Assembly: GCA_019636835.1 (NCBI GenBank)
Contig: JAHBWU010000002.1
Location: 1-64,000, forward strand
From: Nitrospira sp.
GTDB lineage: Bacteria; Nitrospirota; Nitrospiria; Nitrospirales; Nitrospiraceae
DNA: 64,000 nucleotides
Direction: 5' to 3'
In this document: positions 1 through 64,000 of the stretch, piece by piece
Position numbering within the stretch: the first letter of the stretch is position 1
How the letters are laid out: each line of letters begins with the position of its first letter
The notes under the pieces: model-generated
The model's input: only the letters and a program-made list of their open reading frames with translations
The model's database searches: none
Told to the model about the DNA's origin: nothing
Made by a program: the position numbers and the translations under genes

Positions 1-1086
1 ACGACATTGTACGAGATCGCGGATCTCTCCATGGTATGGGTCTCTGCCGACATTTACGAATCAGAAATGGCGGTCACGAAAGTCGGTCAGCCGGCCTTGA
101 TCACATTTGCCGCCTATCCGGGAGAAACATTCAGCGGGAAGGTGGCCTATGTCTATCCAACACTGAACACCGAAGCCCGCACTGTAAGGGTACGTCTCGA
201 ATTGCCGAATCCTGAACTGAAGCTGAAGCCGGGCATGTACGGGAACGTGACTTTGCAGACGAATGCGGTCAGGACTTTAGTCGTGCCAAAGGAATCCGTG
301 CTGGAGACCGGGCTTCGCCAACTCGTGTTCATGGATCGCGGGCAAGGCCGGTATGAACCGGTGTCAGTCAAGCTGGGTCGCAGGGGTCAGGATGCAGTGG
401 AAGTGATGGAAGGACTCAAAGAAGGGGATCGGATCGTCACTTCGGCCAATTTCTTGTTGGACGCGGAAAGTAAATTGGCATCGGCCGCGAGCATGCAGGG
501 CATGATGGGCCGGATCGGCATGGGTGACTGGCAAATGCGCGGCGCCTATGAAGCCAAGATGGAAGAGATGGAAGGCATGAAGGGCATGGGAGGCATGTCC
601 GGCATGCAGGGGATGGAGGGTATGTCAGGCATGCAAGGGATGGAAGGCATGAAGGGCATGGAGGGTATGCAGGGTATGAAGGGTATGGAAGAAATGCCAG
701 GCATGAAAGACATGAGCGGCATGCCGGGTATGGACTCTGGTTCAGCTAAAGCCATCTCCGAAACCCGCAAGGTAGCCGGACACATCCTGACCTTCACGAC
801 TCATCCCGAAATCCCTAAGGCAGGTGAAGCTCTTCTCAAGCTCAGGGTGACGAGTCAGAGCGGCAAGGCAGTGACCAATGCGCAAGTCCTATTCGTCTAT
901 ACCATGCCCATGCCGGGCATGAGCGATTCCAAGGTGACGGCGCGTCATACCAAGGACGGGCTCTATGAAGGCAAGGTGATGTTCGGCATGGGCGGTACTT
1001 GGGTTGTAACCGCCAACATGACCGTACCAGGCCAACCACCGATTATTGAAAAGTTTCAATTCCTGGTCGCAGGGAGTGGCATGTAG
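1..1086 (+). CDS. cusB: Cus-type RND efflux periplasmic adaptor with Met-rich and YtkA-like C-terminus (5' end outside window)
   Basis: The frame is open to the left edge, so the start lies outside the window. The visible N-terminal part (about 165 residues) reads as the beta-barrel and membrane-proximal part of a HlyD/CusB-family adaptor, which links an inner-membrane RND pump to an outer-membrane channel. It is followed by about 65 residues built from GM-rich repeats (bases about 550-745), a likely Cu(I)/Ag(I)-binding tract. The last 100 or so residues resemble a YtkA/FixH-like beta domain. The Met tract and this extra domain are absent from ordinary CusB as I know it. CusA starts 39 bases downstream, so the two form an operon; a CusC channel would be expected to the left. 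The Cu/Ag assignment rests on this pairing. Confidence 0.88.
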   Translation, partial: TTLYEIADLSMVWVSADIYESEMAVTKVGQPALITFAAYPGETFSGKVAYVYPTLNTEARTVRVRLELPNPELKLKPGMYGNVTLQTNAVRTLVVPKESVLETGLRQLVFMDRGQGRYEPVSVKLGRRGQDAVEVMEGLKEGDRIVTSANFLLDAESKLASAASMQGMMGRIGMGDWQMRGAYEAKMEEMEGMKGMGGMSGMQGMEGMSGMQGMEGMKGMEGMQGMKGMEEMPGMKDMSGMPGMDSGSAKAISETRKVAGHILTFTTHPEIPKAGEALLKLRVTSQSGKAVTNAQVLFVYTMPMPGMSDSKVTARHTKDGLYEGKVMFGMGGTWVVTANMTVPGQPPIIEKFQFLVAGSGM

Positions 1087-1125
1087 TTGAGAAAGCGGGG
1101 GTCTCGCGTGGGGAGATAAAAAACA

Positions 1126-4100
1126 ATGATCGCTCGGCTCATCGAAGGGAGTGCACGTAATCCAGTCCTCGTCATCCTCTGTGTGCTGCTGCTGGCAGGT
1201 TGGGGCCTGTGGGCCTTGTTTCAAGTCCCGGTGGATGCCATTCCCGATCTTTCGGATGTCCAGGTGATCGTCTACACCGAGTGGCAGGGGCGCAGTCCTA
1301 CGCTTATTGAGGATCAAATCACCTACCCGGTCGTGACCTCCCTGCTCGCTGGACCTAAAGTCAAGCGGGTCCGAGGTGTGTCGGAATACGGTGTCTCCTA
1401 TGTGTATGTGATCTTCGAAGACCGGACTGATCTCTACTGGGCGAGAAGTCGTGTCCTCGAATATCTCCAGAAGCTCACCGGCAAATTGCCGATCGGTGTC
1501 ACGCCGACACTGGGGCCGGATGCGACCGGTGTGGGATGGGTCTATCAGTACGCGTTGGTGGATGAGTCGGGTACGCATGACCTCGCACAGCTTAGGAGTC
1601 TCCAGGATTGGTATCTACGGTACCAACTGGAGAGTGTGCCTGGCGTGGCAGAAGTGTTGGCGATCGGTGGATTCGTCAAACAATATCAAATCGAGGTGGA
1701 CCCGAACACCTTGGCGGCCTATCGACTGCCGATCCAAAGGGTCACCGAAGCCGTCCGCAACAGCAATGCGGAGGTGAGCGGCAGGGTTTTAGAGATGGCC
1801 GGTACTGAATACGTGATTCGAGGACGAGGCTATCTGCGGTCGGTTGACGAGATTGAGCTGATTCCGGTCGGCACGGATGGACGAGGCACGCCGATCCTGG
1901 TGCGTGACATCGGGCATGTCCAACTCGGGCCGGATCAGCGGCGGGGAATCGCCGAATTGGACGGCAAGGGCCAGACGGTCGGCGGCATCGTGATCATGCG
2001 GGCCGGAGAGAACGCGCTCGCCGTGATCGAACGGATCAAAACCAGGCTGAAAGACATCGCCCCGGCCTTGCCCGATGGCGTACGCATTGTTCCCACCTAC
2101 GACCGGTCCGATCTCATTCAACGCGCGATCGCCGTCCTCCGCGAGAAATTGCTCGAAGAAAGTGTGATCGTGAGCCTGATCGCACTGGTCTTTCTGTTTC
2201 ATGTTCGAAGCGCACTAGTGGCCGTCCTCATTCTCCCAGTGGCGGTGCTACTCGCTTTTGTTCCGATGGCCTACTTGAAGATTACGTCCAACATCATGTC
2301 ACTGGGTGGGATCGCCATTGCCATTGGAGCCATGGTCGATGCCGCGATCGTGATGGTCGAGAATGCCCATAAACGGTTGGAGCAATCTCCCTCCGGGAAA
2401 GAGGCGCGTCCTATGGGAAAGGAGCCTGCTCCTGCAGGTTCAGGGCGGGAGGGTGTGACGACGCCTGGGGCGGGCGGGTGTGAAAGCAACCGAACGGAAA
2501 TCATCATTGCCGCCGCGAAAGAGGTCGGGCGGCCTCTGTTCTTTTCACTGCTGGTGATCGCTGTGTCGTTCCTGCCGATCTTTGCCCTGGAAGCACAGGA
2601 AGGACGGCTCTTCACGCCCCTGGCCTACACCAAGACCTTTTCGATGCTCTTTGCCACCGCGCTTTCGGTGACATTGGCGCCCGTGTTGATGGTGTTGTTG
2701 ATTCGCGGCCACATCCGAGCGGAAACCAAGAACCCCTTGAACCGGCTCTTGATCTCGCTGTATCGGCCTATCCTCTCAGGGGCGTTGCGCATGAGATGGC
2801 TGACCCTGGGGTTGGCGGTTGCAGCAGTGGCGATCACGGTGCCGGTGTTCTCTCGACTCGGTGCGGAATTCATGCCGCCGCTGAACGAGGGGACCATCCT
2901 CTATATGCCGACCACCGTCCCGGGCCTTTCAATCCCCGAAGCGACGAAGGTTTTGCAGGTTCAGGATCAGTTGCTCACGACCTTCCCTGAGGTAGAGCGA
3001 GTGTTTGGCAAAATGGGGAAGGCTCCGACCGCCACTGATCCAGCCTTTGTGGGAATGGCCGAGATTACGGTTACTCTCAAGCCGGAATCTCAATGGCGAC
3101 CTGGCATGACCTGGGACCGATTGCTGGATGAGATGGATGCCAAACTGCGCATCCCGGGTTTCCCGAATATTTGGTGGATGCCGATCCAAACTCGCACGGA
3201 AATGATCACAACCGGTGTCCGGAGTCCGGTCGGAATCAAGGTGCTGGGTCCGGATTTGAAGACAATCGAGCGAATTGGTCTAGAGATCGAGAGGGCCTTA
3301 GCGACTGTTCCCGGTACCAGGAGTGCCTTCGCCGAACGACTCAATGAGGGCTACTACTTGGATCTGATCGTTAATCGGCGTGAAGCGGCCCGCTATGGCC
3401 TGACGGTGGGAGACGTGCAAGAGGTGATCACCTCAGCTATCGGAGGAGAAACCGTGACCACCACGGTCGAAGGTCGGGAACGGTACCCAATCAATGTTCG
3501 CTACAAGCGCGAGTTGCGCGACGATCCTGACCGACTCAAGCGGGTACTGATTCCCACGCCGACCGGCGCGCAGATCCCTCTTGGACAAATCGCGGAGATG
3601 GTGATTGCGCAGGGACCGCCGTCGATCGCGGATGAAGCAGGAGCGCTGGCCGGTCTGGTGTCGGTGTCGGTCGGTGGCCGCGACTTGCGTGGCTATGTCC
3701 AAGACGCTCAGCGAGTAGTCCACGCGCTGGTGACGCTCCCGTCCGGGTACCGGCTGATCTGGACCGGGCAATACGAACATCTGGTAAGGGCGGAAGAGCG
3801 ATTGAAATTGGTGATCCCTGTGACCCTAGCTGTGATTCTGTTGCTCCTGTATCTCAATTTCCACTCGCTCGCAAAATCGCTGATCGTGCTCTTGTCCGTC
3901 CCATTCGCCGTGATCGGAGCCATCTGGTATCTCCATTACCTGGGCTACAACCTCAGCGTGGCTGTCTGGGTGGGCATCATCGCGCTGGCCGGAGTCGCGG
4001 CGGAGACAGGCGTAGTGATGCTCGTCTATCTCGATGAAGTGTATGAGCGGCGTGTGCGCGAAGGTCGAATGACCACGGCGCAGGATCTTCTAGACGCGAT

Positions 4101-4335
4101 CATGGAGGGTGCGGTTCAGCGCGTGCGTCCCAAGATGATGACGGTAGCGGCGATCATGGGCGGGTTGATCCCGATCATGTGGACCACCGGAGCCGGCGCC
4201 GACGTGATGAAGCGGATTGCAGCTCCGATGATCGGCGGTATGGTGAGTTCGACGGTGCTCACGTTGATCGTGATTCCCGTCCTCTATTCCATGTGGCGAC
4301 GTGCGCAGTTCCGTGAGCCGCGGCGCGGCGCCTGA
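1126..4335 (+). CDS. cusA: Copper/silver RND efflux pump CusA
   Basis: At 1069 residues this has the length of a heavy-metal RND permease, a proton-driven inner-membrane antiporter that exports Cu(I)/Ag(I) through an adaptor and outer-membrane channel. Three Met residues, 594 (LLYM-like context), 644 and 693 (TEMITTG), match the three copper-binding Met of E. coli CusA (573, 623, 672) with a constant offset of 21. The TM4 motif AMVDAAIVMVEN is typical of the Cu/Ag subgroup. A loop near residues 420-455 (Gly/Pro/Lys-rich) looks like a variable cytoplasmic insertion. The ATG at 1126 follows a purine-rich GGGGAG. The gene is intact. Confidence 0.95.
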   Translation: MIARLIEGSARNPVLVILCVLLLAGWGLWALFQVPVDAIPDLSDVQVIVYTEWQGRSPTLIEDQITYPVVTSLLAGPKVKRVRGVSEYGVSYVYVIFEDRTDLYWARSRVLEYLQKLTGKLPIGVTPTLGPDATGVGWVYQYALVDESGTHDLAQLRSLQDWYLRYQLESVPGVAEVLAIGGFVKQYQIEVDPNTLAAYRLPIQRVTEAVRNSNAEVSGRVLEMAGTEYVIRGRGYLRSVDEIELIPVGTDGRGTPILVRDIGHVQLGPDQRRGIAELDGKGQTVGGIVIMRAGENALAVIERIKTRLKDIAPALPDGVRIVPTYDRSDLIQRAIAVLREKLLEESVIVSLIALVFLFHVRSALVAVLILPVAVLLAFVPMAYLKITSNIMSLGGIAIAIGAMVDAAIVMVENAHKRLEQSPSGKEARPMGKEPAPAGSGREGVTTPGAGGCESNRTEIIIAAAKEVGRPLFFSLLVIAVSFLPIFALEAQEGRLFTPLAYTKTFSMLFATALSVTLAPVLMVLLIRGHIRAETKNPLNRLLISLYRPILSGALRMRWLTLGLAVAAVAITVPVFSRLGAEFMPPLNEGTILYMPTTVPGLSIPEATKVLQVQDQLLTTFPEVERVFGKMGKAPTATDPAFVGMAEITVTLKPESQWRPGMTWDRLLDEMDAKLRIPGFPNIWWMPIQTRTEMITTGVRSPVGIKVLGPDLKTIERIGLEIERALATVPGTRSAFAERLNEGYYLDLIVNRREAARYGLTVGDVQEVITSAIGGETVTTTVEGRERYPINVRYKRELRDDPDRLKRVLIPTPTGAQIPLGQIAEMVIAQGPPSIADEAGALAGLVSVSVGGRDLRGYVQDAQRVVHALVTLPSGYRLIWTGQYEHLVRAEERLKLVIPVTLAVILLLLYLNFHSLAKSLIVLLSVPFAVIGAIWYLHYLGYNLSVAVWVGIIALAGVAAETGVVMLVYLDEVYERRVREGRMTTAQDLLDAIMEGAVQRVRPKMMTVAAIMGGLIPIMWTTGAGADVMKRIAAPMIGGMVSSTVLTLIVIPVLYSMWRRAQFREPRRGA

Positions 4336-4343
4336 CCCACGCG

Positions 4344-4910
4344 TCAGGGTTTTGGTACGTCCGGCCGAGGATCCGGAAGGAAACCCTGGCGGTTCGGCAT
4401 GGAGATGTCTGGCAGTGAACGGGCATCGAGCACGGTGTCCTCTGCAATAATGCCGTTCTGATAAAGCAACCAGGCCACGACCGAGTAGACTTCGTCCGGC
4501 GAGAGGCTTTGTGGAGCGGGAAACGGCATGGCGCGATGCACGTAATCATACAGCGTCGTTGCATAGGGCCAGTAACTGCCGACAGTTTTGATCGGATGCT
4601 GGCTCGCCAACGTGCCGGCGCCGCCGATCAAACGGTCCATCGGGCCTTCCTTCCCCGTCGGCCCATGACAAGTCGCGCAACGTGCGGCAAAGAGGGCCGC
4701 CCCCTGTTTGGCGGTCCCTTGGCCGGCAGGCAACCCCTCGCCGGTCGGCGCCACATCGATGTTCCATGCTCGGATTTCCTGATCTGTGGCGGGGCGCCCT
4801 AATCCATAGCCGTGCGTTTGTTCCTGTCGGTCTGCTGGCCCCTCGGCCCACAAGAGTCCTGCGCCCAGGATGGTGGTGACTCCCACTGTAAGAATGTTAC
4901 GCATGGACAT
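4344..4910 (-). CDS. Class I c-type cytochrome, electron acceptor of the SoxC-like enzyme
   Basis: This 188-residue protein has a hydrophobic N-terminal export segment and a single haem-binding CATCH motif (Cys78, Cys81, His82), with a Met in a later HRAMPFP context as a plausible sixth ligand. The layout matches SoxD/SorB-like cytochromes that take electrons from sulfite or sulfane dehydrogenases in the periplasm. Its start overlaps the 3' end of the upstream molybdoenzyme gene by 14 bases, so the two are translationally coupled. It ends only 8 bases from the convergent cusA stop. The partner and family are clear; the exact reaction is not. Confidence 0.88.
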   Translation of the reverse strand: MSMRNILTVGVTTILGAGLLWAEGPADRQEQTHGYGLGRPATDQEIRAWNIDVAPTGEGLPAGQGTAKQGAALFAARCATCHGPTGKEGPMDRLIGGAGTLASQHPIKTVGSYWPYATTLYDYVHRAMPFPAPQSLSPDEVYSVVAWLLYQNGIIAEDTVLDARSLPDISMPNRQGFLPDPRPDVPKP

Positions 4911-6171
4911 TGCTCACCTTCCCGTCTGCGGCAATGTGCCAGCTTTGGATCGCATTATAATGGTAGACCGAGTTCACTCCACGCACCGCCACCAAGGTGG
5001 TGCGATCCGGCTGCCGGTACCCTGTGTCGTCCAGGCAACGGCTCTGCAGAATCACGTCCTCACCGTTCCACCGCCAAGGCAAGTGAAACCTGGTATGGCA
5101 CTTGGGCAGGATCGGCTCTTGTAAGGCCGCCTGCCGCCAGGATCGTCCGCCATCCGTGCTCACCTCAACCGACGCGATGCGGCCCCTGCCGCTCCATGCC
5201 AAGCCACGGATCTCCAGGAAGCCGGGCTGGATATGCTGTCCACCCGAGGGAGACGTGATGACGGATTTGGCATCCATGACCATGGTGAATTGGCGGGCCG
5301 TGCCGTCCGGCATCAGATCCGTATATTGCGACGTTTCTTCGCGGGTCATGAAGGGTGCCCTGCCGAGCTTCAGCCGCCGCAACCATTTGATGCAGGTGTT
5401 GCCTTCCCAACCGGGAATGAGCAGGCGGAGCGGATAGCCCTGTTCCGGGCGGAGCGGTTCGCCGTTTTGGGCGTAACAAAGGATTGCCTCGTCCAGAATG
5501 GACGCCAGCGGCAGGCTGCGCGTCATGGCCGCCGCATCGCCGCCCTCGGCCAACATCCAGGTCGCATCAGGATGCACGCCGACTTCTTGCAGTACGGTCT
5601 TCAAGGTCACGCCGGTCCATTCACTCGTACTTGTCAAGCCGTGGGTTTGCTGCGCGGTCTGCCCGGTCGGTCCACGCCATTCGGCCGCCGAATTGCCCGA
5701 GCATTCGATGAAAGCCAACCGCGAGACGGAAGGAAACCGCTTCAAATCGTCCATGGTAAAGGTCCATGGTTGATCCACCATGCCGTGAATGAGGAGGCGG
5801 TGCTGTGCCGGTTGAATGGTCGGCACGCCGTTGTGATGCCGCTCGAAGTGCAAGGAGGAAGGAGTCAAGATCCCGTGCGAGTCTTGCAAGGGTGTCAGCG
5901 ACGACCACCAGGAACGTGGGATGCGGAGGGCTTTTTCGAAGGCGGATCGCTGTCCATAGGCAGTCGGCGCCGCACCGGGCACCCTCGTGGGGTCTTCCGG
6001 CGAAATCTCCGTAGTGGCCTCGGCGGCCAGCCTCATCGGTCCCATGAGCATCGCGCCCACTAAACCTGCCGTTCCTGCCAGAAGGCTCCGGCGATTCAGA
6101 AGAGATTCATCTTCAGCATCGGGCCTGCCGTCGCCTCCTGATGGTCCTTCTTCTTGAAAGTGTCTTGTCAT
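4897..6171 (-). CDS. SoxC-like molybdopterin sulfite/sulfane dehydrogenase, Tat-exported
   Basis: The 424-residue protein belongs to the sulfite-oxidase fold (oxidoreductase molybdopterin-binding domain plus C-terminal Mo-co dimerisation domain). A twin-arginine signal (NRRSLLAG, Arg27-Arg28) predicts folded export to the periplasm. Cys157 in ECSGNS is the expected molybdenum-coordinating cysteine. The ATG at 6171 is preceded by AGAGGAG at good spacing; an in-frame codon further upstream lacks this. With the overlapping cytochrome gene it would oxidise sulfite or a protein-bound sulfane. No soxXAYZB genes are visible here, so stand-alone sulfite oxidation is my preferred reading. SorA-like enzymes are the alternative. 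Confidence 0.88.
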   Translation of the reverse strand: MTRHFQEEGPSGGDGRPDAEDESLLNRRSLLAGTAGLVGAMLMGPMRLAAEATTEISPEDPTRVPGAAPTAYGQRSAFEKALRIPRSWWSSLTPLQDSHGILTPSSLHFERHHNGVPTIQPAQHRLLIHGMVDQPWTFTMDDLKRFPSVSRLAFIECSGNSAAEWRGPTGQTAQQTHGLTSTSEWTGVTLKTVLQEVGVHPDATWMLAEGGDAAAMTRSLPLASILDEAILCYAQNGEPLRPEQGYPLRLLIPGWEGNTCIKWLRRLKLGRAPFMTREETSQYTDLMPDGTARQFTMVMDAKSVITSPSGGQHIQPGFLEIRGLAWSGRGRIASVEVSTDGGRSWRQAALQEPILPKCHTRFHLPWRWNGEDVILQSRCLDDTGYRQPDRTTLVAVRGVNSVYHYNAIQSWHIAADGKVSNVHA

Positions 6172-6510
6172 GGAATGCTCCTCTCTATGGAGCAACCGCA
6201 GAGTTACGCGGTCATGTGGGTGCCCCTGTTTCGAGCGGAGAATCTTGCCACTCAACTATAAAAAATTGCCTGAAGCGGTTTCAACGGCAAAGTCTGGATG
6301 CGGAGGCATTATGAGACATTGCTGACAATTCCGGTGATATATTTTGTGGCGGGACAGATTCTTGCCAGCCAATAAGGGAGAAGTGCTATGACCCATAGAG
6401 CCTGCTGAATGCGCTTCGTGTCATATGGCACCGAATGAGGAGCTGTGCTGAGTGCGCAAATTAGATCCAAGACGCCTAACATTTCAGGAACGAGCAAAAG
6501 GTAGATCGTC
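6172..6510. other. Divergent intergenic region between soxC-like gene and copA
   Basis: These 339 bases must hold the divergent promoters of the molybdoenzyme operon and the copper oxidase operon. I see no convincing operator dyad, riboswitch or RNA gene. A six-codon ORF with a GGGAG in front (6388-6408) is probably coincidental. Confidence 0.5.
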
Positions 6511-8361
6511 ATGCAATTCAAGAAGACGGTACAAGACAAATCCGACTTGATTTCCAGACGTATGCTACTAAAACGCGCCGGAGCGTTGGGACTGCTTGCT
6601 GGAATCCAGCCATTGCTCTCTGCATGCGCGAGTCATGGGGTGCTTCCCATTGCTCCCTCCAGGACACAACCCTCAACATTGAGCGGTGAGCTGATCGACC
6701 TGGTGATCAGCGAACGGTCCTTTGTCCTGGATGGGAAAATCGGGACGGCCATGACAATCAATGGGACGGTTCCGGGGCCGCTCATCCGTCTGAAGGAGGG
6801 CCAAGAGGTGACCCTGCGTGTCACGAATCAGTTGAAAGAGATGTCATCAATCCACTGGCACGGAGTGCTCTTACCGTTTCATATGGACGGGGTGCCGGGT
6901 GTGAGTTTCAGCGGTATCAACCCTGGAACAACTTTCACCTATCACTTTCCGATCAAGCAGAGCGGGACCTATTGGTATCACAGCCATTCGGGTGGCCAGG
7001 AACTGCAAGGCATGTATGCGCCGATGATTCTGGATCCGGTCGAACCGGAACCGTTTCAGTATGACCGAGAGTACGTGGTGATGCTCTCGGAGTGCAGCCT
7101 CGAGTCGCCCGAAGTCATGTTCGACAATCTCAAAAAAATGTCCGGCTACTATAACTTCCAGAAGCGCGATGCCAAGGGGTTTCTCTCAGACGCTTCACGA
7201 TTGGGGCTATGGCCGGCTTTGCAGAGTTATTTGATGTGGGACCGGATGAGGATGGACCCGACCGACTTCGCGGATGTCACGGGGTACAGCTTCACCTATT
7301 TGATGAACGGCTTGTCGCCTGTCGAGAATTGGACGGCGTTGTTCCATCCGGCCGAACGGGTACGTCTCCGTTTCATCAACGCTGCCGCGATGACGTTTTA
7401 TGACGTCCGGATTCCCGGGTTGACGATGACGATGGTGCAGGCCGACGGCCAGAATGTACAGCCCATCAACGTCGAGGAATTTCGTATCGGTCCCGCCGAA
7501 ACCTATGACGCCATCGTCAACCCAAATGAAGACCGTGCCTACACGATCTTTGCCGAAACCATGGATCGGAGCGGGTATGCTCGTGGAACGCTCACCCCTC
7601 GATCTGGGATGCAGGGAGAAATTCCTGAGCGTCGCCCTCGTCCGCTTCGAACTATGGAAGACATGGGGATGGATCACGGCAACGGTCACACGGACCATAT
7701 CCTGGAAGAGTCGGACACAAAGCCGTCCCATGGTAGGGCAGTTGGTCACGACATGATGCACGGAGAAGCAAGACACGAGGTGCAGAGTGAGGAGATGTCC
7801 TTTCCGCGTAGCTCACCGATTCCAGGTAGCACGTCAGTCAGGCACGGTCTTGACCATCACGGCACCGGCAACCAAACGGTCGCGGAGTATTCCCGCAATC
7901 GGATGCACGAACCAGGCAGAGGGTTGGAGCACAGTGCTGGGCGCGTTCTCGTCTACACCGATTTGAAAAGCCTCGTTTCCTATCAAGATCAACGAGAGCC
8001 GGAGCGAGAGATCGAGATCCATCTTACCGGCCATATGCAACGTTACCTGTGGTCCTTCGACGGCAAGAAGTATTCGGACGCGCCGGACCCTATTCGCGTG
8101 AGCTATGGCGAGCGCCTTCGGCTCACGTTCGTCAACGACACGATGATGGAGCATCCGCTCCATTTGCACGGGATGTGGATGTATCTCGAGAACGGTGCCG
8201 GCGCATACCTTCCAAGGAAACATACCATTGCGGTCAAACCAGCTGAACGGTTGTCCGTTCTGATCAGTGCCGACGCCCCTGGGTCTTGGGCGTTTCACTG
8301 CCACTTGCTCCTCCATATGGAGGCCGGCATGTTTCGGGTTGTCGAGGTCTCTACACAATAA
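6511..8361 (+). CDS. copA: CopA/PcoA multicopper oxidase
   Basis: The 616-residue protein starts with a Tat signal (SRRMLLKRAG) and carries the four multicopper-oxidase clusters: HWHG near residue 115, HSHSGG near 157, HPLHLHG near 548 and HCHLLLH near 596. These bind the type 1 and trinuclear copper sites. A Met/His-rich insert (roughly residues 385-450, with DMGMDHGNGH and similar) is typical of CopA and probably buffers copper. The enzyme oxidises periplasmic Cu(I) to less permeable Cu(II). The copB start follows 14 bases after the stop, so they are co-transcribed. No copCD or CopRS genes are seen nearby. Confidence 0.94.
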   Translation: MQFKKTVQDKSDLISRRMLLKRAGALGLLAGIQPLLSACASHGVLPIAPSRTQPSTLSGELIDLVISERSFVLDGKIGTAMTINGTVPGPLIRLKEGQEVTLRVTNQLKEMSSIHWHGVLLPFHMDGVPGVSFSGINPGTTFTYHFPIKQSGTYWYHSHSGGQELQGMYAPMILDPVEPEPFQYDREYVVMLSECSLESPEVMFDNLKKMSGYYNFQKRDAKGFLSDASRLGLWPALQSYLMWDRMRMDPTDFADVTGYSFTYLMNGLSPVENWTALFHPAERVRLRFINAAAMTFYDVRIPGLTMTMVQADGQNVQPINVEEFRIGPAETYDAIVNPNEDRAYTIFAETMDRSGYARGTLTPRSGMQGEIPERRPRPLRTMEDMGMDHGNGHTDHILEESDTKPSHGRAVGHDMMHGEARHEVQSEEMSFPRSSPIPGSTSVRHGLDHHGTGNQTVAEYSRNRMHEPGRGLEHSAGRVLVYTDLKSLVSYQDQREPEREIEIHLTGHMQRYLWSFDGKKYSDAPDPIRVSYGERLRLTFVNDTMMEHPLHLHGMWMYLENGAGAYLPRKHTIAVKPAERLSVLISADAPGSWAFHCHLLLHMEAGMFRVVEVSTQ

Positions 8362-8375
8362 GCGGAGATGGGCCG

Positions 8376-9245
8376 GTGAATTTGATTCTCCGGAACTGCG
8401 GTGTGACGCTGGTGGCCTATGTATTGAGTGCAAGTATCGGCGTGACAAGCATCTTGGCGGAAGCAGTACAAGGTGACAGAAGTACTGTTTCAGGCCGTTC
8501 CCCGATAGTCGATGCGTTACCGGAGCCAGGCCAAACCCAGACGACCCCAGCGACGCGACAGGATTGGCCCAGTCCGGTGAACGACCGCGAACGGCGCCTG
8601 TTCACATTGGTCGATGTCCTCGAGTATCGACCCCGCACCGGCGGAGATGGCAGCAACAGTGACTACCGGTGGGACATCGAAGGTTGGTACGGCGGGGATT
8701 ACAACCGACTGTGGTTCAAGAGTGAAGGACAACAGGACACCGCATTCAAGGCAGACTATGATGTGGACTTCCAATTGCTCTATGGCCGTTTCATCGGGAA
8801 ACATTACGACGTTCAAGTCGGTGGCCGAATGGAAACACAGTCGTATCGCGGTGGCAACGTCACGCGTGGGCTGGGAGTGATCGGTCTTCAAGGTCTGGTG
8901 CCGTACAACTACGAGTTTGAATCGGCGTTATTCATTGATCAGGATGGCGCAGTCTCCGCCCGGCTTTCGTACACGAAAGATTTCCTGCTCACGCAACAGC
9001 TTATCCTTCAAGGTCGCTTCCAAACCAATCTGGCTATCCAACGGGTCGAAGAATTTACGACCGGTTCGGGGCTGAACAATATGGAATTCGGCGTTCGCTT
9101 GCGCTATGAAATCCGTCGGGAGTTCGCCCCTTATGTCGGTATGTCGCTGGACAGAAGTTTCGGTGAAACAGCCACTCTGGTGCGTCAACAGGGCGGAGAT
9201 CCGAGCCAGATCCGATTCGTGGTGGGGCTACGTGCTTGGTTTTAA
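8376..9245 (+). CDS. copB: CopB outer-membrane copper resistance protein
   Basis: The frame is open upstream into copA, but a GTG at 8376 preceded by GCGGAGATG gives a start 14 bases after the copA stop and a normal signal peptide. The 289-residue product has the CopB/PcoB pattern: a short linker with the FTLVDVLEYRP segment, then alternating amphipathic strands ending in an aromatic residue (AWF), as in an outer-membrane barrel. It is thought to work with CopA in copper sequestration or release at the outer membrane. The Met-rich N-terminal repeats of some CopB proteins are missing. Confidence 0.9.
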   Translation: MNLILRNCGVTLVAYVLSASIGVTSILAEAVQGDRSTVSGRSPIVDALPEPGQTQTTPATRQDWPSPVNDRERRLFTLVDVLEYRPRTGGDGSNSDYRWDIEGWYGGDYNRLWFKSEGQQDTAFKADYDVDFQLLYGRFIGKHYDVQVGGRMETQSYRGGNVTRGLGVIGLQGLVPYNYEFESALFIDQDGAVSARLSYTKDFLLTQQLILQGRFQTNLAIQRVEEFTTGSGLNNMEFGVRLRYEIRREFAPYVGMSLDRSFGETATLVRQQGGDPSQIRFVVGLRAWF

Positions 9246-9322
9246 GCAATAGTAACCGACGAAATAGCGATCCGAGGATCGTGTTCATTGATGCCCTTCT
9301 AGGACTGTGCTAGGCTCGTGTC

Positions 9323-9793
9323 ATGGGATTGACACGAAAGAATACGGGATGGTTTCGAGTCGTAGTCCTTACATGGACCATGTTATGGATGCTTGCTGCG
9401 CCATTGGTGCATATCCACCCCGAGGTCGATCATTACCATGGAGAAGTCGGTCATATTCATGGTGGTACGGTCCATACAGTTTTCTCACCCGATCTAAGCT
9501 GTGAGTTCTCGCTCTATGATCATGCCGTGGTTGCGGCTGACGAGTCCCACTGTCCGCTTCATCTGATTGCCCAACCGCTCCATGGAGCGGAACACCTTGA
9601 AATCGACTTCGTTCTCGCCTCTTCCGCCGAGCCGCAAGTCGGTAAAGGCACCGTCTTGGATGTGGCCGCGCATTCTTTCTATGCGAATCAACCTCCGAGG
9701 CCTCCCGCCACATGGCAGCCGTGCCTAGGCCCTTCGCCGGCGGATCTTTTCCTCACGACCGGTCTTCCATCCCGCGCGCCTCCTTCCGTCTGA
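9323..9793 (+). CDS. Secreted His-rich protein of unknown family, heads the Czc operon
   Basis: The 156-residue product has an N-terminal membrane or signal segment (WTMLWMLAAPLVH) followed at once by a His-dense stretch (HIHPEVDHYHGEVGHIHGG), then two Cys (FSPDLSCEF, ESHCPLH). The gene lies about 100 bases before the RND efflux operon on the same strand. I infer a small periplasmic or membrane-anchored metal-binding accessory. It resembles in style the short DUF2946-type proteins found near metal genes, but I cannot place it in a family. No promoter was recognised in front of it. Confidence 0.6.
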   Translation: MGLTRKNTGWFRVVVLTWTMLWMLAAPLVHIHPEVDHYHGEVGHIHGGTVHTVFSPDLSCEFSLYDHAVVAADESHCPLHLIAQPLHGAEHLEIDFVLASSAEPQVGKGTVLDVAAHSFYANQPPRPPATWQPCLGPSPADLFLTTGLPSRAPPSV

Positions 9794-9894
9794 CCTCTCT
9801 TTTGATGGCTACTGACGGTTCGATTTATTGATCGGCGTTCGATGGCCGTCTCCTATGGAGACGAGTCGCCATGGCACCGATGAGGGAGGGCAGC

Positions 9895-11154
9895 ATGAGA
9901 CCTGCATTCGCTTGCAGAATCATCGCCGCGTTCGGATGCGCGATGATGTCTGGATCGTATCCCGAGGGCTATGCCGCCGAGTTTAGCCCTAGCGGATACA
10001 CACTGAGTCAAATCATACAACTCGCGCTTCAACACAATCCCACAATGAAGGGTTCAGAAGCAGTTTTGGAACAGAGTCGGAGTCAACGGATCACGGCTGG
10101 CGCTTATCTCAATCCCACAATGACCGGGTCGGTCGGCCGAGGGTCGATTCGTGACCCCAGAACAGGCGTCTCCATCGCCGAACGGACCATTACGGTGGAG
10201 CAACCGTTGGAGTGGCTGGGCAAACGCGTAACCAGACAACGCGCCGCCGACGCGCGGGTAGAAGGCGCTCTTGCCGGTCTGGAACAGGCAAAAGTATTGG
10301 TCTTGGCCGGCGTCAAAGAGGCGTTCTTCCAATTGCTCTTTGCGCAACAAGATGCACGACTTGCGAAGGAGAATCTAAAGACAGTCGAGGACCTCGTGAA
10401 ATTGGTGAGCGCGCGTGTCGGTACCAAGGAGGCTCCGAGATTCGAGTTAATCAAGGCGACCGTCGAACTCCAGAAATCACAAAAGGATTTAGCGAGGGCG
10501 GACAATGCTCTTCTCGTGGCTCGAGCGCAACTCAATACGGTGACAGGCAAAGCTCTGGGAGAATCATTTGCCGTCCAAGGAGAGTTTGAAACAGCGAGAG
10601 CCGGCTTGGAACTCCACATATTGATGAATCAAGCAGTCGACCGACAGCCTGCGCTTCGCCGGCAGCAAAAGGTGGTCGAGCAAGCTGAATACACGATCGA
10701 GCACGAACGCGCATCGCGCATCCCGAATGTTTCAGTGATCGGCCAGTATCATCGAGAAGCCGGCGATGAATCCGTCACGGCGGGATTCAGCGTGGCGCTG
10801 CCCGTTTGGTATCGCCGACAGGGGGAAATCGGAACGGCGATGGGAACGCATCGAGAAGCGCAAGCGGAGCGAGATCGTATGCAGCAAGAATTGGAACAAA
10901 CGATCGTACGGCATTTTCAGGAGATGCAGACCGGTCAAGCGCAGATGAAGGTTTTTGAACAAGGACTCCTGCATCAAGCCAAGGAAGCCCTCGACATCGC
11001 CCAGTTCAGCTTTCGCCATGGAGCGACCAGCCTGCTCGAAGTCATCGACGCACAGCGTGTCTATCGCCAGACCTTGCTCGAATATGCCCAAGCACAAGCC
11101 GATCATTCCATCGCGTTGGCCAGACTGGAGCGGGCGGTAGGAGGATTGCCATGA
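9895..11154 (+). CDS. czcC: TolC/CzcC-type outer-membrane efflux channel
   Basis: The 419-residue protein shows the two-fold repeated helical layout of outer-membrane efflux proteins (TolC family): signal peptide, YTLSQIIQLALQHNPT segment, long coiled helices rich in Glu, Gln and Arg, and a C-terminal half with SLLEVIDAQRVYRQ. It would form the outer channel of the tripartite pump encoded by the next two genes. The ATG at 9895 follows GAGGGAGGG; an in-frame ATG at 9871 has no such site. The stop overlaps the next start (ATGA). The symbol reflects family, not proven substrate. Confidence 0.88.
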   Translation: MRPAFACRIIAAFGCAMMSGSYPEGYAAEFSPSGYTLSQIIQLALQHNPTMKGSEAVLEQSRSQRITAGAYLNPTMTGSVGRGSIRDPRTGVSIAERTITVEQPLEWLGKRVTRQRAADARVEGALAGLEQAKVLVLAGVKEAFFQLLFAQQDARLAKENLKTVEDLVKLVSARVGTKEAPRFELIKATVELQKSQKDLARADNALLVARAQLNTVTGKALGESFAVQGEFETARAGLELHILMNQAVDRQPALRRQQKVVEQAEYTIEHERASRIPNVSVIGQYHREAGDESVTAGFSVALPVWYRRQGEIGTAMGTHREAQAERDRMQQELEQTIVRHFQEMQTGQAQMKVFEQGLLHQAKEALDIAQFSFRHGATSLLEVIDAQRVYRQTLLEYAQAQADHSIALARLERAVGGLP

Positions 11155-12374
11155 ACGTCCAGTTTGGCATGCGTGCCTCGTTGGTTTCTCTGCGGATCCT
11201 TCCGGTTCTCTTGATGGTCACGGCCCATCTGTCCTGTCAGGCAAAGCAAGAGGATGTTCCGAAGCCGCCGCCTCCGGCAGCAACTGCCGCTCCTTCGGAG
11301 TCGGGTATCCTCGAATTGCCGGAAGGAAGTCCAATCCTTGCCAATCTTCAGACCGAACGAGTCGCTCTCCGTCCGATCCGGACGACTCTCAAAGCCCAGG
11401 CAGGGAAGATTTTGGCCAATGAGAATCGACTCGCGCATCTCAGCGCGAGAGTTCCGGGCCGTATCGTGGCTGTGTATGCCGACCTGGGAGATCGAGTTAA
11501 GGAAGGCGGCCCGCTTCTGCTGCTCGATAGCCCTGCCTTTGGAGAAGCCCAACTGGAGTATCGCAAGGCTCGGAATGCCTTGGGGGTGACGGAAAAATCC
11601 CTCGAACGGGCTCAAGCGCTGTTGGATCGAGGTGCAATCGGCGCGGGTGAACACCAACGGCGCGAGGCTGATTATGAAAACGCCAGAGCCGATCTGCACG
11701 AAGCGGAGGAAAAGTTGCATTTGCTCGGCATGACGGAGCGGGAGATTCAGCGTTTGGCGGCCAAGACATTGCCTCACGCCGAAGTCGCACAAGTCTCCCT
11801 CCGGGCCCCCTTTCGCGGCGAAGTCATCGAACGGAATGCGACAATCGGCGAAGTGATCGACCCCAATAAAACGCTGTTCACGGTGGCGGACCTTTCGACC
11901 GTTTGGGTGCGCGCCGATTTTCCGGAACAACAGGCTGGTCGATTGAAAACCGGGCTGGCCATCGAAGTTCGGGTATCAGCCTATCCTGACTCGACATTTC
12001 GAGGGACTATTACCTACGTCGGCGCCGTGATCGATCCCGCCACCAGGACGGTCATGGCACGCGCGGAGGTACCCAACCTTGATGGTCGATTGCGGCCGGA
12101 GATGTTTGCTGAAGTGACGTTATTCACGCAGGAGCAATCGGTCTTGGCCGTGCCGCGTGCAGCGGTACAGCAAGTCGGGAGCCGTACGATCGTATTCCTG
12201 GCGCGTGAACCACGCCGGTTTGAGTCGCGCGAAGTGAAGGTCGGAGAGTCATCGAACGACTACATCGAGGTCAAGGCTGGGTTGAAAGAAGGCGACGAAG
12301 TCGTGACACATGGAGCCTACGCCCTGAAGTCTGAGGCTCTCCGGGAGCAGATTCCGACAGGAGGGCCGCTATGA
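11151..12374 (+). CDS. czcB: CzcB/CusB-type RND efflux adaptor
   Basis: The 407-residue HlyD-family adaptor has a lipoprotein-like N-terminus (Cys after a hydrophobic run, ATAHLSC-like), a Pro-rich linker, a barrel-sandwich domain (LSARVPGRIVAVYADLGDRV), a central alpha-helical hairpin, and a beta-barrel domain (DLSTVWVRADFPEQ). It bridges the RND pump to the outer channel. The gene overlaps both neighbours by 4 bases, so stoichiometric expression is likely. Unlike the adaptor at the left edge, it has no Met-rich tail. Confidence 0.9.
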   Translation: MNVQFGMRASLVSLRILPVLLMVTAHLSCQAKQEDVPKPPPPAATAAPSESGILELPEGSPILANLQTERVALRPIRTTLKAQAGKILANENRLAHLSARVPGRIVAVYADLGDRVKEGGPLLLLDSPAFGEAQLEYRKARNALGVTEKSLERAQALLDRGAIGAGEHQRREADYENARADLHEAEEKLHLLGMTEREIQRLAAKTLPHAEVAQVSLRAPFRGEVIERNATIGEVIDPNKTLFTVADLSTVWVRADFPEQQAGRLKTGLAIEVRVSAYPDSTFRGTITYVGAVIDPATRTVMARAEVPNLDGRLRPEMFAEVTLFTQEQSVLAVPRAAVQQVGSRTIVFLAREPRRFESREVKVGESSNDYIEVKAGLKEGDEVVTHGAYALKSEALREQIPTGGPL

Positions 12375-15300
12375 TCGAACGCCTGATCCGTGCCGCCTTG
12401 GAACAACGGCTCATCGTGCTGCTCGGCGCGTTCGGGCTCATCGTGAGCGGCGTGGCGGCCATCCGCCATCTGCCGATCGATGCGTTTCCCGACGTGACGC
12501 CCGTCCAAGTTCAAGTGATCACGCGCGCGCCGTCCTTGGCTCCTTCGGAAATGGAACGCCTCGTGACCTTTCCCTTGGAGATCGAATTGACCAACTTGCC
12601 TGGAAAAACAGAACTCCGGTCAGTGTCGCGATTCGGGCTCTCGGTCGTCACTGTAGTCTTTGAGGATAAGATCGATATCTACTTTGCCCGGCAACTCGTC
12701 TTGGAACGGATACTCCAGGCACGATCGAGGCTTCCACAGAACGCCGAGCCTCTGTTGGGGCCGGCCAGTACGGGACTCAGTGAAGTCTTCATGTATCTCG
12801 TCGAGGGGTCGACGCAGACCCTCATGGACCTGCGGACCCTTCAGGATTGGGTGATCCGCCCGATGCTGCGAGCAGTCCCAGGCCTCGCAGATGTCGATAC
12901 GTTGGGCGGCCTGGCGAAACAGTATGAAGTGCTCGTGGACCCCTCTCGATTGACCGGCTTTGGAGTCACCTTGCGTCAAGTGCACGTTGCCGTAGCAGGG
13001 AACAATCAGAACGCCGGGGGCGGTTACATCGAACAGGGCGGGGATAAATTAGTCGTGTACGGGGTCGGGCTGGCCCGTTCTGCGGCGGATCTGGAACAGA
13101 TTGTGGTGGCGGCGCACAAGGGCACACCGATTTACCTCCGGGATGTCGCGCAGGTTCGCCAAGGGACCGCGATCCGGTTGGGGGGCGTGACGCGTGACGG
13201 GAAGGGCGAGGTGCTCGAAGGCATTGCCGTCATGCTACGCGGCGGCAATAGCCGGGAGGTTGTCTCAGCGGTGAGAGACAAGGTCGAGTTGATCAACCGG
13301 GTCTTGCCTTCCGGCATCTCGGTCGTTCCCTTCTATGACCGTATCGAACTCGTCGCGCGGGCACTCGAGACCGTGGAACGTGCCCTCCTGGAAGGTGCCG
13401 CAGTCGTGATGCTGGTGTTGTACCTGTTTCTACGGAATCTGCGAGGTGCGCTTGTTATAGCCCTGACCTTGCCCCTCGCCGCGTTGGCCACGTTCGTCAT
13501 CATGCATCAGGTCGGCCTGTCGGCGAATCTGATGTCTCTTGGCGGTTTGGCCATCTCGCTGGGAATGATCGTCGATGCGGCGATCGTGCAGGCTGAGAAT
13601 GTCGAGCGCTATCTCAGCGAACAGGGGAAGGGGAAGGGCTTTTTCCTCGCCGACCGGTTGCCGGTCGTTTTACGCGCCGTCCTGGAAGTGCGGCGACCGA
13701 GTCTGTTCGGGGAGTTGATTATTGCGTTGACCTTTGTCCCGCTCCTGACGCTGCAAGGTATGGAAGGCAAGATGTTCGTTCCGCTGGCCATGACGGTGGT
13801 CATCGCACTCCTCAGTTCTTTAGCGCTCTCAATGACCGTAGTCCCGGTGCTGACGGCTGTGCTCATGAAACCGCGTGCCGTTCAGGAGGAAGGGGCTGTG
13901 TTGGCGCATGGGCGGCGGTTGTATCGACGGATATTGGAGGGAGCCATTCGCAGAACTAGTATGGTCCTCATCCTGGCGGCCGCGGTGCTCGTCGGTGGGA
14001 CAGCTCTGATTCCGTTCATCGGTCGGGAATTCGTGCCGATCATGGACGAGGGCGCGATCGTGGTGAATCTGATGCGGCTTCCGAGTATCAGCTTGAGCGA
14101 ATCGCTCAAGATTTCAGGCGAGGTCGAGCGGTTGTTATTGCAAATACCGGACGTGCGCTCCGTGATTTCGCGCACCGGAGCCAATGAGCTGGGTACCGAT
14201 CCGATGGGGATGGAACTGAGCGATATGTACGTTTTGCTTAAGCCTGAGTCCGAGTGGCGGGCGCAGGCCAAGACCGAGATCGAGGAGCAGGTCCGCCGAC
14301 GGCTGGAGCAAGTGCCCGGTATCGCGTTCGGGTTGTCCCAGCCGATTGCCATGCGCGTCGATGAATTGGTATCGGGAGTCCGCTCTCAGGTCGCCGTCAA
14401 ACTGTTCGGCGATGACCTGGAGATCTTGCGGGTGCAGGCGGACGAGATCGCCAGGGTGCTGCGGAAGGTGAACGGCATATCCGATCTGCGGGTCGAGCAG
14501 GTGTCGGGCCTCTATTATCTGAAACTCGACATTGATCGTGCCAAAATCGCTCGTCATGGGATCAACGTCGCAGAGATCACGGAAGTGATCGAAGCTGTCG
14601 GCGGTGGAATTGCCTCCGGCGAGGTCTTCGAAGGACAGTGGCGCTTCCCCATTATGGTGCGATTTCCGGATGATCGTCGGGCCGATGTGGAGACAATTGC
14701 GGCGCTCTGGGCGACCGCTCCTGACGGGTCACGTATTCCCCTTCGTGAGCTGGCCGACATTCGAATCGTGGAGGGACCGGCGCAAATCAGCCGCGAGCAT
14801 GCGAGCCGCCGAATTGTGATTGAAGCCAATGTCGTCGGGCGTGACCTTGTCGGTGCCGTAGAAGAAGCACAGACGGCAGTGTCCCGTCAGGTACAGCTGC
14901 CGCCCGGTTATTATGTGACCTGGGGCGGCCAATTCGAAAACCAACAGAAGGCCATGGCTCGTCTGGCCATTGTCGTTCCTCTTGTCATCGGCTTGATCTT
15001 TGTGTTGCTCTGCTTCACGTTCGGAAATCTGAGACAAGCAGCGATCATTCTCCTCGCAATTCCATTTGCGATGGTTGGTGGCCTACTGGCGTTGCTGCTG
15101 GGGGGGCTGTATCTCTCGGTTCCGGCGTCCGTCGGCTTTATTGCCTTGTTCGGTGTGGCGGTGCTCAATGGAGTGGTGAAGATCGCCTACATCAACCAGT
15201 TGCGCGAACAGGGAATGCCGTTGGACGAGGCGGTGCTGACCGGCATGGTTCTACGGTTGCGCCCCGTGCTGATGACTGCGGCGGTCGCAATGATGGCGCT

Positions 15301-15508
15301 CATTCCCCTACTGCTGGCCACCGGCCCCGGCTCCGAGATACAGCGGCCGCTCGCCACGGTCGTGATCGGGGGATTGTTTTCATCAACGGTCTTGACGTTG
15401 ATCGTGCTCCCTGTGCTCTATCGGTGGATAGAGCTAAGAGTTGTTCAAAGACGTGACGCACTGCCCCGGACAGTTGTCTCGTCCTTGAACGCGAAAGCGA
15501 CAATGTAA
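12371..15508 (+). CDS. czcA: Heavy-metal RND efflux pump, CzcA-like
   Basis: The 1045-residue protein is a second HME-family RND proton/metal antiporter. The TM4 region reads SLGMIVDAAIVQAEN, keeping the central Asp and the Glu but lacking the extra Asp of the classical Co/Zn/Cd group. The Met residues that mark CusA are not conserved at the same places, so I cannot name the metal. The start overlaps the adaptor stop (ATGA). The last 60 or so codons and about 45 bases beyond recur in decayed form at about 18800-19025, in the same orientation. Confidence 0.9.
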   Translation: MIERLIRAALEQRLIVLLGAFGLIVSGVAAIRHLPIDAFPDVTPVQVQVITRAPSLAPSEMERLVTFPLEIELTNLPGKTELRSVSRFGLSVVTVVFEDKIDIYFARQLVLERILQARSRLPQNAEPLLGPASTGLSEVFMYLVEGSTQTLMDLRTLQDWVIRPMLRAVPGLADVDTLGGLAKQYEVLVDPSRLTGFGVTLRQVHVAVAGNNQNAGGGYIEQGGDKLVVYGVGLARSAADLEQIVVAAHKGTPIYLRDVAQVRQGTAIRLGGVTRDGKGEVLEGIAVMLRGGNSREVVSAVRDKVELINRVLPSGISVVPFYDRIELVARALETVERALLEGAAVVMLVLYLFLRNLRGALVIALTLPLAALATFVIMHQVGLSANLMSLGGLAISLGMIVDAAIVQAENVERYLSEQGKGKGFFLADRLPVVLRAVLEVRRPSLFGELIIALTFVPLLTLQGMEGKMFVPLAMTVVIALLSSLALSMTVVPVLTAVLMKPRAVQEEGAVLAHGRRLYRRILEGAIRRTSMVLILAAAVLVGGTALIPFIGREFVPIMDEGAIVVNLMRLPSISLSESLKISGEVERLLLQIPDVRSVISRTGANELGTDPMGMELSDMYVLLKPESEWRAQAKTEIEEQVRRRLEQVPGIAFGLSQPIAMRVDELVSGVRSQVAVKLFGDDLEILRVQADEIARVLRKVNGISDLRVEQVSGLYYLKLDIDRAKIARHGINVAEITEVIEAVGGGIASGEVFEGQWRFPIMVRFPDDRRADVETIAALWATAPDGSRIPLRELADIRIVEGPAQISREHASRRIVIEANVVGRDLVGAVEEAQTAVSRQVQLPPGYYVTWGGQFENQQKAMARLAIVVPLVIGLIFVLLCFTFGNLRQAAIILLAIPFAMVGGLLALLLGGLYLSVPASVGFIALFGVAVLNGVVKIAYINQLREQGMPLDEAVLTGMVLRLRPVLMTAAVAMMALIPLLLATGPGSEIQRPLATVVIGGLFSSTVLTLIVLPVLYRWIELRVVQRRDALPRTVVSSLNAKATM

Positions 15509-15547
15509 ACCAGTAGACGGGAATGTTCGAAGGCTGTGGAGGATTTC

Positions 15548-15877
15548 ATGACTCTAGCGATCTCTCTGGGATTATTCGTGCTCGCCGGATTGTGCGAGAT
15601 TGGGGGTGGGTATCTTGTGTGGCTCTGGTTCCGAGAGGGACGGCCGCTTGCTTACGGAATGGCAGGAGCGGTTATTCTTATTCTCTACGGCATCATTCCA
15701 ACCTTACAGCCGGCGCACTTCGGACGAGTCTACGCGGCATACGGTGGAATGTTTATCCTATTGTCCCTGTTGTGGGGCTGGGGTATCGACGGAGTCCGTC
15801 CTGATCGCTATGACGTGATGGGAGCCATTCTCTGTTTGGGCGGTATGATCGTCATTATGTATGCTCCCAGGACATGA
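15548..15877 (+). CDS. UPF0060/YnfA-family small membrane protein
   Basis: The 109-residue protein has four predicted membrane segments and matches the YnfA (UPF0060) pattern, including the [14 protein letters not shown] opening and the GRVYAAYGG motif. YnfA relatives are SMR-like small transporters whose substrate is mostly unknown. The ATG at 15548 follows GGAGG; an ATG 12 bases upstream is in frame but badly placed. It sits 39 bases after the RND gene, so it may be the last gene of that operon and a metal link is possible. Confidence 0.85.
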
Positions 15878-16083
15878 AGAAGAAGGAATGGGTATGAGTC
15901 GTAACTAGAAACTCTCTCATCTCGAACGCACTTCGGTTGCGGAGAATCGCCTCAAACGTATCGAAACTCCTCGTCATTTTGCTCTCGTACATTCCATCGG
16001 GTATCACATAGTTCAAGAGCCAGGTTCATGTATCCATGAAAACTCTTACGGAGGGCCGAGCGCTATGAGGGACTCGTACCCAC

Positions 16084-16115
16084 TTGACTCGGTACCTTGG
16101 TACAGGGTGTAAGGT
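16084..16115 (+). promoter_or_regulatory. MerR-type promoter/operator
   Basis: A -35 TTGACT (16084-16089) and a -10 TAAGGT (16110-16115) are separated by 20 bases. The overlong spacer holds the dyad GTACC-TT-GGTAC. This is the classic architecture at which MerR-family activators twist DNA to open the promoter. It lies 28 bases before merR, so the regulator and the transport genes behind it are transcribed together. Confidence 0.88.
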
Positions 16116-16143
16116 TTCAAATATCAACAGAACAGGTGATGTG

Positions 16144-16581
16144 ATGGCAGCGGGACTCACGATTGGTCGGTTGGCGAAAGCGGTCGGGGTCAACGTTCAG
16201 ACCGTGAGGTACTATGAACGGCTTCATCTGCTTGGCCCGGCCGCGAGAGCATCGTCGGGATATCGCCTCTATGGTCCGGAAGAAGAACAACGACTGCGGT
16301 TTATCAAGAACGCGCAGGCGCTGGGGTTCACATTGCGCGAAATCACTGAATTGCTGAATCTACGCGTGAGTTCGCGGGCGCGATGTGGCGATGTCCAGCG
16401 GAAGGCAGAGGACAAATTGCAGGGCGTGAAGGCCAAGATGCAGGCCTTACAGGCCTTGGCTCAAGCGCTTGAGAGTTTGATTCGAGCCTGCCGGAGGGGT
16501 CAACCAACTGATCGCTGCCCGATTCTCAAAAGATTGGAAAAGAAAGCAGAAGTGCAGGTTGAGAGCCAAACAAGGAGATGA
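16144..16581 (+). CDS. merR: Mercury-responsive MerR regulator
   Basis: The 145-residue protein has an N-terminal winged helix (TIGRLAKAVGVNVQTVRYYERLHLL), a dimerisation helix and a C-terminal metal site. Cys81, Cys116 and Cys125 correspond, one position shifted, to the three Hg(II) ligands of Tn21 MerR (82, 117, 126). The ATG at 16144 gives the standard MerR length; the longer frame would run through the promoter. It is codirectional with merT, unlike Tn21 where merR is divergent, so it activates its own operon. Confidence 0.92.
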   Translation: MAAGLTIGRLAKAVGVNVQTVRYYERLHLLGPAARASSGYRLYGPEEEQRLRFIKNAQALGFTLREITELLNLRVSSRARCGDVQRKAEDKLQGVKAKMQALQALAQALESLIRACRRGQPTDRCPILKRLEKKAEVQVESQTRR

Positions 16582-16991
16582 CGGCTATGTGCCCGTGCGG
16601 GGAAGCTCCTTCCAAACCTAGACCACCGAACAATCCGGTGACAATGCTCTCGGTTGGTGGAGTGAGCGCAGCGTTGCTGGCTTCTGTCTGCTGCATTGGG
16701 CCACTGGTCTTCGCGGCGCTTGGTGTGGGAGTCGGGGCTACGGGCTTCTTGGCCGGTACGGCTGGAGTCTTGAAGGGACTCTTGCCGTATCGACCGGCCT
16801 TCATCGGCCTGACGATACTTCTGTTGGGCATCGGCTTTTATCTTGCCTATAGAAAGCCGGAGTCCACGGGGTGCGCGCCAGGAGAAGTGTGTGCTCGAGG
16901 AAATCCGAATGCTAGGAACAGGACATGGCTGTGGATCTTGGCGCCGTTGGCGCTGGTACTGGTTTTGGCACCTTATTGGTTGACCCTATGA
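16578..16991 (+). CDS. merT: MerT mercuric transport protein
   Basis: The 137-residue protein has three membrane segments. Cys38-Cys39 (SVCCIGPL) in the first is the MerT pair that accepts Hg(II) from the periplasm, and a second pair (CAPGEVC) lies in the loop before the third. The N-terminus has an additional MCPCGEA segment not usual in MerT, perhaps a cytosolic thiol site. The start overlaps merR by 4 bases, but ATG at 16587 is better spaced from AAGGAG. MerT imports Hg(II) for reduction, yet no reductase gene follows. Confidence 0.88.
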   Translation: MTAMCPCGEAPSKPRPPNNPVTMLSVGGVSAALLASVCCIGPLVFAALGVGVGATGFLAGTAGVLKGLLPYRPAFIGLTILLLGIGFYLAYRKPESTGCAPGEVCARGNPNARNRTWLWILAPLALVLVLAPYWLTL

Positions 16992-17074
16992 TTTCCGTGA
17001 AGCGAGAGATGTGAGGCATTAGGCGTCATTTTTCTGTATCGGAGAAGCGAGGCAATGGAGAGGAGGAAACGACC

Positions 17075-17428
17075 ATGTGGAAACTCTTTCACACGATGAT
17101 CGTGATCGGTGTTGTGACCGTGAGCCTGGGCGCATTCCAAGGACTTGTCGCTGAAGGTCAAAGTCAGCAGACCGTCACATTGCAGATCGATGGGATGACT
17201 TGTGGGGGATGCGTCAAGGATGTCAAAGCCGCCTTGGCCAAGGTGCCTGGTGTCAGCTCGGTGGAGCTCAGCGTGGGAACGAAGTGGGTCGTTTTCTCCG
17301 ATTATTCGAACGCCCGCGCTGCCGTAACGTTTGATCCGCAGAAGGCGAACGTGGAGATGTTGGTCAGAGCCGTCGAGGCGGCTGGCAACCCGCTGTCGAA
17401 ATACAGAGCACAGGTGATTGATAAGTAG
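17075..17428 (+). CDS. merP: MerP periplasmic mercury-binding protein
   Basis: The 117-residue protein has a signal peptide and one heavy-metal-associated domain with the GMTCGGC motif (Cys43, Cys46). MerP scavenges Hg(II) in the periplasm and passes it to MerT. A strong GAGAGGAGG precedes the ATG. The domain has a slightly longer central loop (VGTKWVVFSDYSNARA) than typical MerP. It is 83 bases after merT in the same operon. Confidence 0.9.
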   Translation: MWKLFHTMIVIGVVTVSLGAFQGLVAEGQSQQTVTLQIDGMTCGGCVKDVKAALAKVPGVSSVELSVGTKWVVFSDYSNARAAVTFDPQKANVEMLVRAVEAAGNPLSKYRAQVIDK

Positions 17429-17475
17429 GCGACGATCATCTGGTATCGGATTATGAAGCTGAAGGAGGCGTTGTC

Positions 17476-17865
17476 ATGATTCAGGAGTCGAATGTTCAGA
17501 GCGGTCTGTTTGCTGAACTTCGGAAGCTGAGCCCTGTGGTCACCGGCGGATTGTTGCGCATGCGGCAACAGGCGTATCGGAATGGAACTGTGGCCGCGAA
17601 ATACAAACTGCTCACTGCCATGGCTATGTCAATCACGATTCGTTGCGAGCCTTGCATACGGGCCTATGTGCGGCTGGCCTGCGACAAGGGAATCACTCGG
17701 GAAGAACTAGTTGAATTCCTCGAAGTAGCGATGACGATGCAAGGTTGTCCCGGTGAGGAATGGGCTCTCAAGGCCTATGCGGCATATAAGGAATGTATGG
17801 ATGGTGGGGCAAGCTCAGAGGCGGCGACCTGTTGTCAGCATGCGGTTGAGGAAGTCAAAGAGTGA
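17476..17865 (+). CDS. Carboxymuconolactone-decarboxylase/AhpD-like protein in the mer operon
   Basis: The 129-residue protein belongs to the CMD/AhpD-like fold, with the redox motif CEPC in an all-helical context (SITIRCEPCIRAYVRLAC) and further Cys residues (MQGCPG, CCQH). CxxC members act as thiol peroxidase partners or in other redox work. It follows merP by 47 bases with an AAGGAGG ribosome site, so it is probably induced by mercury. It could protect thiols or handle imported Hg(II). That role is inference. It occupies the place where merA would be expected. Confidence 0.8.
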   Translation: MIQESNVQSGLFAELRKLSPVVTGGLLRMRQQAYRNGTVAAKYKLLTAMAMSITIRCEPCIRAYVRLACDKGITREELVEFLEVAMTMQGCPGEEWALKAYAAYKECMDGGASSEAATCCQHAVEEVKE

Positions 17866-17996
17866 GGCGCCGTATGTGCGGGCATAGGTTCTTGTCGGCA
17901 TTGAACTCTGCTCAGCGTACAATCCGAAGCTTCAGATCATCGAAATAGGTGACGGCATCCGATATCAGGAGAAGACTTTGGAACAGTCCCCATGGC

Positions 17997-18754
17997 CTAT
18001 CGCCAAGTCACTTCTTCCCAGCAGAGATGGACAAAGGTCTCGAAGGGGGGAAAGTTGTTCGCGTTTTGTTCTTTAGACCGTAACCAGAGATCGATCTCCA
18101 TCCCGGCTGGATCGGTCTCGCCGCCGGGCAAGGTGCGTTTGACGGGGTATCGGACCTCATGGGTCTTGGGATCGCGAGAGCGCTCCATCACCATAAAGTG
18201 CGCGTCATAGTCTTGGTAGAGCATTTGATCGTTCTTGTACATTGTCCCCGTGCCCCATCCTCCCAAGTACAACCAGGTTTTCGGATACAACGGATCGCCA
18301 TGGTTCGAATCCCCATGTTCGTAGATTCGGGTGGCAATGCCTCCATCCTGGAACGGCGCTTTCGCGGCAAATCGATCAAAGACGATGCGATACCGATCAC
18401 CCCCTTCGACAAATTCGGCCACCACCCGTCCTGTGTTGGTGTGTTCGTTTACCTCGATGTCGATCGTCCTTGCACGGGATTCAGACGCTTGCCTGCGTAG
18501 TCGAGATGGTCCCAAGGCGCAAGGTCATTCATACTCCCGATGAGAGTCGCCCGATCGCCTTTGATGCGAAACTCCCCCGTATAATGAGGGTGCTCCATGG
18601 CTTTGAAAATCCTCGTGCCTTCATCTCCCTTGGGGATTCCAAACTTACCTTCTTCGGCATGCCCAGGGGAGATAAGAATTCCTGAAACCATCGCGGGCAG
18701 AATAGAGACAATGAAGCTCGCGAGACGTATCATCGTGCACCTCTTGGATAACAA
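17997..18754 (-). pseudogene. Secreted protein of unknown family, interrupted by a frameshift
   Basis: Two minus-strand frames (18449-18754 with a signal peptide, and 17997-18515) join into one protein of about 250 residues if a single frame change near 18475-18490 is undone: ...YAGKRLNPVQG continues as RTIDIEVNEHTNTG. The N-terminal part reads like a secreted enzyme or binding protein (HYTGEFRIKGDRATLIGSMND). The C-terminal part is beta-rich (GGDRYRIVFDRF, TWLYLGGWGTG). I do not recognise the family. A real inactivation or a sequencing error would look the same. Confidence 0.65.
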
Positions 18755-18796
18755 CTAATTCTAAGGTGAATAAGAGTCGATAATCATCGTAACACA

Positions 18797-19025
18797 ATGG
18801 CACACTTGCCTCCCGAATCACCTCTGGCGATGACCGTGATCGGGGAATTGTGTTCATTGACAGTATTGACGATGGTCGTGCTGCCTGTACGTTATCTGTG
18901 GGTAGAGCGACGAGCTGTTCAACGACGCAACGCGCGGCCCCGAACAGTTGTTTCACCTTTGGACGCGGAAGCGACAATTTAAACCATAGACGAAAATATC
19001 CGAAGGCCGCGGAGGGTGATACGGT
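18797..19025 (+). pseudogene. Decayed duplicate of the czcA 3' end and its downstream spacer
   Basis: The frame 18797-18982 encodes a tail (TVIGELCSLTVLTMVVLPVRY..VVQRR-like) clearly homologous to the last 55 or so residues of the RND pump ending at 15508. Similarity continues past the stop into the spacer: TAAACCATAGACGAAAATAT here and TAAACCAGTAGACGGGAATG there, then CCGCGGAGG and CTGTGGAGG. No N-terminal part exists. It is a remnant, not a gene. Confidence 0.8.
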
Positions 19026-20923
19026 CAATGGTGAATTTTTGACGCGGATTCAAAGACCAGCTTGACCGGCCCGACGGCTTCTTTGAGGATGACATGCTCG
19101 CCATCGGAGGCCACGGCGAGCGTCACCGGGTCTCGTTGTTTCAGGACCCACCCGCTGGGTATCCGGACATCCAGACCTGCGATTTTATCTGGAATATCGA
19201 GCGCCACGGTGTGACGCGACCCGTCCTGATGCACATCGACTTCCACCTGATTGCGCGCCGCCCACCATCGTCCGAATTCACCGACAGATCCGAACCAAGC
19301 ACGATCGCGGACCGCCGCCACAAATTCTCGTTCGAACTCGAATTTGTGTCCCAGTATATTTGGATGGATCAGGACGACAAAGCTGCCCCCATAGCGACCG
19401 ACCTGCGGACCAACTCAAGGGCTTGCGGAAGTCGGGACCCCAGTTCAGGTAACTCCTCATCCTCGAGCGTCACTGGAAATTCGAAGATGCCGACTTCGCT
19501 CTCTACCCCTCTGTCATAGGTCAATTGGTACGGCAGGTGCGCGAGCGAGTTGTTGGCCGTGGCGGACGAACTGAATCGATAGCCGCCAGCCGCGAGAGCT
19601 TGTGGAAGCGTGAGGGGGGTTCGACAGATGGCCCGGTCGAAAGGAGATGACGGTATTTGGTGGAGAAAAGTGCTCGATGAGGAACTTGCTCACTCTCAAT
19701 TCTCCAAGCACCGTGCCGTTGTAGGCTGTTTGTCGCGACTTCACATAGGGCCGGTATGAAGGATAACCTTCTGTTCCGGTGCCCAACGGAAATGTATGCA
19801 GGACCTTCGAGTGAGCCACGGTGTGGCTGCCCAACTCCATGCCCAGCTTGTGGAGCGTTTGAAGATCTCGAACGCCTTGCGGATTAAAGAAAATATCGTC
19901 GTTGCAGTCGCGGATATATTTTGTTTGGATGAAATAAGTTCCGGTAATGCCCTGGCTCCGCTCGAACTCAGCATAGCGGAGTGCATTGACCATGGACGTT
20001 GAGGCATCGATGTCATGCGTGAGGAGCACCGACAACGACCGGTGATTGGGAACTGTGCCGAGGATCACGGCATTCGGTTCGCCGGTTCGATAGATCTCCT
20101 TGAGCATTCGCAATACCACATTGAGCAACGGCTCAAACCGATTGTCGTAGCTCTCTGCAATACCTTCCTCCCATAAGTTGTATCCCTTCGCCAACAAGAA
20201 CCCGATATCGAGACCGAAGGCGATAGCGCGACCCTGGTCGTATGATCGCTGAACAATCGCCGGTGTCCCGTCGTCGTACACCGCCAATGGCGCTTCCTTC
20301 GGGGCGAGGTAGCTGTGCGAGCCGACAGGCTCTCCACCCTTTTGCCGGTCTCCTAACCGAAGAACTTGCTCTTTGGGTTCAGTGAATTGGGCAAGGAGCG
20401 GCGAGAGTTGATTAAGACGCAATTCGAAATGACGGCCGAATGATTGTGCCTCTCTGTATCCGAACACCTCGTTCAGCCCTCCGCCGAGCACATTGATGCC
20501 GATCAATGTTCCGCCGTTCCGAGGAAAGGAGGCCAATGCTTTCATAGCTTCCGAAGTGAGCACCCGTCCCGAGATCATCGGATACACGAGGACCACCCGA
20601 TGAGCGAGCGCCTGTCGGTAATCTTGCGTCACAAGAAACGGCACCCCGATAGTCTTGAGGCCGTGCGCCAGGCGAAGCCAATTCGATGTCGGATCGGTCA
20701 ACAGGACGGCGAGACGACTCTGTGTGCCGGCTTCGTAGCGACTGATTGGAGTCGGGGAGATCGGCAGGACTACCGACAGGCCGGAAGACCCGCTGACGCC
20801 GTCGAAGATCTGTATCTGATCAGGAAGAACCGTATGGTCATCGGAGAAAGGAAACAGAAGCAGACTCACCCACACGGCGAATCCGGTGGTGAGTAGTCCG
20901 AGGGAAACGAGAAGCGCCCGCAT
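19025..20923 (-). pseudogene. Polysaccharide deacetylase-like protein with two apparent frameshifts
   Basis: The first frame (19514-20923) starts with a membrane anchor, then a long periplasmic region, then a NodB-like deacetylase core: LLTHDID (metal Asp) and ELGSHTVAHS (two metal His). After FRPGHLS, at a run of six G on the plus strand (19613-19618), the frame must shift to continue as LPQALAAGGYRFSSS..., and near 19415 shift again to reach IHPNILGHKFEFE and the 19025 stop. Restored, it has about 630 residues. It is the last gene of an exopolysaccharide operon and would deacetylate the polymer, as PgaB does. Sequencing error at the G-run is a real alternative to decay. Confidence 0.7.
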
Positions 20924-20957
20924 AATGCCCGGTCCCCCCTTGTATACGTTGAGTGAT

Positions 20958-22268
20958 TTACCAGTGCCAGATCACGTTTATCGTGATGCCGCGGCGAACG
21001 TAGAGGGTGGACCGGTCCTCATAGTAACCGACGACTTCGCCGGAGAACCGTTCACTGATTGGAAAGATAGCGCCGCCCTGAATGATACGGCTCGGTACCC
21101 GAGTAAAATCCTGAGCCGCGACGATCCGTTCGCCGGAGGTCCCGAACCCGCCGGACGCGAAGAGTTGCAGGCGAGCGGTCGGCCGCCACGTCAATTGAGA
21201 GGACAGCGTGATGGAGCCCTGTTCTGGCACATAATAAATCTTTTCCGTCAGCCAGAGATTGAACGGCAAATAGATCGTTACACCCGGCGACAACAGATCA
21301 ATACCCTCCTGCTTGAAATGCATGCGCCGATACCCGAACGAGAGCTCGATGGACGACAAATACGGCGACAGATCCTCCAAACCCTGGAAGATTTCTCCAC
21401 CCACCGTCCAGTTCGGCACGAAGCCGGGATTGACCGCGCCGGATGCGCCGAGATAGCCCCATGCCCGTTGCCACAGTGGACTGTAGACCTCTCCGGACAC
21501 GGGTGTGTCATGGAGGCCGAACCGGTTCAACGGCTCTATGCGACCGACGAAGGTCAGCTTACCCAGGGGTTTCGCCGCTTCGATGACCCAATCTCGTTCA
21601 TCGGGGAATCCGTTGGTATAGGTGTAGTGGCTATATCCAAGTTTCGCATAATTTCGAAAGGGCAGGGCCGGCCCGTTCCGAGGACCCCGCACCGGTGCCC
21701 GAGCCGACAGGGTGATTTCTTGGTTCACCGCGAGGATCCGTTGGGTGACCTCCGGATCATGTGTTTGATCATAGACCTCCTGATACAGTCGGAGGGCGTC
21801 CTGATAGTGCTTGCTCCAATACAGAGTATCGGCCAAGCCTTGCTTCGCCTCGACATTCTGGGGATCTTCATCCAAGACTGCCCGATACAGCGCGGCGGAT
21901 TCATCGAACTGTTGCTGCCAGGACCGGACGCGCGCCAGGGCTATCCGGACATCGATATCCACCGGGTGTCGAGTCAGGATATCTCGATACAGGGTCACGG
22001 CCTCCTCATGTTGACCGTGCCAAGATAAAACCCGGGCGAGGAGCGCCCTCACTTCGTCGTCCTCAGGCCGGCGTTGAAGGTAGTCGCGGTAAAGACCGGC
22101 CGCCCTATCAAACTCCTTGGCTGCCTCTGCTTCCTTGGCGGCCGTCAAGATATCGAGCCGCGTCGGCTGCACCTGGAACGAACCAACTTCTGTCGGTTCG
22201 TCTGCACGGGAGTTCCCAAGATGGAGACTGATCGACAGCGTGATGACGAGACACAACAAGCGAATCAT
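20958..22268 (-). CDS. TPR plus YaiO-like outer-membrane beta-barrel protein
   Basis: The 436-residue protein has a signal peptide, three or four TPR units (about residues 35-165, e.g. EAVTLYRDILTRHPVDIDVRIALARV) and a C-terminal barrel (about 205-436) ending in INVIWHW. This is the YaiO-family arrangement, analogous in role to the TPR-barrel exporter PgaA. It probably passes a polysaccharide through the outer membrane. The start overlaps the stop of the synthase gene (ATGA), and the deacetylase gene follows after 34 bases. Confidence 0.85.
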   Translation of the reverse strand: MIRLLCLVITLSISLHLGNSRADEPTEVGSFQVQPTRLDILTAAKEAEAAKEFDRAAGLYRDYLQRRPEDDEVRALLARVLSWHGQHEEAVTLYRDILTRHPVDIDVRIALARVRSWQQQFDESAALYRAVLDEDPQNVEAKQGLADTLYWSKHYQDALRLYQEVYDQTHDPEVTQRILAVNQEITLSARAPVRGPRNGPALPFRNYAKLGYSHYTYTNGFPDERDWVIEAAKPLGKLTFVGRIEPLNRFGLHDTPVSGEVYSPLWQRAWGYLGASGAVNPGFVPNWTVGGEIFQGLEDLSPYLSSIELSFGYRRMHFKQEGIDLLSPGVTIYLPFNLWLTEKIYYVPEQGSITLSSQLTWRPTARLQLFASGGFGTSGERIVAAQDFTRVPSRIIQGGAIFPISERFSGEVVGYYEDRSTLYVRRGITINVIWHW

Positions 22269-25200
22269 GGATCTTCCTTGATTGCAGGGAGAGCACTAAA
22301 GCCCGGATAGTCATGAATCATCACGCCGGAAAACGAACGGTTGGGCAATGTTTGGTCGAGTCCGCGGAGCATCGCGCCGACCTCTCGGCGCGGACGTCCC
22401 GAAAAGGTCAGGCGTTCCGGCCGAATCGTCGTCCGCTGCACGATGCGAAACCAGTCTCGTTCATCGCCTCCGGGCGGAGGTGCGAACACGAGTCGCTTGC
22501 CGGCACGATCCAGGTAGGCGGTCGCTAAATCCCGGCGCGTGACGTGTTCGAGCCGGACATGCTCCTCCAGCGGCAAGGGTTGCGTCTCGACCGCCAGCCA
22601 CACCGGCAGGCCGATGAGGTCTCCATAGCGAAGCTGATCTTCGATAAGGTCACGCAGCTCCGCCAGGTCGGTCCGATAGCTCATGATGGCCACCTCGTCG
22701 GCGAGAGCCATCGCAGCAAACGCCACCGCCCGGTTGCGCGCCGACTGCGATGTCAGCCAGAACGGCATGACAATCGATAGTCGCGCTTGTCCGGCCAACG
22801 CGCGTTTCACCTGCGCGTGCATCTCCAGATATTTCTCATAGCCCTGAGGGTCGTTGAGAAAACCGTCAAGCAGATAGGGCTCGATGTCGAGCTGCACGCC
22901 AGCCGGCAATCGCCCCTGCATCATGTCCTGCAAACGTTCCACTTTCTTGAGGAGGGGTCCTGCGTCGAGAACCGCTTCCGGGTAACCGTCCAACGCAAAG
23001 GCTTCGATGTGCTGCCGCTGTGCGGTTTGGAGCAGGCCGACATAGCGGAGCCAGGTCTCTTCAGGATCATTAAGCGCCGGCAGTTGAACCGCTAGGCGGC
23101 TGCATTGCAAAGACCTGCAGACATCCAACAACGACGATCCCTGTGCCGTTGCCTCTCGGTAGTCCCATACCCAGAATCCAATCCGTCGGTGAGGTTTTGG
23201 TGCCGCTTGTCCTCTGGCCACGGATAGCTCGTCAAGCCGGAGCACGACGTTTCCTTGTTTCGGTATCACGGAGACCACGGTCACGTCGCGGAGGTCGATC
23301 TCCTTGGCTCCCGGCATCAGCGGAAGAGTCACGTCAAAACGTCCCGGTCGCTGGTCAAGAGAAAATTGAGCGCCCCGCCAAACCGTTCGGTCGTCGGCCA
23401 ACGCGACTGAAATGGGAGCGGACGCAGATCCCCGGAGCGTCAGGGATTGGTAGGAAAGGAGGTCCAATCGGGTTCCAGTCTGCGCCACGGCAAAGAGGAT
23501 GGGGCACGGCCGATCACCTGGGCCGACAGTGCGGACAGTCAGCAGGGCTGTCGAGGGTTCTCGAAGTACTTCACATCCCGGCTCGCTCCGGACGTCGACA
23601 ATGTGATTGAGGAGATTGACGCGCGATTCGACCGGGCGAATTCGACGAGGGGCCGGTGGGTCAGGTGCCGTCTTGAATACGAGCCTCGGCTCGCGCCCGG
23701 AGACATAGATGACGTCCACTTCCTGAACCATCATGGGGACGTTTCCGTAAAACGAGACCGTTCCTGTGCCGATAGCTGCAGGCGGGAGCTCGTGCGCGGC
23801 GGCTGTCGCCGGTATGGAGGCAAGGCCGATGAGAAGTCGTGCCGTGGCTCCGGTGTTGGAAAACCCGCGCCTGGTCATCACGCCCCAGTCACGACTGCCC
23901 CGCGCATATTTGCTCAATCCACGCAGACGCCAATAGACCGTGAGCTGGCGGAAGCCGATGTTTTCCAATAAGCACCAGAGGACCAGCCAGAATCGATCCA
24001 TGAGCGTGGCCGTTCGATGGAACGTGAATTCTTCGATGGTGAGCGCCGCCAGGGACAACAAGATCCCATACCCGTACGCGACCAGAAAGAACAGGCATGC
24101 AAACGACAAGTCCATTTCTCCGAGCGCGAGGATCGAGACCATGATGAGCAGCCCCATTGCTTCGATCACGGGCGCCAGCAATTCGCCGAACACAAAGTAG
24201 GGGAACACGAGGAGTCCCAAAGCCCCATACGACGGATTGAAGAACAGCCGACGATGCCGCCACAAGACATCGGCAAGGCCTCGCTGCCAGCGATCACGCT
24301 GATTCCCGAGCACGTGAAGCGATTCGGGCACCTCGGTCCAGGCAACCGGGTCCGGAATGAAGATCACCCGTTGGGGTTGCCGTTCTTCACACCCGATCCG
24401 CCGCAGGCGCACCACCAACTCCATGTCCTCCCCGACCGTGTCATGCAGATAGCCGCCGGCATGGATCACCGCCTCGCGGCGAAACAAGCCGAATGCACCG
24501 GATATGATCATGTTGCCTCCGAGGCGGTTCCACCCCAGTCGGCCGAACAGAAAGGCGCGGAGATACTCCACCACTTGCACCCCTGCCATCGGACGGCGCG
24601 GCACATGCACCGTCGCCACCCGGCCACCCTTGACCAACGATCCGTTGACCGGCCGAACCGTGCCTCCGGCGGCCACCACTTCATTGGACTCGATGAACGG
24701 ACGCACCATCCGCTGCAGCGCATCCGGTTCGATCAACGTGTCGGCATCGATGGCGCATACCAGTTCGTTCGAGGCGATGTTGAGCCCGGCGTTCAGCGAG
24801 TCGGCTTTGCCGCCGTTTTCCTTATCGACGACCACGAGATTCGAATGAATGGTGGACCGATAGAGCGCACGCACCGGTTTCGTGTGAAGCTGATGCCGGT
24901 AGATCGGGTGCACGGCGGAGAGTCCGAATTGATCGTGGAGCACGCGAAGCGTCTCGTCCTTGGAGCCGTCGTTGACCACGATTACTTCCAAGTTCGGATA
25001 CTGGATGCCCAACAGCGCTCGGAGACTTTCGGCGATCGTCTTGGCTTCGTTGTAGGCGGGGGCGAGGAGTGTAATGCGAGGAGCGATCTCGGACTTCAGC
25101 AAACGGCGCCGGTTTTCGTCTCGCGCTTTCTGCAGATGCGGTCGAATATCGAGGACGGCGCTCATCAACAATAATCCATAGAAGCTCGACAGCAGGAAGA

Positions 25201-25270
25201 AATAGAGAAGGATCAGCCATTCAATCGTGAGCAGGGCGTTCAGGAGTGCTTCAGCGACACCGGGGGTCAT
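22265..25270 (-). CDS. Fused GT2 polysaccharide synthase and periplasmic TIM-barrel-like domain
   Basis: The 1001-residue protein (ATG at 25270, overlapping the upstream stop) has two parts. Residues 1-470 are a processive family 2 glycosyltransferase like PgaC/BcsA: NDGS at 100-103, DAD at 175-177, ED at 281-282 and QRDRW at 324-328, with flanking membrane segments. A second hydrophobic segment (about 475-493) then leads to a large exported part with a beta-rich region and a barrel-like domain (about 695-1000) carrying LDIE at 794-797, IMSYRT and GVMIHDY, reminiscent of GH18/PgaB-hydrolase barrels. I infer synthesis of a beta-linked hexosamine-type polymer with trimming at the outer face. 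The polymer is not proven. Confidence 0.82.
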   Translation of the reverse strand: MTPGVAEALLNALLTIEWLILLYFFLLSSFYGLLLMSAVLDIRPHLQKARDENRRRLLKSEIAPRITLLAPAYNEAKTIAESLRALLGIQYPNLEVIVVNDGSKDETLRVLHDQFGLSAVHPIYRHQLHTKPVRALYRSTIHSNLVVVDKENGGKADSLNAGLNIASNELVCAIDADTLIEPDALQRMVRPFIESNEVVAAGGTVRPVNGSLVKGGRVATVHVPRRPMAGVQVVEYLRAFLFGRLGWNRLGGNMIISGAFGLFRREAVIHAGGYLHDTVGEDMELVVRLRRIGCEERQPQRVIFIPDPVAWTEVPESLHVLGNQRDRWQRGLADVLWRHRRLFFNPSYGALGLLVFPYFVFGELLAPVIEAMGLLIMVSILALGEMDLSFACLFFLVAYGYGILLSLAALTIEEFTFHRTATLMDRFWLVLWCLLENIGFRQLTVYWRLRGLSKYARGSRDWGVMTRRGFSNTGATARLLIGLASIPATAAAHELPPAAIGTGTVSFYGNVPMMVQEVDVIYVSGREPRLVFKTAPDPPAPRRIRPVESRVNLLNHIVDVRSEPGCEVLREPSTALLTVRTVGPGDRPCPILFAVAQTGTRLDLLSYQSLTLRGSASAPISVALADDRTVWRGAQFSLDQRPGRFDVTLPLMPGAKEIDLRDVTVVSVIPKQGNVVLRLDELSVARGQAAPKPHRRIGFWVWDYREATAQGSSLLDVCRSLQCSRLAVQLPALNDPEETWLRYVGLLQTAQRQHIEAFALDGYPEAVLDAGPLLKKVERLQDMMQGRLPAGVQLDIEPYLLDGFLNDPQGYEKYLEMHAQVKRALAGQARLSIVMPFWLTSQSARNRAVAFAAMALADEVAIMSYRTDLAELRDLIEDQLRYGDLIGLPVWLAVETQPLPLEEHVRLEHVTRRDLATAYLDRAGKRLVFAPPPGGDERDWFRIVQRTTIRPERLTFSGRPRREVGAMLRGLDQTLPNRSFSGVMIHDYPGFSALPAIKEDP

Positions 25271-26325
25271 GCCGAATTCGTCCGTGCTTTCATCGACGGG
25301 AGACCGAGCGTATGTCGAGCCATGTCCGCCGCGAAACGATCGGAGTGTGAAAGCTCTCGGCGGAGCACCAGAATGCCGGGCGCGCCCAATGAACGAAGGG
25401 CCGTGCCTGCTTCCTGCCGTACCGTCCAGACCGGATCTCCGAGCAAGCGGCCTATGGCAGGCGCCGCTTGCCAGCAACGAAAATGACCGAGCGTGCGAAG
25501 CGCGGCTTGCCGTACCGGAGAAGCCGGATCATTCAGTCGATCGATCACCAGCGGGGCAGATTGCAGACCTCCGGATCTGGCGAGCGTGTCTAGCGCCAAT
25601 TTTCTGATGGTGGGGCTGTTGTGGGCGACCAATTTCCCTGCTAAGTCAGCGAAGGCCTCATGCCCTAACGATGCCGCGACGGCCAGTCCGCGCTCCAATG
25701 TCGTGCCTGTCTGAGAGGCTAGGTAGCGTTCCAACGGCTCGACAGCGGCGGCACCCATCCGATGGAGGGCGTTGTGGGCGGAAAAACGGCAGAATCCGTC
25801 CGCATCGGTGAGGGTTCGAAGAACGTGTTCGATGATGACGGCGCAAGGATGATCCGCTGCCCAATGGACGACTTCAGAACGGACGATCGGGGACGGATCG
25901 TGAAAGAGCGAGGGAATGATGTCATCGCCTTCTCCAAGCGCCGTCAACAGCCGAATACCCCGGATCCGCCGTGGCCAGCGGCGGCTGCGGCACAGCTGCT
26001 CTCCATGCTGCACAATGTGAAACCGCCTCGCGATATTCGCGAGAGCGCTCAATTGTGTTCCGCTGAAATGTTCGGCCAGGTTGATGAACAGCGTAATCTG
26101 GATGCGCCGAGGGAGCGCGTGAACAACCGCCGGTTCATCACCGGATGACGGATCGGTTTCCAGCGCCAGTATGAGCGCCACGCGGGCTTCGTGGATTTTG
26201 CGTTCCCACCGGAACGTTTCCCACCGCAGCCAAACCGTCAGACCCATCAGCAGGCTGAGGCATCCAACCAGAGCTACGCCTTCCACACGGAGAACAATCC
26301 AGAGCCATGTGTAGGCAGGCGTCAT
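25267..26325 (-). CDS. HEAT-repeat protein with N-terminal membrane anchor
   Basis: The 352-residue protein has one N-terminal transmembrane helix (ALVGCLSLLMGLTVWL) followed by an array of HEAT-like repeats such as DPASPVRQAALRTLGHF and DPVWTVRQEAGTALRSLG. Such scaffolds bind proteins. The ATG at 26325 is chosen because it lies 4 bases after the upstream stop, and longer frames would run through the diguanylate cyclase gene. It overlaps the synthase start (ATGA). I infer a scaffold for the synthase complex, perhaps linking it to the upstream receiver-cyclase. Confidence 0.8.
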   Translation of the reverse strand: MTPAYTWLWIVLRVEGVALVGCLSLLMGLTVWLRWETFRWERKIHEARVALILALETDPSSGDEPAVVHALPRRIQITLFINLAEHFSGTQLSALANIARRFHIVQHGEQLCRSRRWPRRIRGIRLLTALGEGDDIIPSLFHDPSPIVRSEVVHWAADHPCAVIIEHVLRTLTDADGFCRFSAHNALHRMGAAAVEPLERYLASQTGTTLERGLAVAASLGHEAFADLAGKLVAHNSPTIRKLALDTLARSGGLQSAPLVIDRLNDPASPVRQAALRTLGHFRCWQAAPAIGRLLGDPVWTVRQEAGTALRSLGAPGILVLRRELSHSDRFAADMARHTLGLPSMKARTNSA

Positions 26326-26329
26326 GGGG

Positions 26330-28780
26330 TTATGCGGCAAGGGCTCGGCGGATTCGGTGCAACAGCAGCCGCGCGCTGAACGGTTTAGCCACGTGATCAA
26401 AGGCGCCGAGTTCGAACATCGCATCCACTTCTTCTTCGCCGGACCGATGGGTCAGCATAATGACCCGTGTCGAATGCAGGCCGGTTTCCAAACGGATACG
26501 GCGCAGGATCGCGACTCCATCGAGGCCCGGTACGTCGACTTCCAAGACAAGAACTCTCGCGCGCAGCGCGGGAGCTGTTCCCACGAGCTTCCCGAACGCC
26601 TCTTCACCGTCTCGAAACCGGCAAGCCCTATATCCTTGGTTCAGGAGCATGCGCAGGAGCATGTCGGTGACCGTGTCATCCTCATCGATAATCACGACGT
26701 CGAATGGCTCGGTCGGAACGGCCCGACTGTGCCCGCCCGCCGCCACCACGCAATCCCGTCCTGACGCCTTTGCGGCTGACAGGGCATGGCCCGCGGCCTG
26801 GTAGACCGCCTCGCGCTCCGATCCGTCGGTAGGAAACTCGGCGATGCCGACGCTGAGGCTCACGGCGATCGTCTCGGCGGTCTCCGTTGCGAATCGTTCC
26901 CGGCGCACGAACCGAAGCAGTTCCTCGAATCTCGCCTGCGCCGCCGCTTTGGGGGCGCGATGAAGCCCAATGACGAATTCATCGCCTCCCAGACGTCCGA
27001 TGACATCCTCCGGCCGGAAAAATTTGGATAACATCTGTCCTAATCGTCGCAAAACCATGTCGCCGGCCGTCGTCTGATGACGATCGTTGATTTCGTTCAA
27101 GCGATCGACATCGATCACGGCCAAGGAGAAAGAGTCCCGATACCGTTTGGCCAAGCGAAGGGAACGCTCCAACATGTGTTCAACGGCTTTCCGACTCGCG
27201 ACACCCGTCAGGGAGTCACGTTCCATCCGATGTCGATATAGGCGGGCACGCCCCAACCGGTTGTGCACCCGCGTGATGAGCTCGGCGCCGACGATCGGCT
27301 TGCTGATGAAGTCGTCGGCTCCGGCCATGAAGAGTCGCTGAATCGTGCCGGCGTCGGTCTGCGCGGACAGAAACACAATCGGCAAAAATTCCCAATGCGG
27401 ATCACCGCGCACCACCCTGCAAAGCTCGATGCCGTTCAGATGGGGCATTTCCACATCCAGGATCAACAGATCCGGATTAACCTCCTCGAGCGTGTCCCAA
27501 AATTTCAGCGGATCGGTAAGCGTTGTGACATGAAGGCCTCGTCGTTCCAGGAGCTTGCCTGCCAGTCGGCAGACCAACTCGCTATCGTCCACGACAAGGA
27601 TCTTCGGAACGTCGGTACGGCTCTGGCCGAGTATTTCCTTGGCTACACTCAGGATGGTGGCGGCGGACTCCCGCTTGTCGAGCACGCCGAGACCGCCGGC
27701 CCCGGCGATGGAAACCCGGTCCTTGAATGAATCTCCCTCCGTCAGGACCAACAGGGGAATCGGAGGAGAGTGCGCGGCAAGGTCGCCTATGAAGTCCAAT
27801 TCTTCACAAGACGCGCCGTCTCCGCCGATGTCCAACAACACCAGATCCGGACTCGTGCCGGTCATGGCTTCCGCAGCCGCGTCAAGGCTTTCTGCGGCAA
27901 CGATTCTGACATCGTGGTGCGAGGCGTCGGCTCCTAGAAGATCGAGCAAGGCTTCATCCCGGCCAATCACGAGGATAAGTGGAAGCGTTGCGGAGGCGAG
28001 CGCTTCATCGGTCGGCACTATGCTCACCCGATCTGCCTGCTCCTGAAGCTCCACGACCAGCTCGCAGAAGCGAAGCATCCGGCTCGGGGTCCATGCTTCG
28101 TCTCGGCGTAACAACTGCTCCGCCTCGCCGGCCGACTGTGCCAATGCGGTGAAGCCGTATCCGCCTGCGTCCAGCGCCATGCGCAGGGATCGACGCATAG
28201 CTTCCCGTCTCACGTTATCGCGGAGGGTGTCTTCCAGGAGGTCGGTTGCCGCTCGTTCAAGTGCCGCCACATGCTCCTTCAGAGCGCTCTTGAAGCTCTC
28301 CCACTGAGCCTCTTGACTCGTGGGTGATCCTCCATGAGTTTCGGAGACAGCGCCTATGGGAGAGTCGAGTTGTTTCACGGGAAGACTCAGCAGGTCTCCG
28401 ATATGATGTGCGATTTCCTGAGGGTCCGACGGATAGGTGAGCAGGCTCTGCACGCCGAAGTCTTTCACCAACTTCTTGGTGAGGTCAGGGTCCATGTTTC
28501 TTTCCAGGCAATAGACGATGGGGATCAGCGAGCCCTGTCGACCCCGCCGAATCTTATCCAGGAAAGGTTCAACACCGCCGGCAAGTCTCCGATGGTGCAG
28601 AAGCAATAGCGACCACTGCCGGTCACTGATCAGGTCTAAGGCTGCTGCCTTCGTGCTGACTGCCTCAATGGCCACATCGAGGGCCTGTTGAAGGGCTAAG
28701 GCGATGCCGGGGGGAGGGCACACTGCCAAGATACGCGGTTTCGCTGGTTGCGTCGGCGGTGTCGTATCTTCGCTGTCCAT
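26330..28780 (-). CDS. Multi-receiver diguanylate cyclase (REC-Hpt-like-REC-REC-GGDEF-REC)
   Basis: The 816-residue soluble protein appears to hold a degenerate receiver (about 15-130), a helical Hpt-like region (about 155-255) without the expected His, a second degenerate receiver (about 265-385), a full receiver (about 392-510, VVDDSE, LLILDVEMP, SKP), a GGDEF domain (motif near residue 598, with an RPED inhibitory site five residues before it) and a C-terminal receiver-like domain (IIDEDDT, LVLEVDVPG, AKPF). It should make c-di-GMP under phosphorelay control. As first gene of the operon it is a natural activator of the synthase, as c-di-GMP is for PgaC/BcsA. No histidine kinase is adjacent. 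Confidence 0.88.
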   Translation of the reverse strand: MDSEDTTPPTQPAKPRILAVCPPPGIALALQQALDVAIEAVSTKAAALDLISDRQWSLLLLHHRRLAGGVEPFLDKIRRGRQGSLIPIVYCLERNMDPDLTKKLVKDFGVQSLLTYPSDPQEIAHHIGDLLSLPVKQLDSPIGAVSETHGGSPTSQEAQWESFKSALKEHVAALERAATDLLEDTLRDNVRREAMRRSLRMALDAGGYGFTALAQSAGEAEQLLRRDEAWTPSRMLRFCELVVELQEQADRVSIVPTDEALASATLPLILVIGRDEALLDLLGADASHHDVRIVAAESLDAAAEAMTGTSPDLVLLDIGGDGASCEELDFIGDLAAHSPPIPLLVLTEGDSFKDRVSIAGAGGLGVLDKRESAATILSVAKEILGQSRTDVPKILVVDDSELVCRLAGKLLERRGLHVTTLTDPLKFWDTLEEVNPDLLILDVEMPHLNGIELCRVVRGDPHWEFLPIVFLSAQTDAGTIQRLFMAGADDFISKPIVGAELITRVHNRLGRARLYRHRMERDSLTGVASRKAVEHMLERSLRLAKRYRDSFSLAVIDVDRLNEINDRHQTTAGDMVLRRLGQMLSKFFRPEDVIGRLGGDEFVIGLHRAPKAAAQARFEELLRFVRRERFATETAETIAVSLSVGIAEFPTDGSEREAVYQAAGHALSAAKASGRDCVVAAGGHSRAVPTEPFDVVIIDEDDTVTDMLLRMLLNQGYRACRFRDGEEAFGKLVGTAPALRARVLVLEVDVPGLDGVAILRRIRLETGLHSTRVIMLTHRSGEEEVDAMFELGAFDHVAKPFSARLLLHRIRRALAA

Positions 28781-29062
28781 CTGATTGTAGGATTCTTCAA
28801 CGAGGCGGGATTGATTGCTTCATTTCCCTTCACACATGCATGCTCATAGTTCATAACGCGCCGGTTCTCAGCCGTATTGCATCATCAAGGCTGCTCTGCG
28901 GCAAGAAGTTTCCAAAACGGTGTAGGATAAGGCGACGAACGCATATTCGATTGGCCTGAATGCTCACGAAGTGTAGAATGCCGTCGTTTCTTGTCCGACA
29001 GTGAGGAAGGGAAAAGGGCTTATGAGACGTGTGACATGTGGCGAAAGACGCGAGGCGCATCG

Positions 29063-30475
29063 GTGAAGAACCGTAAGCACGTGATGCAGATCGCTGTCTG
29101 GGGTATCGTGAGCGGTCTGATGGCTCCGGTTTCGGTGCCGGCCGGCAGCCCACAGATACCTACGATTAACAGCCACGATTTGCAAAGCCAAGTCAAGGGC
29201 ACCGCCAATAAAGTCATTCCTGCCGTGGTGAGCATCGCGTCAACCGTCATGGTGCGTGATCAGGCCTTCAGCGACGAAGCCCTGCCGTTCGGTTTGTTCA
29301 AAGACCCACCGACCCGTCGGCAATACGGACAGGGGTCGGGCGTGATCGTCACGCCTGACGGTTACATCATCACGAATAACCATGTGGTCGCCGATGCCGT
29401 CGATGTGGAAGTGATCCTGGCGGATCGCCGTCAATACAAAGGGAAGGTCGTCGCCACCGATCCAAAAACCGACGTGGCGGTCGTGAAGATCCATGCGTCG
29501 AATCTTCCCACTGCGACCTGGGGGGATTCGAGCCATCTGGCCGTCGGTGATTTCGTGCTTGCGATCGGCAACCCGCTGGGATTGAGTCGCACCGTCACAT
29601 TCGGCATCGTGAGCGCAGTCGGTCGCGCGGATGTCGGAGTGGCGGACTTCGAGGACTTCATCCAGACGGATGCACCGATCAACCCAGGGAATTCAGGCGG
29701 AGCGCTGGTCAACATTCATGGCGAGCTGGTCGGAATCAATACGGCCATCGCGAGTCCGACCGGCGGAAGCGTGGGTGTCGGGTTTGCGATTCCCAGCAAT
29801 ATGGCCCGTGCCGCCATGCAAAGTCTTATTAAGACAGGCCGCGTGGTGCGAGGATTTCTGGGAGCCTCGACGCAAGACGTCAGCCCTCCACTGGGGAAGA
29901 TTTTTCGTTTGCCGGATGTCAAGGGCGCGATCGTCACCGACGTGCAGGCCAGAGGGACGGCGGAACGAGCGGGTCTGAAACGAGGCGATGTGGTGGTGCG
30001 CTTCGACGGGCGGGACGTCATGGACAGCGGCCAGTTGCGGAATCTCGTGGCGCAATCGCCGATCGGCAGCAAACACCGCGTGGATCTCATCCGGGATGGG
30101 AAGCAGTACCAGGCCGACCTTGTCATTCAGGAAGCGCCGCGTGAACGCCCGAAGAAAAATCAGGTTGCGTCCTCGGCCGTCTCGACAGCCCATCCGCTGG
30201 CGGGCGTCGTCTTCGATGACGTCACTCCCCCTCTGGCACGGCAGATGGATTTACCGGTGAATCACGGCGTAGTCGTGACCGATATTGAAGAAGGCAGCTT
30301 AGCCGAAACTTCCGGTTTACAACCGGGTGATGTTGTACTGGAACTGAACCGACAACATGTGAACAGTTTTTCGATACTGCAACGCCTCGCCGATCCTCTC
30401 AAACCCACCGATCTGGCGCTCTTACTCGTAAACCGCCAGGGCAACGTCATGTACGTCCCGATTCAAGGGGAATAG
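29063..30475 (+). CDS. HtrA/DegP-family periplasmic serine protease
   Basis: The protein (470 residues from the GTG at 29063; the frame opens at 28991) has a signal peptide, a trypsin-like domain with catalytic His in ITNNHVV, Asp in PKTDVAVV and Ser in NPGNSGGAL, then two PDZ domains (KGAIVTDVQARGTAERAGL and GVVVTDIEEGSLAETSGL). It degrades or refolds damaged envelope proteins. I prefer 29063 because of the GAGG upstream and the KNRKH-hydrophobic signal; ATG at 29036 is possible. Its last 200 or so bases recur as an orphan at 33108-33325. Confidence 0.92.
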   Translation: MKNRKHVMQIAVWGIVSGLMAPVSVPAGSPQIPTINSHDLQSQVKGTANKVIPAVVSIASTVMVRDQAFSDEALPFGLFKDPPTRRQYGQGSGVIVTPDGYIITNNHVVADAVDVEVILADRRQYKGKVVATDPKTDVAVVKIHASNLPTATWGDSSHLAVGDFVLAIGNPLGLSRTVTFGIVSAVGRADVGVADFEDFIQTDAPINPGNSGGALVNIHGELVGINTAIASPTGGSVGVGFAIPSNMARAAMQSLIKTGRVVRGFLGASTQDVSPPLGKIFRLPDVKGAIVTDVQARGTAERAGLKRGDVVVRFDGRDVMDSGQLRNLVAQSPIGSKHRVDLIRDGKQYQADLVIQEAPRERPKKNQVASSAVSTAHPLAGVVFDDVTPPLARQMDLPVNHGVVVTDIEEGSLAETSGLQPGDVVLELNRQHVNSFSILQRLADPLKPTDLALLLVNRQGNVMYVPIQGE

Positions 30476-30537
30476 GGGTGTGCCGGCCCGCCTCACGTGC
30501 TCGCGCAGTATGTGGATGACGGGCACGAGTTTTAAAG

Positions 30538-30833
30538 TCACATCTGCCTCCAAGTCCGCTGCCTGGTGCGTCCGCTAAGAGTCGTAGCAGGTGCGGACGG
30601 CGATCGTGGCCAGCTACGGGGGAAGGATTCTTCAAAACGATAGGTCCCGAGTCTGATATATGCCTTCACAAAGACCGTGTACGGGACTTCGGCCACCTGG
30701 TCGGGTGGGACGTGGTCTCCGACTATTTGTCTGACATGATCCCGATGGCGGAGCATCAAATCTTCGAAACGCTCGGTCTCCCCTGCGACTATCCGCTGCA
30801 CCAGTCGTCATTCGCCCCCTCCAACTGAGCCAT
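30538..30833 (-). pseudogene. Remnant of an ECF sigma factor (region 2)
   Basis: From an ATG at 30833 with GGGAG in front, the minus strand reads MAQLEGANDD, then after a frame change LVQRIVAGETERFEDL, followed by RHRDHVRQIVGDHVPPDQVA and VFVKAYIRLGTYRFEE, then after another frame change LATIAVRTCYDS and a stop. This is the region 2 pattern of ECF sigma factors. Region 4 is absent, so it cannot be functional. It lies tail-to-tail with the protease gene. Confidence 0.6.
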
Positions 30834-31500
30834 CGTGTCTCCCGGCAACGCATCAAGAGACATGCTTCCTGTAGGCTAGTAGTGCTGGACCATATGCGAG
30901 GCATCCTCATGGAAAGGATGCCGGCTCCCCCTCTCCGTATCAACACGATACGACGAGTCAAAGGGTTACAGTGATCCGGCGTATCAGAGAGCGGAATGTC
31001 ACCACCCGCTCCGATCACTTACGATCACATCGCGTGCAACCTTTCCGTCCCTCGCTCCGTCCTAGAAGTAGAGCGATCGGAGGTTTCGATGGGCTGGAGA
31101 CATGGCCGTCATGATCACAAGGCGCGTCACGAGACATCGAGAATCTGTTCCAAGATGCTTTGATAGTGGTTGTGCATGGTGAGCATGAACGGCCTGCTTC
31201 TTGCGTGTGATTCTGACCGGGTGCCATCAGCCGCAGGACGGCTACCTCGCGCAGATCACCGATCATGCGACGACGGTGGAGCGAGCGGAAACAGGTCCAG
31301 GGGCACCCCAGCCACGAGCAAGTCATCGAGACAGGACAACGGCTCTGGCTCCGTCATCTCGACGGAGTTGCAGTGAGGGTCAGGGTCCGGGCATCCGGTT
31401 TCTCAGCTCGGGCCGAGTGCGGGGTGGAGGCGGCCTTCCCGCTGCCTCTACCTCGATCTCATGTTGAGGAACCCGGCATTGCCTCGGGTAAAAGGAGGGT
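30834..31500. other. Gene-poor stretch without a recognisable gene
   Basis: About 670 bases between the sigma remnant and the receiver gene. Short open frames exist on both strands (for example 31201-31467 plus and 31015-31326 minus), but their translations show no domain, and none has a good ribosome site. The stretch looks like decayed sequence. The AAAGGAGGG ribosome site of the next gene lies at its end. Confidence 0.45.
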
Positions 31501-31962
31501 ATGATGAGTGGATATGAGAAGCATGTGTTAGTCGCTGATAATGAGAAGCTGGTGGGCCGTCGTCTTGCAGACCACCCGGTAGCGCGCCACATTGCGGTGG
31601 TAGCGGTCACAGATGGGTTGCAGGCATTGAGAGAACTCCATCACCATCACTTCGATGCCGTGATCGCTGTCCCGCATCTGCGATACCTCGATGGCTTCGA
31701 TCTTCTCTGCCAATGTCATTTGGTATGGCCGCAGCTGCCCGTCATTTTCATATCCGGCAATCTCCTCGATGACGTTGGGCCGGCGATGGCTCAGGGTGCC
31801 TACGCATGCCTGCACAAGTCAGTCGATACTGTGAAACTGATCCATGTCCTGAGTGAGGCCATCGCGCGCCCGGGTGATCCCCGATCCAGTCAGGTCGATA
31901 TGCTCTCCGACATGCTGGAAGCCCAACAACGCTGGGCAGTGTGTGCGACAGATACCGAGTAG
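31501..31962 (+). CDS. Degenerate response-regulator receiver protein
   Basis: The 153-residue protein follows the CheY-like receiver fold over its first 120 residues (HVLVADNEK, DAVIAVPHLRYLDGFDLL, PVIFISG, LHKSVD). The phospho-acceptor Asp is replaced by Val57, while the acidic pair is partly kept (Asp13) and the late Lys remains. It therefore probably cannot be phosphorylated and would act by protein-protein contact, if at all. AAAGGAGGG precedes the ATG. A fraying C-terminal tail has no known domain. It has no kinase partner in the neighbourhood. Confidence 0.65.
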   Translation: MMSGYEKHVLVADNEKLVGRRLADHPVARHIAVVAVTDGLQALRELHHHHFDAVIAVPHLRYLDGFDLLCQCHLVWPQLPVIFISGNLLDDVGPAMAQGAYACLHKSVDTVKLIHVLSEAIARPGDPRSSQVDMLSDMLEAQQRWAVCATDTE

Positions 31963-32255
31963 CCAGGTGGACGCATGGAAGTCGAGGCGTGTTGATGAAT
32001 CTGCGGTCCACACAGACCCTGTACGACGTCGAGATGGTGGTGCTGACGACAGGGGTGTTCGGAGCGCGCAGGACTTCTGCTCGTCAGTATTCCGCAATCA
32101 TGGATTCAACAAACCGAACCAGGAGAGTCCATCCGCTGTTGCACGTTGTCTCTACTGTGTAAATGCTGAGGATGACATGATTTGTATCAATCATCTGGAG
32201 CTTCGATCGCTGAATGTAGGCCTACCCCGGTCTGCCACAGAAAGGAGAGTCGCCC

Positions 32256-32870
32256 ATGCGTGTCATCGGATTAGTAGCGATAACTGTGTGGTTGAGCGGT
32301 TGTTCAACCACCCCGATGTTCCCACCGGCGATTATGAAAGACGTCGAAGCCAACACCTTTGACGTTAGGGCCTGGGAGGACTATGCCTATCATTCCTCAA
32401 GCGCCACCTTCGTCCCCCACAAAGTGGAGTTGGCAGGACAGATCATAAAAGTGATTCAGAAACCAGATGGTGTGGTTATTCTGGCCGAGGAGCAGCTCAT
32501 TGATACGCATCCTGTGTCTAGCCGGGCGAACATCCAACAGGACGGCGCACCATGGTTTGCGATCACGTTTAGCGGGTCTGTGGAGTCGAGCCTGTTGCAG
32601 GCTGGTAATCGGCTGATTGCGGTCGGCACGACGTACCGAGCCAGCAGAGAAATGCTCGGTGGCGCCCCACGCATGCTGCCACACCTGATGGCGCAATGCC
32701 TTCACATCTGGGACACAGAAGGGGTCAAGAATATGCATGTCTATTCCGACGCAGGCTTCGTCGAAGAATACCCTCCGGAAGAACGAACCATCTGTCTCGA
32801 AAGCAGTCCAAGCGGTTCAGTGTCTCGCGGCGGCCATGGTGATGTGAAGAAGGCAGCTGGAGGTTCGTGA
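32256..32870 (+). CDS. Slp-family outer-membrane lipoprotein
   Basis: The 204-residue protein has a lipoprotein signal with lipobox LSGC (Cys16) and resembles Slp-family lipoproteins: PPAIMKDVEANTFDVRAW, KVELAGQIIKVIQKPDGVVILAEEQ and RLIAVGTTYRASREM fit the OB-like Slp core of stress-induced outer-membrane lipoproteins. GAAAGGAG lies 8 bases before the ATG. It stands alone between decayed regions. Function is not known for the family beyond envelope stress association. Confidence 0.75.
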   Translation: MRVIGLVAITVWLSGCSTTPMFPPAIMKDVEANTFDVRAWEDYAYHSSSATFVPHKVELAGQIIKVIQKPDGVVILAEEQLIDTHPVSSRANIQQDGAPWFAITFSGSVESSLLQAGNRLIAVGTTYRASREMLGGAPRMLPHLMAQCLHIWDTEGVKNMHVYSDAGFVEEYPPEERTICLESSPSGSVSRGGHGDVKKAAGGS

Positions 32871-33107
32871 AATAGCCGCTATAGAGTTAATCGAGAACGA
32901 GGCATGTCTTTGTGTGAAGGGGATCCACACGAATCTTAAGTAAGCCGAAGCTAACTGGATGGATAGTGACCAAAAGGCGTTCACCAACCGCGGCTTGATA
33001 TTGCGGCCGGTGCACATGGTTTGTCCTGGATGAATAATTGTGAATTCCACATCTGAAATATTCATGAAAACTTCAGACTATGTGGACACCACGAGTCTGG
33101 GTGACGG

Positions 33108-33325
33108 TGAATGAATGAGTGGTCGTGGCAGATATCAAGGAAAGCAGCGTAGCCCAAACCTCAGGTTTGCAACCAGGTGACGTCGTGCTTGAACTGAACC
33201 GGCAACATGTCAATAGCTTTGCAAATCTTCAACGCCTCGCCGATCCCCTCAAACCCACCGATCTGGCGCTCTTACTCGTAAACCGCCAGGGCAACGTCAT
33301 GTATGTCCCGATTCAAGGGGAGTAG
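33108..33325 (+). pseudogene. Orphan duplicate of the htrA 3' end (second PDZ domain)
   Basis: The reading VVVADIKESSVAQTSG through to VMYVPIQGE copies the end of the protease at 29063-30475. An in-frame TGA (VNE-stop-VVV) cuts the upstream part, and nothing of the protease domain precedes it. The final 100 or so bases are almost identical to the protease gene, with about three mismatches, whereas the first half is more diverged. A 68-residue ORF from 33119 (GTG) is open, but I judge it a remnant. Confidence 0.8.
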
Positions 33326-33445
33326 GGAGGAGTAAGGGTGTTTGGCATGTGTGCGAGACGCGGTACTTTATAGCTCTTACAGGAATGCGCAATACAGAAC
33401 CCCCGCCGCTCCTAGTTTAATTACCGACTCCATAGGCTCAAAAAG

Positions 33446-33467
33446 ACCTGTCTCTATGGAGACAGGT
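33446..33467. repeat. Perfect 9-bp stem-loop before the AT-rich region
   Basis: ACCTGTCTC and GAGACAGGT flank the 4-base loop TATG. It lies 120 bases after the htrA fragment and just before the base composition drops to strongly AT-rich. It may be a terminator or the edge of an inserted segment. Confidence 0.5.
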
Positions 33468-33479
33468 GAGACGGTAGCC

Positions 33480-33618
33480 ATTCTTAAATATATAGTAAAT
33501 ATAAATAGTTACAACATTGTTGAATTTAATTATATGTTTTATCATATCATTTAAACTATTACAGATATGTTTAAACATAGTATTTATAATTGAATTTATA
33601 TATTATTTCATATAAAGT
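33480..33618. other. Strongly AT-rich leader of the Fic module
   Basis: About 140 bases consist almost only of A and T, unlike the rest of the window. The stretch ends at the start of the antitoxin-like gene and surely holds its promoter. Such composition suggests transfer from an AT-rich donor. Confidence 0.7.
33566..33579. promoter_or_regulatory. Palindrome TATGTTTAAACATA, candidate operator
   Basis: A perfect 14-base palindrome lies 39 bases before the helix-turn-helix gene. Antitoxin-type regulators usually bind such sites at their own promoters, so autoregulation by the next gene product is likely. Confidence 0.5.
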
Positions 33619-34092
33619 ATGCCCATGAAAAAGAAGTACTGGACCATTGCTGATGATGTCGCCATCTCTAGTCTTCAAGTACAGCCAAGGGATCTGTCTG
33701 TCAATCTTTCACATACAGATTGGATACGAGCCTTGCGGAATTACCTGCGGATGACACAGGCGGAACTGGCCCAACGGTCGCATATGCCACAGTCTCATCT
33801 TGCACAGATTGAATCCGGCAAAACCGATCCACAGGTAGGGACACTGAAAAGAATATTTGAAGGTCTCTCTTGCGATCTGGTGATCGAACCTCTCCCTCGC
33901 AAGCCGTTATCCGAGGTGCTTCGTGGACGTGCACGTAGCGTTGCCTTAAAGAGGCTTAAGCATGCTATGGGAACCATGGCCCTAGAAAATCAAGCGCCGG
34001 AAAAAGAGGTATTCAAACGGCTTCTTGAAAAACGAACCGATGATGTTTTGAATGATCCACGTGAGCGATTATGGAACAAGAAAGATGGATGA
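33619..34092 (+). CDS. Mobile mystery protein A-like XRE regulator (Fic antitoxin candidate)
   Basis: The 157-residue protein has an XRE helix-turn-helix (about residues 35-90, TQAELAQRSHMPQSHLAQIE) and a C-terminal helical tail ending in DVLNDPRERLWNKK. The pairing with a downstream overlapping Fic gene and the architecture fit 'mobile mystery protein A' as I recall it. ATG at 33625 is an alternative start. It probably represses the module and neutralises the Fic protein. The last 8 bases overlap the Fic start. Confidence 0.78.
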   Translation: MPMKKKYWTIADDVAISSLQVQPRDLSVNLSHTDWIRALRNYLRMTQAELAQRSHMPQSHLAQIESGKTDPQVGTLKRIFEGLSCDLVIEPLPRKPLSEVLRGRARSVALKRLKHAMGTMALENQAPEKEVFKRLLEKRTDDVLNDPRERLWNKKDG

Positions 34093-34702
34093 CGAAACTC
34101 AACCAGTCGGAGCGACACCTGGTGATGATACCTCAGGATTGCTCATGACAAAGCTGACCACAAGAGCCGCCCGCCATGCAGTTGAAACCGAAAGTATTAG
34201 CCGAGCGTACGACAAATATATATTTCGGACACGAAGGAAAAAACGAGCTTCTAAGTGGCTTACAGAAGAACTTCTTCGGAATGTTCATCACGACATGTTC
34301 GGACTGGTTTGGAACTGGGCAGGAAAATACCGGACGGAAAATCTCAACATCGGTATGGATTGGCGTCTCATACTGGAACAGGTTCGCCTGTTATGTGATG
34401 ACTTTCTTCATTGGGACTCTCCAGCGTCGACGATGCCGATTCTCGAAGTGGCGGCACGTCTTCAGAATAGACTGACGAAAATCCATCCCTTCAGAAACGG
34501 CAATGGAAGGCATGCAAGGTTGATCACCGACATATTCTTTTATTCCCGGGAACATCCCTTGCCGGAATGGCCGCAAATCCATCTGATGTCTAAAGGCCAC
34601 CAAATCCGAGAACAATACATTGCTGCTATGCAGAAAAGTGATCAAGGAGACTTTTCCGCCTTGGCCAAATTTTTTGAAACCTGCCTTCCCAAGCATTCCT
34701 GA
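34085..34702 (+). CDS. Fic-domain protein, mobile mystery protein B-like
   Basis: The 205-residue protein carries the Fic motif HPFRNGNGRHAR (134-145), with the catalytic His and the Gly/Asn/Arg nucleotide-binding residues; the usual Asp is Asn. Fic enzymes transfer AMP or other nucleotide parts to target proteins. The ATG at 34085 overlaps the regulator gene by 8 bases. I did not find a clear class II/III inhibitory [ST]xxxE[GN] helix inside it, so inhibition would depend on the partner. Likely a toxin-antitoxin or mobile-element accessory pair. Confidence 0.85.
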   Translation: MDDETQPVGATPGDDTSGLLMTKLTTRAARHAVETESISRAYDKYIFRTRRKKRASKWLTEELLRNVHHDMFGLVWNWAGKYRTENLNIGMDWRLILEQVRLLCDDFLHWDSPASTMPILEVAARLQNRLTKIHPFRNGNGRHARLITDIFFYSREHPLPEWPQIHLMSKGHQIREQYIAAMQKSDQGDFSALAKFFETCLPKHS

Positions 34703-34724
34703 AAAGCGTGCGCTCAACATTCTG

Positions 34725-35846
34725 CTATAGAGGAAACAGCTGGAGATCAAAGGCTCGTTCGGTGAACCAAACGAGCGCAATGGCGATCACCGCCAGCGAT
34801 CCGCCGGTGAGGACTAATCTCGGATACGACCAGGACCTTCGAATCAGGTAGGCCAGAGGTAAGAAAGCGGCGACGATGGAGAGTTGACCGAGTTCCACTC
34901 CGACGTTGAAGCTGACCAGACTCAGCAGCAATGAGTTGTGAGGCAGCCCAAGATCCGTGAGCACGGCGGCAAATCCAAACCCATGGATCAGCCCAAATCC
35001 GAAGGCAATCATCCAACGCCGACTTATCATCATTGGGTACAAATTGCCGAGTCCTGCGAGTACCACCGAGGCGGCGATGGTCGATTCCACCAATCGAGAC
35101 GGCAGTCGGACGATATCCAGGGCCGCCAGACTCAACGTCAGAGAATGGGCTAGGGTGAAAGCCGTGACGATGCTGACAACATTCCAGCAAACTGATGAAA
35201 ATTCCCCCACCGCTTGCCAGCGACCTTCTACCCGGATCAAGACCGCAGGAAGCAGAAGAGCCAGCAGGAACAAGACATGGTCGAACCCCAGCCAGATGTG
35301 CCAAATGCCCTCGTGAATGAATTGCCTACTCTCGGCCCAGCGTGATCGCTCGGCGATCGAGAATTCTTGAACCGGAGATTCCCGGCTGAAAATGGCGGTG
35401 CTGGTCTGTCCGCCTCGGGTCAGACGCAAGAGCCCCTTATGTTGGGCATCGATATCGAACAGGAGTCGGTAATCCACGCGGAGCTGTTCGATCGGTCCTT
35501 CACAATCGGAACGAAAACGCAGAACCGAGTAGGTTCCGTCGGTATGATGGTCAACGAGCTGCTCCAGCGTTTGAGTCGTACAAGATTGTCCGCCGGCTGA
35601 TAGGTCGAGATGAGAAAGCGCATACGAAACGATCTCGTCATGTTTGTACCGGACTTCTCCCCAGGTAATTGCTCCGCTTCCGTCGCTATCCAGTCCGATC
35701 GCATTGTCGAGATCGCGTAAGGCAATGTCCCACTGCCCCTCAACGCGATCATTCTGAATAGACAGCAAGAGATAGCTGTCGCTGGGCTTATGCGCCCAAG
35801 CAGGCAAACTGAACAGAAGAGGGAGAATGACAAGCAGGATACGCAT
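34725..35846 (-). CDS. HupE/UreJ-family membrane protein with EF-hand-like loop
   Basis: The 373-residue protein has a signal peptide followed by mature AHKPSDSYLLL, a periplasmic domain of about 150 residues, then seven or so membrane helices with HIWLGFDHVLFLLALLL and GFGLIHGFGFA, typical of the HupE/UreJ_2 family linked to Ni/Co or other metal handling. The periplasmic part has DSDGSGAITWGE (about residues 53-64), a textbook EF-hand Ca2+ loop. The start overlaps the TPR gene stop (TGATG). It is the last gene of a five-gene operon. Confidence 0.85.
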   Translation of the reverse strand: MRILLVILPLLFSLPAWAHKPSDSYLLLSIQNDRVEGQWDIALRDLDNAIGLDSDGSGAITWGEVRYKHDEIVSYALSHLDLSAGGQSCTTQTLEQLVDHHTDGTYSVLRFRSDCEGPIEQLRVDYRLLFDIDAQHKGLLRLTRGGQTSTAIFSRESPVQEFSIAERSRWAESRQFIHEGIWHIWLGFDHVLFLLALLLPAVLIRVEGRWQAVGEFSSVCWNVVSIVTAFTLAHSLTLSLAALDIVRLPSRLVESTIAASVVLAGLGNLYPMMISRRWMIAFGFGLIHGFGFAAVLTDLGLPHNSLLLSLVSFNVGVELGQLSIVAAFLPLAYLIRRSWSYPRLVLTGGSLAVIAIALVWFTERAFDLQLFPL

Positions 35847-37033
35847 CAGAATGGTGCCTCCTGAATCTGTTTCGCGAGTTGTCGCAGTCGAAAGTCTTCA
35901 ACATGGTTGCGGTTCAACCAATCGAGCACCGGCTGGGCCGCCGCCCGGTTTCTGTCGGCGAGCGCGCATTCCAGGAGAATCCTGGCGTCCGCCGGTTCTC
36001 GCTGGACACTCCAATTGGCGCGGGCTAACGGCAGCGCCCGTTGAGCATCGCGCAATAGGTCCAATGTAAACCGGGCTTCTTCTCTGACATGGACGGTCGT
36101 TCCGCGCTCGCGGCCGGCTGCAAAGCGGGCTGCCAGTTCGGCTGTATGCCTCTGGAACGCGGGCAGCTCCAACGCCTGTTCAGCGAGGGACAGGCGCAAA
36201 AGCAGTCCATCGACTCTCGTCTCGGATTGGAGTAGGGAGATGGCGTCTTGATAACGGCGTTGATCCAGGAGGTAGTCCGCGTAGGCGCTCAGCAAGTATT
36301 GATCCTTGACGCCGACCTTGAAGGCTTCGGCGAAATACTGCTCAGCCTCTCGGATGGCTCCGGTGCGCGCGGCTGTTTCAGCCAGGATCGTCGCAAGCCA
36401 GATTCGCTCGCGTCCTGAGATGGCCGATTCCAACAAAACCTCACGAAGCAGTTGACGGCTTGTCGCCGATTGACCGGTCACACCGGCGATATCGCTCAAG
36501 CATCCAAGCAGCACATGAGAAGCCGCCGACCGGGCAAGCCGCTGACAGGCCCGCCGTGCATCGTCGTAACGCGCCTGTACCTGTAGGATCGATGCCTTGG
36601 TGAGCCATGCCTGAGCGTTGGTCGGTTGTACCGCCAACACCTGGTCTAGGTCGGCTAGGGCCTCGTTGAACTCGTGGGCGTTCTGCCTGATCGTTGCGCG
36701 CAAGAGGAGCGTGGACGGCGGAGGTGTCGGTTCGTGCCACCAAGGGGTAAGGATCGCTTGTGCTTGTCCAAGGAAACGAGGATCGCCTTCCGACCGGCCT
36801 TGTTCGATATAGCGAGTAGCGAGTTTTATCACGGATTCAAGATGGCGAGGATTTCGTCGCAGGTCGTTGCGCAAGAATTCAAATTCGCGCGCAACGGGAT
36901 CGGATGCTTTGAAGCTGAGCCGTTCGAGAACCTGTGCATCATCCATCGGACGATAGGGCTCGGACGAAGCGTTGCTGACCTGATTCAGTGTGAACCATCC
37001 AAGTACGGCAAGGATCGTGAGAGATCGAGTCAT
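35846..37033 (-). CDS. Periplasmic TPR protein
   Basis: The 395-residue protein has a signal peptide and many TPR-like helical pairs (for example EALADLDQVLAVQPTNAQAW, YLLDQRRYQDAISLLQSE). The ATG at 37033 lies 4 bases after the tonB stop. TPR arrays are scaffolds. Between TonB and HupE it may help assemble an envelope complex. No enzymatic motif is visible. Confidence 0.82.
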   Translation of the reverse strand: MTRSLTILAVLGWFTLNQVSNASSEPYRPMDDAQVLERLSFKASDPVAREFEFLRNDLRRNPRHLESVIKLATRYIEQGRSEGDPRFLGQAQAILTPWWHEPTPPPSTLLLRATIRQNAHEFNEALADLDQVLAVQPTNAQAWLTKASILQVQARYDDARRACQRLARSAASHVLLGCLSDIAGVTGQSATSRQLLREVLLESAISGRERIWLATILAETAARTGAIREAEQYFAEAFKVGVKDQYLLSAYADYLLDQRRYQDAISLLQSETRVDGLLLRLSLAEQALELPAFQRHTAELAARFAAGRERGTTVHVREEARFTLDLLRDAQRALPLARANWSVQREPADARILLECALADRNRAAAQPVLDWLNRNHVEDFRLRQLAKQIQEAPF

Positions 37034-37037
37034 TGGG

Positions 37038-37901
37038 CTACTCTCGTGAATAGGTGATGGGAATGCGCATGACGATCTGCCCACGATCTAAAGAACGGTC
37101 CAGTTGCAGAGGAAAAACTCGTCGCACAAGAGCCATCGCTTCCTGATCGATACGATCAAGGCCGGAACTCTTCACGACTGTGGAGCCCAACAACATTCCC
37201 TCATTCGACACCACCGCCTTGACCATGACCTTGAGGGGGCGTGATTCATCGAGTGACGGGCGAGAAGATCGCTTGAGTTCCTCCAGCCGGCGGAAGATCG
37301 CCTGTTGAAGCCAGCTGTAATCGGGCCGTATCGCGGAAACAGCGGCGACGTCTGATGCCGTGGCCGGTGCCGGCTGGGCTGCTTCCGTAATCGGAGTACT
37401 TTCTTCGCCGACCACTGCAACGGCTGTTTCTAGTCGCGGTGATGTTGATGTCGTCGAGTCAATCGGCGATTCAGTCTGTTGTTGTGGAAGTTCAGTTATC
37501 TGGTCCCGAGTAGAGGGCAATTCGTCCGATAGCGAGGTTGTGACTACCTCGCTCGGTGATAGGACCGGTGCTTCCGTCGTCGGAGCACGTGAGGCGATGC
37601 GTTCAGCAGATGGGGCTGCATGACGGATCGTGCGGTTGACGTGAGAGGAAGTTGGTGTGCGATCTGGTTGTTTCGGTGCGGCCGGTTGAGGGACATCGAC
37701 GGCCTGAGTCGACTCGGAAGCTGCTGGTGTCGATCGCACGAGTGTAACGTCCCAGTGAAACGGTTCATTGTGGGCAGTGACCATCGACTGTTGGAATAGC
37801 GGGAGGAAGGTGAAAAGCAAAAGTCCGTGGAGTACGAATGAGACGAACCAACCGTGCAGGAATCGTATCCTTAACCCCTGTGCTGTTATAGCCTCGTTCA
37901 C
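37038..37901 (-). CDS. TonB energy transducer
   Basis: From a GTG at 37901, preceded by GGAGGG, the product has 287 residues: a short cytoplasmic start, one membrane helix (FVSFVLHGLLLFTFLPLF), a long Pro/Ser/Thr-rich periplasmic spacer and a C-terminal TonB domain (about 210-287, with VSNEGMLLGSTVVKSSG). TonB transmits proton-motive energy to outer-membrane receptors. No exbBD genes are next to it. Its place in this operon suggests a dedicated receptor; the nearest in the window is at 47235. Confidence 0.88.
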   Translation of the reverse strand: MNEAITAQGLRIRFLHGWFVSFVLHGLLLFTFLPLFQQSMVTAHNEPFHWDVTLVRSTPAASESTQAVDVPQPAAPKQPDRTPTSSHVNRTIRHAAPSAERIASRAPTTEAPVLSPSEVVTTSLSDELPSTRDQITELPQQQTESPIDSTTSTSPRLETAVAVVGEESTPITEAAQPAPATASDVAAVSAIRPDYSWLQQAIFRRLEELKRSSRPSLDESRPLKVMVKAVVSNEGMLLGSTVVKSSGLDRIDQEAMALVRRVFPLQLDRSLDRGQIVMRIPITYSRE

Positions 37902-37920
37902 GTCACTACCCTCCAACGGC

Positions 37921-37950
37921 GCGGGTGCCGCATGCTTGTGCGGCACCCGC
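37921..37950 (-). terminator. Strong intercistronic stem-loop between DUF4331 and tonB genes
   Basis: GCGGGTGCCGCA and TGCGGCACCCGC form a perfect 12-base stem with loop TGCTTG. It lies 10 bases after the DUF4331 stop and 20 bases before the tonB start. There is no T-rich run behind it, so partial termination or mRNA stabilisation of the upstream cistrons is more likely than full termination. Confidence 0.75.
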
Positions 37951-37960
37951 TTGGTGGTCG

Positions 37961-39451
37961 CTACTGTGGCTCTCCTGGATCGATATGCCGACGGTCCCGT
38001 CCATCGAACGGAGTCGGAAGGAAGGGAAACGCTGTTGCGATGCCGTTGGCCGTCTTGTTGCCGCCGACTGATCCGACGTTGAAATTCACGCCGTCGCCGA
38101 GGTTCGGCACGGCTGGGTTCGTCAGGATACCGGCCACGACGCGCAAGGCCACATCGGTCACATCGTCATTGGGCCTTCGGCCGTTCGGCCAGCCGGCCCT
38201 GTCCGGTGTTGCGTTGCCGCTCGGGTCGTGGGCCAGCGGGCCGAGTCGTTTCTGAGCGGCAGCCGGAGTGGCGGGGACATCCAGATCGACACGTAGGAAA
38301 TCGGCCAGAGCTTCGTTCGTCTTGCCGGATCCGCAAACCGGTGGACCTGGGGCATACCGAAGCAAGGCGTTCACCAGATCTTCTCGATTCGCCGTCGGGA
38401 AGCCGGTGCCGAACACCGCATTGAGTGCCGTGGCCAGCGCCGAGTTGCAGTAGAACGGGACAAAATCATTCTCGTCTTCCGCATCCGTGGCATTCCACTT
38501 GTCCTTCATGTTGGTCGCGATGATCAACTCGTTCACGAGCGGATGGCCCATACGCGCCACTTGGACGAAGCGAGTGCTGTTGTCACGATCGCCGTCTTTC
38601 TTGATGACGGTGACCTTGGGCCGGCTCGTGCTGGCGTAGGCGCCGATGAGTTTGTTCCCGTTCGGGCCAACGAGGTCGCTGATCGGAATCTCCAGCGCGA
38701 TTGTGTTGACATTGAAGCCGCTGAACGTATCGGCGGTGCCGGAGCCGGGCGCTCCGACGAGGATCGCGTCGTTCGCATCATTGGCGTCGGAAAGAATCGG
38801 CGAGATATGCAGGTTCAACGTGTCGAAGGTACCTCCCAAGTCGATATAAAAGGTCTCGTCCCGTTGACCTGCAAAGACTCTCCCGCCGTTCTTCAAGGGA
38901 TATATCCCCTTGGCCGCCAGCTGTTCATAGTTCGGCGTGGTGCGTGGACCGACGTTCGACGGCACGGCGAACATGGGACCGGTGCCGAGATCGCGTGGAG
39001 GTTGACCATAGCGCTGCTCCGTGACGGTATAGTTTTGCCGTACGAGCAACCCTTCCGATCCTCCGCCGGTGAGCGCCGTGATGGGCGGTAATGCGACATA
39101 GGCCAGGGGAAACACGTTGCCGGGCTGGCGGATCTCCGTTTTAAACCGGATTTGATAGACGATGTTCCCGGCAATGTTGTTCTTATTGTTGTCGATATGA
39201 ATTTCGTACAGAACGTCGTCCGCGAAGTTGAAATAATTGGGACCGGACCCAGGCTCCTGACTCGGGATCACATTCATGATCAGGATCGCTTTGTCGGAGT
39301 CTTGCCAACTACGGAAGAAGTAAAAATCCGTGATATCCGCCGTCGGGTCATTGGCAATCAACGGGGCCTCGCGATGACTGGCCGCCATGATCGGCGTGGC
39401 CATAAGCATCGCCAGAATCGTCAAGAGAAGTGGTCGAATGTGAGCGAACAT
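37961..39451 (-). CDS. DUF4331 family secreted protein
   Basis: The 496-residue protein has a signal peptide cleaved before ASHREAPLIANDPTADITDFY, the hallmark opening of DUF4331 proteins, and continues with the family features (SWQDSDKAILIMNVIPSQEPGSGPN, IHIDNN, GMGHPLVNELII-like region with NLKDKWN analog). The acidic/His start suggests a metal site. Function is not established. It follows the small lipoprotein gene by 42 bases and leads the tonB-TPR-hupE genes. Confidence 0.88.
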   Translation of the reverse strand: MFAHIRPLLLTILAMLMATPIMAASHREAPLIANDPTADITDFYFFRSWQDSDKAILIMNVIPSQEPGSGPNYFNFADDVLYEIHIDNNKNNIAGNIVYQIRFKTEIRQPGNVFPLAYVALPPITALTGGGSEGLLVRQNYTVTEQRYGQPPRDLGTGPMFAVPSNVGPRTTPNYEQLAAKGIYPLKNGGRVFAGQRDETFYIDLGGTFDTLNLHISPILSDANDANDAILVGAPGSGTADTFSGFNVNTIALEIPISDLVGPNGNKLIGAYASTSRPKVTVIKKDGDRDNSTRFVQVARMGHPLVNELIIATNMKDKWNATDAEDENDFVPFYCNSALATALNAVFGTGFPTANREDLVNALLRYAPGPPVCGSGKTNEALADFLRVDLDVPATPAAAQKRLGPLAHDPSGNATPDRAGWPNGRRPNDDVTDVALRVVAGILTNPAVPNLGDGVNFNVGSVGGNKTANGIATAFPFLPTPFDGRDRRHIDPGEPQ

Positions 39452-39493
39452 GGTTTCCTCCTTGTGGACAGATTCGCCTGTTGGGCGGTTGGA

Positions 39494-39715
39494 CTACAGG
39501 TCCGGCTTCGGTGCCGTGATGGGTTCCGAGTCGGCTTGGCTGACCAGCGCCGCTTCCTCTGACGTCAGGGTATCGGATTGCGGAGTGCGCTGCTCCTCCA
39601 CGGCAGCAGTTGGTCCGCTCGGAGTGATGATCGGCATGTTGTCGCTTCCGCTACAGCCGGACATGAGGCCGATCATGAACACGAACCCCAGGGACGAATA
39701 GGTGGGTGATTTCAT
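39494..39715 (-). CDS. Small lipoprotein, first gene of the DUF4331 operon
   Basis: The 73-residue protein has a lipobox (LMSGCSGSDN), then a short acidic tail with AAVEEQRTPQSDTLTSEEA. A paralogue of the same length with the same core heads the DUF4394 operon (41620-41841). The conserved part is mainly after the Cys. Each lies directly behind a copy of the ATCC-16-CGTA promoter. The family is not known to me. Confidence 0.75.
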   Translation of the reverse strand: MKSPTYSSLGFVFMIGLMSGCSGSDNMPIITPSGPTAAVEEQRTPQSDTLTSEEAALVSQADSEPITAPKPDL

Positions 39716-39799
39716 GGGCTTGTCCCCTCCCTTCGAGATGAAATGATGATGTTATGACTCTGTCCGGTGAATCAGCTCTGCCGGCGGTCTGCTCTTCAC

Positions 39800-39824
39800 T
39801 ACGAGAAGTTTTTGGGTTTGGATC
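39800..39824 (-). promoter_or_regulatory. ECF-type promoter of the DUF4331 operon
   Basis: On the minus strand GATCC (39824-39820), exactly 16 bases, then CGTA (39803-39800), within AAAAGATCCAAACC and TCTCGTAGTG. It is nearly identical to the site at 44561-44585 and lies 85 bases before the lipoprotein start. Confidence 0.75.
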
Positions 39825-40515
39825 TTTTCTTGAGGAAGAAGCCTTCCAAAAGGAAGAAAAAATAGGCGCACAAAAAAGGTGTCGCGAAAGAGTCTCATCA
39901 TAATAATATCCACTTCTCCAGTGCGCCGGTGGGTGGAGCATCGAACCTTGCGTGCCATCACGTACTCAATTCACGTGCCCATTCCGAACGGCTTGAATTC
40001 ACGAGGAATTGGCAAGTCGGGGAGTGAAAAAAGAAGGAGTAAGACCAAAAAGAGAGAGCGTGTCTCATAGTCGTACGGTCATCAGAGGAACGTGGCTATA
40101 TTGGGTTTCAACAGAAAAGAGCACGGTAGATTGGAAAAATGAGAGGATCAACGCGATAACAGTCCATGCAAAACGTTCCATGGTCGCCCACTCCATAAGA
40201 TCGACGTTCCAACATTGGACGGTTATGAATGGCTGATATGGATCAGAGTGGACTTGTGTTGTCAGTCCGACTTCCGATGGCATGAACTACATCGCGAACG
40301 TAGTGGCGCTGTGAGGATCTTTTTTTGGAATTCAACGTGTTTCATGATGCAACGGTTTATTAAATCCCGTGACGCCATATCCGTGATTTTTGAATCGGCG
40401 CTCCGCCACCACGGCGGAGGACTAAGCCATCATGCCTGGCCCTGCCGCCGTTCGCCGGTTGAGATTTTCCGGCTCTCAATGCTCCGCATCGCGAACCGGT
40501 ATCAATGCCTCACGG
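39825..40515. other. Long spacer between the DUF4331 promoter and the DUF4394 gene
   Basis: About 690 bases without a gene I can support. Short frames on both strands lack domains and ribosome sites. A 7-base stem (CTCCGCC/GGCGGAG, 40401-40419) follows the DUF4394 stop and could be its terminator. The stretch is locally A-rich near 39840-39900. Confidence 0.5.
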
Positions 40516-41481
40516 TTATTGTTGATTGAGCGGAATGGCAATGTCGACGACGAATGCGGAAAAGCTTCCTAAGCGAGTGGCTGTGCCTGTCAGAAGGTTG
40601 ATTCTATAGAAGCTGGGAGTTCCGGTCGTCAACGTCGCGAACGCGCAATTTTGCACCGTCACACCGTTGCTGAGGCGGCTATAGATGTCGAAGCCGGCCG
40701 GTAAACCAACGTCTACGCCGAGCTTTCCGGTTGCGACGAGGATGCCGTTGTTGGCCGGCGATTGAATGACGACTTGGTCAAGATTCGTGTCGATGTCGAA
40801 CAATGTCGTCGCAGTATTTGGGCTAAGATCATTGTTCGTGTAGGCTGAGGCGGTCACACCCATCGCCGCGACGGGATCGGCCGGAGGCGGTGTGTACGTG
40901 AGGGTGCCGTCGGCTATCGTGACGCCGCCGGGGTTGACGTTGTGACGGAGATTTTGGCCGACGTCACTCACGATCCTGAGACGGTCGGCCGCCGGGTTGA
41001 AATCCACTCCAAACGAAGTTCCCAATAGTGGGATGGTCAACGAATTGACGAAGGTGACCTGAGCCGTTGAGGTATTGATCTTATACACTCCCCCGCCATT
41101 GCCGACTCCGTACAACAATCCGTCCTGAACACGGAAATCGATGCCGATGAGCGCCGTGTCTGGGTGTTGAAGGCCGTTGATCACGCCGATATTTCTTGTG
41201 ATGTGGGGTACAAGGGTGTTGAAACGTACGAGCCGACCATCATCCGTCAGTCCAATCACTCGTAAATTCAATGGACAAGAGTTGACGGACTGCCGATTGA
41301 AGGATTGCTGGCTGAAGGACTGCTGACTGTCGTTGTCATCATCGTCATCGTTCGTCGCATAGACGGGGAGCACGCCGACGAGCAGCGCGAGAAACGCAGC
41401 AATCGAAGCGGCGAAGAGCGGGCGGTAACGAGCATGTTTGGTCGCGTGGAGAGCCGTTGTGTTGGTGTCTGTATGTGTCAT
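40516..41481 (-). CDS. DUF4394 family secreted protein
   Basis: The 321-residue protein starts at ATG 41481 behind GGGAG. After a membrane or signal segment comes an acidic DDDDDN run, a short QQSF repeat, then the DUF4394 domain (about 75-321) with its repeated beta-propeller-like pattern: LIGIDFRVQDGLLYGVGNGGGVYKI, TSFGVDFNPAADRLRIVSD. Function is unknown; the structure suggests an extracellular propeller. It shares an operon with the paralogous lipoprotein upstream. Confidence 0.85.
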   Translation of the reverse strand: MTHTDTNTTALHATKHARYRPLFAASIAAFLALLVGVLPVYATNDDDDDNDSQQSFSQQSFNRQSVNSCPLNLRVIGLTDDGRLVRFNTLVPHITRNIGVINGLQHPDTALIGIDFRVQDGLLYGVGNGGGVYKINTSTAQVTFVNSLTIPLLGTSFGVDFNPAADRLRIVSDVGQNLRHNVNPGGVTIADGTLTYTPPPADPVAAMGVTASAYTNNDLSPNTATTLFDIDTNLDQVVIQSPANNGILVATGKLGVDVGLPAGFDIYSRLSNGVTVQNCAFATLTTGTPSFYRINLLTGTATRLGSFSAFVVDIAIPLNQQ

Positions 41482-41619
41482 CTCTAGTCTCCCTTTTGAA
41501 TTGATGGACGATGTTGGCTGCGATGTTGTGCTTATGGTTGTCGATATGATGAGTGATCGAATTCGAGCGAGCACGATGTCCTCCTTCTAAATAGATCCGT
41601 CCTTTTGAACGACGTTGGA

Positions 41620-41841
41620 TTACAGGTCCGGTGATGTGGCCGGATCAGGTTCCGAGTTGCCTTGGCTGACCAGCGTCGCCTCCTCCGATGTCAGCGCATC
41701 TGATTGTGGAGTGCGCTGCTCTTCCACGGCGGCAGCTGGTCCGTTTGAAGTAACGTTGGGCACGTTGTCGCCTCCACCGCAGCCCGACAAGAGTCCGGCG
41801 GCGAACATGACGCCCAGGGTCGAACGGACGATGAACCTCAT
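41620..41841 (-). CDS. Small lipoprotein, paralogue of 39494-39715
   Basis: The 73-residue protein has lipobox LLSGCGGGDN and the conserved core AAVEEQRTPQSDALTSEEA, shared with the lipoprotein that heads the DUF4331 operon. GAAAGGAGAAA precedes the ATG. It lies 138 bases before the DUF4394 gene and 103 bases after an ECF-type promoter. Role unknown; it is possibly an anchor for the secreted protein encoded next. Confidence 0.75.
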   Translation of the reverse strand: MRFIVRSTLGVMFAAGLLSGCGGGDNVPNVTSNGPAAAVEEQRTPQSDALTSEEATLVSQGNSEPDPATSPDL

Positions 41842-41944
41842 AAAAGTTTCTCCTTTCAGAAGCTTCCCTTTCCTCTGTTGCGAGGTACTTATGCGAGGGC
41901 AAACAGCGTATGTTTTGTAGAGCCCTCGTCGACTTATTCTCTGT

Positions 41945-41969
41945 TACGGACGGTTGTTCAATTTGGATC
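41945..41969 (-). promoter_or_regulatory. ECF-type promoter of the lipoprotein-DUF4394 genes
   Basis: On the minus strand GATCC (41969-41965), exactly 16 bases, then CGTA (41948-41945), with AAAAGATCCAAA as in the two neighbouring sites. It begins right after the terminator of the cytochrome gene. Confidence 0.7.
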
Positions 41970-41981
41970 TTTTTAATAAGA

Positions 41982-42017
41982 AGGCTCTGGAACAAACAGC
42001 TGTTTGTCCCAGAGCCT
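41982..42017 (-). terminator. Terminator of the di-haem cytochrome gene
   Basis: AGGCTCTGG..ACAAACAG pairs with CTGTTTGT..CCAGAGCCT, a 17-base stem with one mismatch pair and no loop other than the centre. On the minus strand it is followed by TTCTTATT. It sits 22 bases after the stop at 42040. Confidence 0.82.
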
Positions 42018-42039
42018 ACGCGGTGGGGTGAATCCAAAC

Positions 42040-43815
42040 CTATTGAGGATCAGGCGAAGGTACGGTCACACGAGGAGGATCGGTCTGGAGACTGCGCAAG
42101 AACTCGATCACATCCGAACGTTGGCCTGGGTCTGGGATAAAGACTGCATGCGCCGCTTTATCGCCGCGACTTGGGTTGAGCAATAAGTCCGCGGCTTCCT
42201 CGAAGCTATTCCCGGACACAGAGTCATCATGCAAGAGACTCTTTTTCCGTGTCAGATCGAGCAGCAGCGTAAGGGAGGTGCCGCGTACTTCTCCACGCCG
42301 GCTGGCGTCGAGCACGACCATCCGATCGTCAAAGAACGGACTGGGTCCTTCGGAATTTTGTACATTCGATAGCGGTGGTTGTCTCTGCAAGAGAACCGTC
42401 GGTTGATAGCCCGGATAGATGGTCGGCATCGCAATGACATCGGTCGGCACGAACTTGTTCGGATCGACCTGATGGCACGACGTGCAACTTGAGCGGAACA
42501 CGTCTTTGCCACGAGCCGCCTTGACGGAGTCGAAGGATGGAGCGGCCGGCGCCGGTAGACTATTGAGGTAAGCGTTGAGATCCAACAGTTTCGTCTCGTC
42601 CACGCGGCGGCCGGTGGCGGCTCCCGCCGAAGGGGCCTGGGTCTGAGCTTGGACAAACGGAATTACGTCGGTAATTGCCTGCCCCTGGGCGATTACACCG
42701 GTTGCTCGAAGCACCCGTTCATAATCTTCTGCGAGCTCATCTCCGGCTGGTCCAGCCTGGGTCCTCAAAAACTGGCGACCGCCAGGTGTGAGGATGCTGG
42801 TCGGATCGAGGCTTACCGTGTAGACATTGTTATTAAAGTCCTGCAACTGCGCGACCGCACCGTCGATTCCCCAGGGAGCAGACAGATCGGTACGGAAGAA
42901 GGGCGCAATGTGCAGCGGGTTTCCGACGCCTTCCGGAAAGGCGTCGAATTGGCCCACCGGATAGAAACGACTTCCGTCAGGGTTTGTGCCCGTGAGGTAA
43001 GCATCTGCTTCGGCTTCTGTTGGGAGGCTGGTAGCAGTCGTCTTGAGGCCTGGGAACTGACCACGTCCAATAGTAGCTCCATTCAAGGTATCAAACTGAA
43101 GCTGAAGCATCGGGAAATAGGCCAGCGAATTGAGGGGAAGGGCCAATATCGTCCCAACGTCCAGGTCGTGGGGCGTCGGGCCGTCGATTTCCTTTCCAAT
43201 CGATCCGGTCGTATTCAATGCCTTGAGCGGCGGCAAGACACTCTGGTCGGTGACGGCATGGCAAGCAGCGCATGTCAGACCTACCTTGTCACCGGCGGCC
43301 AGGTTGAGCGTGTCGCTTCCGCCCAACGGTTTGCGCTGCCCATTTGGGCCGAAGGCCACGACACCGATCACGGCGTTCTGATTAATCAGCGACAGCGTCA
43401 CCGCCGGATCGCCGAAGACCGTGGTATTCGGATCTGCCCCGCCCTGGACTTGTTGAATGGCGGCGGCGACCGCCTGTTTTGTGGTGTCGTTTAATGCGTC
43501 GACATTCACGCTCAGGCCGACCTGCAGCGCCTGCAGCGGCGTGATGCCCGCGGCAGCAATGCCCTGCGGCAGCTTGGCCGCGTCGGTCCAAAACTTTTGA
43601 TTCCCGAAGGTCTCGAAGCGAAAGACTTCCTGGCCTGATTGCGCGCTTCCCACGGGATGGGTGAACATGGCCTGAAGCGTCGCCGGCCCTGGTCCATCCG
43701 AAACAGCGCCGGAAGATGAAGGAGACGAGTTGCTTGTCCCGCCATCATCGGAACTGCAGCCGGTCAGCAACCCTATGATCATAAACCCTGCGACGAATAT
43801 TCTCTGATAGCTCAT
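42040..43815 (-). CDS. Di-haem c-type cytochrome lipoprotein, peroxidase-like
   Basis: The protein (591 residues from ATG 43815) has a lipobox (LLTGCSSDDGG), so it is anchored to a membrane, and two haem-binding motifs: CAACH (about residue 190) and CTSCH (about 465). Size and layout resemble the large di-haem cytochrome/cytochrome c peroxidase-like group, but I cannot assign the reaction. It follows the haemoglobin gene by 188 bases on the same strand, and I found no ECF-type promoter in that gap, so co-transcription is likely. Confidence 0.8.
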   Translation of the reverse strand: MSYQRIFVAGFMIIGLLTGCSSDDGGTSNSSPSSSGAVSDGPGPATLQAMFTHPVGSAQSGQEVFRFETFGNQKFWTDAAKLPQGIAAAGITPLQALQVGLSVNVDALNDTTKQAVAAAIQQVQGGADPNTTVFGDPAVTLSLINQNAVIGVVAFGPNGQRKPLGGSDTLNLAAGDKVGLTCAACHAVTDQSVLPPLKALNTTGSIGKEIDGPTPHDLDVGTILALPLNSLAYFPMLQLQFDTLNGATIGRGQFPGLKTTATSLPTEAEADAYLTGTNPDGSRFYPVGQFDAFPEGVGNPLHIAPFFRTDLSAPWGIDGAVAQLQDFNNNVYTVSLDPTSILTPGGRQFLRTQAGPAGDELAEDYERVLRATGVIAQGQAITDVIPFVQAQTQAPSAGAATGRRVDETKLLDLNAYLNSLPAPAAPSFDSVKAARGKDVFRSSCTSCHQVDPNKFVPTDVIAMPTIYPGYQPTVLLQRQPPLSNVQNSEGPSPFFDDRMVVLDASRRGEVRGTSLTLLLDLTRKKSLLHDDSVSGNSFEEAADLLLNPSRGDKAAHAVFIPDPGQRSDVIEFLRSLQTDPPRVTVPSPDPQ

Positions 43816-44003
43816 CGTAGATTTCCTTTCGGCCAAGTAAGATTGTGTTTGTTCTCTTCGGCGAACTCACGATCAAGGCGTTATTCGAGGCGACCGAATG
43901 AAATTTCTCCACGCATGCAGACCGCACATACGGGATATCTCAAACGACCGACGAGAGTTGTCTTCGGTCGGACCAACGGTGCGCCCGTATCATGAGTGAT
44001 TCA

Positions 44004-44477
44004 TCAATACATGGACATCTGCGGCTTCTCGACGATGTCTTTCTGCATCGGACCCAGCGCGCCGAGTAGTTCGTTCTTCTCGCGCTCAGGGACGTTGAAT
44101 TTATTCAACGTGGCGACTAAGTCTCCGACCAGCGCAGTAAAGTCGGCGTTGCTGACACCCATGCCGGCATGAGTGGCTTTCATGCTGCGACCAGTGTAGG
44201 TGCAGGGGCCGCCGGAGGCCTGGCAGATCTGTTCGACGAGCAGCATTTTCAAACGGGGAATATCTGTGTTGGCGAATTTGCCGTTGATGCGGTCGTCGGC
44301 GGCGACGCGACCGACGAAATCCTCCACCACAGCCGTGATAGCCGGCTTGCCGCCCAATCGTTCGTAGAGCGACTTGTCGGTGATCGTGGATTTGGAAGTC
44401 TGCTCCATCGTGTTACACCCCACGAGGGTGAGTAGAAGCACGCTGATGGTGATGTGTGACGCGGTCTTGATGGCCAT
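44004..44477 (-). CDS. Truncated haemoglobin (group 1) as a lipoprotein
   Basis: From ATG 44477 behind AGAGGAG, the product has 157 residues with lipobox LVGCNTM and a 2-over-2 globin: SLYERLGGKPAITAVVEDFV, then KATHAGMGVSNADFTALVGDL with the proximal His. At the position of the usual distal Tyr (DFY) it has Val. A membrane-anchored periplasmic globin is unusual and could detoxify NO, peroxide or O2 species or carry haem. It is divergent from the ECF sigma gene and is preceded by an ECF-type site. Confidence 0.85.
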   Translation of the reverse strand: MAIKTASHITISVLLLTLVGCNTMEQTSKSTITDKSLYERLGGKPAITAVVEDFVGRVAADDRINGKFANTDIPRLKMLLVEQICQASGGPCTYTGRSMKATHAGMGVSNADFTALVGDLVATLNKFNVPEREKNELLGALGPMQKDIVEKPQMSMY

Positions 44478-44560
44478 TGGTCCGTTCTCCTCTGATGGTG
44501 GAATGATTGTGTTGGGCATCTGTCTCGTGAATCCGAACTTGCCCGCAGTCTGTTCTCCAC

Positions 44561-44585
44561 TACGAGACGTGTTCTGGTTTGGATC
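44561..44585 (-). promoter_or_regulatory. ECF-type promoter of the truncated haemoglobin gene
   Basis: On the minus strand GATCC (44585-44581), exactly 16 bases, then CGTA (44564-44561). The flanks AAAAGATCCAAACC and TCTCGTAGTG and much of the leader behind repeat those of the site at 39800. Confidence 0.78.
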
Positions 44586-44672
44586 TTTTCGTGAGGAAGG
44601 TCTGCTTGCCGGGGCGATTTTTGCGGTGTTATAGTTTGAACTCCATCAAGGGTGGCAACGCCTACGGTCAGC

Positions 44673-44697
44673 AATCCAATCTTCCCCATCCCTCGTA
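44673..44697 (+). promoter_or_regulatory. ECF-type autoregulatory promoter of the sigma gene
   Basis: AATCC (44673-44677), exactly 16 bases, then CGTA (44694-44697). It lies 22 bases before the chosen sigma start, with the GGGGGAG ribosome site in between. The -35 differs in the first base from the other three sites. Confidence 0.68.
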
Positions 44698-44719
44698 CTG
44701 TTTTATGGGGGAGATTGCT

Positions 44720-45322
44720 ATGTTGCTCATGTCATCAGAAACAACCAAAGCGGCTAAAGACCAAGAATGGGCACAACTGATTGCCCTGACGGCACAGGGT
44801 GATCAGGCAGCGCTCGCCACGTTTTACGATCGTACGAGCCCACAGGTCTTTGGGCTTGTCCTCAAAATTCTCAACAATCGCGAGGCCGCTGAAGAAGTGA
44901 CACTGGATGTCTACACGCAAGTGTGGCGTCAGGCCCATACCTATGATGAAACGCGAGGAGCGCCGGGGGCTTGGCTGATGACTTTGGCCCGTACAAGGGC
45001 GATCGACCGGTTTCGCGCCGGAGCGGCCGAATACGGGCGCATCGAATCGTTGGATGCCGTCGAACTATTTGTCAGCGCCGACGACACGCCGGAGCAGGAT
45101 GTCGAAGGGCGGGAGCGTCGGCGGTACGTCCAACAGGCGTTGGCGGTGCTGACGGCGGAGCAACGGCAAGCGATCGCGCTGGCCTATTTCTATGGCTTCA
45201 GCCAAAGTGAAATCGCGGAAAAACTGCAACTGCCCCTCGGTACTGTGAAGACGAGAATCAGACTGGGCATGATTAAATTGCGTGAGGCGCTCGCGTCTTA
45301 TGAGGCGGGTTTAACGCCGTGA
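44720..45322 (+). CDS. ECF RNA polymerase sigma factor (SigK-like)
   Basis: The 200-residue protein has region 2 (about 20-90, LATFYDRTSPQVFGLVLKIL, EEVTLDVYTQVWRQ) and region 4 (about 135-190, QRQAIALAYFYGFSQSEIAEKL, LGTVKTRIRLGMIKLREAL). The region 4 wording resembles SigK-type factors. The ATG at 44720 follows GGGGGAG. It overlaps the anti-sigma gene by 4 bases (GTGA). It should direct transcription from the ATCC-N16-CGTA sites around it, including its own. Confidence 0.92.
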   Translation: MLLMSSETTKAAKDQEWAQLIALTAQGDQAALATFYDRTSPQVFGLVLKILNNREAAEEVTLDVYTQVWRQAHTYDETRGAPGAWLMTLARTRAIDRFRAGAAEYGRIESLDAVELFVSADDTPEQDVEGRERRRYVQQALAVLTAEQRQAIALAYFYGFSQSEIAEKLQLPLGTVKTRIRLGMIKLREALASYEAGLTP

Positions 45323-46110
45323 CCGAACTCAAACTACCGGAAGAACTGGAAGAACAGGCGATCCTCCATGCCCTCGGGATTTTGGATCCTGAGAATCGTC
45401 AGGCCTTTATGGTGAGACTCCAAGGAGAGTCGGACCTCTTGCGGCAAGCGGTGAGGGCCTATCGTGAGACCACCGGCGCTTTGGCCGATGCCGTGGCTCC
45501 GGTTATGCCTCCGTCGCCCCTTCGCGAGCGGCTCCTCTCCCGAATCGACGAGCAGTCGGATATCCAGCTGGATGTCACAGACTCGGCGCGCGTCCTAAGC
45601 GAAACACCAGCTCTGCTGGGTGAAAGTAGAGAACGTCTCTCTCAAGAGGGTGGCTCCTTTTTCAGTCGGCTGCGATCTTGTTGGACGGCCAGTTCAAACT
45701 TCCTGCGGACTCTTGTCATTCGTTCCGTGACCTCGGAGCGAGTCAGGTATTGGAAAGCCAAGGTCGCACTTCAGCAGCCGACGAAGGGGCTGACCTTCAT
45801 CAGGGCATCGGAGGGAACCTGGCGGGGAATCGCTCCGGGAGTGATGGCCAAGGTGCTCTCCTTCGACCCCGCTTCTCGTCGGGCCACCTCCCTCCTCCGG
45901 TTTGCGCCGGGTACCAGCTATGCCCCGCATCGTCACACTGAAGCGGAAGAGCTTTTAGTGCTTGAAGGCGGATGCAGTATCGCCGGCCGTGAGATGACGG
46001 TCGGGGACTATCATCGTGCCGAAGCGGGCACGGAACATCATGAAACGTCGACGGATGACGGGTGTCTGCTGCTTGTGATTTCCTCTCCACAGAACGAGAT
46101 GTTGCAATAG
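45319..46110 (+). CDS. Anti-sigma factor with ChrR-like cupin sensor domain
   Basis: The 263-residue protein starts at a GTG overlapping the sigma stop. Residues 1-80 look like an RskA-type anti-sigma domain (ILHALGILDPENRQAF, PPSPLRERLLSRI) without zinc Cys. Residues about 170-255 form a ChrR-like cupin with metal ligands His204, His206 and Glu210 (motif G-x5-HRH-x3-E) and His240/His241. No membrane helix is evident, so sensing is probably cytoplasmic. ChrR of Rhodobacter releases its sigma under singlet-oxygen or hydroperoxide stress; a similar signal is inferred here. Confidence 0.86.
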   Translation: MTELKLPEELEEQAILHALGILDPENRQAFMVRLQGESDLLRQAVRAYRETTGALADAVAPVMPPSPLRERLLSRIDEQSDIQLDVTDSARVLSETPALLGESRERLSQEGGSFFSRLRSCWTASSNFLRTLVIRSVTSERVRYWKAKVALQQPTKGLTFIRASEGTWRGIAPGVMAKVLSFDPASRRATSLLRFAPGTSYAPHRHTEAEELLVLEGGCSIAGREMTVGDYHRAEAGTEHHETSTDDGCLLLVISSPQNEMLQ

Positions 46111-46260
46111 GATCCTCCGACAGGGAATCTTCGTTCGGTCGTACATCCAATCTCGATAAACTTCCGTAAGACATGGTGAATCGAAATTCGCCGATTGATC
46201 TTTGGTCTCAGTAGTGCTATGAAATATAAAATCGTGCTACCTTCAAGAAGGAGGAAGACG

Positions 46261-46680
46261 GTGAAAAAAAAGCTGGTACGTTTCGGTGTTTCGCTCGACC
46301 ATCATCTATTGGACACCTTCGATCGCCATATCGAACGGCGAAAGTACACCAACCGATCGGAAGCGTTGCGTGATCTCATCCGCAACAATTTAGTCGGTCA
46401 AGAATGGGATGAAAACAAAGAAACGGTCGGCACGATCACGTTCGTCTATGACCATCATGTGCGAGACCTGACGAGCAAGTTGACGGATATTCAGCATGAT
46501 TACCATACGCAGATATTGTCGGGCATGCATGTGCATCTCGATCATGATCATTGTCTTGAAGTCTTAGTGGTGAAGGGAAAAGGATCAGAAATAAGAAAAG
46601 TTGCCGATGCTCTTGTGAGTGTGAAAGGCGTCAAGCACGGCAAATTGACCATGACCACCACCGGCAAAGGACTGGTCTAA
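46261..46680 (+). CDS. nikR: Nickel-responsive regulator NikR
   Basis: From GTG 46261 behind AAGGAGGAAG the product has 139 residues: a ribbon-helix-helix ([20 protein letters not shown]) and an ACT-like metal domain. His79, His90, His92 and Cys98 match the nickel ligands of E. coli NikR (76, 87, 89, 95) with a constant offset of 3. It would repress nickel uptake when Ni is ample. A DUF3842 gene and a TonB receptor follow. I saw no GTATGA-N16-TCATAC box nearby. Confidence 0.93.
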
Positions 46681-46684
46681 ACAT

Positions 46685-47110
46685 ATGCGCGTGTGTGTCA
46701 TTGATGGACGCGGTGGAGGGTTGGGGTCTCGGTTGGTGTGGGGCTTGCGGGCAACCTTGAATCTCGATTGCCGGATCCTGGCGTTGGGAACCAACCTCGC
46801 CGCGGCCGAGGCGATGAGGAAGGCCGGAGCCGAACAAGTCGCATCAGGGATCGAGGCGATCTTCAAGCTGGTGCCGACGGCCGATATCATTGTGGCCTCG
46901 TTGAACATGGTGTTGCCTGGCGCGATGTTGGGTGAAGTCACTCCTGAAATTGCCAAAACGATTCTTGAGGCGAAGGCCAAGAAGGTGCTGTTGCCGCTGA
47001 ATCGGGTCCGGGTAGAAATCGTGGGGACTGAAGGCCGCACGATGGATACGCTGATTGACGAGTGCCTTTCACGCGTCCGTATTGCCGTACAAGCAACCTG
47101 CCAAGCATAA
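46685..47110 (+). CDS. DUF3842 family protein
   Basis: The 141-residue protein begins MRVCVIDGRGGGLGSRLV, a nucleotide-binding-like glycine motif typical of DUF3842, followed by TADIIVASLNMVLPGAMLGEVTPEIA and a C-terminal helix with CLSRVRIAV. It starts 4 bases after the nikR stop, so it is co-transcribed. Function is unknown; nickel-related handling is suggested by the neighbour. Confidence 0.85.
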   Translation: MRVCVIDGRGGGLGSRLVWGLRATLNLDCRILALGTNLAAAEAMRKAGAEQVASGIEAIFKLVPTADIIVASLNMVLPGAMLGEVTPEIAKTILEAKAKKVLLPLNRVRVEIVGTEGRTMDTLIDECLSRVRIAVQATCQA

Positions 47111-47234
47111 CAGCATTTCCCATTCGTTCCGAGTTGCGAGACCACGAGGGTCTACGCCGGTCGATGAGTCGGCTGTCGAAAACCGTCGTGGGCGTCTCAT
47201 CCGTCCACAAAATTTATGATAAGGAATTGTGGAC

Positions 47235-49280
47235 ATGACACGCGCAGTGATATTCGTACTTGCTCTTGCGGTCGCTCTCAGCTTCTGGGAAAAGGTCCAA
47301 GCTCATGACCCGGACGAGCCTGTGCTGGAAGTGCCGGAAGTTGCAGTGAAGGCTGAGCGACCCGTCGCGGCCTCCTCTCAACAATTCATTCCCGACAAGG
47401 AAATTGTGCTTCAGCCTCAGGGGAGACCGGCTCAAATCCTACGGTTGATTCCCGGTATGCTGGCCGTTGAGCATTCCGGCGGAGCGGGAAAAGCCGACCA
47501 GTATTTTCTGCGCGGCTTCGATGCCGACCACGGGACGGATGTCGCGTTCTTCCTCGATGGGATGCCGATCAATCTGCGTTCCCATGCACATGGTCAAGGC
47601 TATGCCGATTTGAACTTCATCATTCCCGAAACGATCGAAGGCGTCGAAGTGAATAAAGGCGCCTATCTACCCGAGTACGGAGACTTCGCGACAGCGGGGG
47701 CGATCAATTTTCGGACACGCCAAGTGGTGAAAGAAGGAATGATTCAAGGCGCCGGCGGGGAGTTCAGCACGCAGCGGTACATGCTCATGTTTTCTCCGAC
47801 CAAAGAGCGGGTGCGCAGCCTGTTCGCTGCCGAAGGGTATTACACCAATGGTCCGTATATAAACGACAACCAGTATATTCGAACCAATGTGTTGGGCAAA
47901 ATAACCACCTACCTGACGGGGCGTGACGAACTCAGCGTCAAGGGAACCTTTCTTTATTCGAAATGGGACGGTTCCGGCGAGATCCCTTTGCGGGCCGTGA
48001 CGGACGGTTCGCTGAACCGCTTCGGTGCGATCGATCCGTACGAGGGGGGCAACACACTGCGTACGACCGGCCAAGTGGATTACCACTACGATACGACTTC
48101 AGGCGGCCAGTTCTATATGAAGGGATATGGCCAATATTACCGGCTGGATCTGTTCACGAATTTTACGTTTTTTCTCAATGATCCGGTCAACGGCGACGGC
48201 TTTGCCCAATTCGATCGACGGGCCGTTTATGGCGGCGAGATCGGATTCAAACAACGAGGCGAGATTTTTGGGATGCCCAGCATCGGGACAGTCGGATTTC
48301 AGACGAGAGTGGACGACGTTCACGCGAAACTAGGCACGCAGTTACGCAAACAAGAAACCGGCACGACGATCGATAGTGATGCGTTCTCGGCCTCCTATTC
48401 GCCGTTTTTCAAAGCGGAAGTGCAGCCGTTGCCGTGGCTGAGGTTTAACGGTGGCGTACGAGGCGAGATGTTCACCTTCGACGTGAATAACCGCTGTGCC
48501 ACCTGCTCGGAGCAATCCTCCGGACAGACACACTCCGGCATCGTGCTCCCAAAAATGAACATGATTCTTGGTCCATGGGGGGGCACGGAATTCTTCATCA
48601 ACTATGGTGAAGGCTTTCACAGCAACGACGCAAGATCCGCCGTGAGACCAGGCTCTGCTCCGCTCTCACGTTCCATCAATTATGAAATCGGCGTACGATC
48701 CCGGCCCTGGGGACCAGATAAGCTTGAATTGCTCGCGACTCTCTGGCGCATGGATATTAAATCAGAACTCGTGTTCGTCGGCGATGAAGGCACCACGGAG
48801 ATTCGAGGTGCCACCAGGCGCCAGGGTGTCGAAGTCGCCGCGCGCGGCCAGGTATGGGGGCCACTCTATGTCAACGGCAGTTTTACCTGGACACACGCCG
48901 AGTTTCGCAACGGCGACGCTATTCCTTTGGCGCCGGAGTACATCGCCTACGGAGCCGCTATTCTGAAGTGGCCGGAAGGATTGACTTCTCAACTCCAGGC
49001 TACGTATATGGGAGTTCGGCCCCTCATTGAGGATCGCAGCATCAAAGCTCCGTCGTGGATTACGTTTGATCTGTCCGAGCGGTATCAAGTTCCGATGCGG
49101 CTTCCCCATGGCCGGATGGAGGTATTTCTGTACGTTCAAAATCTGTTCAACACGGAGTGGGAGCAGGCGATTTTCGCGTTCGAATCAAGACTGAGGAATG
49201 AACCGGCGGCAGTCAACGACATTCATTTCGTGCCGGGGAATCCTCGGACGTTCTTGGGCGGCCTTGCCTATTATTTTTAA
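47235..49280 (+). CDS. TonB-dependent outer-membrane receptor
   Basis: The protein (681 residues from ATG 47235; GTG 47229 is possible) has a signal peptide, a plug domain (about 45-160, QGRPAQILRLIPGMLAVEHSG, ADQYFLRGFDADHGTDVAFFLDGMPI) and a 22-strand-type barrel ending FLGGLAYYF. The His-rich LRSHAHGQG loop and the upstream nikR suggest nickel or another metal chelate as substrate. An energising TonB is encoded at 37038. I found no riboswitch in the 124-base leader. Confidence 0.88.
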   Translation: MTRAVIFVLALAVALSFWEKVQAHDPDEPVLEVPEVAVKAERPVAASSQQFIPDKEIVLQPQGRPAQILRLIPGMLAVEHSGGAGKADQYFLRGFDADHGTDVAFFLDGMPINLRSHAHGQGYADLNFIIPETIEGVEVNKGAYLPEYGDFATAGAINFRTRQVVKEGMIQGAGGEFSTQRYMLMFSPTKERVRSLFAAEGYYTNGPYINDNQYIRTNVLGKITTYLTGRDELSVKGTFLYSKWDGSGEIPLRAVTDGSLNRFGAIDPYEGGNTLRTTGQVDYHYDTTSGGQFYMKGYGQYYRLDLFTNFTFFLNDPVNGDGFAQFDRRAVYGGEIGFKQRGEIFGMPSIGTVGFQTRVDDVHAKLGTQLRKQETGTTIDSDAFSASYSPFFKAEVQPLPWLRFNGGVRGEMFTFDVNNRCATCSEQSSGQTHSGIVLPKMNMILGPWGGTEFFINYGEGFHSNDARSAVRPGSAPLSRSINYEIGVRSRPWGPDKLELLATLWRMDIKSELVFVGDEGTTEIRGATRRQGVEVAARGQVWGPLYVNGSFTWTHAEFRNGDAIPLAPEYIAYGAAILKWPEGLTSQLQATYMGVRPLIEDRSIKAPSWITFDLSERYQVPMRLPHGRMEVFLYVQNLFNTEWEQAIFAFESRLRNEPAAVNDIHFVPGNPRTFLGGLAYYF

Positions 49281-49386
49281 TGGAGATATAGCATCAAGAG
49301 ATGCTGTTGTCCGATGGATAGGGAGTATGAGTTCGCAGCAGCGGGGTATGATACATGATCGTGGTCTCTAAGGTAAGGAGTCTCAT

Positions 49387-50364
49387 ATGAAACCGACCTC
49401 TATTTCGCAATTCATTGACCATCATTATCGGCATTTCAATGCGGCGGCGATGAAAGACGCGGCGCACGCGTATAAGGCTCATTTAGATCGAGGTGGGGCA
49501 ATGCTGGTAACGCTGGCCGGTGCGATGAGCACAGCTGAGCTGGGATTGTCGCTGGCCGAAATGATACGCCGAGACAAGGTTCATGCGATTTGCTGCACAG
49601 GCGCCAATCTTGAAGAGGATCTCTTCAACCTTGTGGCGCAAAAACATTACGAGCGTATCCCGCGCTATCGGGAACTGACGGCGCAGGACGAGCAAGCCTT
49701 GTTGAATCGGCACCTGAATCGGGTCACCGACACCTGCATTCCGGAAGCCGAAGCGATGCGGCGCATTGAGGCGGCGGTGGCGACTGAATGGATGGCGGCG
49801 GATCGTATGGGTGCCAGCGCCTTTCCGCACGAGTTTCTCTATCGACTCATAGTCAAAGGCACGCTCAAAGAAAGTTATCAGATTGATCCGACCGACAGTT
49901 GGATGTGTGCGGCTGCAGAGCGAAACCTTCCGATGTTTGTTCCAGGCTGGGAAGATTCCACGTTGGGAAATATGTATGCGGCGCATTGCATAACCGGATC
50001 AATCAAGAACGTGCACACGGTGCGATCGGGCGTCGAATACATGATGCATTTGGCCGAATGGTACCTGAAGACGGCGAATGCCAATTCGCTCGGATTTTTC
50101 CAAATCGGAGGGGGGATTGCCGGTGATTTCCCCATCTGTGTGGTTCCCATGCTGAGTCAAGATCTTCGAAAGGAACAGGTCCCGCTCTGGGGGTATTTTT
50201 GTCAGATCAGCGAGTCGACCACAAGCTACGGATCGTATTCAGGAGCCGTTCCGAACGAAAAAATTACCTGGGGAAAGCTGGGTGTGGACACGCCGAAATT
50301 CATCATCGAGTCAGACGCTACCATCGTTGCGCCTTTGATATTCGCGTATGTCCTCGGCTGGTAG
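49387..50364 (+). CDS. Bacterial deoxyhypusine-synthase-like protein
   Basis: The 325-residue protein belongs to the deoxyhypusine synthase family, with SxxELGLSLAEMI, CCTGANLEEDLF, a GGGIAGDFP motif at about 241-249 and WGKL with Lys297 at the place of the catalytic lysine. Bacteria lack eIF5A, and bacterial members are believed to act on putrescine/spermidine, for example to make homospermidine. TAAGGAG precedes the ATG. A stem-loop (AGCATC/GATGCT, 49290-49305) ends the receptor gene before it. Confidence 0.9.
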   Translation: MKPTSISQFIDHHYRHFNAAAMKDAAHAYKAHLDRGGAMLVTLAGAMSTAELGLSLAEMIRRDKVHAICCTGANLEEDLFNLVAQKHYERIPRYRELTAQDEQALLNRHLNRVTDTCIPEAEAMRRIEAAVATEWMAADRMGASAFPHEFLYRLIVKGTLKESYQIDPTDSWMCAAAERNLPMFVPGWEDSTLGNMYAAHCITGSIKNVHTVRSGVEYMMHLAEWYLKTANANSLGFFQIGGGIAGDFPICVVPMLSQDLRKEQVPLWGYFCQISESTTSYGSYSGAVPNEKITWGKLGVDTPKFIIESDATIVAPLIFAYVLGW

Positions 50365-50381
50365 AGAATTGAAAAACTGAA

Positions 50382-50921
50382 ATGGCCGACAATCTTCTCT
50401 CAAAGAGTTATTTCAACCGTCCCACATTGACCGTGGCTCGGTCGCTGGTCGGCAAGTATCTGGTGCGTCAAAATGGAAAAGGGACGGTCGCCGGAAAGAT
50501 CGTTGAGGTAGAGGCGTATATCGGCTGCGAGGACAAAGCTTGCCATGCCTCGAAAGGGAGGACGGCAAGGACAGAGATTCTCTTTGGTCCTCCCGGAATG
50601 TCGTACGTCTACCTCATTTACGGCATGTACCACATGCTGAACGTAGTGACGGAACGGATGGAGTTTCCCGCAGCGGTGCTCATTCGAGCGATTGAAGTCG
50701 ACGGTGAATTGATCGACGGCCCAGGGAAGCTTTGCCGCGAGCTGGAGATCGATCGGTCATTGCATCGACTTGATATGACGAACGGACAATCCCTTTGGTT
50801 CGAAGATCGGGGCGCACGGGTTCCTGGCAAGCAGGTCGGCACGTTTCCGAGAATCGGCGTGGACTATGCCGGAGAGTGGGCGAAGAAACCCTGGCGGTTT
50901 CGATTGATTGAAACGAGCTAA
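50382..50921 (+). CDS. 3-methyladenine DNA glycosylase (AAG/MPG family)
   Basis: The 179-residue protein matches the AAG family of base-excision glycosylases: LARSLVGKYLVR-like start, VEVEAYIGCEDKACHASKGRT with the active-site Glu in the VEAY context, MSYVYLIYGMYHMLNVV and VLIRAIEV. It removes alkylated purines. It lies 18 bases after the preceding gene and ends 94 bases before a convergent gene, with a strong stem-loop in the gap. Confidence 0.93.
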   Translation: MADNLLSKSYFNRPTLTVARSLVGKYLVRQNGKGTVAGKIVEVEAYIGCEDKACHASKGRTARTEILFGPPGMSYVYLIYGMYHMLNVVTERMEFPAAVLIRAIEVDGELIDGPGKLCRELEIDRSLHRLDMTNGQSLWFEDRGARVPGKQVGTFPRIGVDYAGEWAKKPWRFRLIETS

Positions 50922-50967
50922 GGAAGGTGCGTGGTTTCAGGCACAGAACGAATTCTGAAGGCTGAAA

Positions 50968-51000
50968 CAGGGGAAACCTTGAAGTTCAAGGCATCCCCTG
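50968..51000. terminator. Bidirectional stem-loop between convergent genes
   Basis: CAGGGGA-AA-CCTTGAA pairs with TTCAAGG-CA-TCCCCTG around a single G. It lies 47 bases after the glycosylase stop and 16 bases after the opposing gene's stop. No long T-run, but position and symmetry fit a shared terminator. Confidence 0.7.
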
Positions 51001-51015
51001 TGGATCGATGAGAGA

Positions 51016-51381
51016 TTAGTCGATCGTACGATCGCCGGTGATCTTGGTCGCTGAGGTCACCGGAGGAGCAATCTTGATGTCCGGTCCCTCTACGTTTGGA
51101 AGCCGACCGGCGCCCTGCTCTTTGGTGATTCGCGCGTTGTCGGTCTTTACCAATTTCTGTTCGGCGTTCTGGACGGATTCCGCTGATCTCAACAGCGTAG
51201 AAGCTCCGTGAGCATCCTTTTGGCCGGGGTCATTCGCCGTCGGCTGCCCGTTCACCGGACTGCCGTCATTCTTCATGGGGTAGCCGTCATGTTTGGGCAG
51301 CAGCGCCGGGTTGGCCGACGCCACAGAGCATGCAAGCAGGATTGAGGAGACTGTTGCTACCGCACCGATAAGAAGTTTCAT
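51016..51381 (-). CDS. Small secreted protein of unknown function
   Basis: The protein has a signal peptide (LLIGAVATVSSILLACSVASA) and a mature part of about 100 residues rich in Lys, Asp, Asn and Pro (LLPKHDGYPMKNDGSPVNGQ). AGGGAGA lies ahead of the ATG at 51381; the earlier ATG at 51387 is too close to it. The mature chain looks disordered, and I recognise no family. It stands alone. Confidence 0.65.
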   Translation of the reverse strand: MKLLIGAVATVSSILLACSVASANPALLPKHDGYPMKNDGSPVNGQPTANDPGQKDAHGASTLLRSAESVQNAEQKLVKTDNARITKEQGAGRLPNVEGPDIKIAPPVTSATKITGDRTID

Positions 51382-51588
51382 ACCCATTCTCCCTTTGAGC
51401 TATGACGATGGATGAAAATCTAGCGTTCGGAGCATTCTATTCGAATGAACTACATCTGAGGGCTGAATCATAGCGATGGAGGGCCTTTCTGTCAAACGAG
51501 GAAACAGAGCAGGCGTTATCGATGGCTTCTCATCGTATCGCGACGAGCAGTAGACCATGTGAGCGGAAAGGATGAGAGAAAGACGAAC

Positions 51589-53415
51589 CTATGAGTTCGG
51601 TCGCCGTGGGTGGCGCCTGCCACGGCCACGGTGTCGAAATGCCGGCCCGCGGCTGATGCCGGGAAGGCGAATGGTGACAGTCGTGCCTTCACCGGGGGCG
51701 CTGCCGATCGCAATGGCTCCCCCGTGTTCCTCGATGATTTTCTTGACACTGGAGAGACCCAACCCGGTGCCGGATTGTTTGGTCGTAAAAAATGGCTCAA
51801 AAACTTTGTCCACGATTTCAGCCGGGATGGGAACTCCGTCATTCTTGATAAGAATATGAACTTCGAGCCCTCGTCCAGCGCGATGTTGCGTCACCTGGAT
51901 ATGGAGATGGCCGCCGGGCGACATGGCCTCGCACGCATTCCGAAAGATGCTCAAGAACGTCTGTTGGAGTTTGGTTTCATCGCCGCGCACGGGGGCGATG
52001 ATATTGGCATAATCTTTGGTGACTTGAATACGAGTCGCTTCCAAGTCGGTTCCGACCACCACGAGGGCGCTTTCGAGCACCTCCGGAATGCGGCATAGAT
52101 GGCGGCTGAGTTCCAGCGGCTTCGCGAAGTCGAGGATCTCGTTCAGAATCGCTTCGATCCGGATCAAGTCGCGCATCGCATTTTCGACACGGGTCTGTGG
52201 ATCGAAGTCGAGGATTCCTTCACCGGTCACTTCTTCGAGTTGCGAGCGAATGGACGCGAGCGGTTCTCGAACCTCCGTCGCCAAGAACCCGCTGAACTCC
52301 ACGATTGCAGCCTGCCGTTCCTGCTTTCGGATAATGGGCTCGGACGGGGCGGCTATGGGCGGGCGGGAGCCCGGTGTTCCGACATCCGTTGTTGGAGAAG
52401 GAACCGCAGCCTGCGGCGCCGGAGTCTGTAAGAGCTCCGCGAGTTTGAGAATAATGGGTTCCAAGGTGCGGGCATCGGTAGTCTGATACCGTTGTGGGTC
52501 TTTTGACCCCATCGTAAGCGTCCCGCCGACCTGGCCTTTGACGAAGAAGGGAATGACGAGCGAGGACTGAAACCGGTCCTTGAAGAGATGTTTGTGATCG
52601 AGAAAGCGACCTTGGGTGGAAGCCAGATCATGATCCACGCGAGGCTTGCGATGGCGGACGGCCCACCCCGCCGCCGAACTGTCGAGCGTCAAGCGCTGAC
52701 CGGGTTTTAAATCTTTCTTGGCGTCTTTTGGGTCTGCTTTCTCGTCGCCGGCGATTCCTAATACCTCGACGTTTCCCGCCAGTGGATCGTAGTAGCAGGC
52801 CCAGGCGCGGTCATACGTCACGTATTGGTGAGCTTCGGTCAAGACCGCCTCGATCTTTTCTTGGAGCTCGGGCGAAAAGTGCTTGGTCATCGGCGGAAAC
52901 AGGTCCGCTCCGGTTTGCTGAGGAGGGCTCGGCTCCTGGGCGACGTAGGAACGACTCAACACCACGTTGGTATTGAAGAGTCCTTCGCGGTCCAATGCCT
53001 TGGTCATGCCGTCGCACATCTGCTCCAGGTGGGATTTATCCTTCTTGGAGAATGCCGCGCTCTCTTTCCGTCCGATGACCAGACAACCGTAGACGCTATT
53101 GAAGTGGCGAAGCGGAACGGCGAGCAAGGATTTCGTTCCGGGGGTGATCAACCGCAAGCGGATGGCACGCCCCCCGTCTGGATCCTGGGATGTCGGGGCC
53201 AAGGCTGCGGCACGTTGCGTCGACAGGGTACGGAGAATGGCTTGGACATCCCTCGGTGTGAACCCGCGCGACGCGTGGTCGATGAGTGGACCATTCTCTT
53301 GATGAAAGATGGCCGCCAATGCGGCATCCGTGCCGATCTCGTTCAACGCGGCGTTCAACGTCCGTTGAAGATGCGTCTCGGGGGCCGGTTTTGTTTGAAG
53401 AGTCGAACTGATCAT
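51589..53415 (-). CDS. Dual-GAF histidine-kinase-like protein lacking the phospho-acceptor His
   Basis: The protein (608 residues from ATG 53415; the frame opens at 53478) has two GAF-like domains (about 25-145 and 175-325), a dimerisation helix and an intact-looking HATPase domain (FRNACEAM, FEPFFTTK, GTGLGLSSVKKIIEEHGG). In the H-box, where SHELRNPL-like wording carries the His, it has ATEVREPL with Thr at codon 52278-52276. It therefore probably cannot autophosphorylate in the usual way. It is not next to a response regulator. It may be a signalling scaffold or use another kinase's acceptor. Confidence 0.78.
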   Translation of the reverse strand: MISSTLQTKPAPETHLQRTLNAALNEIGTDAALAAIFHQENGPLIDHASRGFTPRDVQAILRTLSTQRAAALAPTSQDPDGGRAIRLRLITPGTKSLLAVPLRHFNSVYGCLVIGRKESAAFSKKDKSHLEQMCDGMTKALDREGLFNTNVVLSRSYVAQEPSPPQQTGADLFPPMTKHFSPELQEKIEAVLTEAHQYVTYDRAWACYYDPLAGNVEVLGIAGDEKADPKDAKKDLKPGQRLTLDSSAAGWAVRHRKPRVDHDLASTQGRFLDHKHLFKDRFQSSLVIPFFVKGQVGGTLTMGSKDPQRYQTTDARTLEPIILKLAELLQTPAPQAAVPSPTTDVGTPGSRPPIAAPSEPIIRKQERQAAIVEFSGFLATEVREPLASIRSQLEEVTGEGILDFDPQTRVENAMRDLIRIEAILNEILDFAKPLELSRHLCRIPEVLESALVVVGTDLEATRIQVTKDYANIIAPVRGDETKLQQTFLSIFRNACEAMSPGGHLHIQVTQHRAGRGLEVHILIKNDGVPIPAEIVDKVFEPFFTTKQSGTGLGLSSVKKIIEEHGGAIAIGSAPGEGTTVTIRLPGISRGPAFRHRGRGRRHPRRPNS

Positions 53416-53596
53416 GCGTTCAATGTGCGAGCGATCGCATTGTAGCCGGAACGTCGGCGAATAGCTACTCTCTCGCAAGGCTGTTGCGACGCTTTAACGT
53501 GAGCTCTCACACACAGCCCCTTCTAACCGGTGATGATTGACCGGCAGCTCGAACATCTTCTCCACGTGGTCGGCAGTCAGCACGATGCTGTCGCAA

Positions 53597-54088
53597 TCAA
53601 TCCGGCGGCATTTTGTCCGGATCGACCTCGACCAGCTGCAGTCGGCCATTGGCAATGTGCTCAGTTTTATAGAGCCGATCACCTATCCGGATGGTTCCTA
53701 TCAGAAGATTGCCGGTCGCCACAAAGATAAAGTCGCCCTCCAAGGGCGGCTTGAAGGTGCCGCGGATGACGGCGGTGTCGTTGATACGAGATACCGTGGA
53801 GGTGACGTCCAATTCCGGGTCGGTCTTATCAAAGAGTTCTATGGTGATTCTGGGAAGGGGTCTGGCTCCTGCATCTTTGAGCACGTGAAGGAGCGGGAGA
53901 TCGAGCGCAATCTCTCGCTCGCGAAGAACCCATGGTTTTCTCGGCATCGTCGGCTGACCGGTGAAGGGAAGAGCTGTGACGGTTTGCCATAAACTCTTTG
54001 GTGTCGGATGTTCATCAGCCCATGTAACCTGGACGAAGAAGCCGCCCAGCACCGCAGCGAGGAGAATATGCTTGAATCGGTAAACCAC
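53597..54088 (-). CDS. Secreted protein of unknown function
   Basis: The 163-residue protein has a signal peptide (LLAAVLGGFFVQVTWA) and a beta-rich mature domain (RITIELFDKTDPELDVTSTVSRI, GDFIFVATGNLLIGTIRIGDRLYKTEHIANGRLQLVEV). The second half is reminiscent of the N-terminal domain of some secreted metalloproteases, but the catalytic part is absent. The opposite-strand frame 53537-53992 is a shadow. Confidence 0.68.
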   Translation of the reverse strand: MVYRFKHILLAAVLGGFFVQVTWADEHPTPKSLWQTVTALPFTGQPTMPRKPWVLREREIALDLPLLHVLKDAGARPLPRITIELFDKTDPELDVTSTVSRINDTAVIRGTFKPPLEGDFIFVATGNLLIGTIRIGDRLYKTEHIANGRLQLVEVDPDKMPPD

Positions 54089-54219
54089 GGACTCGTCTCC
54101 TTGCTACCCCACTTCTCTACCGATGACAATTTGAGCACAACTGGAGGATTTTTCCATTAGTGTAACCGAAAGCGAAGCTCGTCCTACCGATCGCGAGTTC
54201 CCGATGAATTGTCGGATGT

Positions 54220-54609
54220 TCAATCCGGATTGATGATTTTTGGAGGACGACGCGGTTCTTCCGGGATATCTGTGAGAGGGCGTCGGTCGACCGTCCAGCT
54301 GTTGAGGATGGTCGTGACCAGGCTGATAATCAGCGCGCCGCCGACGGCGGGCCAGAATCCTGAGACCGTGAATCCTTTCACCAGGAACGCCGTGAATTCC
54401 AACAGCAGCGCGTTCAAGACCACGAGGAAGAGTCCGAGCGTAAAGACGATCAACGGCAAGGTAAGCAGAAAGAGAATAGGACGGAGGATCACATTCAAGA
54501 ACGTAAGGACCAGGACCGCTGCAACACCGGCCGTCAGGCCGTCAGCCTCCAGGCCGGGAACAATCGCGATGGCCAGGAATACCGCAATTCCAGTGATGAG
54601 AACGCGCAT
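54220..54609 (-). CDS. YvlD/DUF360-type four-helix membrane protein
   Basis: The protein of 129 residues from ATG 54609 (the frame opens at 54678) has four hydrophobic segments and the family pattern RVLITGIAVFLAI, LVLTFLNVILRPILFLLTLPL, GLFLVVLNALLLEF. Such proteins are often labelled phage holin family 4 or YvlD, with no proven function. It lies 72 bases after the gene before it on the same strand. Confidence 0.82.
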   Translation of the reverse strand: MRVLITGIAVFLAIAIVPGLEADGLTAGVAAVLVLTFLNVILRPILFLLTLPLIVFTLGLFLVVLNALLLEFTAFLVKGFTVSGFWPAVGGALIISLVTTILNSWTVDRRPLTDIPEEPRRPPKIINPD

Positions 54610-54681
54610 GAGAGCATGGCGAACCCCTCCGTGGAACGGTGACTCGTGTACGGCCCTCGCAAAACGAACGGTGGGCATCGG

Positions 54682-55026
54682 CTACCGTGGTGGTGGCGCT
54701 ATCGTTACGGGTGAATAATGAACCACTGTTGCGGACACCTTCTTGGTCTTGTCGTCTTTCGTCGCCTCAATAATGACACGGTCGCCCACGACCGGTGGAT
54801 CGTTCGACTTCGGGTTACTTTTGTTCTTGAACTTCACCGGCTTATTGAGCAGGACTGATACGATCGCCCCCTTGGCCGTCTTGACCTCGATGTGTTTCGT
54901 GTCGATGGCCATCACGATGCCAAGCACATGAAAATCAGTGCCGGCAGCCATGGCTGTGGTCGACAACAAGAACAAGAGAAGCAAAACCGCGTACCGTGCT
55001 CTCAAGGAATCATAGTGCTTTTGCAT
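54682..55026 (-). CDS. DUF5666-like secreted small protein
   Basis: The 114-residue protein from ATG 55026 has a signal peptide (LLLLFLLSTTAMA) and an OB-like beta domain (GTDFHVLGIVMAIDTKHIEVKTAKG, VVGDRVIIEATKDDKTKKVSATVV), as in DUF5666-type proteins. The longer frame to 55122 would lie inside the carotenoid gene. Its start overlaps the end of that gene by 25 bases. Function unknown. Confidence 0.7.
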   Translation of the reverse strand: MQKHYDSLRARYAVLLLLFLLSTTAMAAGTDFHVLGIVMAIDTKHIEVKTAKGAIVSVLLNKPVKFKNKSNPKSNDPPVVGDRVIIEATKDDKTKKVSATVVHYSPVTIAPPPR

Positions 55027-55937
55027 AAAGACATCGAGTGGTGGCGTTCCTCGGCTTCGTCCGGATGTGGCGCGCCGGGATACAACGATTGCACTATACA
55101 AATTCTTCGGGGTGATTGCCACCGGGTCATTGTCCGATCGAACCGCCGAAAATCAGCGAGACGAGCGATCAAGATGACCAAGACCGGTAGGTGCATCAGC
55201 AGACCGCTCATTCCCATAAAGGATTCGCCGATCCAGAAGGTCATGCCAAGATTAAAAGCCAAGACTCCGTAATACAGGCCGACACCAAGCAACATCCGTT
55301 GTGTAATCGGCGGAGGTGGTGAGAGGGGAGGGAGCCGTCGGTCCAATGGGAAATAAATCGCCAGCGAAATCAGCCCCACTACGGCCCAGCCTATATAGTT
55401 CTCGAACGGGACGCCAAAATGCCAACCCGGGTCGGGATAGTAATAGATCTTGCCCAAGAACCAACGATCTCCACGGAGCGCCACCGGATCGATCACCATA
55501 TCGATAAAGGCAAAAAGAAACGCAGTCAGCGCGAAGACGGTCCAACTCGTGCGGGCCTCCACGTCGAATTGCAACGGCTTGAGAGGGGCACGCTCAACGC
55601 TCGGAGAGGAGTCAAACGGCAGTAATAGTCCGAGCGCTACACAGTAAGAAGCAAAGAGGAGGAAACTGAAGGAAATAGAATCCATGAACGGAACGTTGGA
55701 GAAGTAGAGCTCGTGGCCGACGGTCGAGCCGTTATAGAAGTACCAGCCGAATGGAATGCCGGTCCGAGTGGAGGAAAATTCGCAGGCAAACGCCGTTGCC
55801 CAGCTGATCAGCCAGAAGCGCCAGGTCCGAGGCCAGCCGATCAATTGGATGGCGGAGAAGAGGAACGCGGCAAGAAAAATGAACACATAGGGGCGAAGAA
55901 TGATCGTCTTGATAAAGAGATCGAAGACTTCCATCAC
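55002..55937 (-). CDS. CruF-like carotenoid biosynthesis membrane protein (DUF422)
   Basis: The 311-residue protein (GTG 55937 or ATG 55934) has seven to eight membrane helices with FEFSSTRTGIPFGWYFY-like wording (AFACEFSSTRTGIPFGWY), DPVALRGDRW and GVPFENYIGW, which mark the carotenoid 1',2'-hydratase family CruF. It would hydrate the psi-end of carotenoids. Its C-terminal 30 residues overlap the next start and look frayed, so the true stop may have been extended. It is followed upstream by isoprenoid genes. Confidence 0.82.
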   Translation of the reverse strand: MMEVFDLFIKTIILRPYVFIFLAAFLFSAIQLIGWPRTWRFWLISWATAFACEFSSTRTGIPFGWYFYNGSTVGHELYFSNVPFMDSISFSFLLFASYCVALGLLLPFDSSPSVERAPLKPLQFDVEARTSWTVFALTAFLFAFIDMVIDPVALRGDRWFLGKIYYYPDPGWHFGVPFENYIGWAVVGLISLAIYFPLDRRLPPLSPPPPITQRMLLGVGLYYGVLAFNLGMTFWIGESFMGMSGLLMHLPVLVILIARLADFRRFDRTMTRWQSPRRICIVQSLYPGAPHPDEAEERHHSMSLCKSTMIP

Positions 55938-56004
55938 GTGTTGAGTTGTGAGTTTTCAGAAGAGTCAAGCACTCATGGTTGAAAACCGGATCCTGAATTC
56001 TCCC

Positions 56005-56988
56005 TCAGGCGTACTTATGGTCGCGAAACCACCGCACGGCTTTCTCCAGCGCCATTTCGGGGGGATGTTGCGGTAAGCCGAGTTCTCGGATCGCTTTGCT
56101 GCAATCATAGTGCATTTTGTACTTGGCCATCTTCACGCCCTCCAGCGGGATGCGCGGAGGATGGCCCGTGAAGTTAGCGAGCCAATGATTGAGATAGGCG
56201 AGCGGGAGTACGGCGGCTCTCGGTAATTTCACAGCCGGCGCTTTGAGGCCGGTTAACTTGCTGAGAATTTCAAACACTTCACGAAGCAACAGATTTTTTG
56301 AGCCGAGAATATATCGTTCACCCTGTCGGCCTTTCTCCATGGCGAGTAGATGGCCGGTGGCCACGTCATCGACATCGATGATGTTCATACCGGTTTCAAT
56401 ATAGGCCGGCATCCGACCCTTCATGAAATCGACTATGACTTGGCCGGTGGGTGTCGGTTTCACGTCCCCTTCGCCGACCGGCGCGCTGGGATTCACGATG
56501 ACCACCGGCAATCCTTTCTTGGCCAGCTTGTGCACTTCCTGCTCAGCCAGATACTTCGAGCGCTTATAGTGACCAGCCATCTGTTCAAGCGACACCGGCG
56601 TGTCCTCTGTTCCGAGCCCTCCACCAGGCGGCAAGCCGATCGCGCCGATGGTGCTGCAATAGACCGTACGTTCGATACCCACCTCACGCGCCGCTTCCAA
56701 CAGATTTCTGGTGCCGACAACATTGATGTCGTAGAAGATCGAGGGATCTTTGGCCCATAGGGCATAATGAGCGGCCACATGGTAGAGGTGGCGGCAGCCG
56801 CTGAGAGCCCTGCGGAGCGAAGCGGAGTCGCGCAAATCTCCCGCGACTCGTTCAACCGGAAGACTGGCAAGGTTCCGCAGATCGGAATCCGGACGCGCTA
56901 ACACGCGAACCTCGGCGCCGGTTCGTCCGAGTGCCCGTGCCACCGCTGCTCCAACAAACCCGGTGGCGCCTGTGACGAGAGCTTTCAT
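56005..56988 (-). CDS. hpnA: Hopanoid-associated sugar epimerase HpnA
   Basis: The 327-residue protein is an extended SDR with TGATGFVG (NAD-binding), HVAAHYALWAKD, and the catalytic YKRSKYLAEQE (Tyr and Lys), matching HpnA of hopanoid clusters. The ATG at 56988 starts exactly at the beta-strand; the in-frame extension has no ribosome site. HpnA is associated with side-chain modification of hopanoids. It lies between a carotenoid gene and FPP synthase, both of the isoprenoid route. Confidence 0.87.
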   Translation of the reverse strand: MKALVTGATGFVGAAVARALGRTGAEVRVLARPDSDLRNLASLPVERVAGDLRDSASLRRALSGCRHLYHVAAHYALWAKDPSIFYDINVVGTRNLLEAAREVGIERTVYCSTIGAIGLPPGGGLGTEDTPVSLEQMAGHYKRSKYLAEQEVHKLAKKGLPVVIVNPSAPVGEGDVKPTPTGQVIVDFMKGRMPAYIETGMNIIDVDDVATGHLLAMEKGRQGERYILGSKNLLLREVFEILSKLTGLKAPAVKLPRAAVLPLAYLNHWLANFTGHPPRIPLEGVKMAKYKMHYDCSKAIRELGLPQHPPEMALEKAVRWFRDHKYA

Positions 56989-56997
56989 GGTGAAGAT

Positions 56998-57090
56998 GTG
57001 AAGCGTGAAGAGTGAAGCGTGAAGCACATGAAATGAGGATGGCTACTCAATTGTACTGGTTTGCGTTTCACGAGATACGCTTCACGAACG
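56998..57090. repeat. GTGAAGCG-type short repeats with inverted copy
   Basis: Three or four tandem copies of GTGAAGCGTGAAG-like units (56998-57025) face an inverted version (GCGTTTCACGAG-ATACGCTTCACGAA, 57063-57090) around a 37-base centre. It lies between hpnA and ispA. It resembles the REP-like short repeats I recall from Nitrospira intergenic regions. Confidence 0.6.
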
Positions 57091-57093
57091 ACG

Positions 57094-57984
57094 TCAATTC
57101 TTGCGGCTTGTGATATATCGCGCGATCTCACGCAACGGATCGGCGGGAGGACCAAATGACGAGAGCCGATTGATGGCGCGGGCCACACAATCGTCGGCCA
57201 GCTTCTTCGCCCCTTCCACACCATGGAAGGTCGGGTAAGTTTTCTTGCCCCGTTCGGCATCGGTATTTGGGTTTTTCCCGAGTTCTTCGCGCGTGCCGGT
57301 CACGTTCAACACGTCGTCGGCGATCTGAAAGGCGAGACCGATGTCTTCGGCATAGCCGGTCATGTCGTCGAGTTGGCGATCGGTGGCCCCGGCGGCGATC
57401 GCCCCCATTCGCACAGCGGCCCGAATCAACATGCCGGTCTTGTGTTTGTGAATGGTCTGGAGCGTACCGAGATCGATGTCTTGGTTTTCGGCCTGGATGT
57501 CGAACACCTGCCCACCTACCATACCCAGGTTGCCTGAGCCATAGGCAAGCTCTTGAACCAACCGCACCTGCCGCACTGGGTCACAGCCTTTCATCAGATC
57601 GGGACGGCTGATGATGTCGAACGCCATGGTGAGGAGCGCATCACCGGCCAGAATCGCCATTGCTTCGCCATACACTTTATGGTTCGTGGGTTTACCACGG
57701 CGAAAGTCATCGTTGTCCATGGATGGCAGATCGTCGTGGATGAGCGAGTAGGTGTGGATGAATTCCAATGAGCAAGCCACCGGCATGAGGCCAGGGGTCG
57801 TTAGTCCGATTGCCTCCGCTACAGCAATCGTCAAGATCGGTCTGATTCGCTTCCCGCCTGCGAGCAGGCTGTAGCGCATGCTGTCGTGCAGGGTCGTCGG
57901 TGGTGTGATGGAGGGCGGCGCGACGAGGTCGAGAAATCGATCGACGTCGATCCGTTTCCGTTCGAGATACTCCGCGATGTTCAT
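57094..57984 (-). CDS. ispA: Farnesyl/geranylgeranyl diphosphate synthase
   Basis: The 296-residue protein from ATG 57984 carries both aspartate-rich motifs: DDLPSMDNDDFRRG (first) and DDVLNVTGTREELGK (second). It also has LLAGGKRIRP near residue 45. It condenses IPP with DMAPP or GPP, giving FPP for hopanoids and carotenoids. The usual length is about 295-300. The 63 extra in-frame codons upstream are not supported. ispA is likely co-transcribed with hpnA. Confidence 0.92.
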   Translation of the reverse strand: MNIAEYLERKRIDVDRFLDLVAPPSITPPTTLHDSMRYSLLAGGKRIRPILTIAVAEAIGLTTPGLMPVACSLEFIHTYSLIHDDLPSMDNDDFRRGKPTNHKVYGEAMAILAGDALLTMAFDIISRPDLMKGCDPVRQVRLVQELAYGSGNLGMVGGQVFDIQAENQDIDLGTLQTIHKHKTGMLIRAAVRMGAIAAGATDRQLDDMTGYAEDIGLAFQIADDVLNVTGTREELGKNPNTDAERGKKTYPTFHGVEGAKKLADDCVARAINRLSSFGPPADPLREIARYITSRKN

Positions 57985-58216
57985 ATAGTCTGTTTTCCTG
58001 ATGACTAAACCCGCGCGGAGAGTAACAAAGGATACGAGATGAGTCAAACGGTGGAGGTGGGGTTATCACCATTGCTTCGGGTAGGTCTTGATGGAACCAC
58101 GGGATTAAGAGAAAATCTGCGAAAGTTGGTACAGCATAGCTGTGTGACCTGTCGGTCAATGTACTCAATAGCAGTGTCGGCTGTACAAATTGGCAAGCGG
58201 TGTGGTGTTATAGACA

Positions 58217-58702
58217 GTGAAATTTGAGCTTGTAGGACGGATCACCCAGGTTGAGACCATTGCGACCGGCTCCGGGATCCGCGTTCGGCGTTACCTCCGT
58301 AAAGCCTACGGCGTGGGTCACTGGCGGAAGTTGAAAGGCATAGCCACTGTCCGGTTGCCGAACGGTGTTCTGCGGAGGGTCGAGCTTCATTGGTATGAAG
58401 CTCACAGCATCGGCAGGCGAGACATCAAGATCAAGCGGTACTTGGCGGTACTTGGAGGAACAATGAGACACCTGGCCAAATCATTCGCCCTCTGCGTGGA
58501 CAATACCGACTATAAAGCCTCTTTGATTCCGGGCAAGGTGTATCGAATCATCCCGGACCCGCAAGCGGCCAAGGACGATTTGGTACGAATCGTGGACGAA
58601 AGCGGCGAGGACTATCTCTATCACAAAGCCCACTTCGCCTTTGTTGATTTGCCGAGAGCAATTGCGAAAAAGATTCGATCTCTTGAGGCCGCTACAGCTT
58701 AA
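58217..58702 (+). CDS. Two-domain small protein, probable fusion of two uncharacterised families
   Basis: The 161-residue protein from a GTG has an N-terminal domain (1-78, ITQVETIATGSGIRVRRYLRK, GHWRKLKGIATVRLPNG, KIKRYL) and a C-terminal one (83-155, KSFALCVDNTDYKASLIPGK, DDLVRIVDESGEDYLYHKAHF). I recall both as separate small proteins from adjacent genes. An in-frame ATG at 58464 with GGAGGA in front may still start a second product. Function unknown. Confidence 0.7.
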   Translation: MKFELVGRITQVETIATGSGIRVRRYLRKAYGVGHWRKLKGIATVRLPNGVLRRVELHWYEAHSIGRRDIKIKRYLAVLGGTMRHLAKSFALCVDNTDYKASLIPGKVYRIIPDPQAAKDDLVRIVDESGEDYLYHKAHFAFVDLPRAIAKKIRSLEAATA

Positions 58703-58719
58703 AGCCGTAGCCCAATCTC

Positions 58720-58985
58720 TCAGATGAGGGCCTGCATAAGACTCGACCTCCATCCAGCGTATTTCCCCTCTCGCACTTGCTGGAAAAAGAATGTGTAGTC
58801 TTCTGGAGAAAGGAAATAGAAGTGATACCGCCACGGCTCTTTCATATTCATAAGCCTATCGTTCAGCACCTCGAAATGTCGAAGGCTGTCGCGACATTTG
58901 GCCCGGTTCCTATTTGAATCATCGCCTTCTGCCTTGATTTCAACAACGAGAATGTCGTGCGCACCGCGCTGCGTGCCAAACTCTC
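58720..58985 (-). pseudogene. 3' remnant of a PD-(D/E)xK-like nuclease gene
   Basis: The minus strand reads GTQRGAHDILVVEIKAEGDD, then RNRAKCRDSLRHFEVLN, KEPWRYHFYFLSPEDYTFFF and SSLMQALI followed by a stop. The D-(4)-EIK pattern matches nuclease cores of PD-(D/E)xK type. There is no start codon with upstream coding, so only the end of a gene survives. It borders the toxin-antitoxin operator. Confidence 0.6.
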
Positions 58986-59019
58986 AATTTGACGGCATCC
59001 TCTCTATCGATGTATGCTC

Positions 59020-59039
59020 ATGACCAGAATTATGGTCAT
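59020..59039. promoter_or_regulatory. Inverted-repeat operator of the Phd/RelE module
   Basis: ATGACCA-GAATTA-TGGTCAT is a perfect 7-base inverted repeat 21 bases before the antitoxin start. Phd-type antitoxins bind such sites to repress their own operon. Confidence 0.75.
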
Positions 59040-59059
59040 TTCTGAAAGCGAGGTGCGCC

Positions 59060-59356
59060 ATGGCTAAGACGTTGCCGTTGTCGGAGGTGAAGACCCGTCT
59101 GCCGGAGCTTGTGGCGGGGGTGCAAGAGCGCGAGGAGGAAGTCGTGGTAACAAAGAACGGTCGTCCGGCTGCCGTTCTGATCAATATCGATGAGTACGCT
59201 CGCCTCAAGGAGACGTTGGATGTCCTCAGCGATCCGACGCTTATGAGTCAGATTGCCGAGAGCCGGACGTTTTACAGAAGGAAGAATAAAGGGCTGTCGT
59301 TCAAGGATGTGTTTGGTGAACCTCTTACGCCCGTCAAGAAGCGGCGCTCTGCGTGA
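59060..59356 (+). CDS. Phd/YefM-type antitoxin
   Basis: The 98-residue protein has the Phd/YefM DNA-binding fold (KTLPLSEVKTRLPELV, VVVTKNGRPAAVLINIDEYARLKETLDVL) and a flexible C-terminal tail (FYRRKNKGLSFKDVFGE) that would wrap the toxin. A perfect inverted repeat precedes it. It overlaps the toxin gene by 4 bases. It neutralises the toxin and represses the operon. Confidence 0.9.
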   Translation: MAKTLPLSEVKTRLPELVAGVQEREEEVVVTKNGRPAAVLINIDEYARLKETLDVLSDPTLMSQIAESRTFYRRKNKGLSFKDVFGEPLTPVKKRRSA

Positions 59357-59646
59357 GCCTCTTCCGTCCGGATATCCCGCCGCATGTGGCGGAGGTGATT
59401 CGATCGCTCCATCCTGATCTGAAACGGTCGATCAAGTCGGCCATTCGTGTCATTGCCGCCGATCCTGAATGTGGGGAGTCACTCCAGCGGGAACTCAACG
59501 GACTGCGCAAGTATCGCGTTCGCCGCTTTCGCATTGTCTATGCGACCGACCAAAAAGCGCGAGTCATTCGCCTGATGGCCATCGGCCACCGACGGTATGT
59601 GTATGAGGAGCTGACTGAGCAACTCAGACGAAAGGGACGAGAATAG
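59353..59646 (+). CDS. RelE/ParE-type toxin
   Basis: The 97-residue protein, from a GTG overlapping the antitoxin stop, has the RelE fold (PHVAEVIRSLHPDLKRSIKSAI, LQRELNGLRKYRVRRFRIVYATD, VIRLMAIGHRRYVYEEL). RelE toxins cleave mRNA on the ribosome, while ParE toxins hit gyrase. Basic residues (Arg-rich strand) and the C-terminal Tyr favour a RelE-like nuclease. The pair is a complete type II module. Confidence 0.9.
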   Translation: MSLFRPDIPPHVAEVIRSLHPDLKRSIKSAIRVIAADPECGESLQRELNGLRKYRVRRFRIVYATDQKARVIRLMAIGHRRYVYEELTEQLRRKGRE

Positions 59647-59768
59647 GGTGTTGCGGCTGTGATGCATCTGAAGCGAAAACCGGGATATTGGGTTTCACGC
59701 GGCAAAGCCAAGTAGCGTCTCACCTTCGCTTGTTTTTCCGCCGACTGCCCCGCTATACTCCTACGCTT

Positions 59769-60059
59769 ATGAGTATTCGAAAAGGTGGTGGCGAATGGGA
59801 GCCGATGCTACTCGGGGTCGAGGCCCGCAATTGTAAAGTTTGCAAAGAGAGCCTCTATCGGGACAAGACGATGCTTCGAGGAGGTTGGTCTCGTTGCACA
59901 GTCTGTGACGAGTTCGTCCATTACAGTTGTCTTGCCAGTGGGAAGGTCTCCTTCTTAAAAGCACGGCCACGGGTGTGCAAAACCTGTCGTTCGGTTCAGG
60001 AGGGGGTCGTCTCTTCTTCTCCAAAGAAGGATGGGGCTCCTGTGGCAGCCATGCCCTGA
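59769..60059 (+). CDS. Cys-rich zinc-finger-like small protein
   Basis: The 96-residue protein from ATG 59769 has CKVCKESL, CTVCDEFVHYSC and CKTCRS, a CxxC...CxxC..H..C...CxxC array like a PHD/RING or C1-type treble clef that would bind two zinc ions. The frame upstream (59688) is not supported. No DNA-binding or catalytic motif is seen. The family is unknown to me. Confidence 0.62.
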   Translation: MSIRKGGGEWEPMLLGVEARNCKVCKESLYRDKTMLRGGWSRCTVCDEFVHYSCLASGKVSFLKARPRVCKTCRSVQEGVVSSSPKKDGAPVAAMP

Positions 60060-60254
60060 ATTCCCGTTTTTCAACCTGCCCTATGCTCGGGCGTCCGGAG
60101 TGACATAGTTTTCTCTCAGAGACCATTCAGCTTGCGGAGGCTCCGTTGCTCTTGCTGGTCGGTAATGAGCAACAAGGGCGGTTTTCTTCTCCTGTGTGAT
60201 TTCTGAACGTTATCGAGAGGACGTCCAACGACCTCACCGTTCATCGAGACGATC

Positions 60255-60626
60255 ATGGCGCAGATCATCCGAAGTGGGGCGTTTCTTCAGCAGTGTTGGT
60301 CGGTTCACCCCCTGTGTGTGACGGTCAAACGAATGACGGATGAGAACACGGTCATTCTCTCCTGCAGTTCATGCAGGTCGGCCCATCATCTGACGATTGC
60401 TACGGTCACTTCGAAAGCATCCTCGGCCCAACAAATGGCCGGAGAAGGCGCTCTACGAGACGAGCCGCCGGGCGAGGAGTTCCTCAAAGCCTGTGTCTCC
60501 ACGCATCAGGCTTCTCTGACGCTTCGTGAGATGGATGTATTTCAAGATCTCGTGCGGTTGCGCTGTGCCGACTGCCGCCGTCTCTATGAACTGACGGTCT
60601 CGGCGTTTGAAACACGCCACAAGTAG
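60255..60626 (+). CDS. Small protein made of two CxxC repeats
   Basis: The 123-residue protein is an internal duplication of a 40-45 residue unit: C-x2-H...LxxREM or VKRM, then VxLxCxxCR with CSSC at about 37-40 and CADC at about 104-107, ending (H/Y)xLT. Each half may hold half of a zinc ribbon. The ATG at 60255 lies after a poor ribosome site. Function unknown; it stands beside another Cys-rich protein. Confidence 0.62.
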   Translation: MAQIIRSGAFLQQCWSVHPLCVTVKRMTDENTVILSCSSCRSAHHLTIATVTSKASSAQQMAGEGALRDEPPGEEFLKACVSTHQASLTLREMDVFQDLVRLRCADCRRLYELTVSAFETRHK

Positions 60627-60696
60627 CTTGAGGATGATGCAAACACCCTCAACTTTGAGCTGAGGGCAAAATGGGCATTCCGTTACATCCCATGTC

Positions 60697-61320
60697 ATGA
60701 TGCCCCATCCTATGCAGTTTACCGATGATGAAACCCTGCTGCTGGCCGACGCACAGTTCTTTCGAAAAAAGGCTACGATCACGACCAAAATACGAGCCAT
60801 GCTTGAGGCGACGCGTGCCGCATTGCAGAATGAGCTGGCAGGTCTGTCGTTGGTCGCACCCCCCGATTTCGATCCCAACCTCCATCAGCTGGTAAAAGGC
60901 GAGCATCTGGAGGATTTCCCGTATCAATATCTTGATTGTCCCAAGCACTTCTCCGGCGCGAACAAGTTCACGTTCCGCACGCTGGTCTGGTGGGGACATC
61001 ATGTGACCTGCGCGCTATTGCTGGAAGGTTCGGAAATCGGACGATACAAACGCCAGCTTCTCGGCCGGTTTCACCAGCTCGCAGGAAGGGATCTAGAACT
61101 ATCTCTGGCACCGTCGTTATGGGAATGGAAACGTGGGGAGGGCTATACGCTGCCGATCACCCATGACCGCAAGGCCCAAATCGCTGCCGTGGTGGCTGAA
61201 CGGTCGTTCCTGAAGGTCGTTCGCTGTGTGTCTTTCGGAGATTCTCGAGTACGCGAGGGGCAATTGGCTCAGATGGCATGCGAAACCTTTCGATCCATGC
61301 ACCCCCTCGTCACACCCTAA
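60697..61320 (+). CDS. Conserved-looking hypothetical protein
   Basis: The 207-residue protein has no signal peptide or membrane helix; starts at 60697, 60700 or 60712 are possible. It has a helical N-terminus (FRKKATITTKIRAMLEATRAALQNEL) and an alpha/beta body with WWGHHVTCALLLEG. It is a well-formed gene by codon pattern, but no family or function is recognised. Confidence 0.6.
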   Translation: MMPHPMQFTDDETLLLADAQFFRKKATITTKIRAMLEATRAALQNELAGLSLVAPPDFDPNLHQLVKGEHLEDFPYQYLDCPKHFSGANKFTFRTLVWWGHHVTCALLLEGSEIGRYKRQLLGRFHQLAGRDLELSLAPSLWEWKRGEGYTLPITHDRKAQIAAVVAERSFLKVVRCVSFGDSRVREGQLAQMACETFRSMHPLVTP

Positions 61321-61402
61321 CTTATTTATCCTAATTGTCTCTGACGCCAAACTTGGGTAGACTGGGCCGCCACTCTTTTTGAACCTTGACAGGGAGGAGC
61401 CC

Positions 61403-62059
61403 GTGAAGCAATCGTCATTACGAGTTCTGGGCTGTGCCATCATGATGGCGACCGTGCTGGCCGGCTGTAGAGGAACAGGGGAGATGCGGTATCTGGATTT
61501 GCGTGAGAAGCCGCCGATGGTGCAGGTGACCGACATCGATCCGATCAAGATCGCCGTCGAACCGTTTGACGATCGACGGGCGGACAAGAGCCGTGTGGGG
61601 ACCCGTACTCATCTCTGGGGAGGAACCACGCAGTTCGATGTGTCGGGTGATCGGCTTGGGGGCTTGCTCACTCAGCGACTCGCCGATCGTTTAAGAACTC
61701 GCGGATGGCGGGATCGGGTATGGAACGTGCGCGTGGCCTCGGCCGGATCCGCCGCGGATGCCGATATTGTCATCAGCGGACAGGTGCAAGATTTTTCCGC
61801 TACCGTCAAGAGCCGCGTCTTTTCCACTGTGATTGACACCAGCAGCCGGCTTACAATTCAGGCCAGGAACCTTGTCGACCGAAGCACGACCATCCGCACC
61901 ATTGAAGGGGGGAGGAGTCGGACTGTATTTTGGTTCAATGAAGATGATGTGCGAGACCAATTGGCGGCGACTTTGAAAGACGGACTTGATCGGCTGATCG
62001 TCGACACGACGATTGATAACAAGGCGTTACGCCCGTCACGGCGCCTCCTGCAAGAGTGA
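61403..62059 (+). CDS. YajG-like lipoprotein
   Basis: The 218-residue protein from GTG 61403, preceded by GGGAGGAG, has a lipobox (VLAGCRG) and a domain resembling YajG-like lipoproteins: KIAVEPFDDRRADKSRVG, LLTQRLADRLRTRGW, and ADIVISGQVQDFSATVKS. The role of the family in the outer membrane is unclear. The unusually long gap before the next gene is only 81 bases. Confidence 0.72.
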   Translation: MKQSSLRVLGCAIMMATVLAGCRGTGEMRYLDLREKPPMVQVTDIDPIKIAVEPFDDRRADKSRVGTRTHLWGGTTQFDVSGDRLGGLLTQRLADRLRTRGWRDRVWNVRVASAGSAADADIVISGQVQDFSATVKSRVFSTVIDTSSRLTIQARNLVDRSTTIRTIEGGRSRTVFWFNEDDVRDQLAATLKDGLDRLIVDTTIDNKALRPSRRLLQE

Positions 62060-62140
62060 GCCACAACCTCCCGTGGGGAAGGGGCATTGATTTTCTGAGG
62101 GGCGACGGCAACCTCAATCTGTCTTCAAGGAACCCTCACG

Positions 62141-63202
62141 GTGCGTGAGCGGCGGTGGGAAACGACGACGCCCTTGAGTTTCGGTCAGGCGCTTGCGGTG
62201 GGGGACCGACTCGCCGCACACGGGTTAAAGCCGGTCTCGCCTGCCAGCGACGTGATCTGCTATGTGGAGGAATGGACGGTCGGGTCTCTCGACGACTTTG
62301 ATCATCTCGACCCCTGGGCCACGGAAGACGTCACGCTCGTCCATGTACGGGAACGATGGCGCGGCGATTTCTTTCTTCTGTCCGGAGCCTATCATACGGT
62401 CTATCAGCGTCATCAGGATATCGGCACGTATTGCTCCATCAGTCATCCCTGGCGCATTCGAGAAATACTGCAGTTTCATGATCAACGTGCCATGTTCTGG
62501 ATCGGGTTTCGGCATGCCCATTCGTTCATCCGGGTTCGCCTCCAGACCCAGGTCGTCATCACGCCGGGCGAAACGCGTGGCGATGCCGATCGGACACGTT
62601 GGTTGGATGAGAGGCGAGCGGCCTTCCTCGATGCGATTACCGTTTTGGACCTGCCGATCGAGACCCATGTGGAGAAGAACGTGGTGACCGTCCGACCTTC
62701 CGATTCGTCCATTCCGTTCTTCTGCTCATGGCCCGATGCGTTCGGTCCTTGCCAGTTCGAGTACAACACGTCCGATGCGTTTGAATTCCTCGTGCCGGCC
62801 AGCAAGCTCGCTGAGACGTTCCATCCAGAACCGGCCGGAGTTCGTGCCTATCTCACAGGGTTTTCAGAAGCAGCCTTGGCAGAATTCCAGGGGATCGAAC
62901 CAGGAGCTCGGCTTGCCTATCGCTGCTCCGTCCACTGCCCGCTGGATGATCTGCCGGAGGTGCTGAGCGCAATTCGACCGCACGGTCTCCTGTACGCCAC
63001 GCTCTGCGAATTTCAGACACAGTCGGTGTTGCCTGACGCTGAGGATGCCTCGGCGATCATCGGCATCGTCGGAGTCAACGGGCAGTTCAAGATCGAAGCG
63101 CGCCTCAATCACGCTCCGCTCCACGAAGAAGCGATGGCGCCATGGCTGGAGCGGCTGATTGGCCACCCCGTCGCGTATGCCCCGTTACCGGCGTTCGTCT
63201 GA
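62141..63202 (+). CDS. Large hypothetical protein, unknown family
   Basis: The 353-residue protein from a GTG behind AAGGAACC is soluble (no signal, no helices). It has several aromatic-rich, beta-like stretches (CYVEEWTVGSLDDFDHLDPW, WRIREILQFHDQRAMFWIGF) and two later symmetric-looking parts (residues about 215-350). I see no known motif. It may consist of two related halves, but the similarity is weak. Confidence 0.55.
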   Translation: MRERRWETTTPLSFGQALAVGDRLAAHGLKPVSPASDVICYVEEWTVGSLDDFDHLDPWATEDVTLVHVRERWRGDFFLLSGAYHTVYQRHQDIGTYCSISHPWRIREILQFHDQRAMFWIGFRHAHSFIRVRLQTQVVITPGETRGDADRTRWLDERRAAFLDAITVLDLPIETHVEKNVVTVRPSDSSIPFFCSWPDAFGPCQFEYNTSDAFEFLVPASKLAETFHPEPAGVRAYLTGFSEAALAEFQGIEPGARLAYRCSVHCPLDDLPEVLSAIRPHGLLYATLCEFQTQSVLPDAEDASAIIGIVGVNGQFKIEARLNHAPLHEEAMAPWLERLIGHPVAYAPLPAFV

Positions 63203-63203
63203 C

Positions 63204-63372
63204 AGGATGCTGAAAAAGACCACCAACTTCGATCTCGCCTCGAAAAAATCCTCAACGTGCTCCAGAGAGTACGCCTCCGGTTTTTTTCTCGTCTGCGGCC
63301 TCGCCCGTGGAACGGCGCGTCTTGGCGTGCCGGGGCTGGGCGGGTGAGAACGACGGCCTTTTTGAGCATCCT
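63204..63372. repeat. Inverted-repeat element of about 170 bp (Nitrospira-type interspersed repeat)
   Basis: AGGATGCTGAAAAAG (63204-63218) and CTTTTTGAGCATCCT (63358-63372) are near-perfect inverted ends around a GC-rich core with a TACGCCTC box. It directly follows a gene stop. I recall this ending pair from many intergenic sites of Nitrospira genomes, which points to a REP/MITE-like element. The copy number cannot be checked here. Confidence 0.75.
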
Positions 63373-63458
63373 AAGGACCCCTCTCCGACGTGGTGTGGGG
63401 GCGCCGCACGATTCAGTATTTCATTGAACAATCGAACGGCATCTCGCACAGTGGTGAC

Positions 63459-64000
63459 ATGAGCCCGCTCGGAAAGATCCAGTCCGCGCTCGCGAAACCG
63501 TTCATGCCGGCCGTCTTCTTTCTCTCGGGTGTCACCTATGACACCGTGACCCTCACACGAATCGATCGGCTTCAGGACAACCTGGTTTTGTTGCTGTATC
63601 TTGCCCTTCTGGGTACCTTGATCATTTTGACAGGACGATTGGGCATCGAGCCTCCACCTGATCGCGAGCAATTGGCATCGGTTTCACCGTTCACTCGCTG
63701 GGTATTGGCGAGCCGTCCCTACTATCCTATGGCGAGCCAGTTCTTGTTAGGCGGTCTTTTCAGCGCCTATACGATTTTTTATTCACGGAGCACCTCGTTC
63801 ACCGGCACGGCGATTTTCTTTAGCCTGCTTATCGCGCTCTTGGTGGCCAACGAGTTTTTACGTGACCGCCTGTCGAATCTCCGCCTCCTGATCGGTCTAT
63901 ACGGGGTGGTCAGTTTCGCCTTTTTTACGTTCTTCTTGCCCGTGGTGACGGGCTACATGAACGCGGTGGTTTTCTTGGTCGGAGCGGGCATCAGCGCGAC
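63459..64000 (+). CDS. DUF2914-like membrane protein, 3' end outside window
   Basis: The open frame runs to the right edge. From ATG 63459 it encodes at least 180 residues with five or more membrane helices and the DUF2914 wording: LSGVTYDTVTLTRIDRL, LLYLALLGTLIILT, GGLFSAYTIFYSRSTSF, LLVANEFLRDRL, LRLLIGLYG. GTG at 63390 or 63393 would add 22-23 residues. The family has no known function; the periplasmic C-terminal DUF2914 domain would lie beyond the edge. Confidence 0.78.
   Translation, partial: MSPLGKIQSALAKPFMPAVFFLSGVTYDTVTLTRIDRLQDNLVLLLYLALLGTLIILTGRLGIEPPPDREQLASVSPFTRWVLASRPYYPMASQFLLGGLFSAYTIFYSRSTSFTGTAIFFSLLIALLVANEFLRDRLSNLRLLIGLYGVVSFAFFTFFLPVVTGYMNAVVFLVGAGISA

Follow-up and report, generated by a model that had tools for sequence, protein, structure and literature searches.

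Can a polysaccharide synthase and a periplasmic hydrolase-like enzyme be parts of one polypeptide, and would they stay joined? This question is raised by a single gene in a Nitrospira sp. genome (contig JAHBWU010000002.1), which we analysed within a stretch of 64,000 nucleotides, here called the window. A first, sequence-only reading had proposed that a complete GT2 synthase is joined there to an exported, hydrolase-like barrel. The frame starts with ATG and runs uninterrupted over 1,001 residues (Table 1), and it does join these two parts within a PNAG-type gene set. Our preferred reading is that one polypeptide probably holds a processive GT2 synthase with a cytoplasmic end, a signal-peptide-like segment and a periplasmic CBM-like domain with a GH18/GH153-like barrel, and that it belongs to a PNAG-like export module.

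Table 1. Coordinates in the window of the fused gene, its parts and the neighbouring genes.
Feature	Coordinates	Strand	Basis or remark
Multi-receiver response regulator with GGDEF (REC, REC-GGDEF, REC), intact GGDEF motif	26330..28780	-	Pfam Response_reg 4.2e-53, GGDEF 2.1e-30
Membrane-anchored HEAT-repeat protein, one N-terminal hydrophobic segment	25267..26325	-	Pfam HEAT_2 9.1e-19
Fused gene, 1001 aa, GT2 synthase plus predicted exported CBM-like/GH-like half	22265..25270	-	Open frame
GT2 polysaccharide synthase domain, residues 1-470	23861..25270	-	Pfam, motifs, hydropathy
Junction, residues 471-495: GT2 tail end, then signal-peptide-like LLIGLASIPATAAA/HE	23786..23860	-	
Predicted CBM-like jelly-roll domain, residues 496-690	23201..23785	-	AlphaFold2 + VIA-align
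Predicted TIM-barrel GH18/PgaB-like domain, residues 696-1001	22268..23185	-	AlphaFold2 + VIA-align
QLDIEPY signature after barrel strand 4 (D795, E797)	22874..22894	-	Invariant in alignment; found across phyla
MSYR at barrel strand 6 (Y865, position of the GH18 MxY motif)	22673..22684	-	
E895 of VWLAVET, barrel strand 7	22586..22588	-	Invariant in 14-relative alignment
TPR + YaiO-type outer-membrane barrel (PgaA-like exporter)	20958..22268	-	TIGR04390
NodB-type polysaccharide deacetylase, GH42M-like N-terminal part	19040..20923	-	Frame changes ~19610, ~19395

The synthase half carries the signatures VVNDGS (at residue 98), DADT (175), VGEDMEL (279) and QRDRW (324); Pfam GT2 models match residues 64–404 (PF13641, E = 4.5e-25), and hydrophobic segments lie at residues 3–43 and 347–413. 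Its GT2 fold, its DxD, ED and QxxRW motifs and the membrane segments on either side are the hallmarks of a processive polysaccharide synthase. Over the catalytic region, identity to E. coli PgaC is 29%, and the score against the PgaC/IcaA PNAG synthase equivalog (TIGR03937) was 136.3 bits, far below the cut-off of 422.3. The C-terminal motif of the GT2 family (W-G-x-M-x-R-x-G/A) appears here as DWGVMTRRGFS, with its last residue at 471, as anticipated by the proposal that the synthase is complete and ends near residue 470. Two membrane segments after the glycosyltransferase domain and a positively charged tail (RLRGLSKYARGSRDWGVMTRR) would, by the positive-inside rule, leave the GT2 end in the cytoplasm, and from there the following segment could export the second half.

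We next consider the exported half. Neither residues 500–1001 nor their standalone relatives matched a Pfam or NCBIfam family at curated cut-offs. AlphaFold2, supplied with an alignment of 14 relatives, predicted a beta domain at the N-terminus followed by a TIM barrel (pLDDT 84.6; 83.9 for the beta domain modelled alone), so that the 500 exported residues do contain the barrel first read there but are predicted to form two domains; a non-enzymatic fold was not what came out. The beta domain resembled CBM30, CBM29 and CBM11 in VIA-align searches (Z 12.6, 12.5 and 11.8). Its predicted fold is the jelly roll of carbohydrate-binding modules, and on this model we take the N-terminal exported domain to be CBM-like.

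In VIA-align, the barrel matched Cwp19 best (Z 19.5, rmsd 3.8, 244 aligned), ahead of a chitinase domain from Desulfitobacterium (Z 18.6). The C-terminal domain of E. coli PgaB, 4p7q, was also matched (Z 16.9, rmsd 4.1, 240 aligned). The predicted fold is a TIM barrel like that of PgaB, of GH153, a family defined with catalytic residue D474 (PMC5933820), but the PgaB match is tied with many others, and many GH18 and other TIM-barrel enzymes lie within 1–2 Z units. Membership of GH153 by sequence was dropped, as hhalign of the family alignment against a single E. coli PgaB domain detected no relation (probability 3.2% over 31 columns). GH18 membership was also rejected, Pfam GH18 staying below its gathering score (best E 0.25, 2 of the 14 members). 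The GH18 motifs DxxDxDxE (strand 4) and MxYD (strand 6) read QxDxE and MxYR here, keeping only the DxE core and the Tyr. The proposed comparison with GH18 and GH153 stands for the fold and not for the sequence, and the barrel belongs to an unnamed family. The sole PDB sequence match to this family, 10yv ('Putative GH97 from Cellulomonas fimi', E 6.8e-12), shares a QLD-EP signature with the barrel but is a standalone barrel of 275 residues, unfused to a synthase.

The LDIE string singled out by the sequence-only reading sits in a conserved QLDIEPY (D795, E797) of the predicted TIM barrel. It does not vary among the 14 aligned relatives and persists, slightly altered, in more distant homologues, and so is not a chance string. 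The invariant acidic and Tyr residues of the barrel include D761, D795, E797, Y865, E895 and D987. One might suppose that the barrel is a catalytically dead guide that binds the polymer and hydrolyses nothing: neither Pfam nor NCBIfam matches it significantly to any catalytic GH family, and DxxDxDxE is only partly kept. However, the carboxylate/Tyr set lies at strand ends and is invariant over relatives in the phylum, and QLDIEPY, MxYR and (A/V)ET recur, slightly altered and not every motif in every homologue, in other Nitrospirota families, Methylococcaceae, Pseudohongiella, Alcanivorax, Ottowia and Bacillaceae-type hosts, as expected of an active site. The signature QLDIEPYLL is conserved from Nitrospirota through Proteobacteria to Bacillota. 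We consider a dead barrel unlikely; the barrel looks like a putative hydrolase able to cut such polymers.

Whether the two halves would remain joined depends on the junction. The second hydrophobic segment of the sequence-only reading exists (LLIGLASIPATAAA, residues 479–492 of a signal-like segment at 479–493), but it is short (~14 hydrophobic residues) and weak, with a best 19-residue mean hydropathy of 1.26, below the 1.4 that marks other membrane segments. Together with an AAA/HE site and an RR-rich n-region, this makes it look signal-peptide-like, with an AxA site, rather than a firm membrane helix, and standalone relatives have an N-terminal leader at the matching place. These same features favour a polyprotein in which signal peptidase cuts after the internal AxA, giving two products made 1:1, a synthase and a free periplasmic hydrolase, with no tether. 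M465 could also serve as an internal start, although we saw by eye no clear ribosome-binding site upstream. Against cleavage, the signal segment is internal to a fused membrane protein, a setting in which cutting cannot be judged from sequence alone. Because the junction is short and carries AAA/HE, release of the hydrolase has to be taken seriously beside tethering, and we rate release as a real possibility though rather less than probable. The proposal that fusion fixes synthase and hydrolase at 1:1 at the export site accordingly survives in part: co-translation gives 1:1 output, but tethering at the export site is only a possibility, since the junction could be cleaved.

The fusion itself could be a sequencing or assembly artefact of two genes that are really adjacent, as in Methylococcaceae. 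The source genome is a draft (88% complete, 153 contigs) in which the fusion is a singleton, and unfused, co-directional GT2 and barrel genes do exist in that order (loci L102, L138 and L139). The deacetylase gene, 3–4 kb away, has two compensating frame changes ~200 bases apart, pointing to base errors or gene decay on the contig. On the other hand, GT2 homology continues in frame 0 to the end of the family and passes from there into the signal segment without a change of frame; at the junction, the two other frames contain no ATG, GTG or TTG from which a separate exported protein could start. A single indel therefore cannot have merged two ordinary genes, and we set aside a one-indel frameshift as the simple explanation; an artefact would take two errors, or a chimeric join that happened to fall exactly in frame. 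We also dropped a TGATGA/ATGA in frame 1 at M465 as the true GT2 end, as the tail DWGxMxRxGFS continues beyond it in frame 0. The concern that the fusion arises from a sequencing error is thus answered in its single-indel version and persists as a compound error, given the deacetylase; we consider an artefact of this kind improbable.

A search of contigs with the single exported-half sequence returned no relatives, and querying with an alignment found them. Across two overlapping sets, one of 99 near relatives and one of 396 genomes of the phylum, the window genome alone had an open frame spanning both halves, and among the matches listed there was no fused frame in 101 genomes of the family Methylococcaceae or in 369 of the gammaproteobacterial class. 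The suggested search in relatives thus recovered both halves, always separate, and among the relatives searched the fusion is private to the window genome. We conclude that the fusion is currently an unusual variant of synthase-dependent exopolysaccharide export, resting on one genome.

The fused gene lies third in a minus-strand series of GGDEF regulator, HEAT, fused, TPR–YaiO and NodB deacetylase genes, with ATGA overlaps at both of its ends, with HEAT and with YaiO. The YaiO outer-membrane barrel scored 94.9 bits (TIGR04390, cut-off 32). E. coli N4-receptor papers returned by our literature search made no mention of YaiO or YaiP. A pga operon with pgaD and a two-domain PgaB was not seen in the Pfam scan of the neighbouring genes: a HEAT gene takes the place of a PgaD-like gene, and NodB is separate. 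We conclude that the fused gene is within a PNAG-like export module. In the deacetylase, sequence is conserved in all three pieces delimited by the frame changes (19395–19610, minus strand), which represent base errors or a decaying gene. A GH42M-like domain also precedes the NodB domain in deacetylases of loci L036 (3414–5312) and L143 (12328–14316), a layout that, we presume, recalls PelA. Elsewhere in the window, two overlapping frames (17997–18754, minus strand) read as one exported protein split by a frame change, which would be a second possible indel close to the frame changes of the deacetylase; a fragment at 33107–33322 (plus strand) is a partial duplication, sharing 87.5% identity with the C-terminus of the HtrA-like protease (28991–30475); and ORF translations show an RND heavy-metal efflux pump, a MerR-type regulator and mercury-type transport proteins (12371–17865, plus strand) adjoining the exopolysaccharide genes.

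The same set of genes recurs in Nitrospira, Methylococcaceae, gammaproteobacteria and Ottowia. In Nitrospira relatives, the GT2 gene is divergent from barrel–YaiO–NodB, with HEAT and receiver genes nearby. In Methylococcaceae, the genes run co-directionally as receiver–YaiO–HEAT–GT2–barrel, with GT2 and barrel in tandem and unfused. These unfused modules have orthologous GT2, barrel, YaiO, HEAT and receiver genes; they differ from the window in keeping GT2 and barrel separate, and their regulators are mostly single receivers without GGDEF. In gammaproteobacteria the barrel adjoins NodB, with HEAT–GT2 nearby, and a HEAT gene adjoins the GT2 gene in other phyla too. In Brevibacillus, a GT2 homologue and barrel proteins stand beside a GlmS-like protein (GATase and SIS) and a hexapeptide-repeat nucleotidyltransferase, a setting that speaks for an amino-sugar polymer. 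Several barrels of the QLDIEPY family lie there in tandem near a PgaC-like GT2 (L107, L110 and L115–L121), and in the related locus L111 the GlmS-like and nucleotidyltransferase genes are found beside them; this suggests that a Gram-positive bacterium has an amino-sugar polymer system not yet characterised.

Phylogenies indicated that the two halves have different histories. The GT2 half fell outside the Nitrospira GT2 clade, on long branches, and forcing it inside was rejected by the AU test (p = 0.009, with the caveat of long branches); it grouped with Pseudohongiella with weak support (84/79). The exported half grouped within the Nitrospira clade (support of 99/99 for the set that encloses it). 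The fused gene is thus a chimera. The YaiO barrel is also of Nitrospira type (61–62% identity to Nitrospira YaiO barrels versus under 30% elsewhere), as is NodB (55% versus about 40%), and the HEAT gene is too divergent to be placed, including whether it was acquired with the synthase. The two histories meet at the fusion point, which suggests that a synthase from another lineage was attached to a resident operon. Most likely, a synthase not of Nitrospira type became fused in frame with the leading gene of a hydrolase–YaiO–deacetylase operon already present.

Taking our preferred reading of one polypeptide, and by analogy with the PNAG system, we infer the identity of the polymer, the hydrolase activity, the order of steps and control by c-di-GMP. 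Cyclic di-GMP made by the GGDEF regulator next door would turn on synthesis, probably by way of the HEAT protein, and the polymer extruded by the synthase would be an amino-sugar chain, probably of GlcNAc type. In the periplasm, beside the synthase, the barrel would bind and trim this polymer; its deacetylation would fall to the separate NodB protein and its export to the TPR–YaiO porin.

This locus shares with E. coli pgaABCD a GT2 synthase, a TPR-barrel porin, a deacetylase, a hydrolase-like barrel of PgaB-like fold and a nearby GGDEF regulator. The contrast drawn by the sequence-only reading with separate PgaC and PgaB proteins holds, except that the PgaB-like deacetylase is here a separate downstream gene. 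The hydrolase is fused to the synthase, whereas in PgaB it is fused to the deacetylase, and the barrel has no detectable sequence relation to that of PgaB; the deacetylase is a protein of its own with a GH42M-like part; and no PgaD was found, a HEAT protein adjoining the synthase instead. GT2–GH18–deacetylase multidomain proteins exist, and our literature searches returned nothing usable on this precedent. In the literature searched we came across no report of a GT2 joined to a CBM-like/GH-like half of this kind, an absence that is no proof. Fusions of glycosyltransferases to PgaB-type deacetylase domains, and BcsZC and BcsAB fusions, have been described (PMC7112194). They likewise unite parts of exopolysaccharide machines, including a synthase with a periplasmic modifying enzyme, but combine a glycosyltransferase with a deacetylase, or a hydrolase with an outer-membrane pore, whereas here a glycosyltransferase is combined with predicted CBM-like and GH-like domains. 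The role of the PgaB hydrolase and its coordination are stated to be unknown (PMC7112194).

The fused gene bears on why a hydrolase accompanies the synthase in PNAG-type systems and on how the two activities are coordinated. A natural synthase–hydrolase chain beside many unfused relatives allows a direct experimental comparison of tethered and free hydrolase. Our survey also sketches an exopolysaccharide module that recurs in Nitrospirota, Proteobacteria and, in part, Bacillota, with a hydrolase family that has no Pfam or NCBIfam model. At its fullest, and we put this forward tentatively, the product may be a functional, uncleaved fusion, a single membrane protein in which polymerisation and trimming are coupled, and it may expose an unnamed glycoside hydrolase family (QLDIEPYLL) of a cross-phylum, HEAT-containing exopolysaccharide module distinct from pga.
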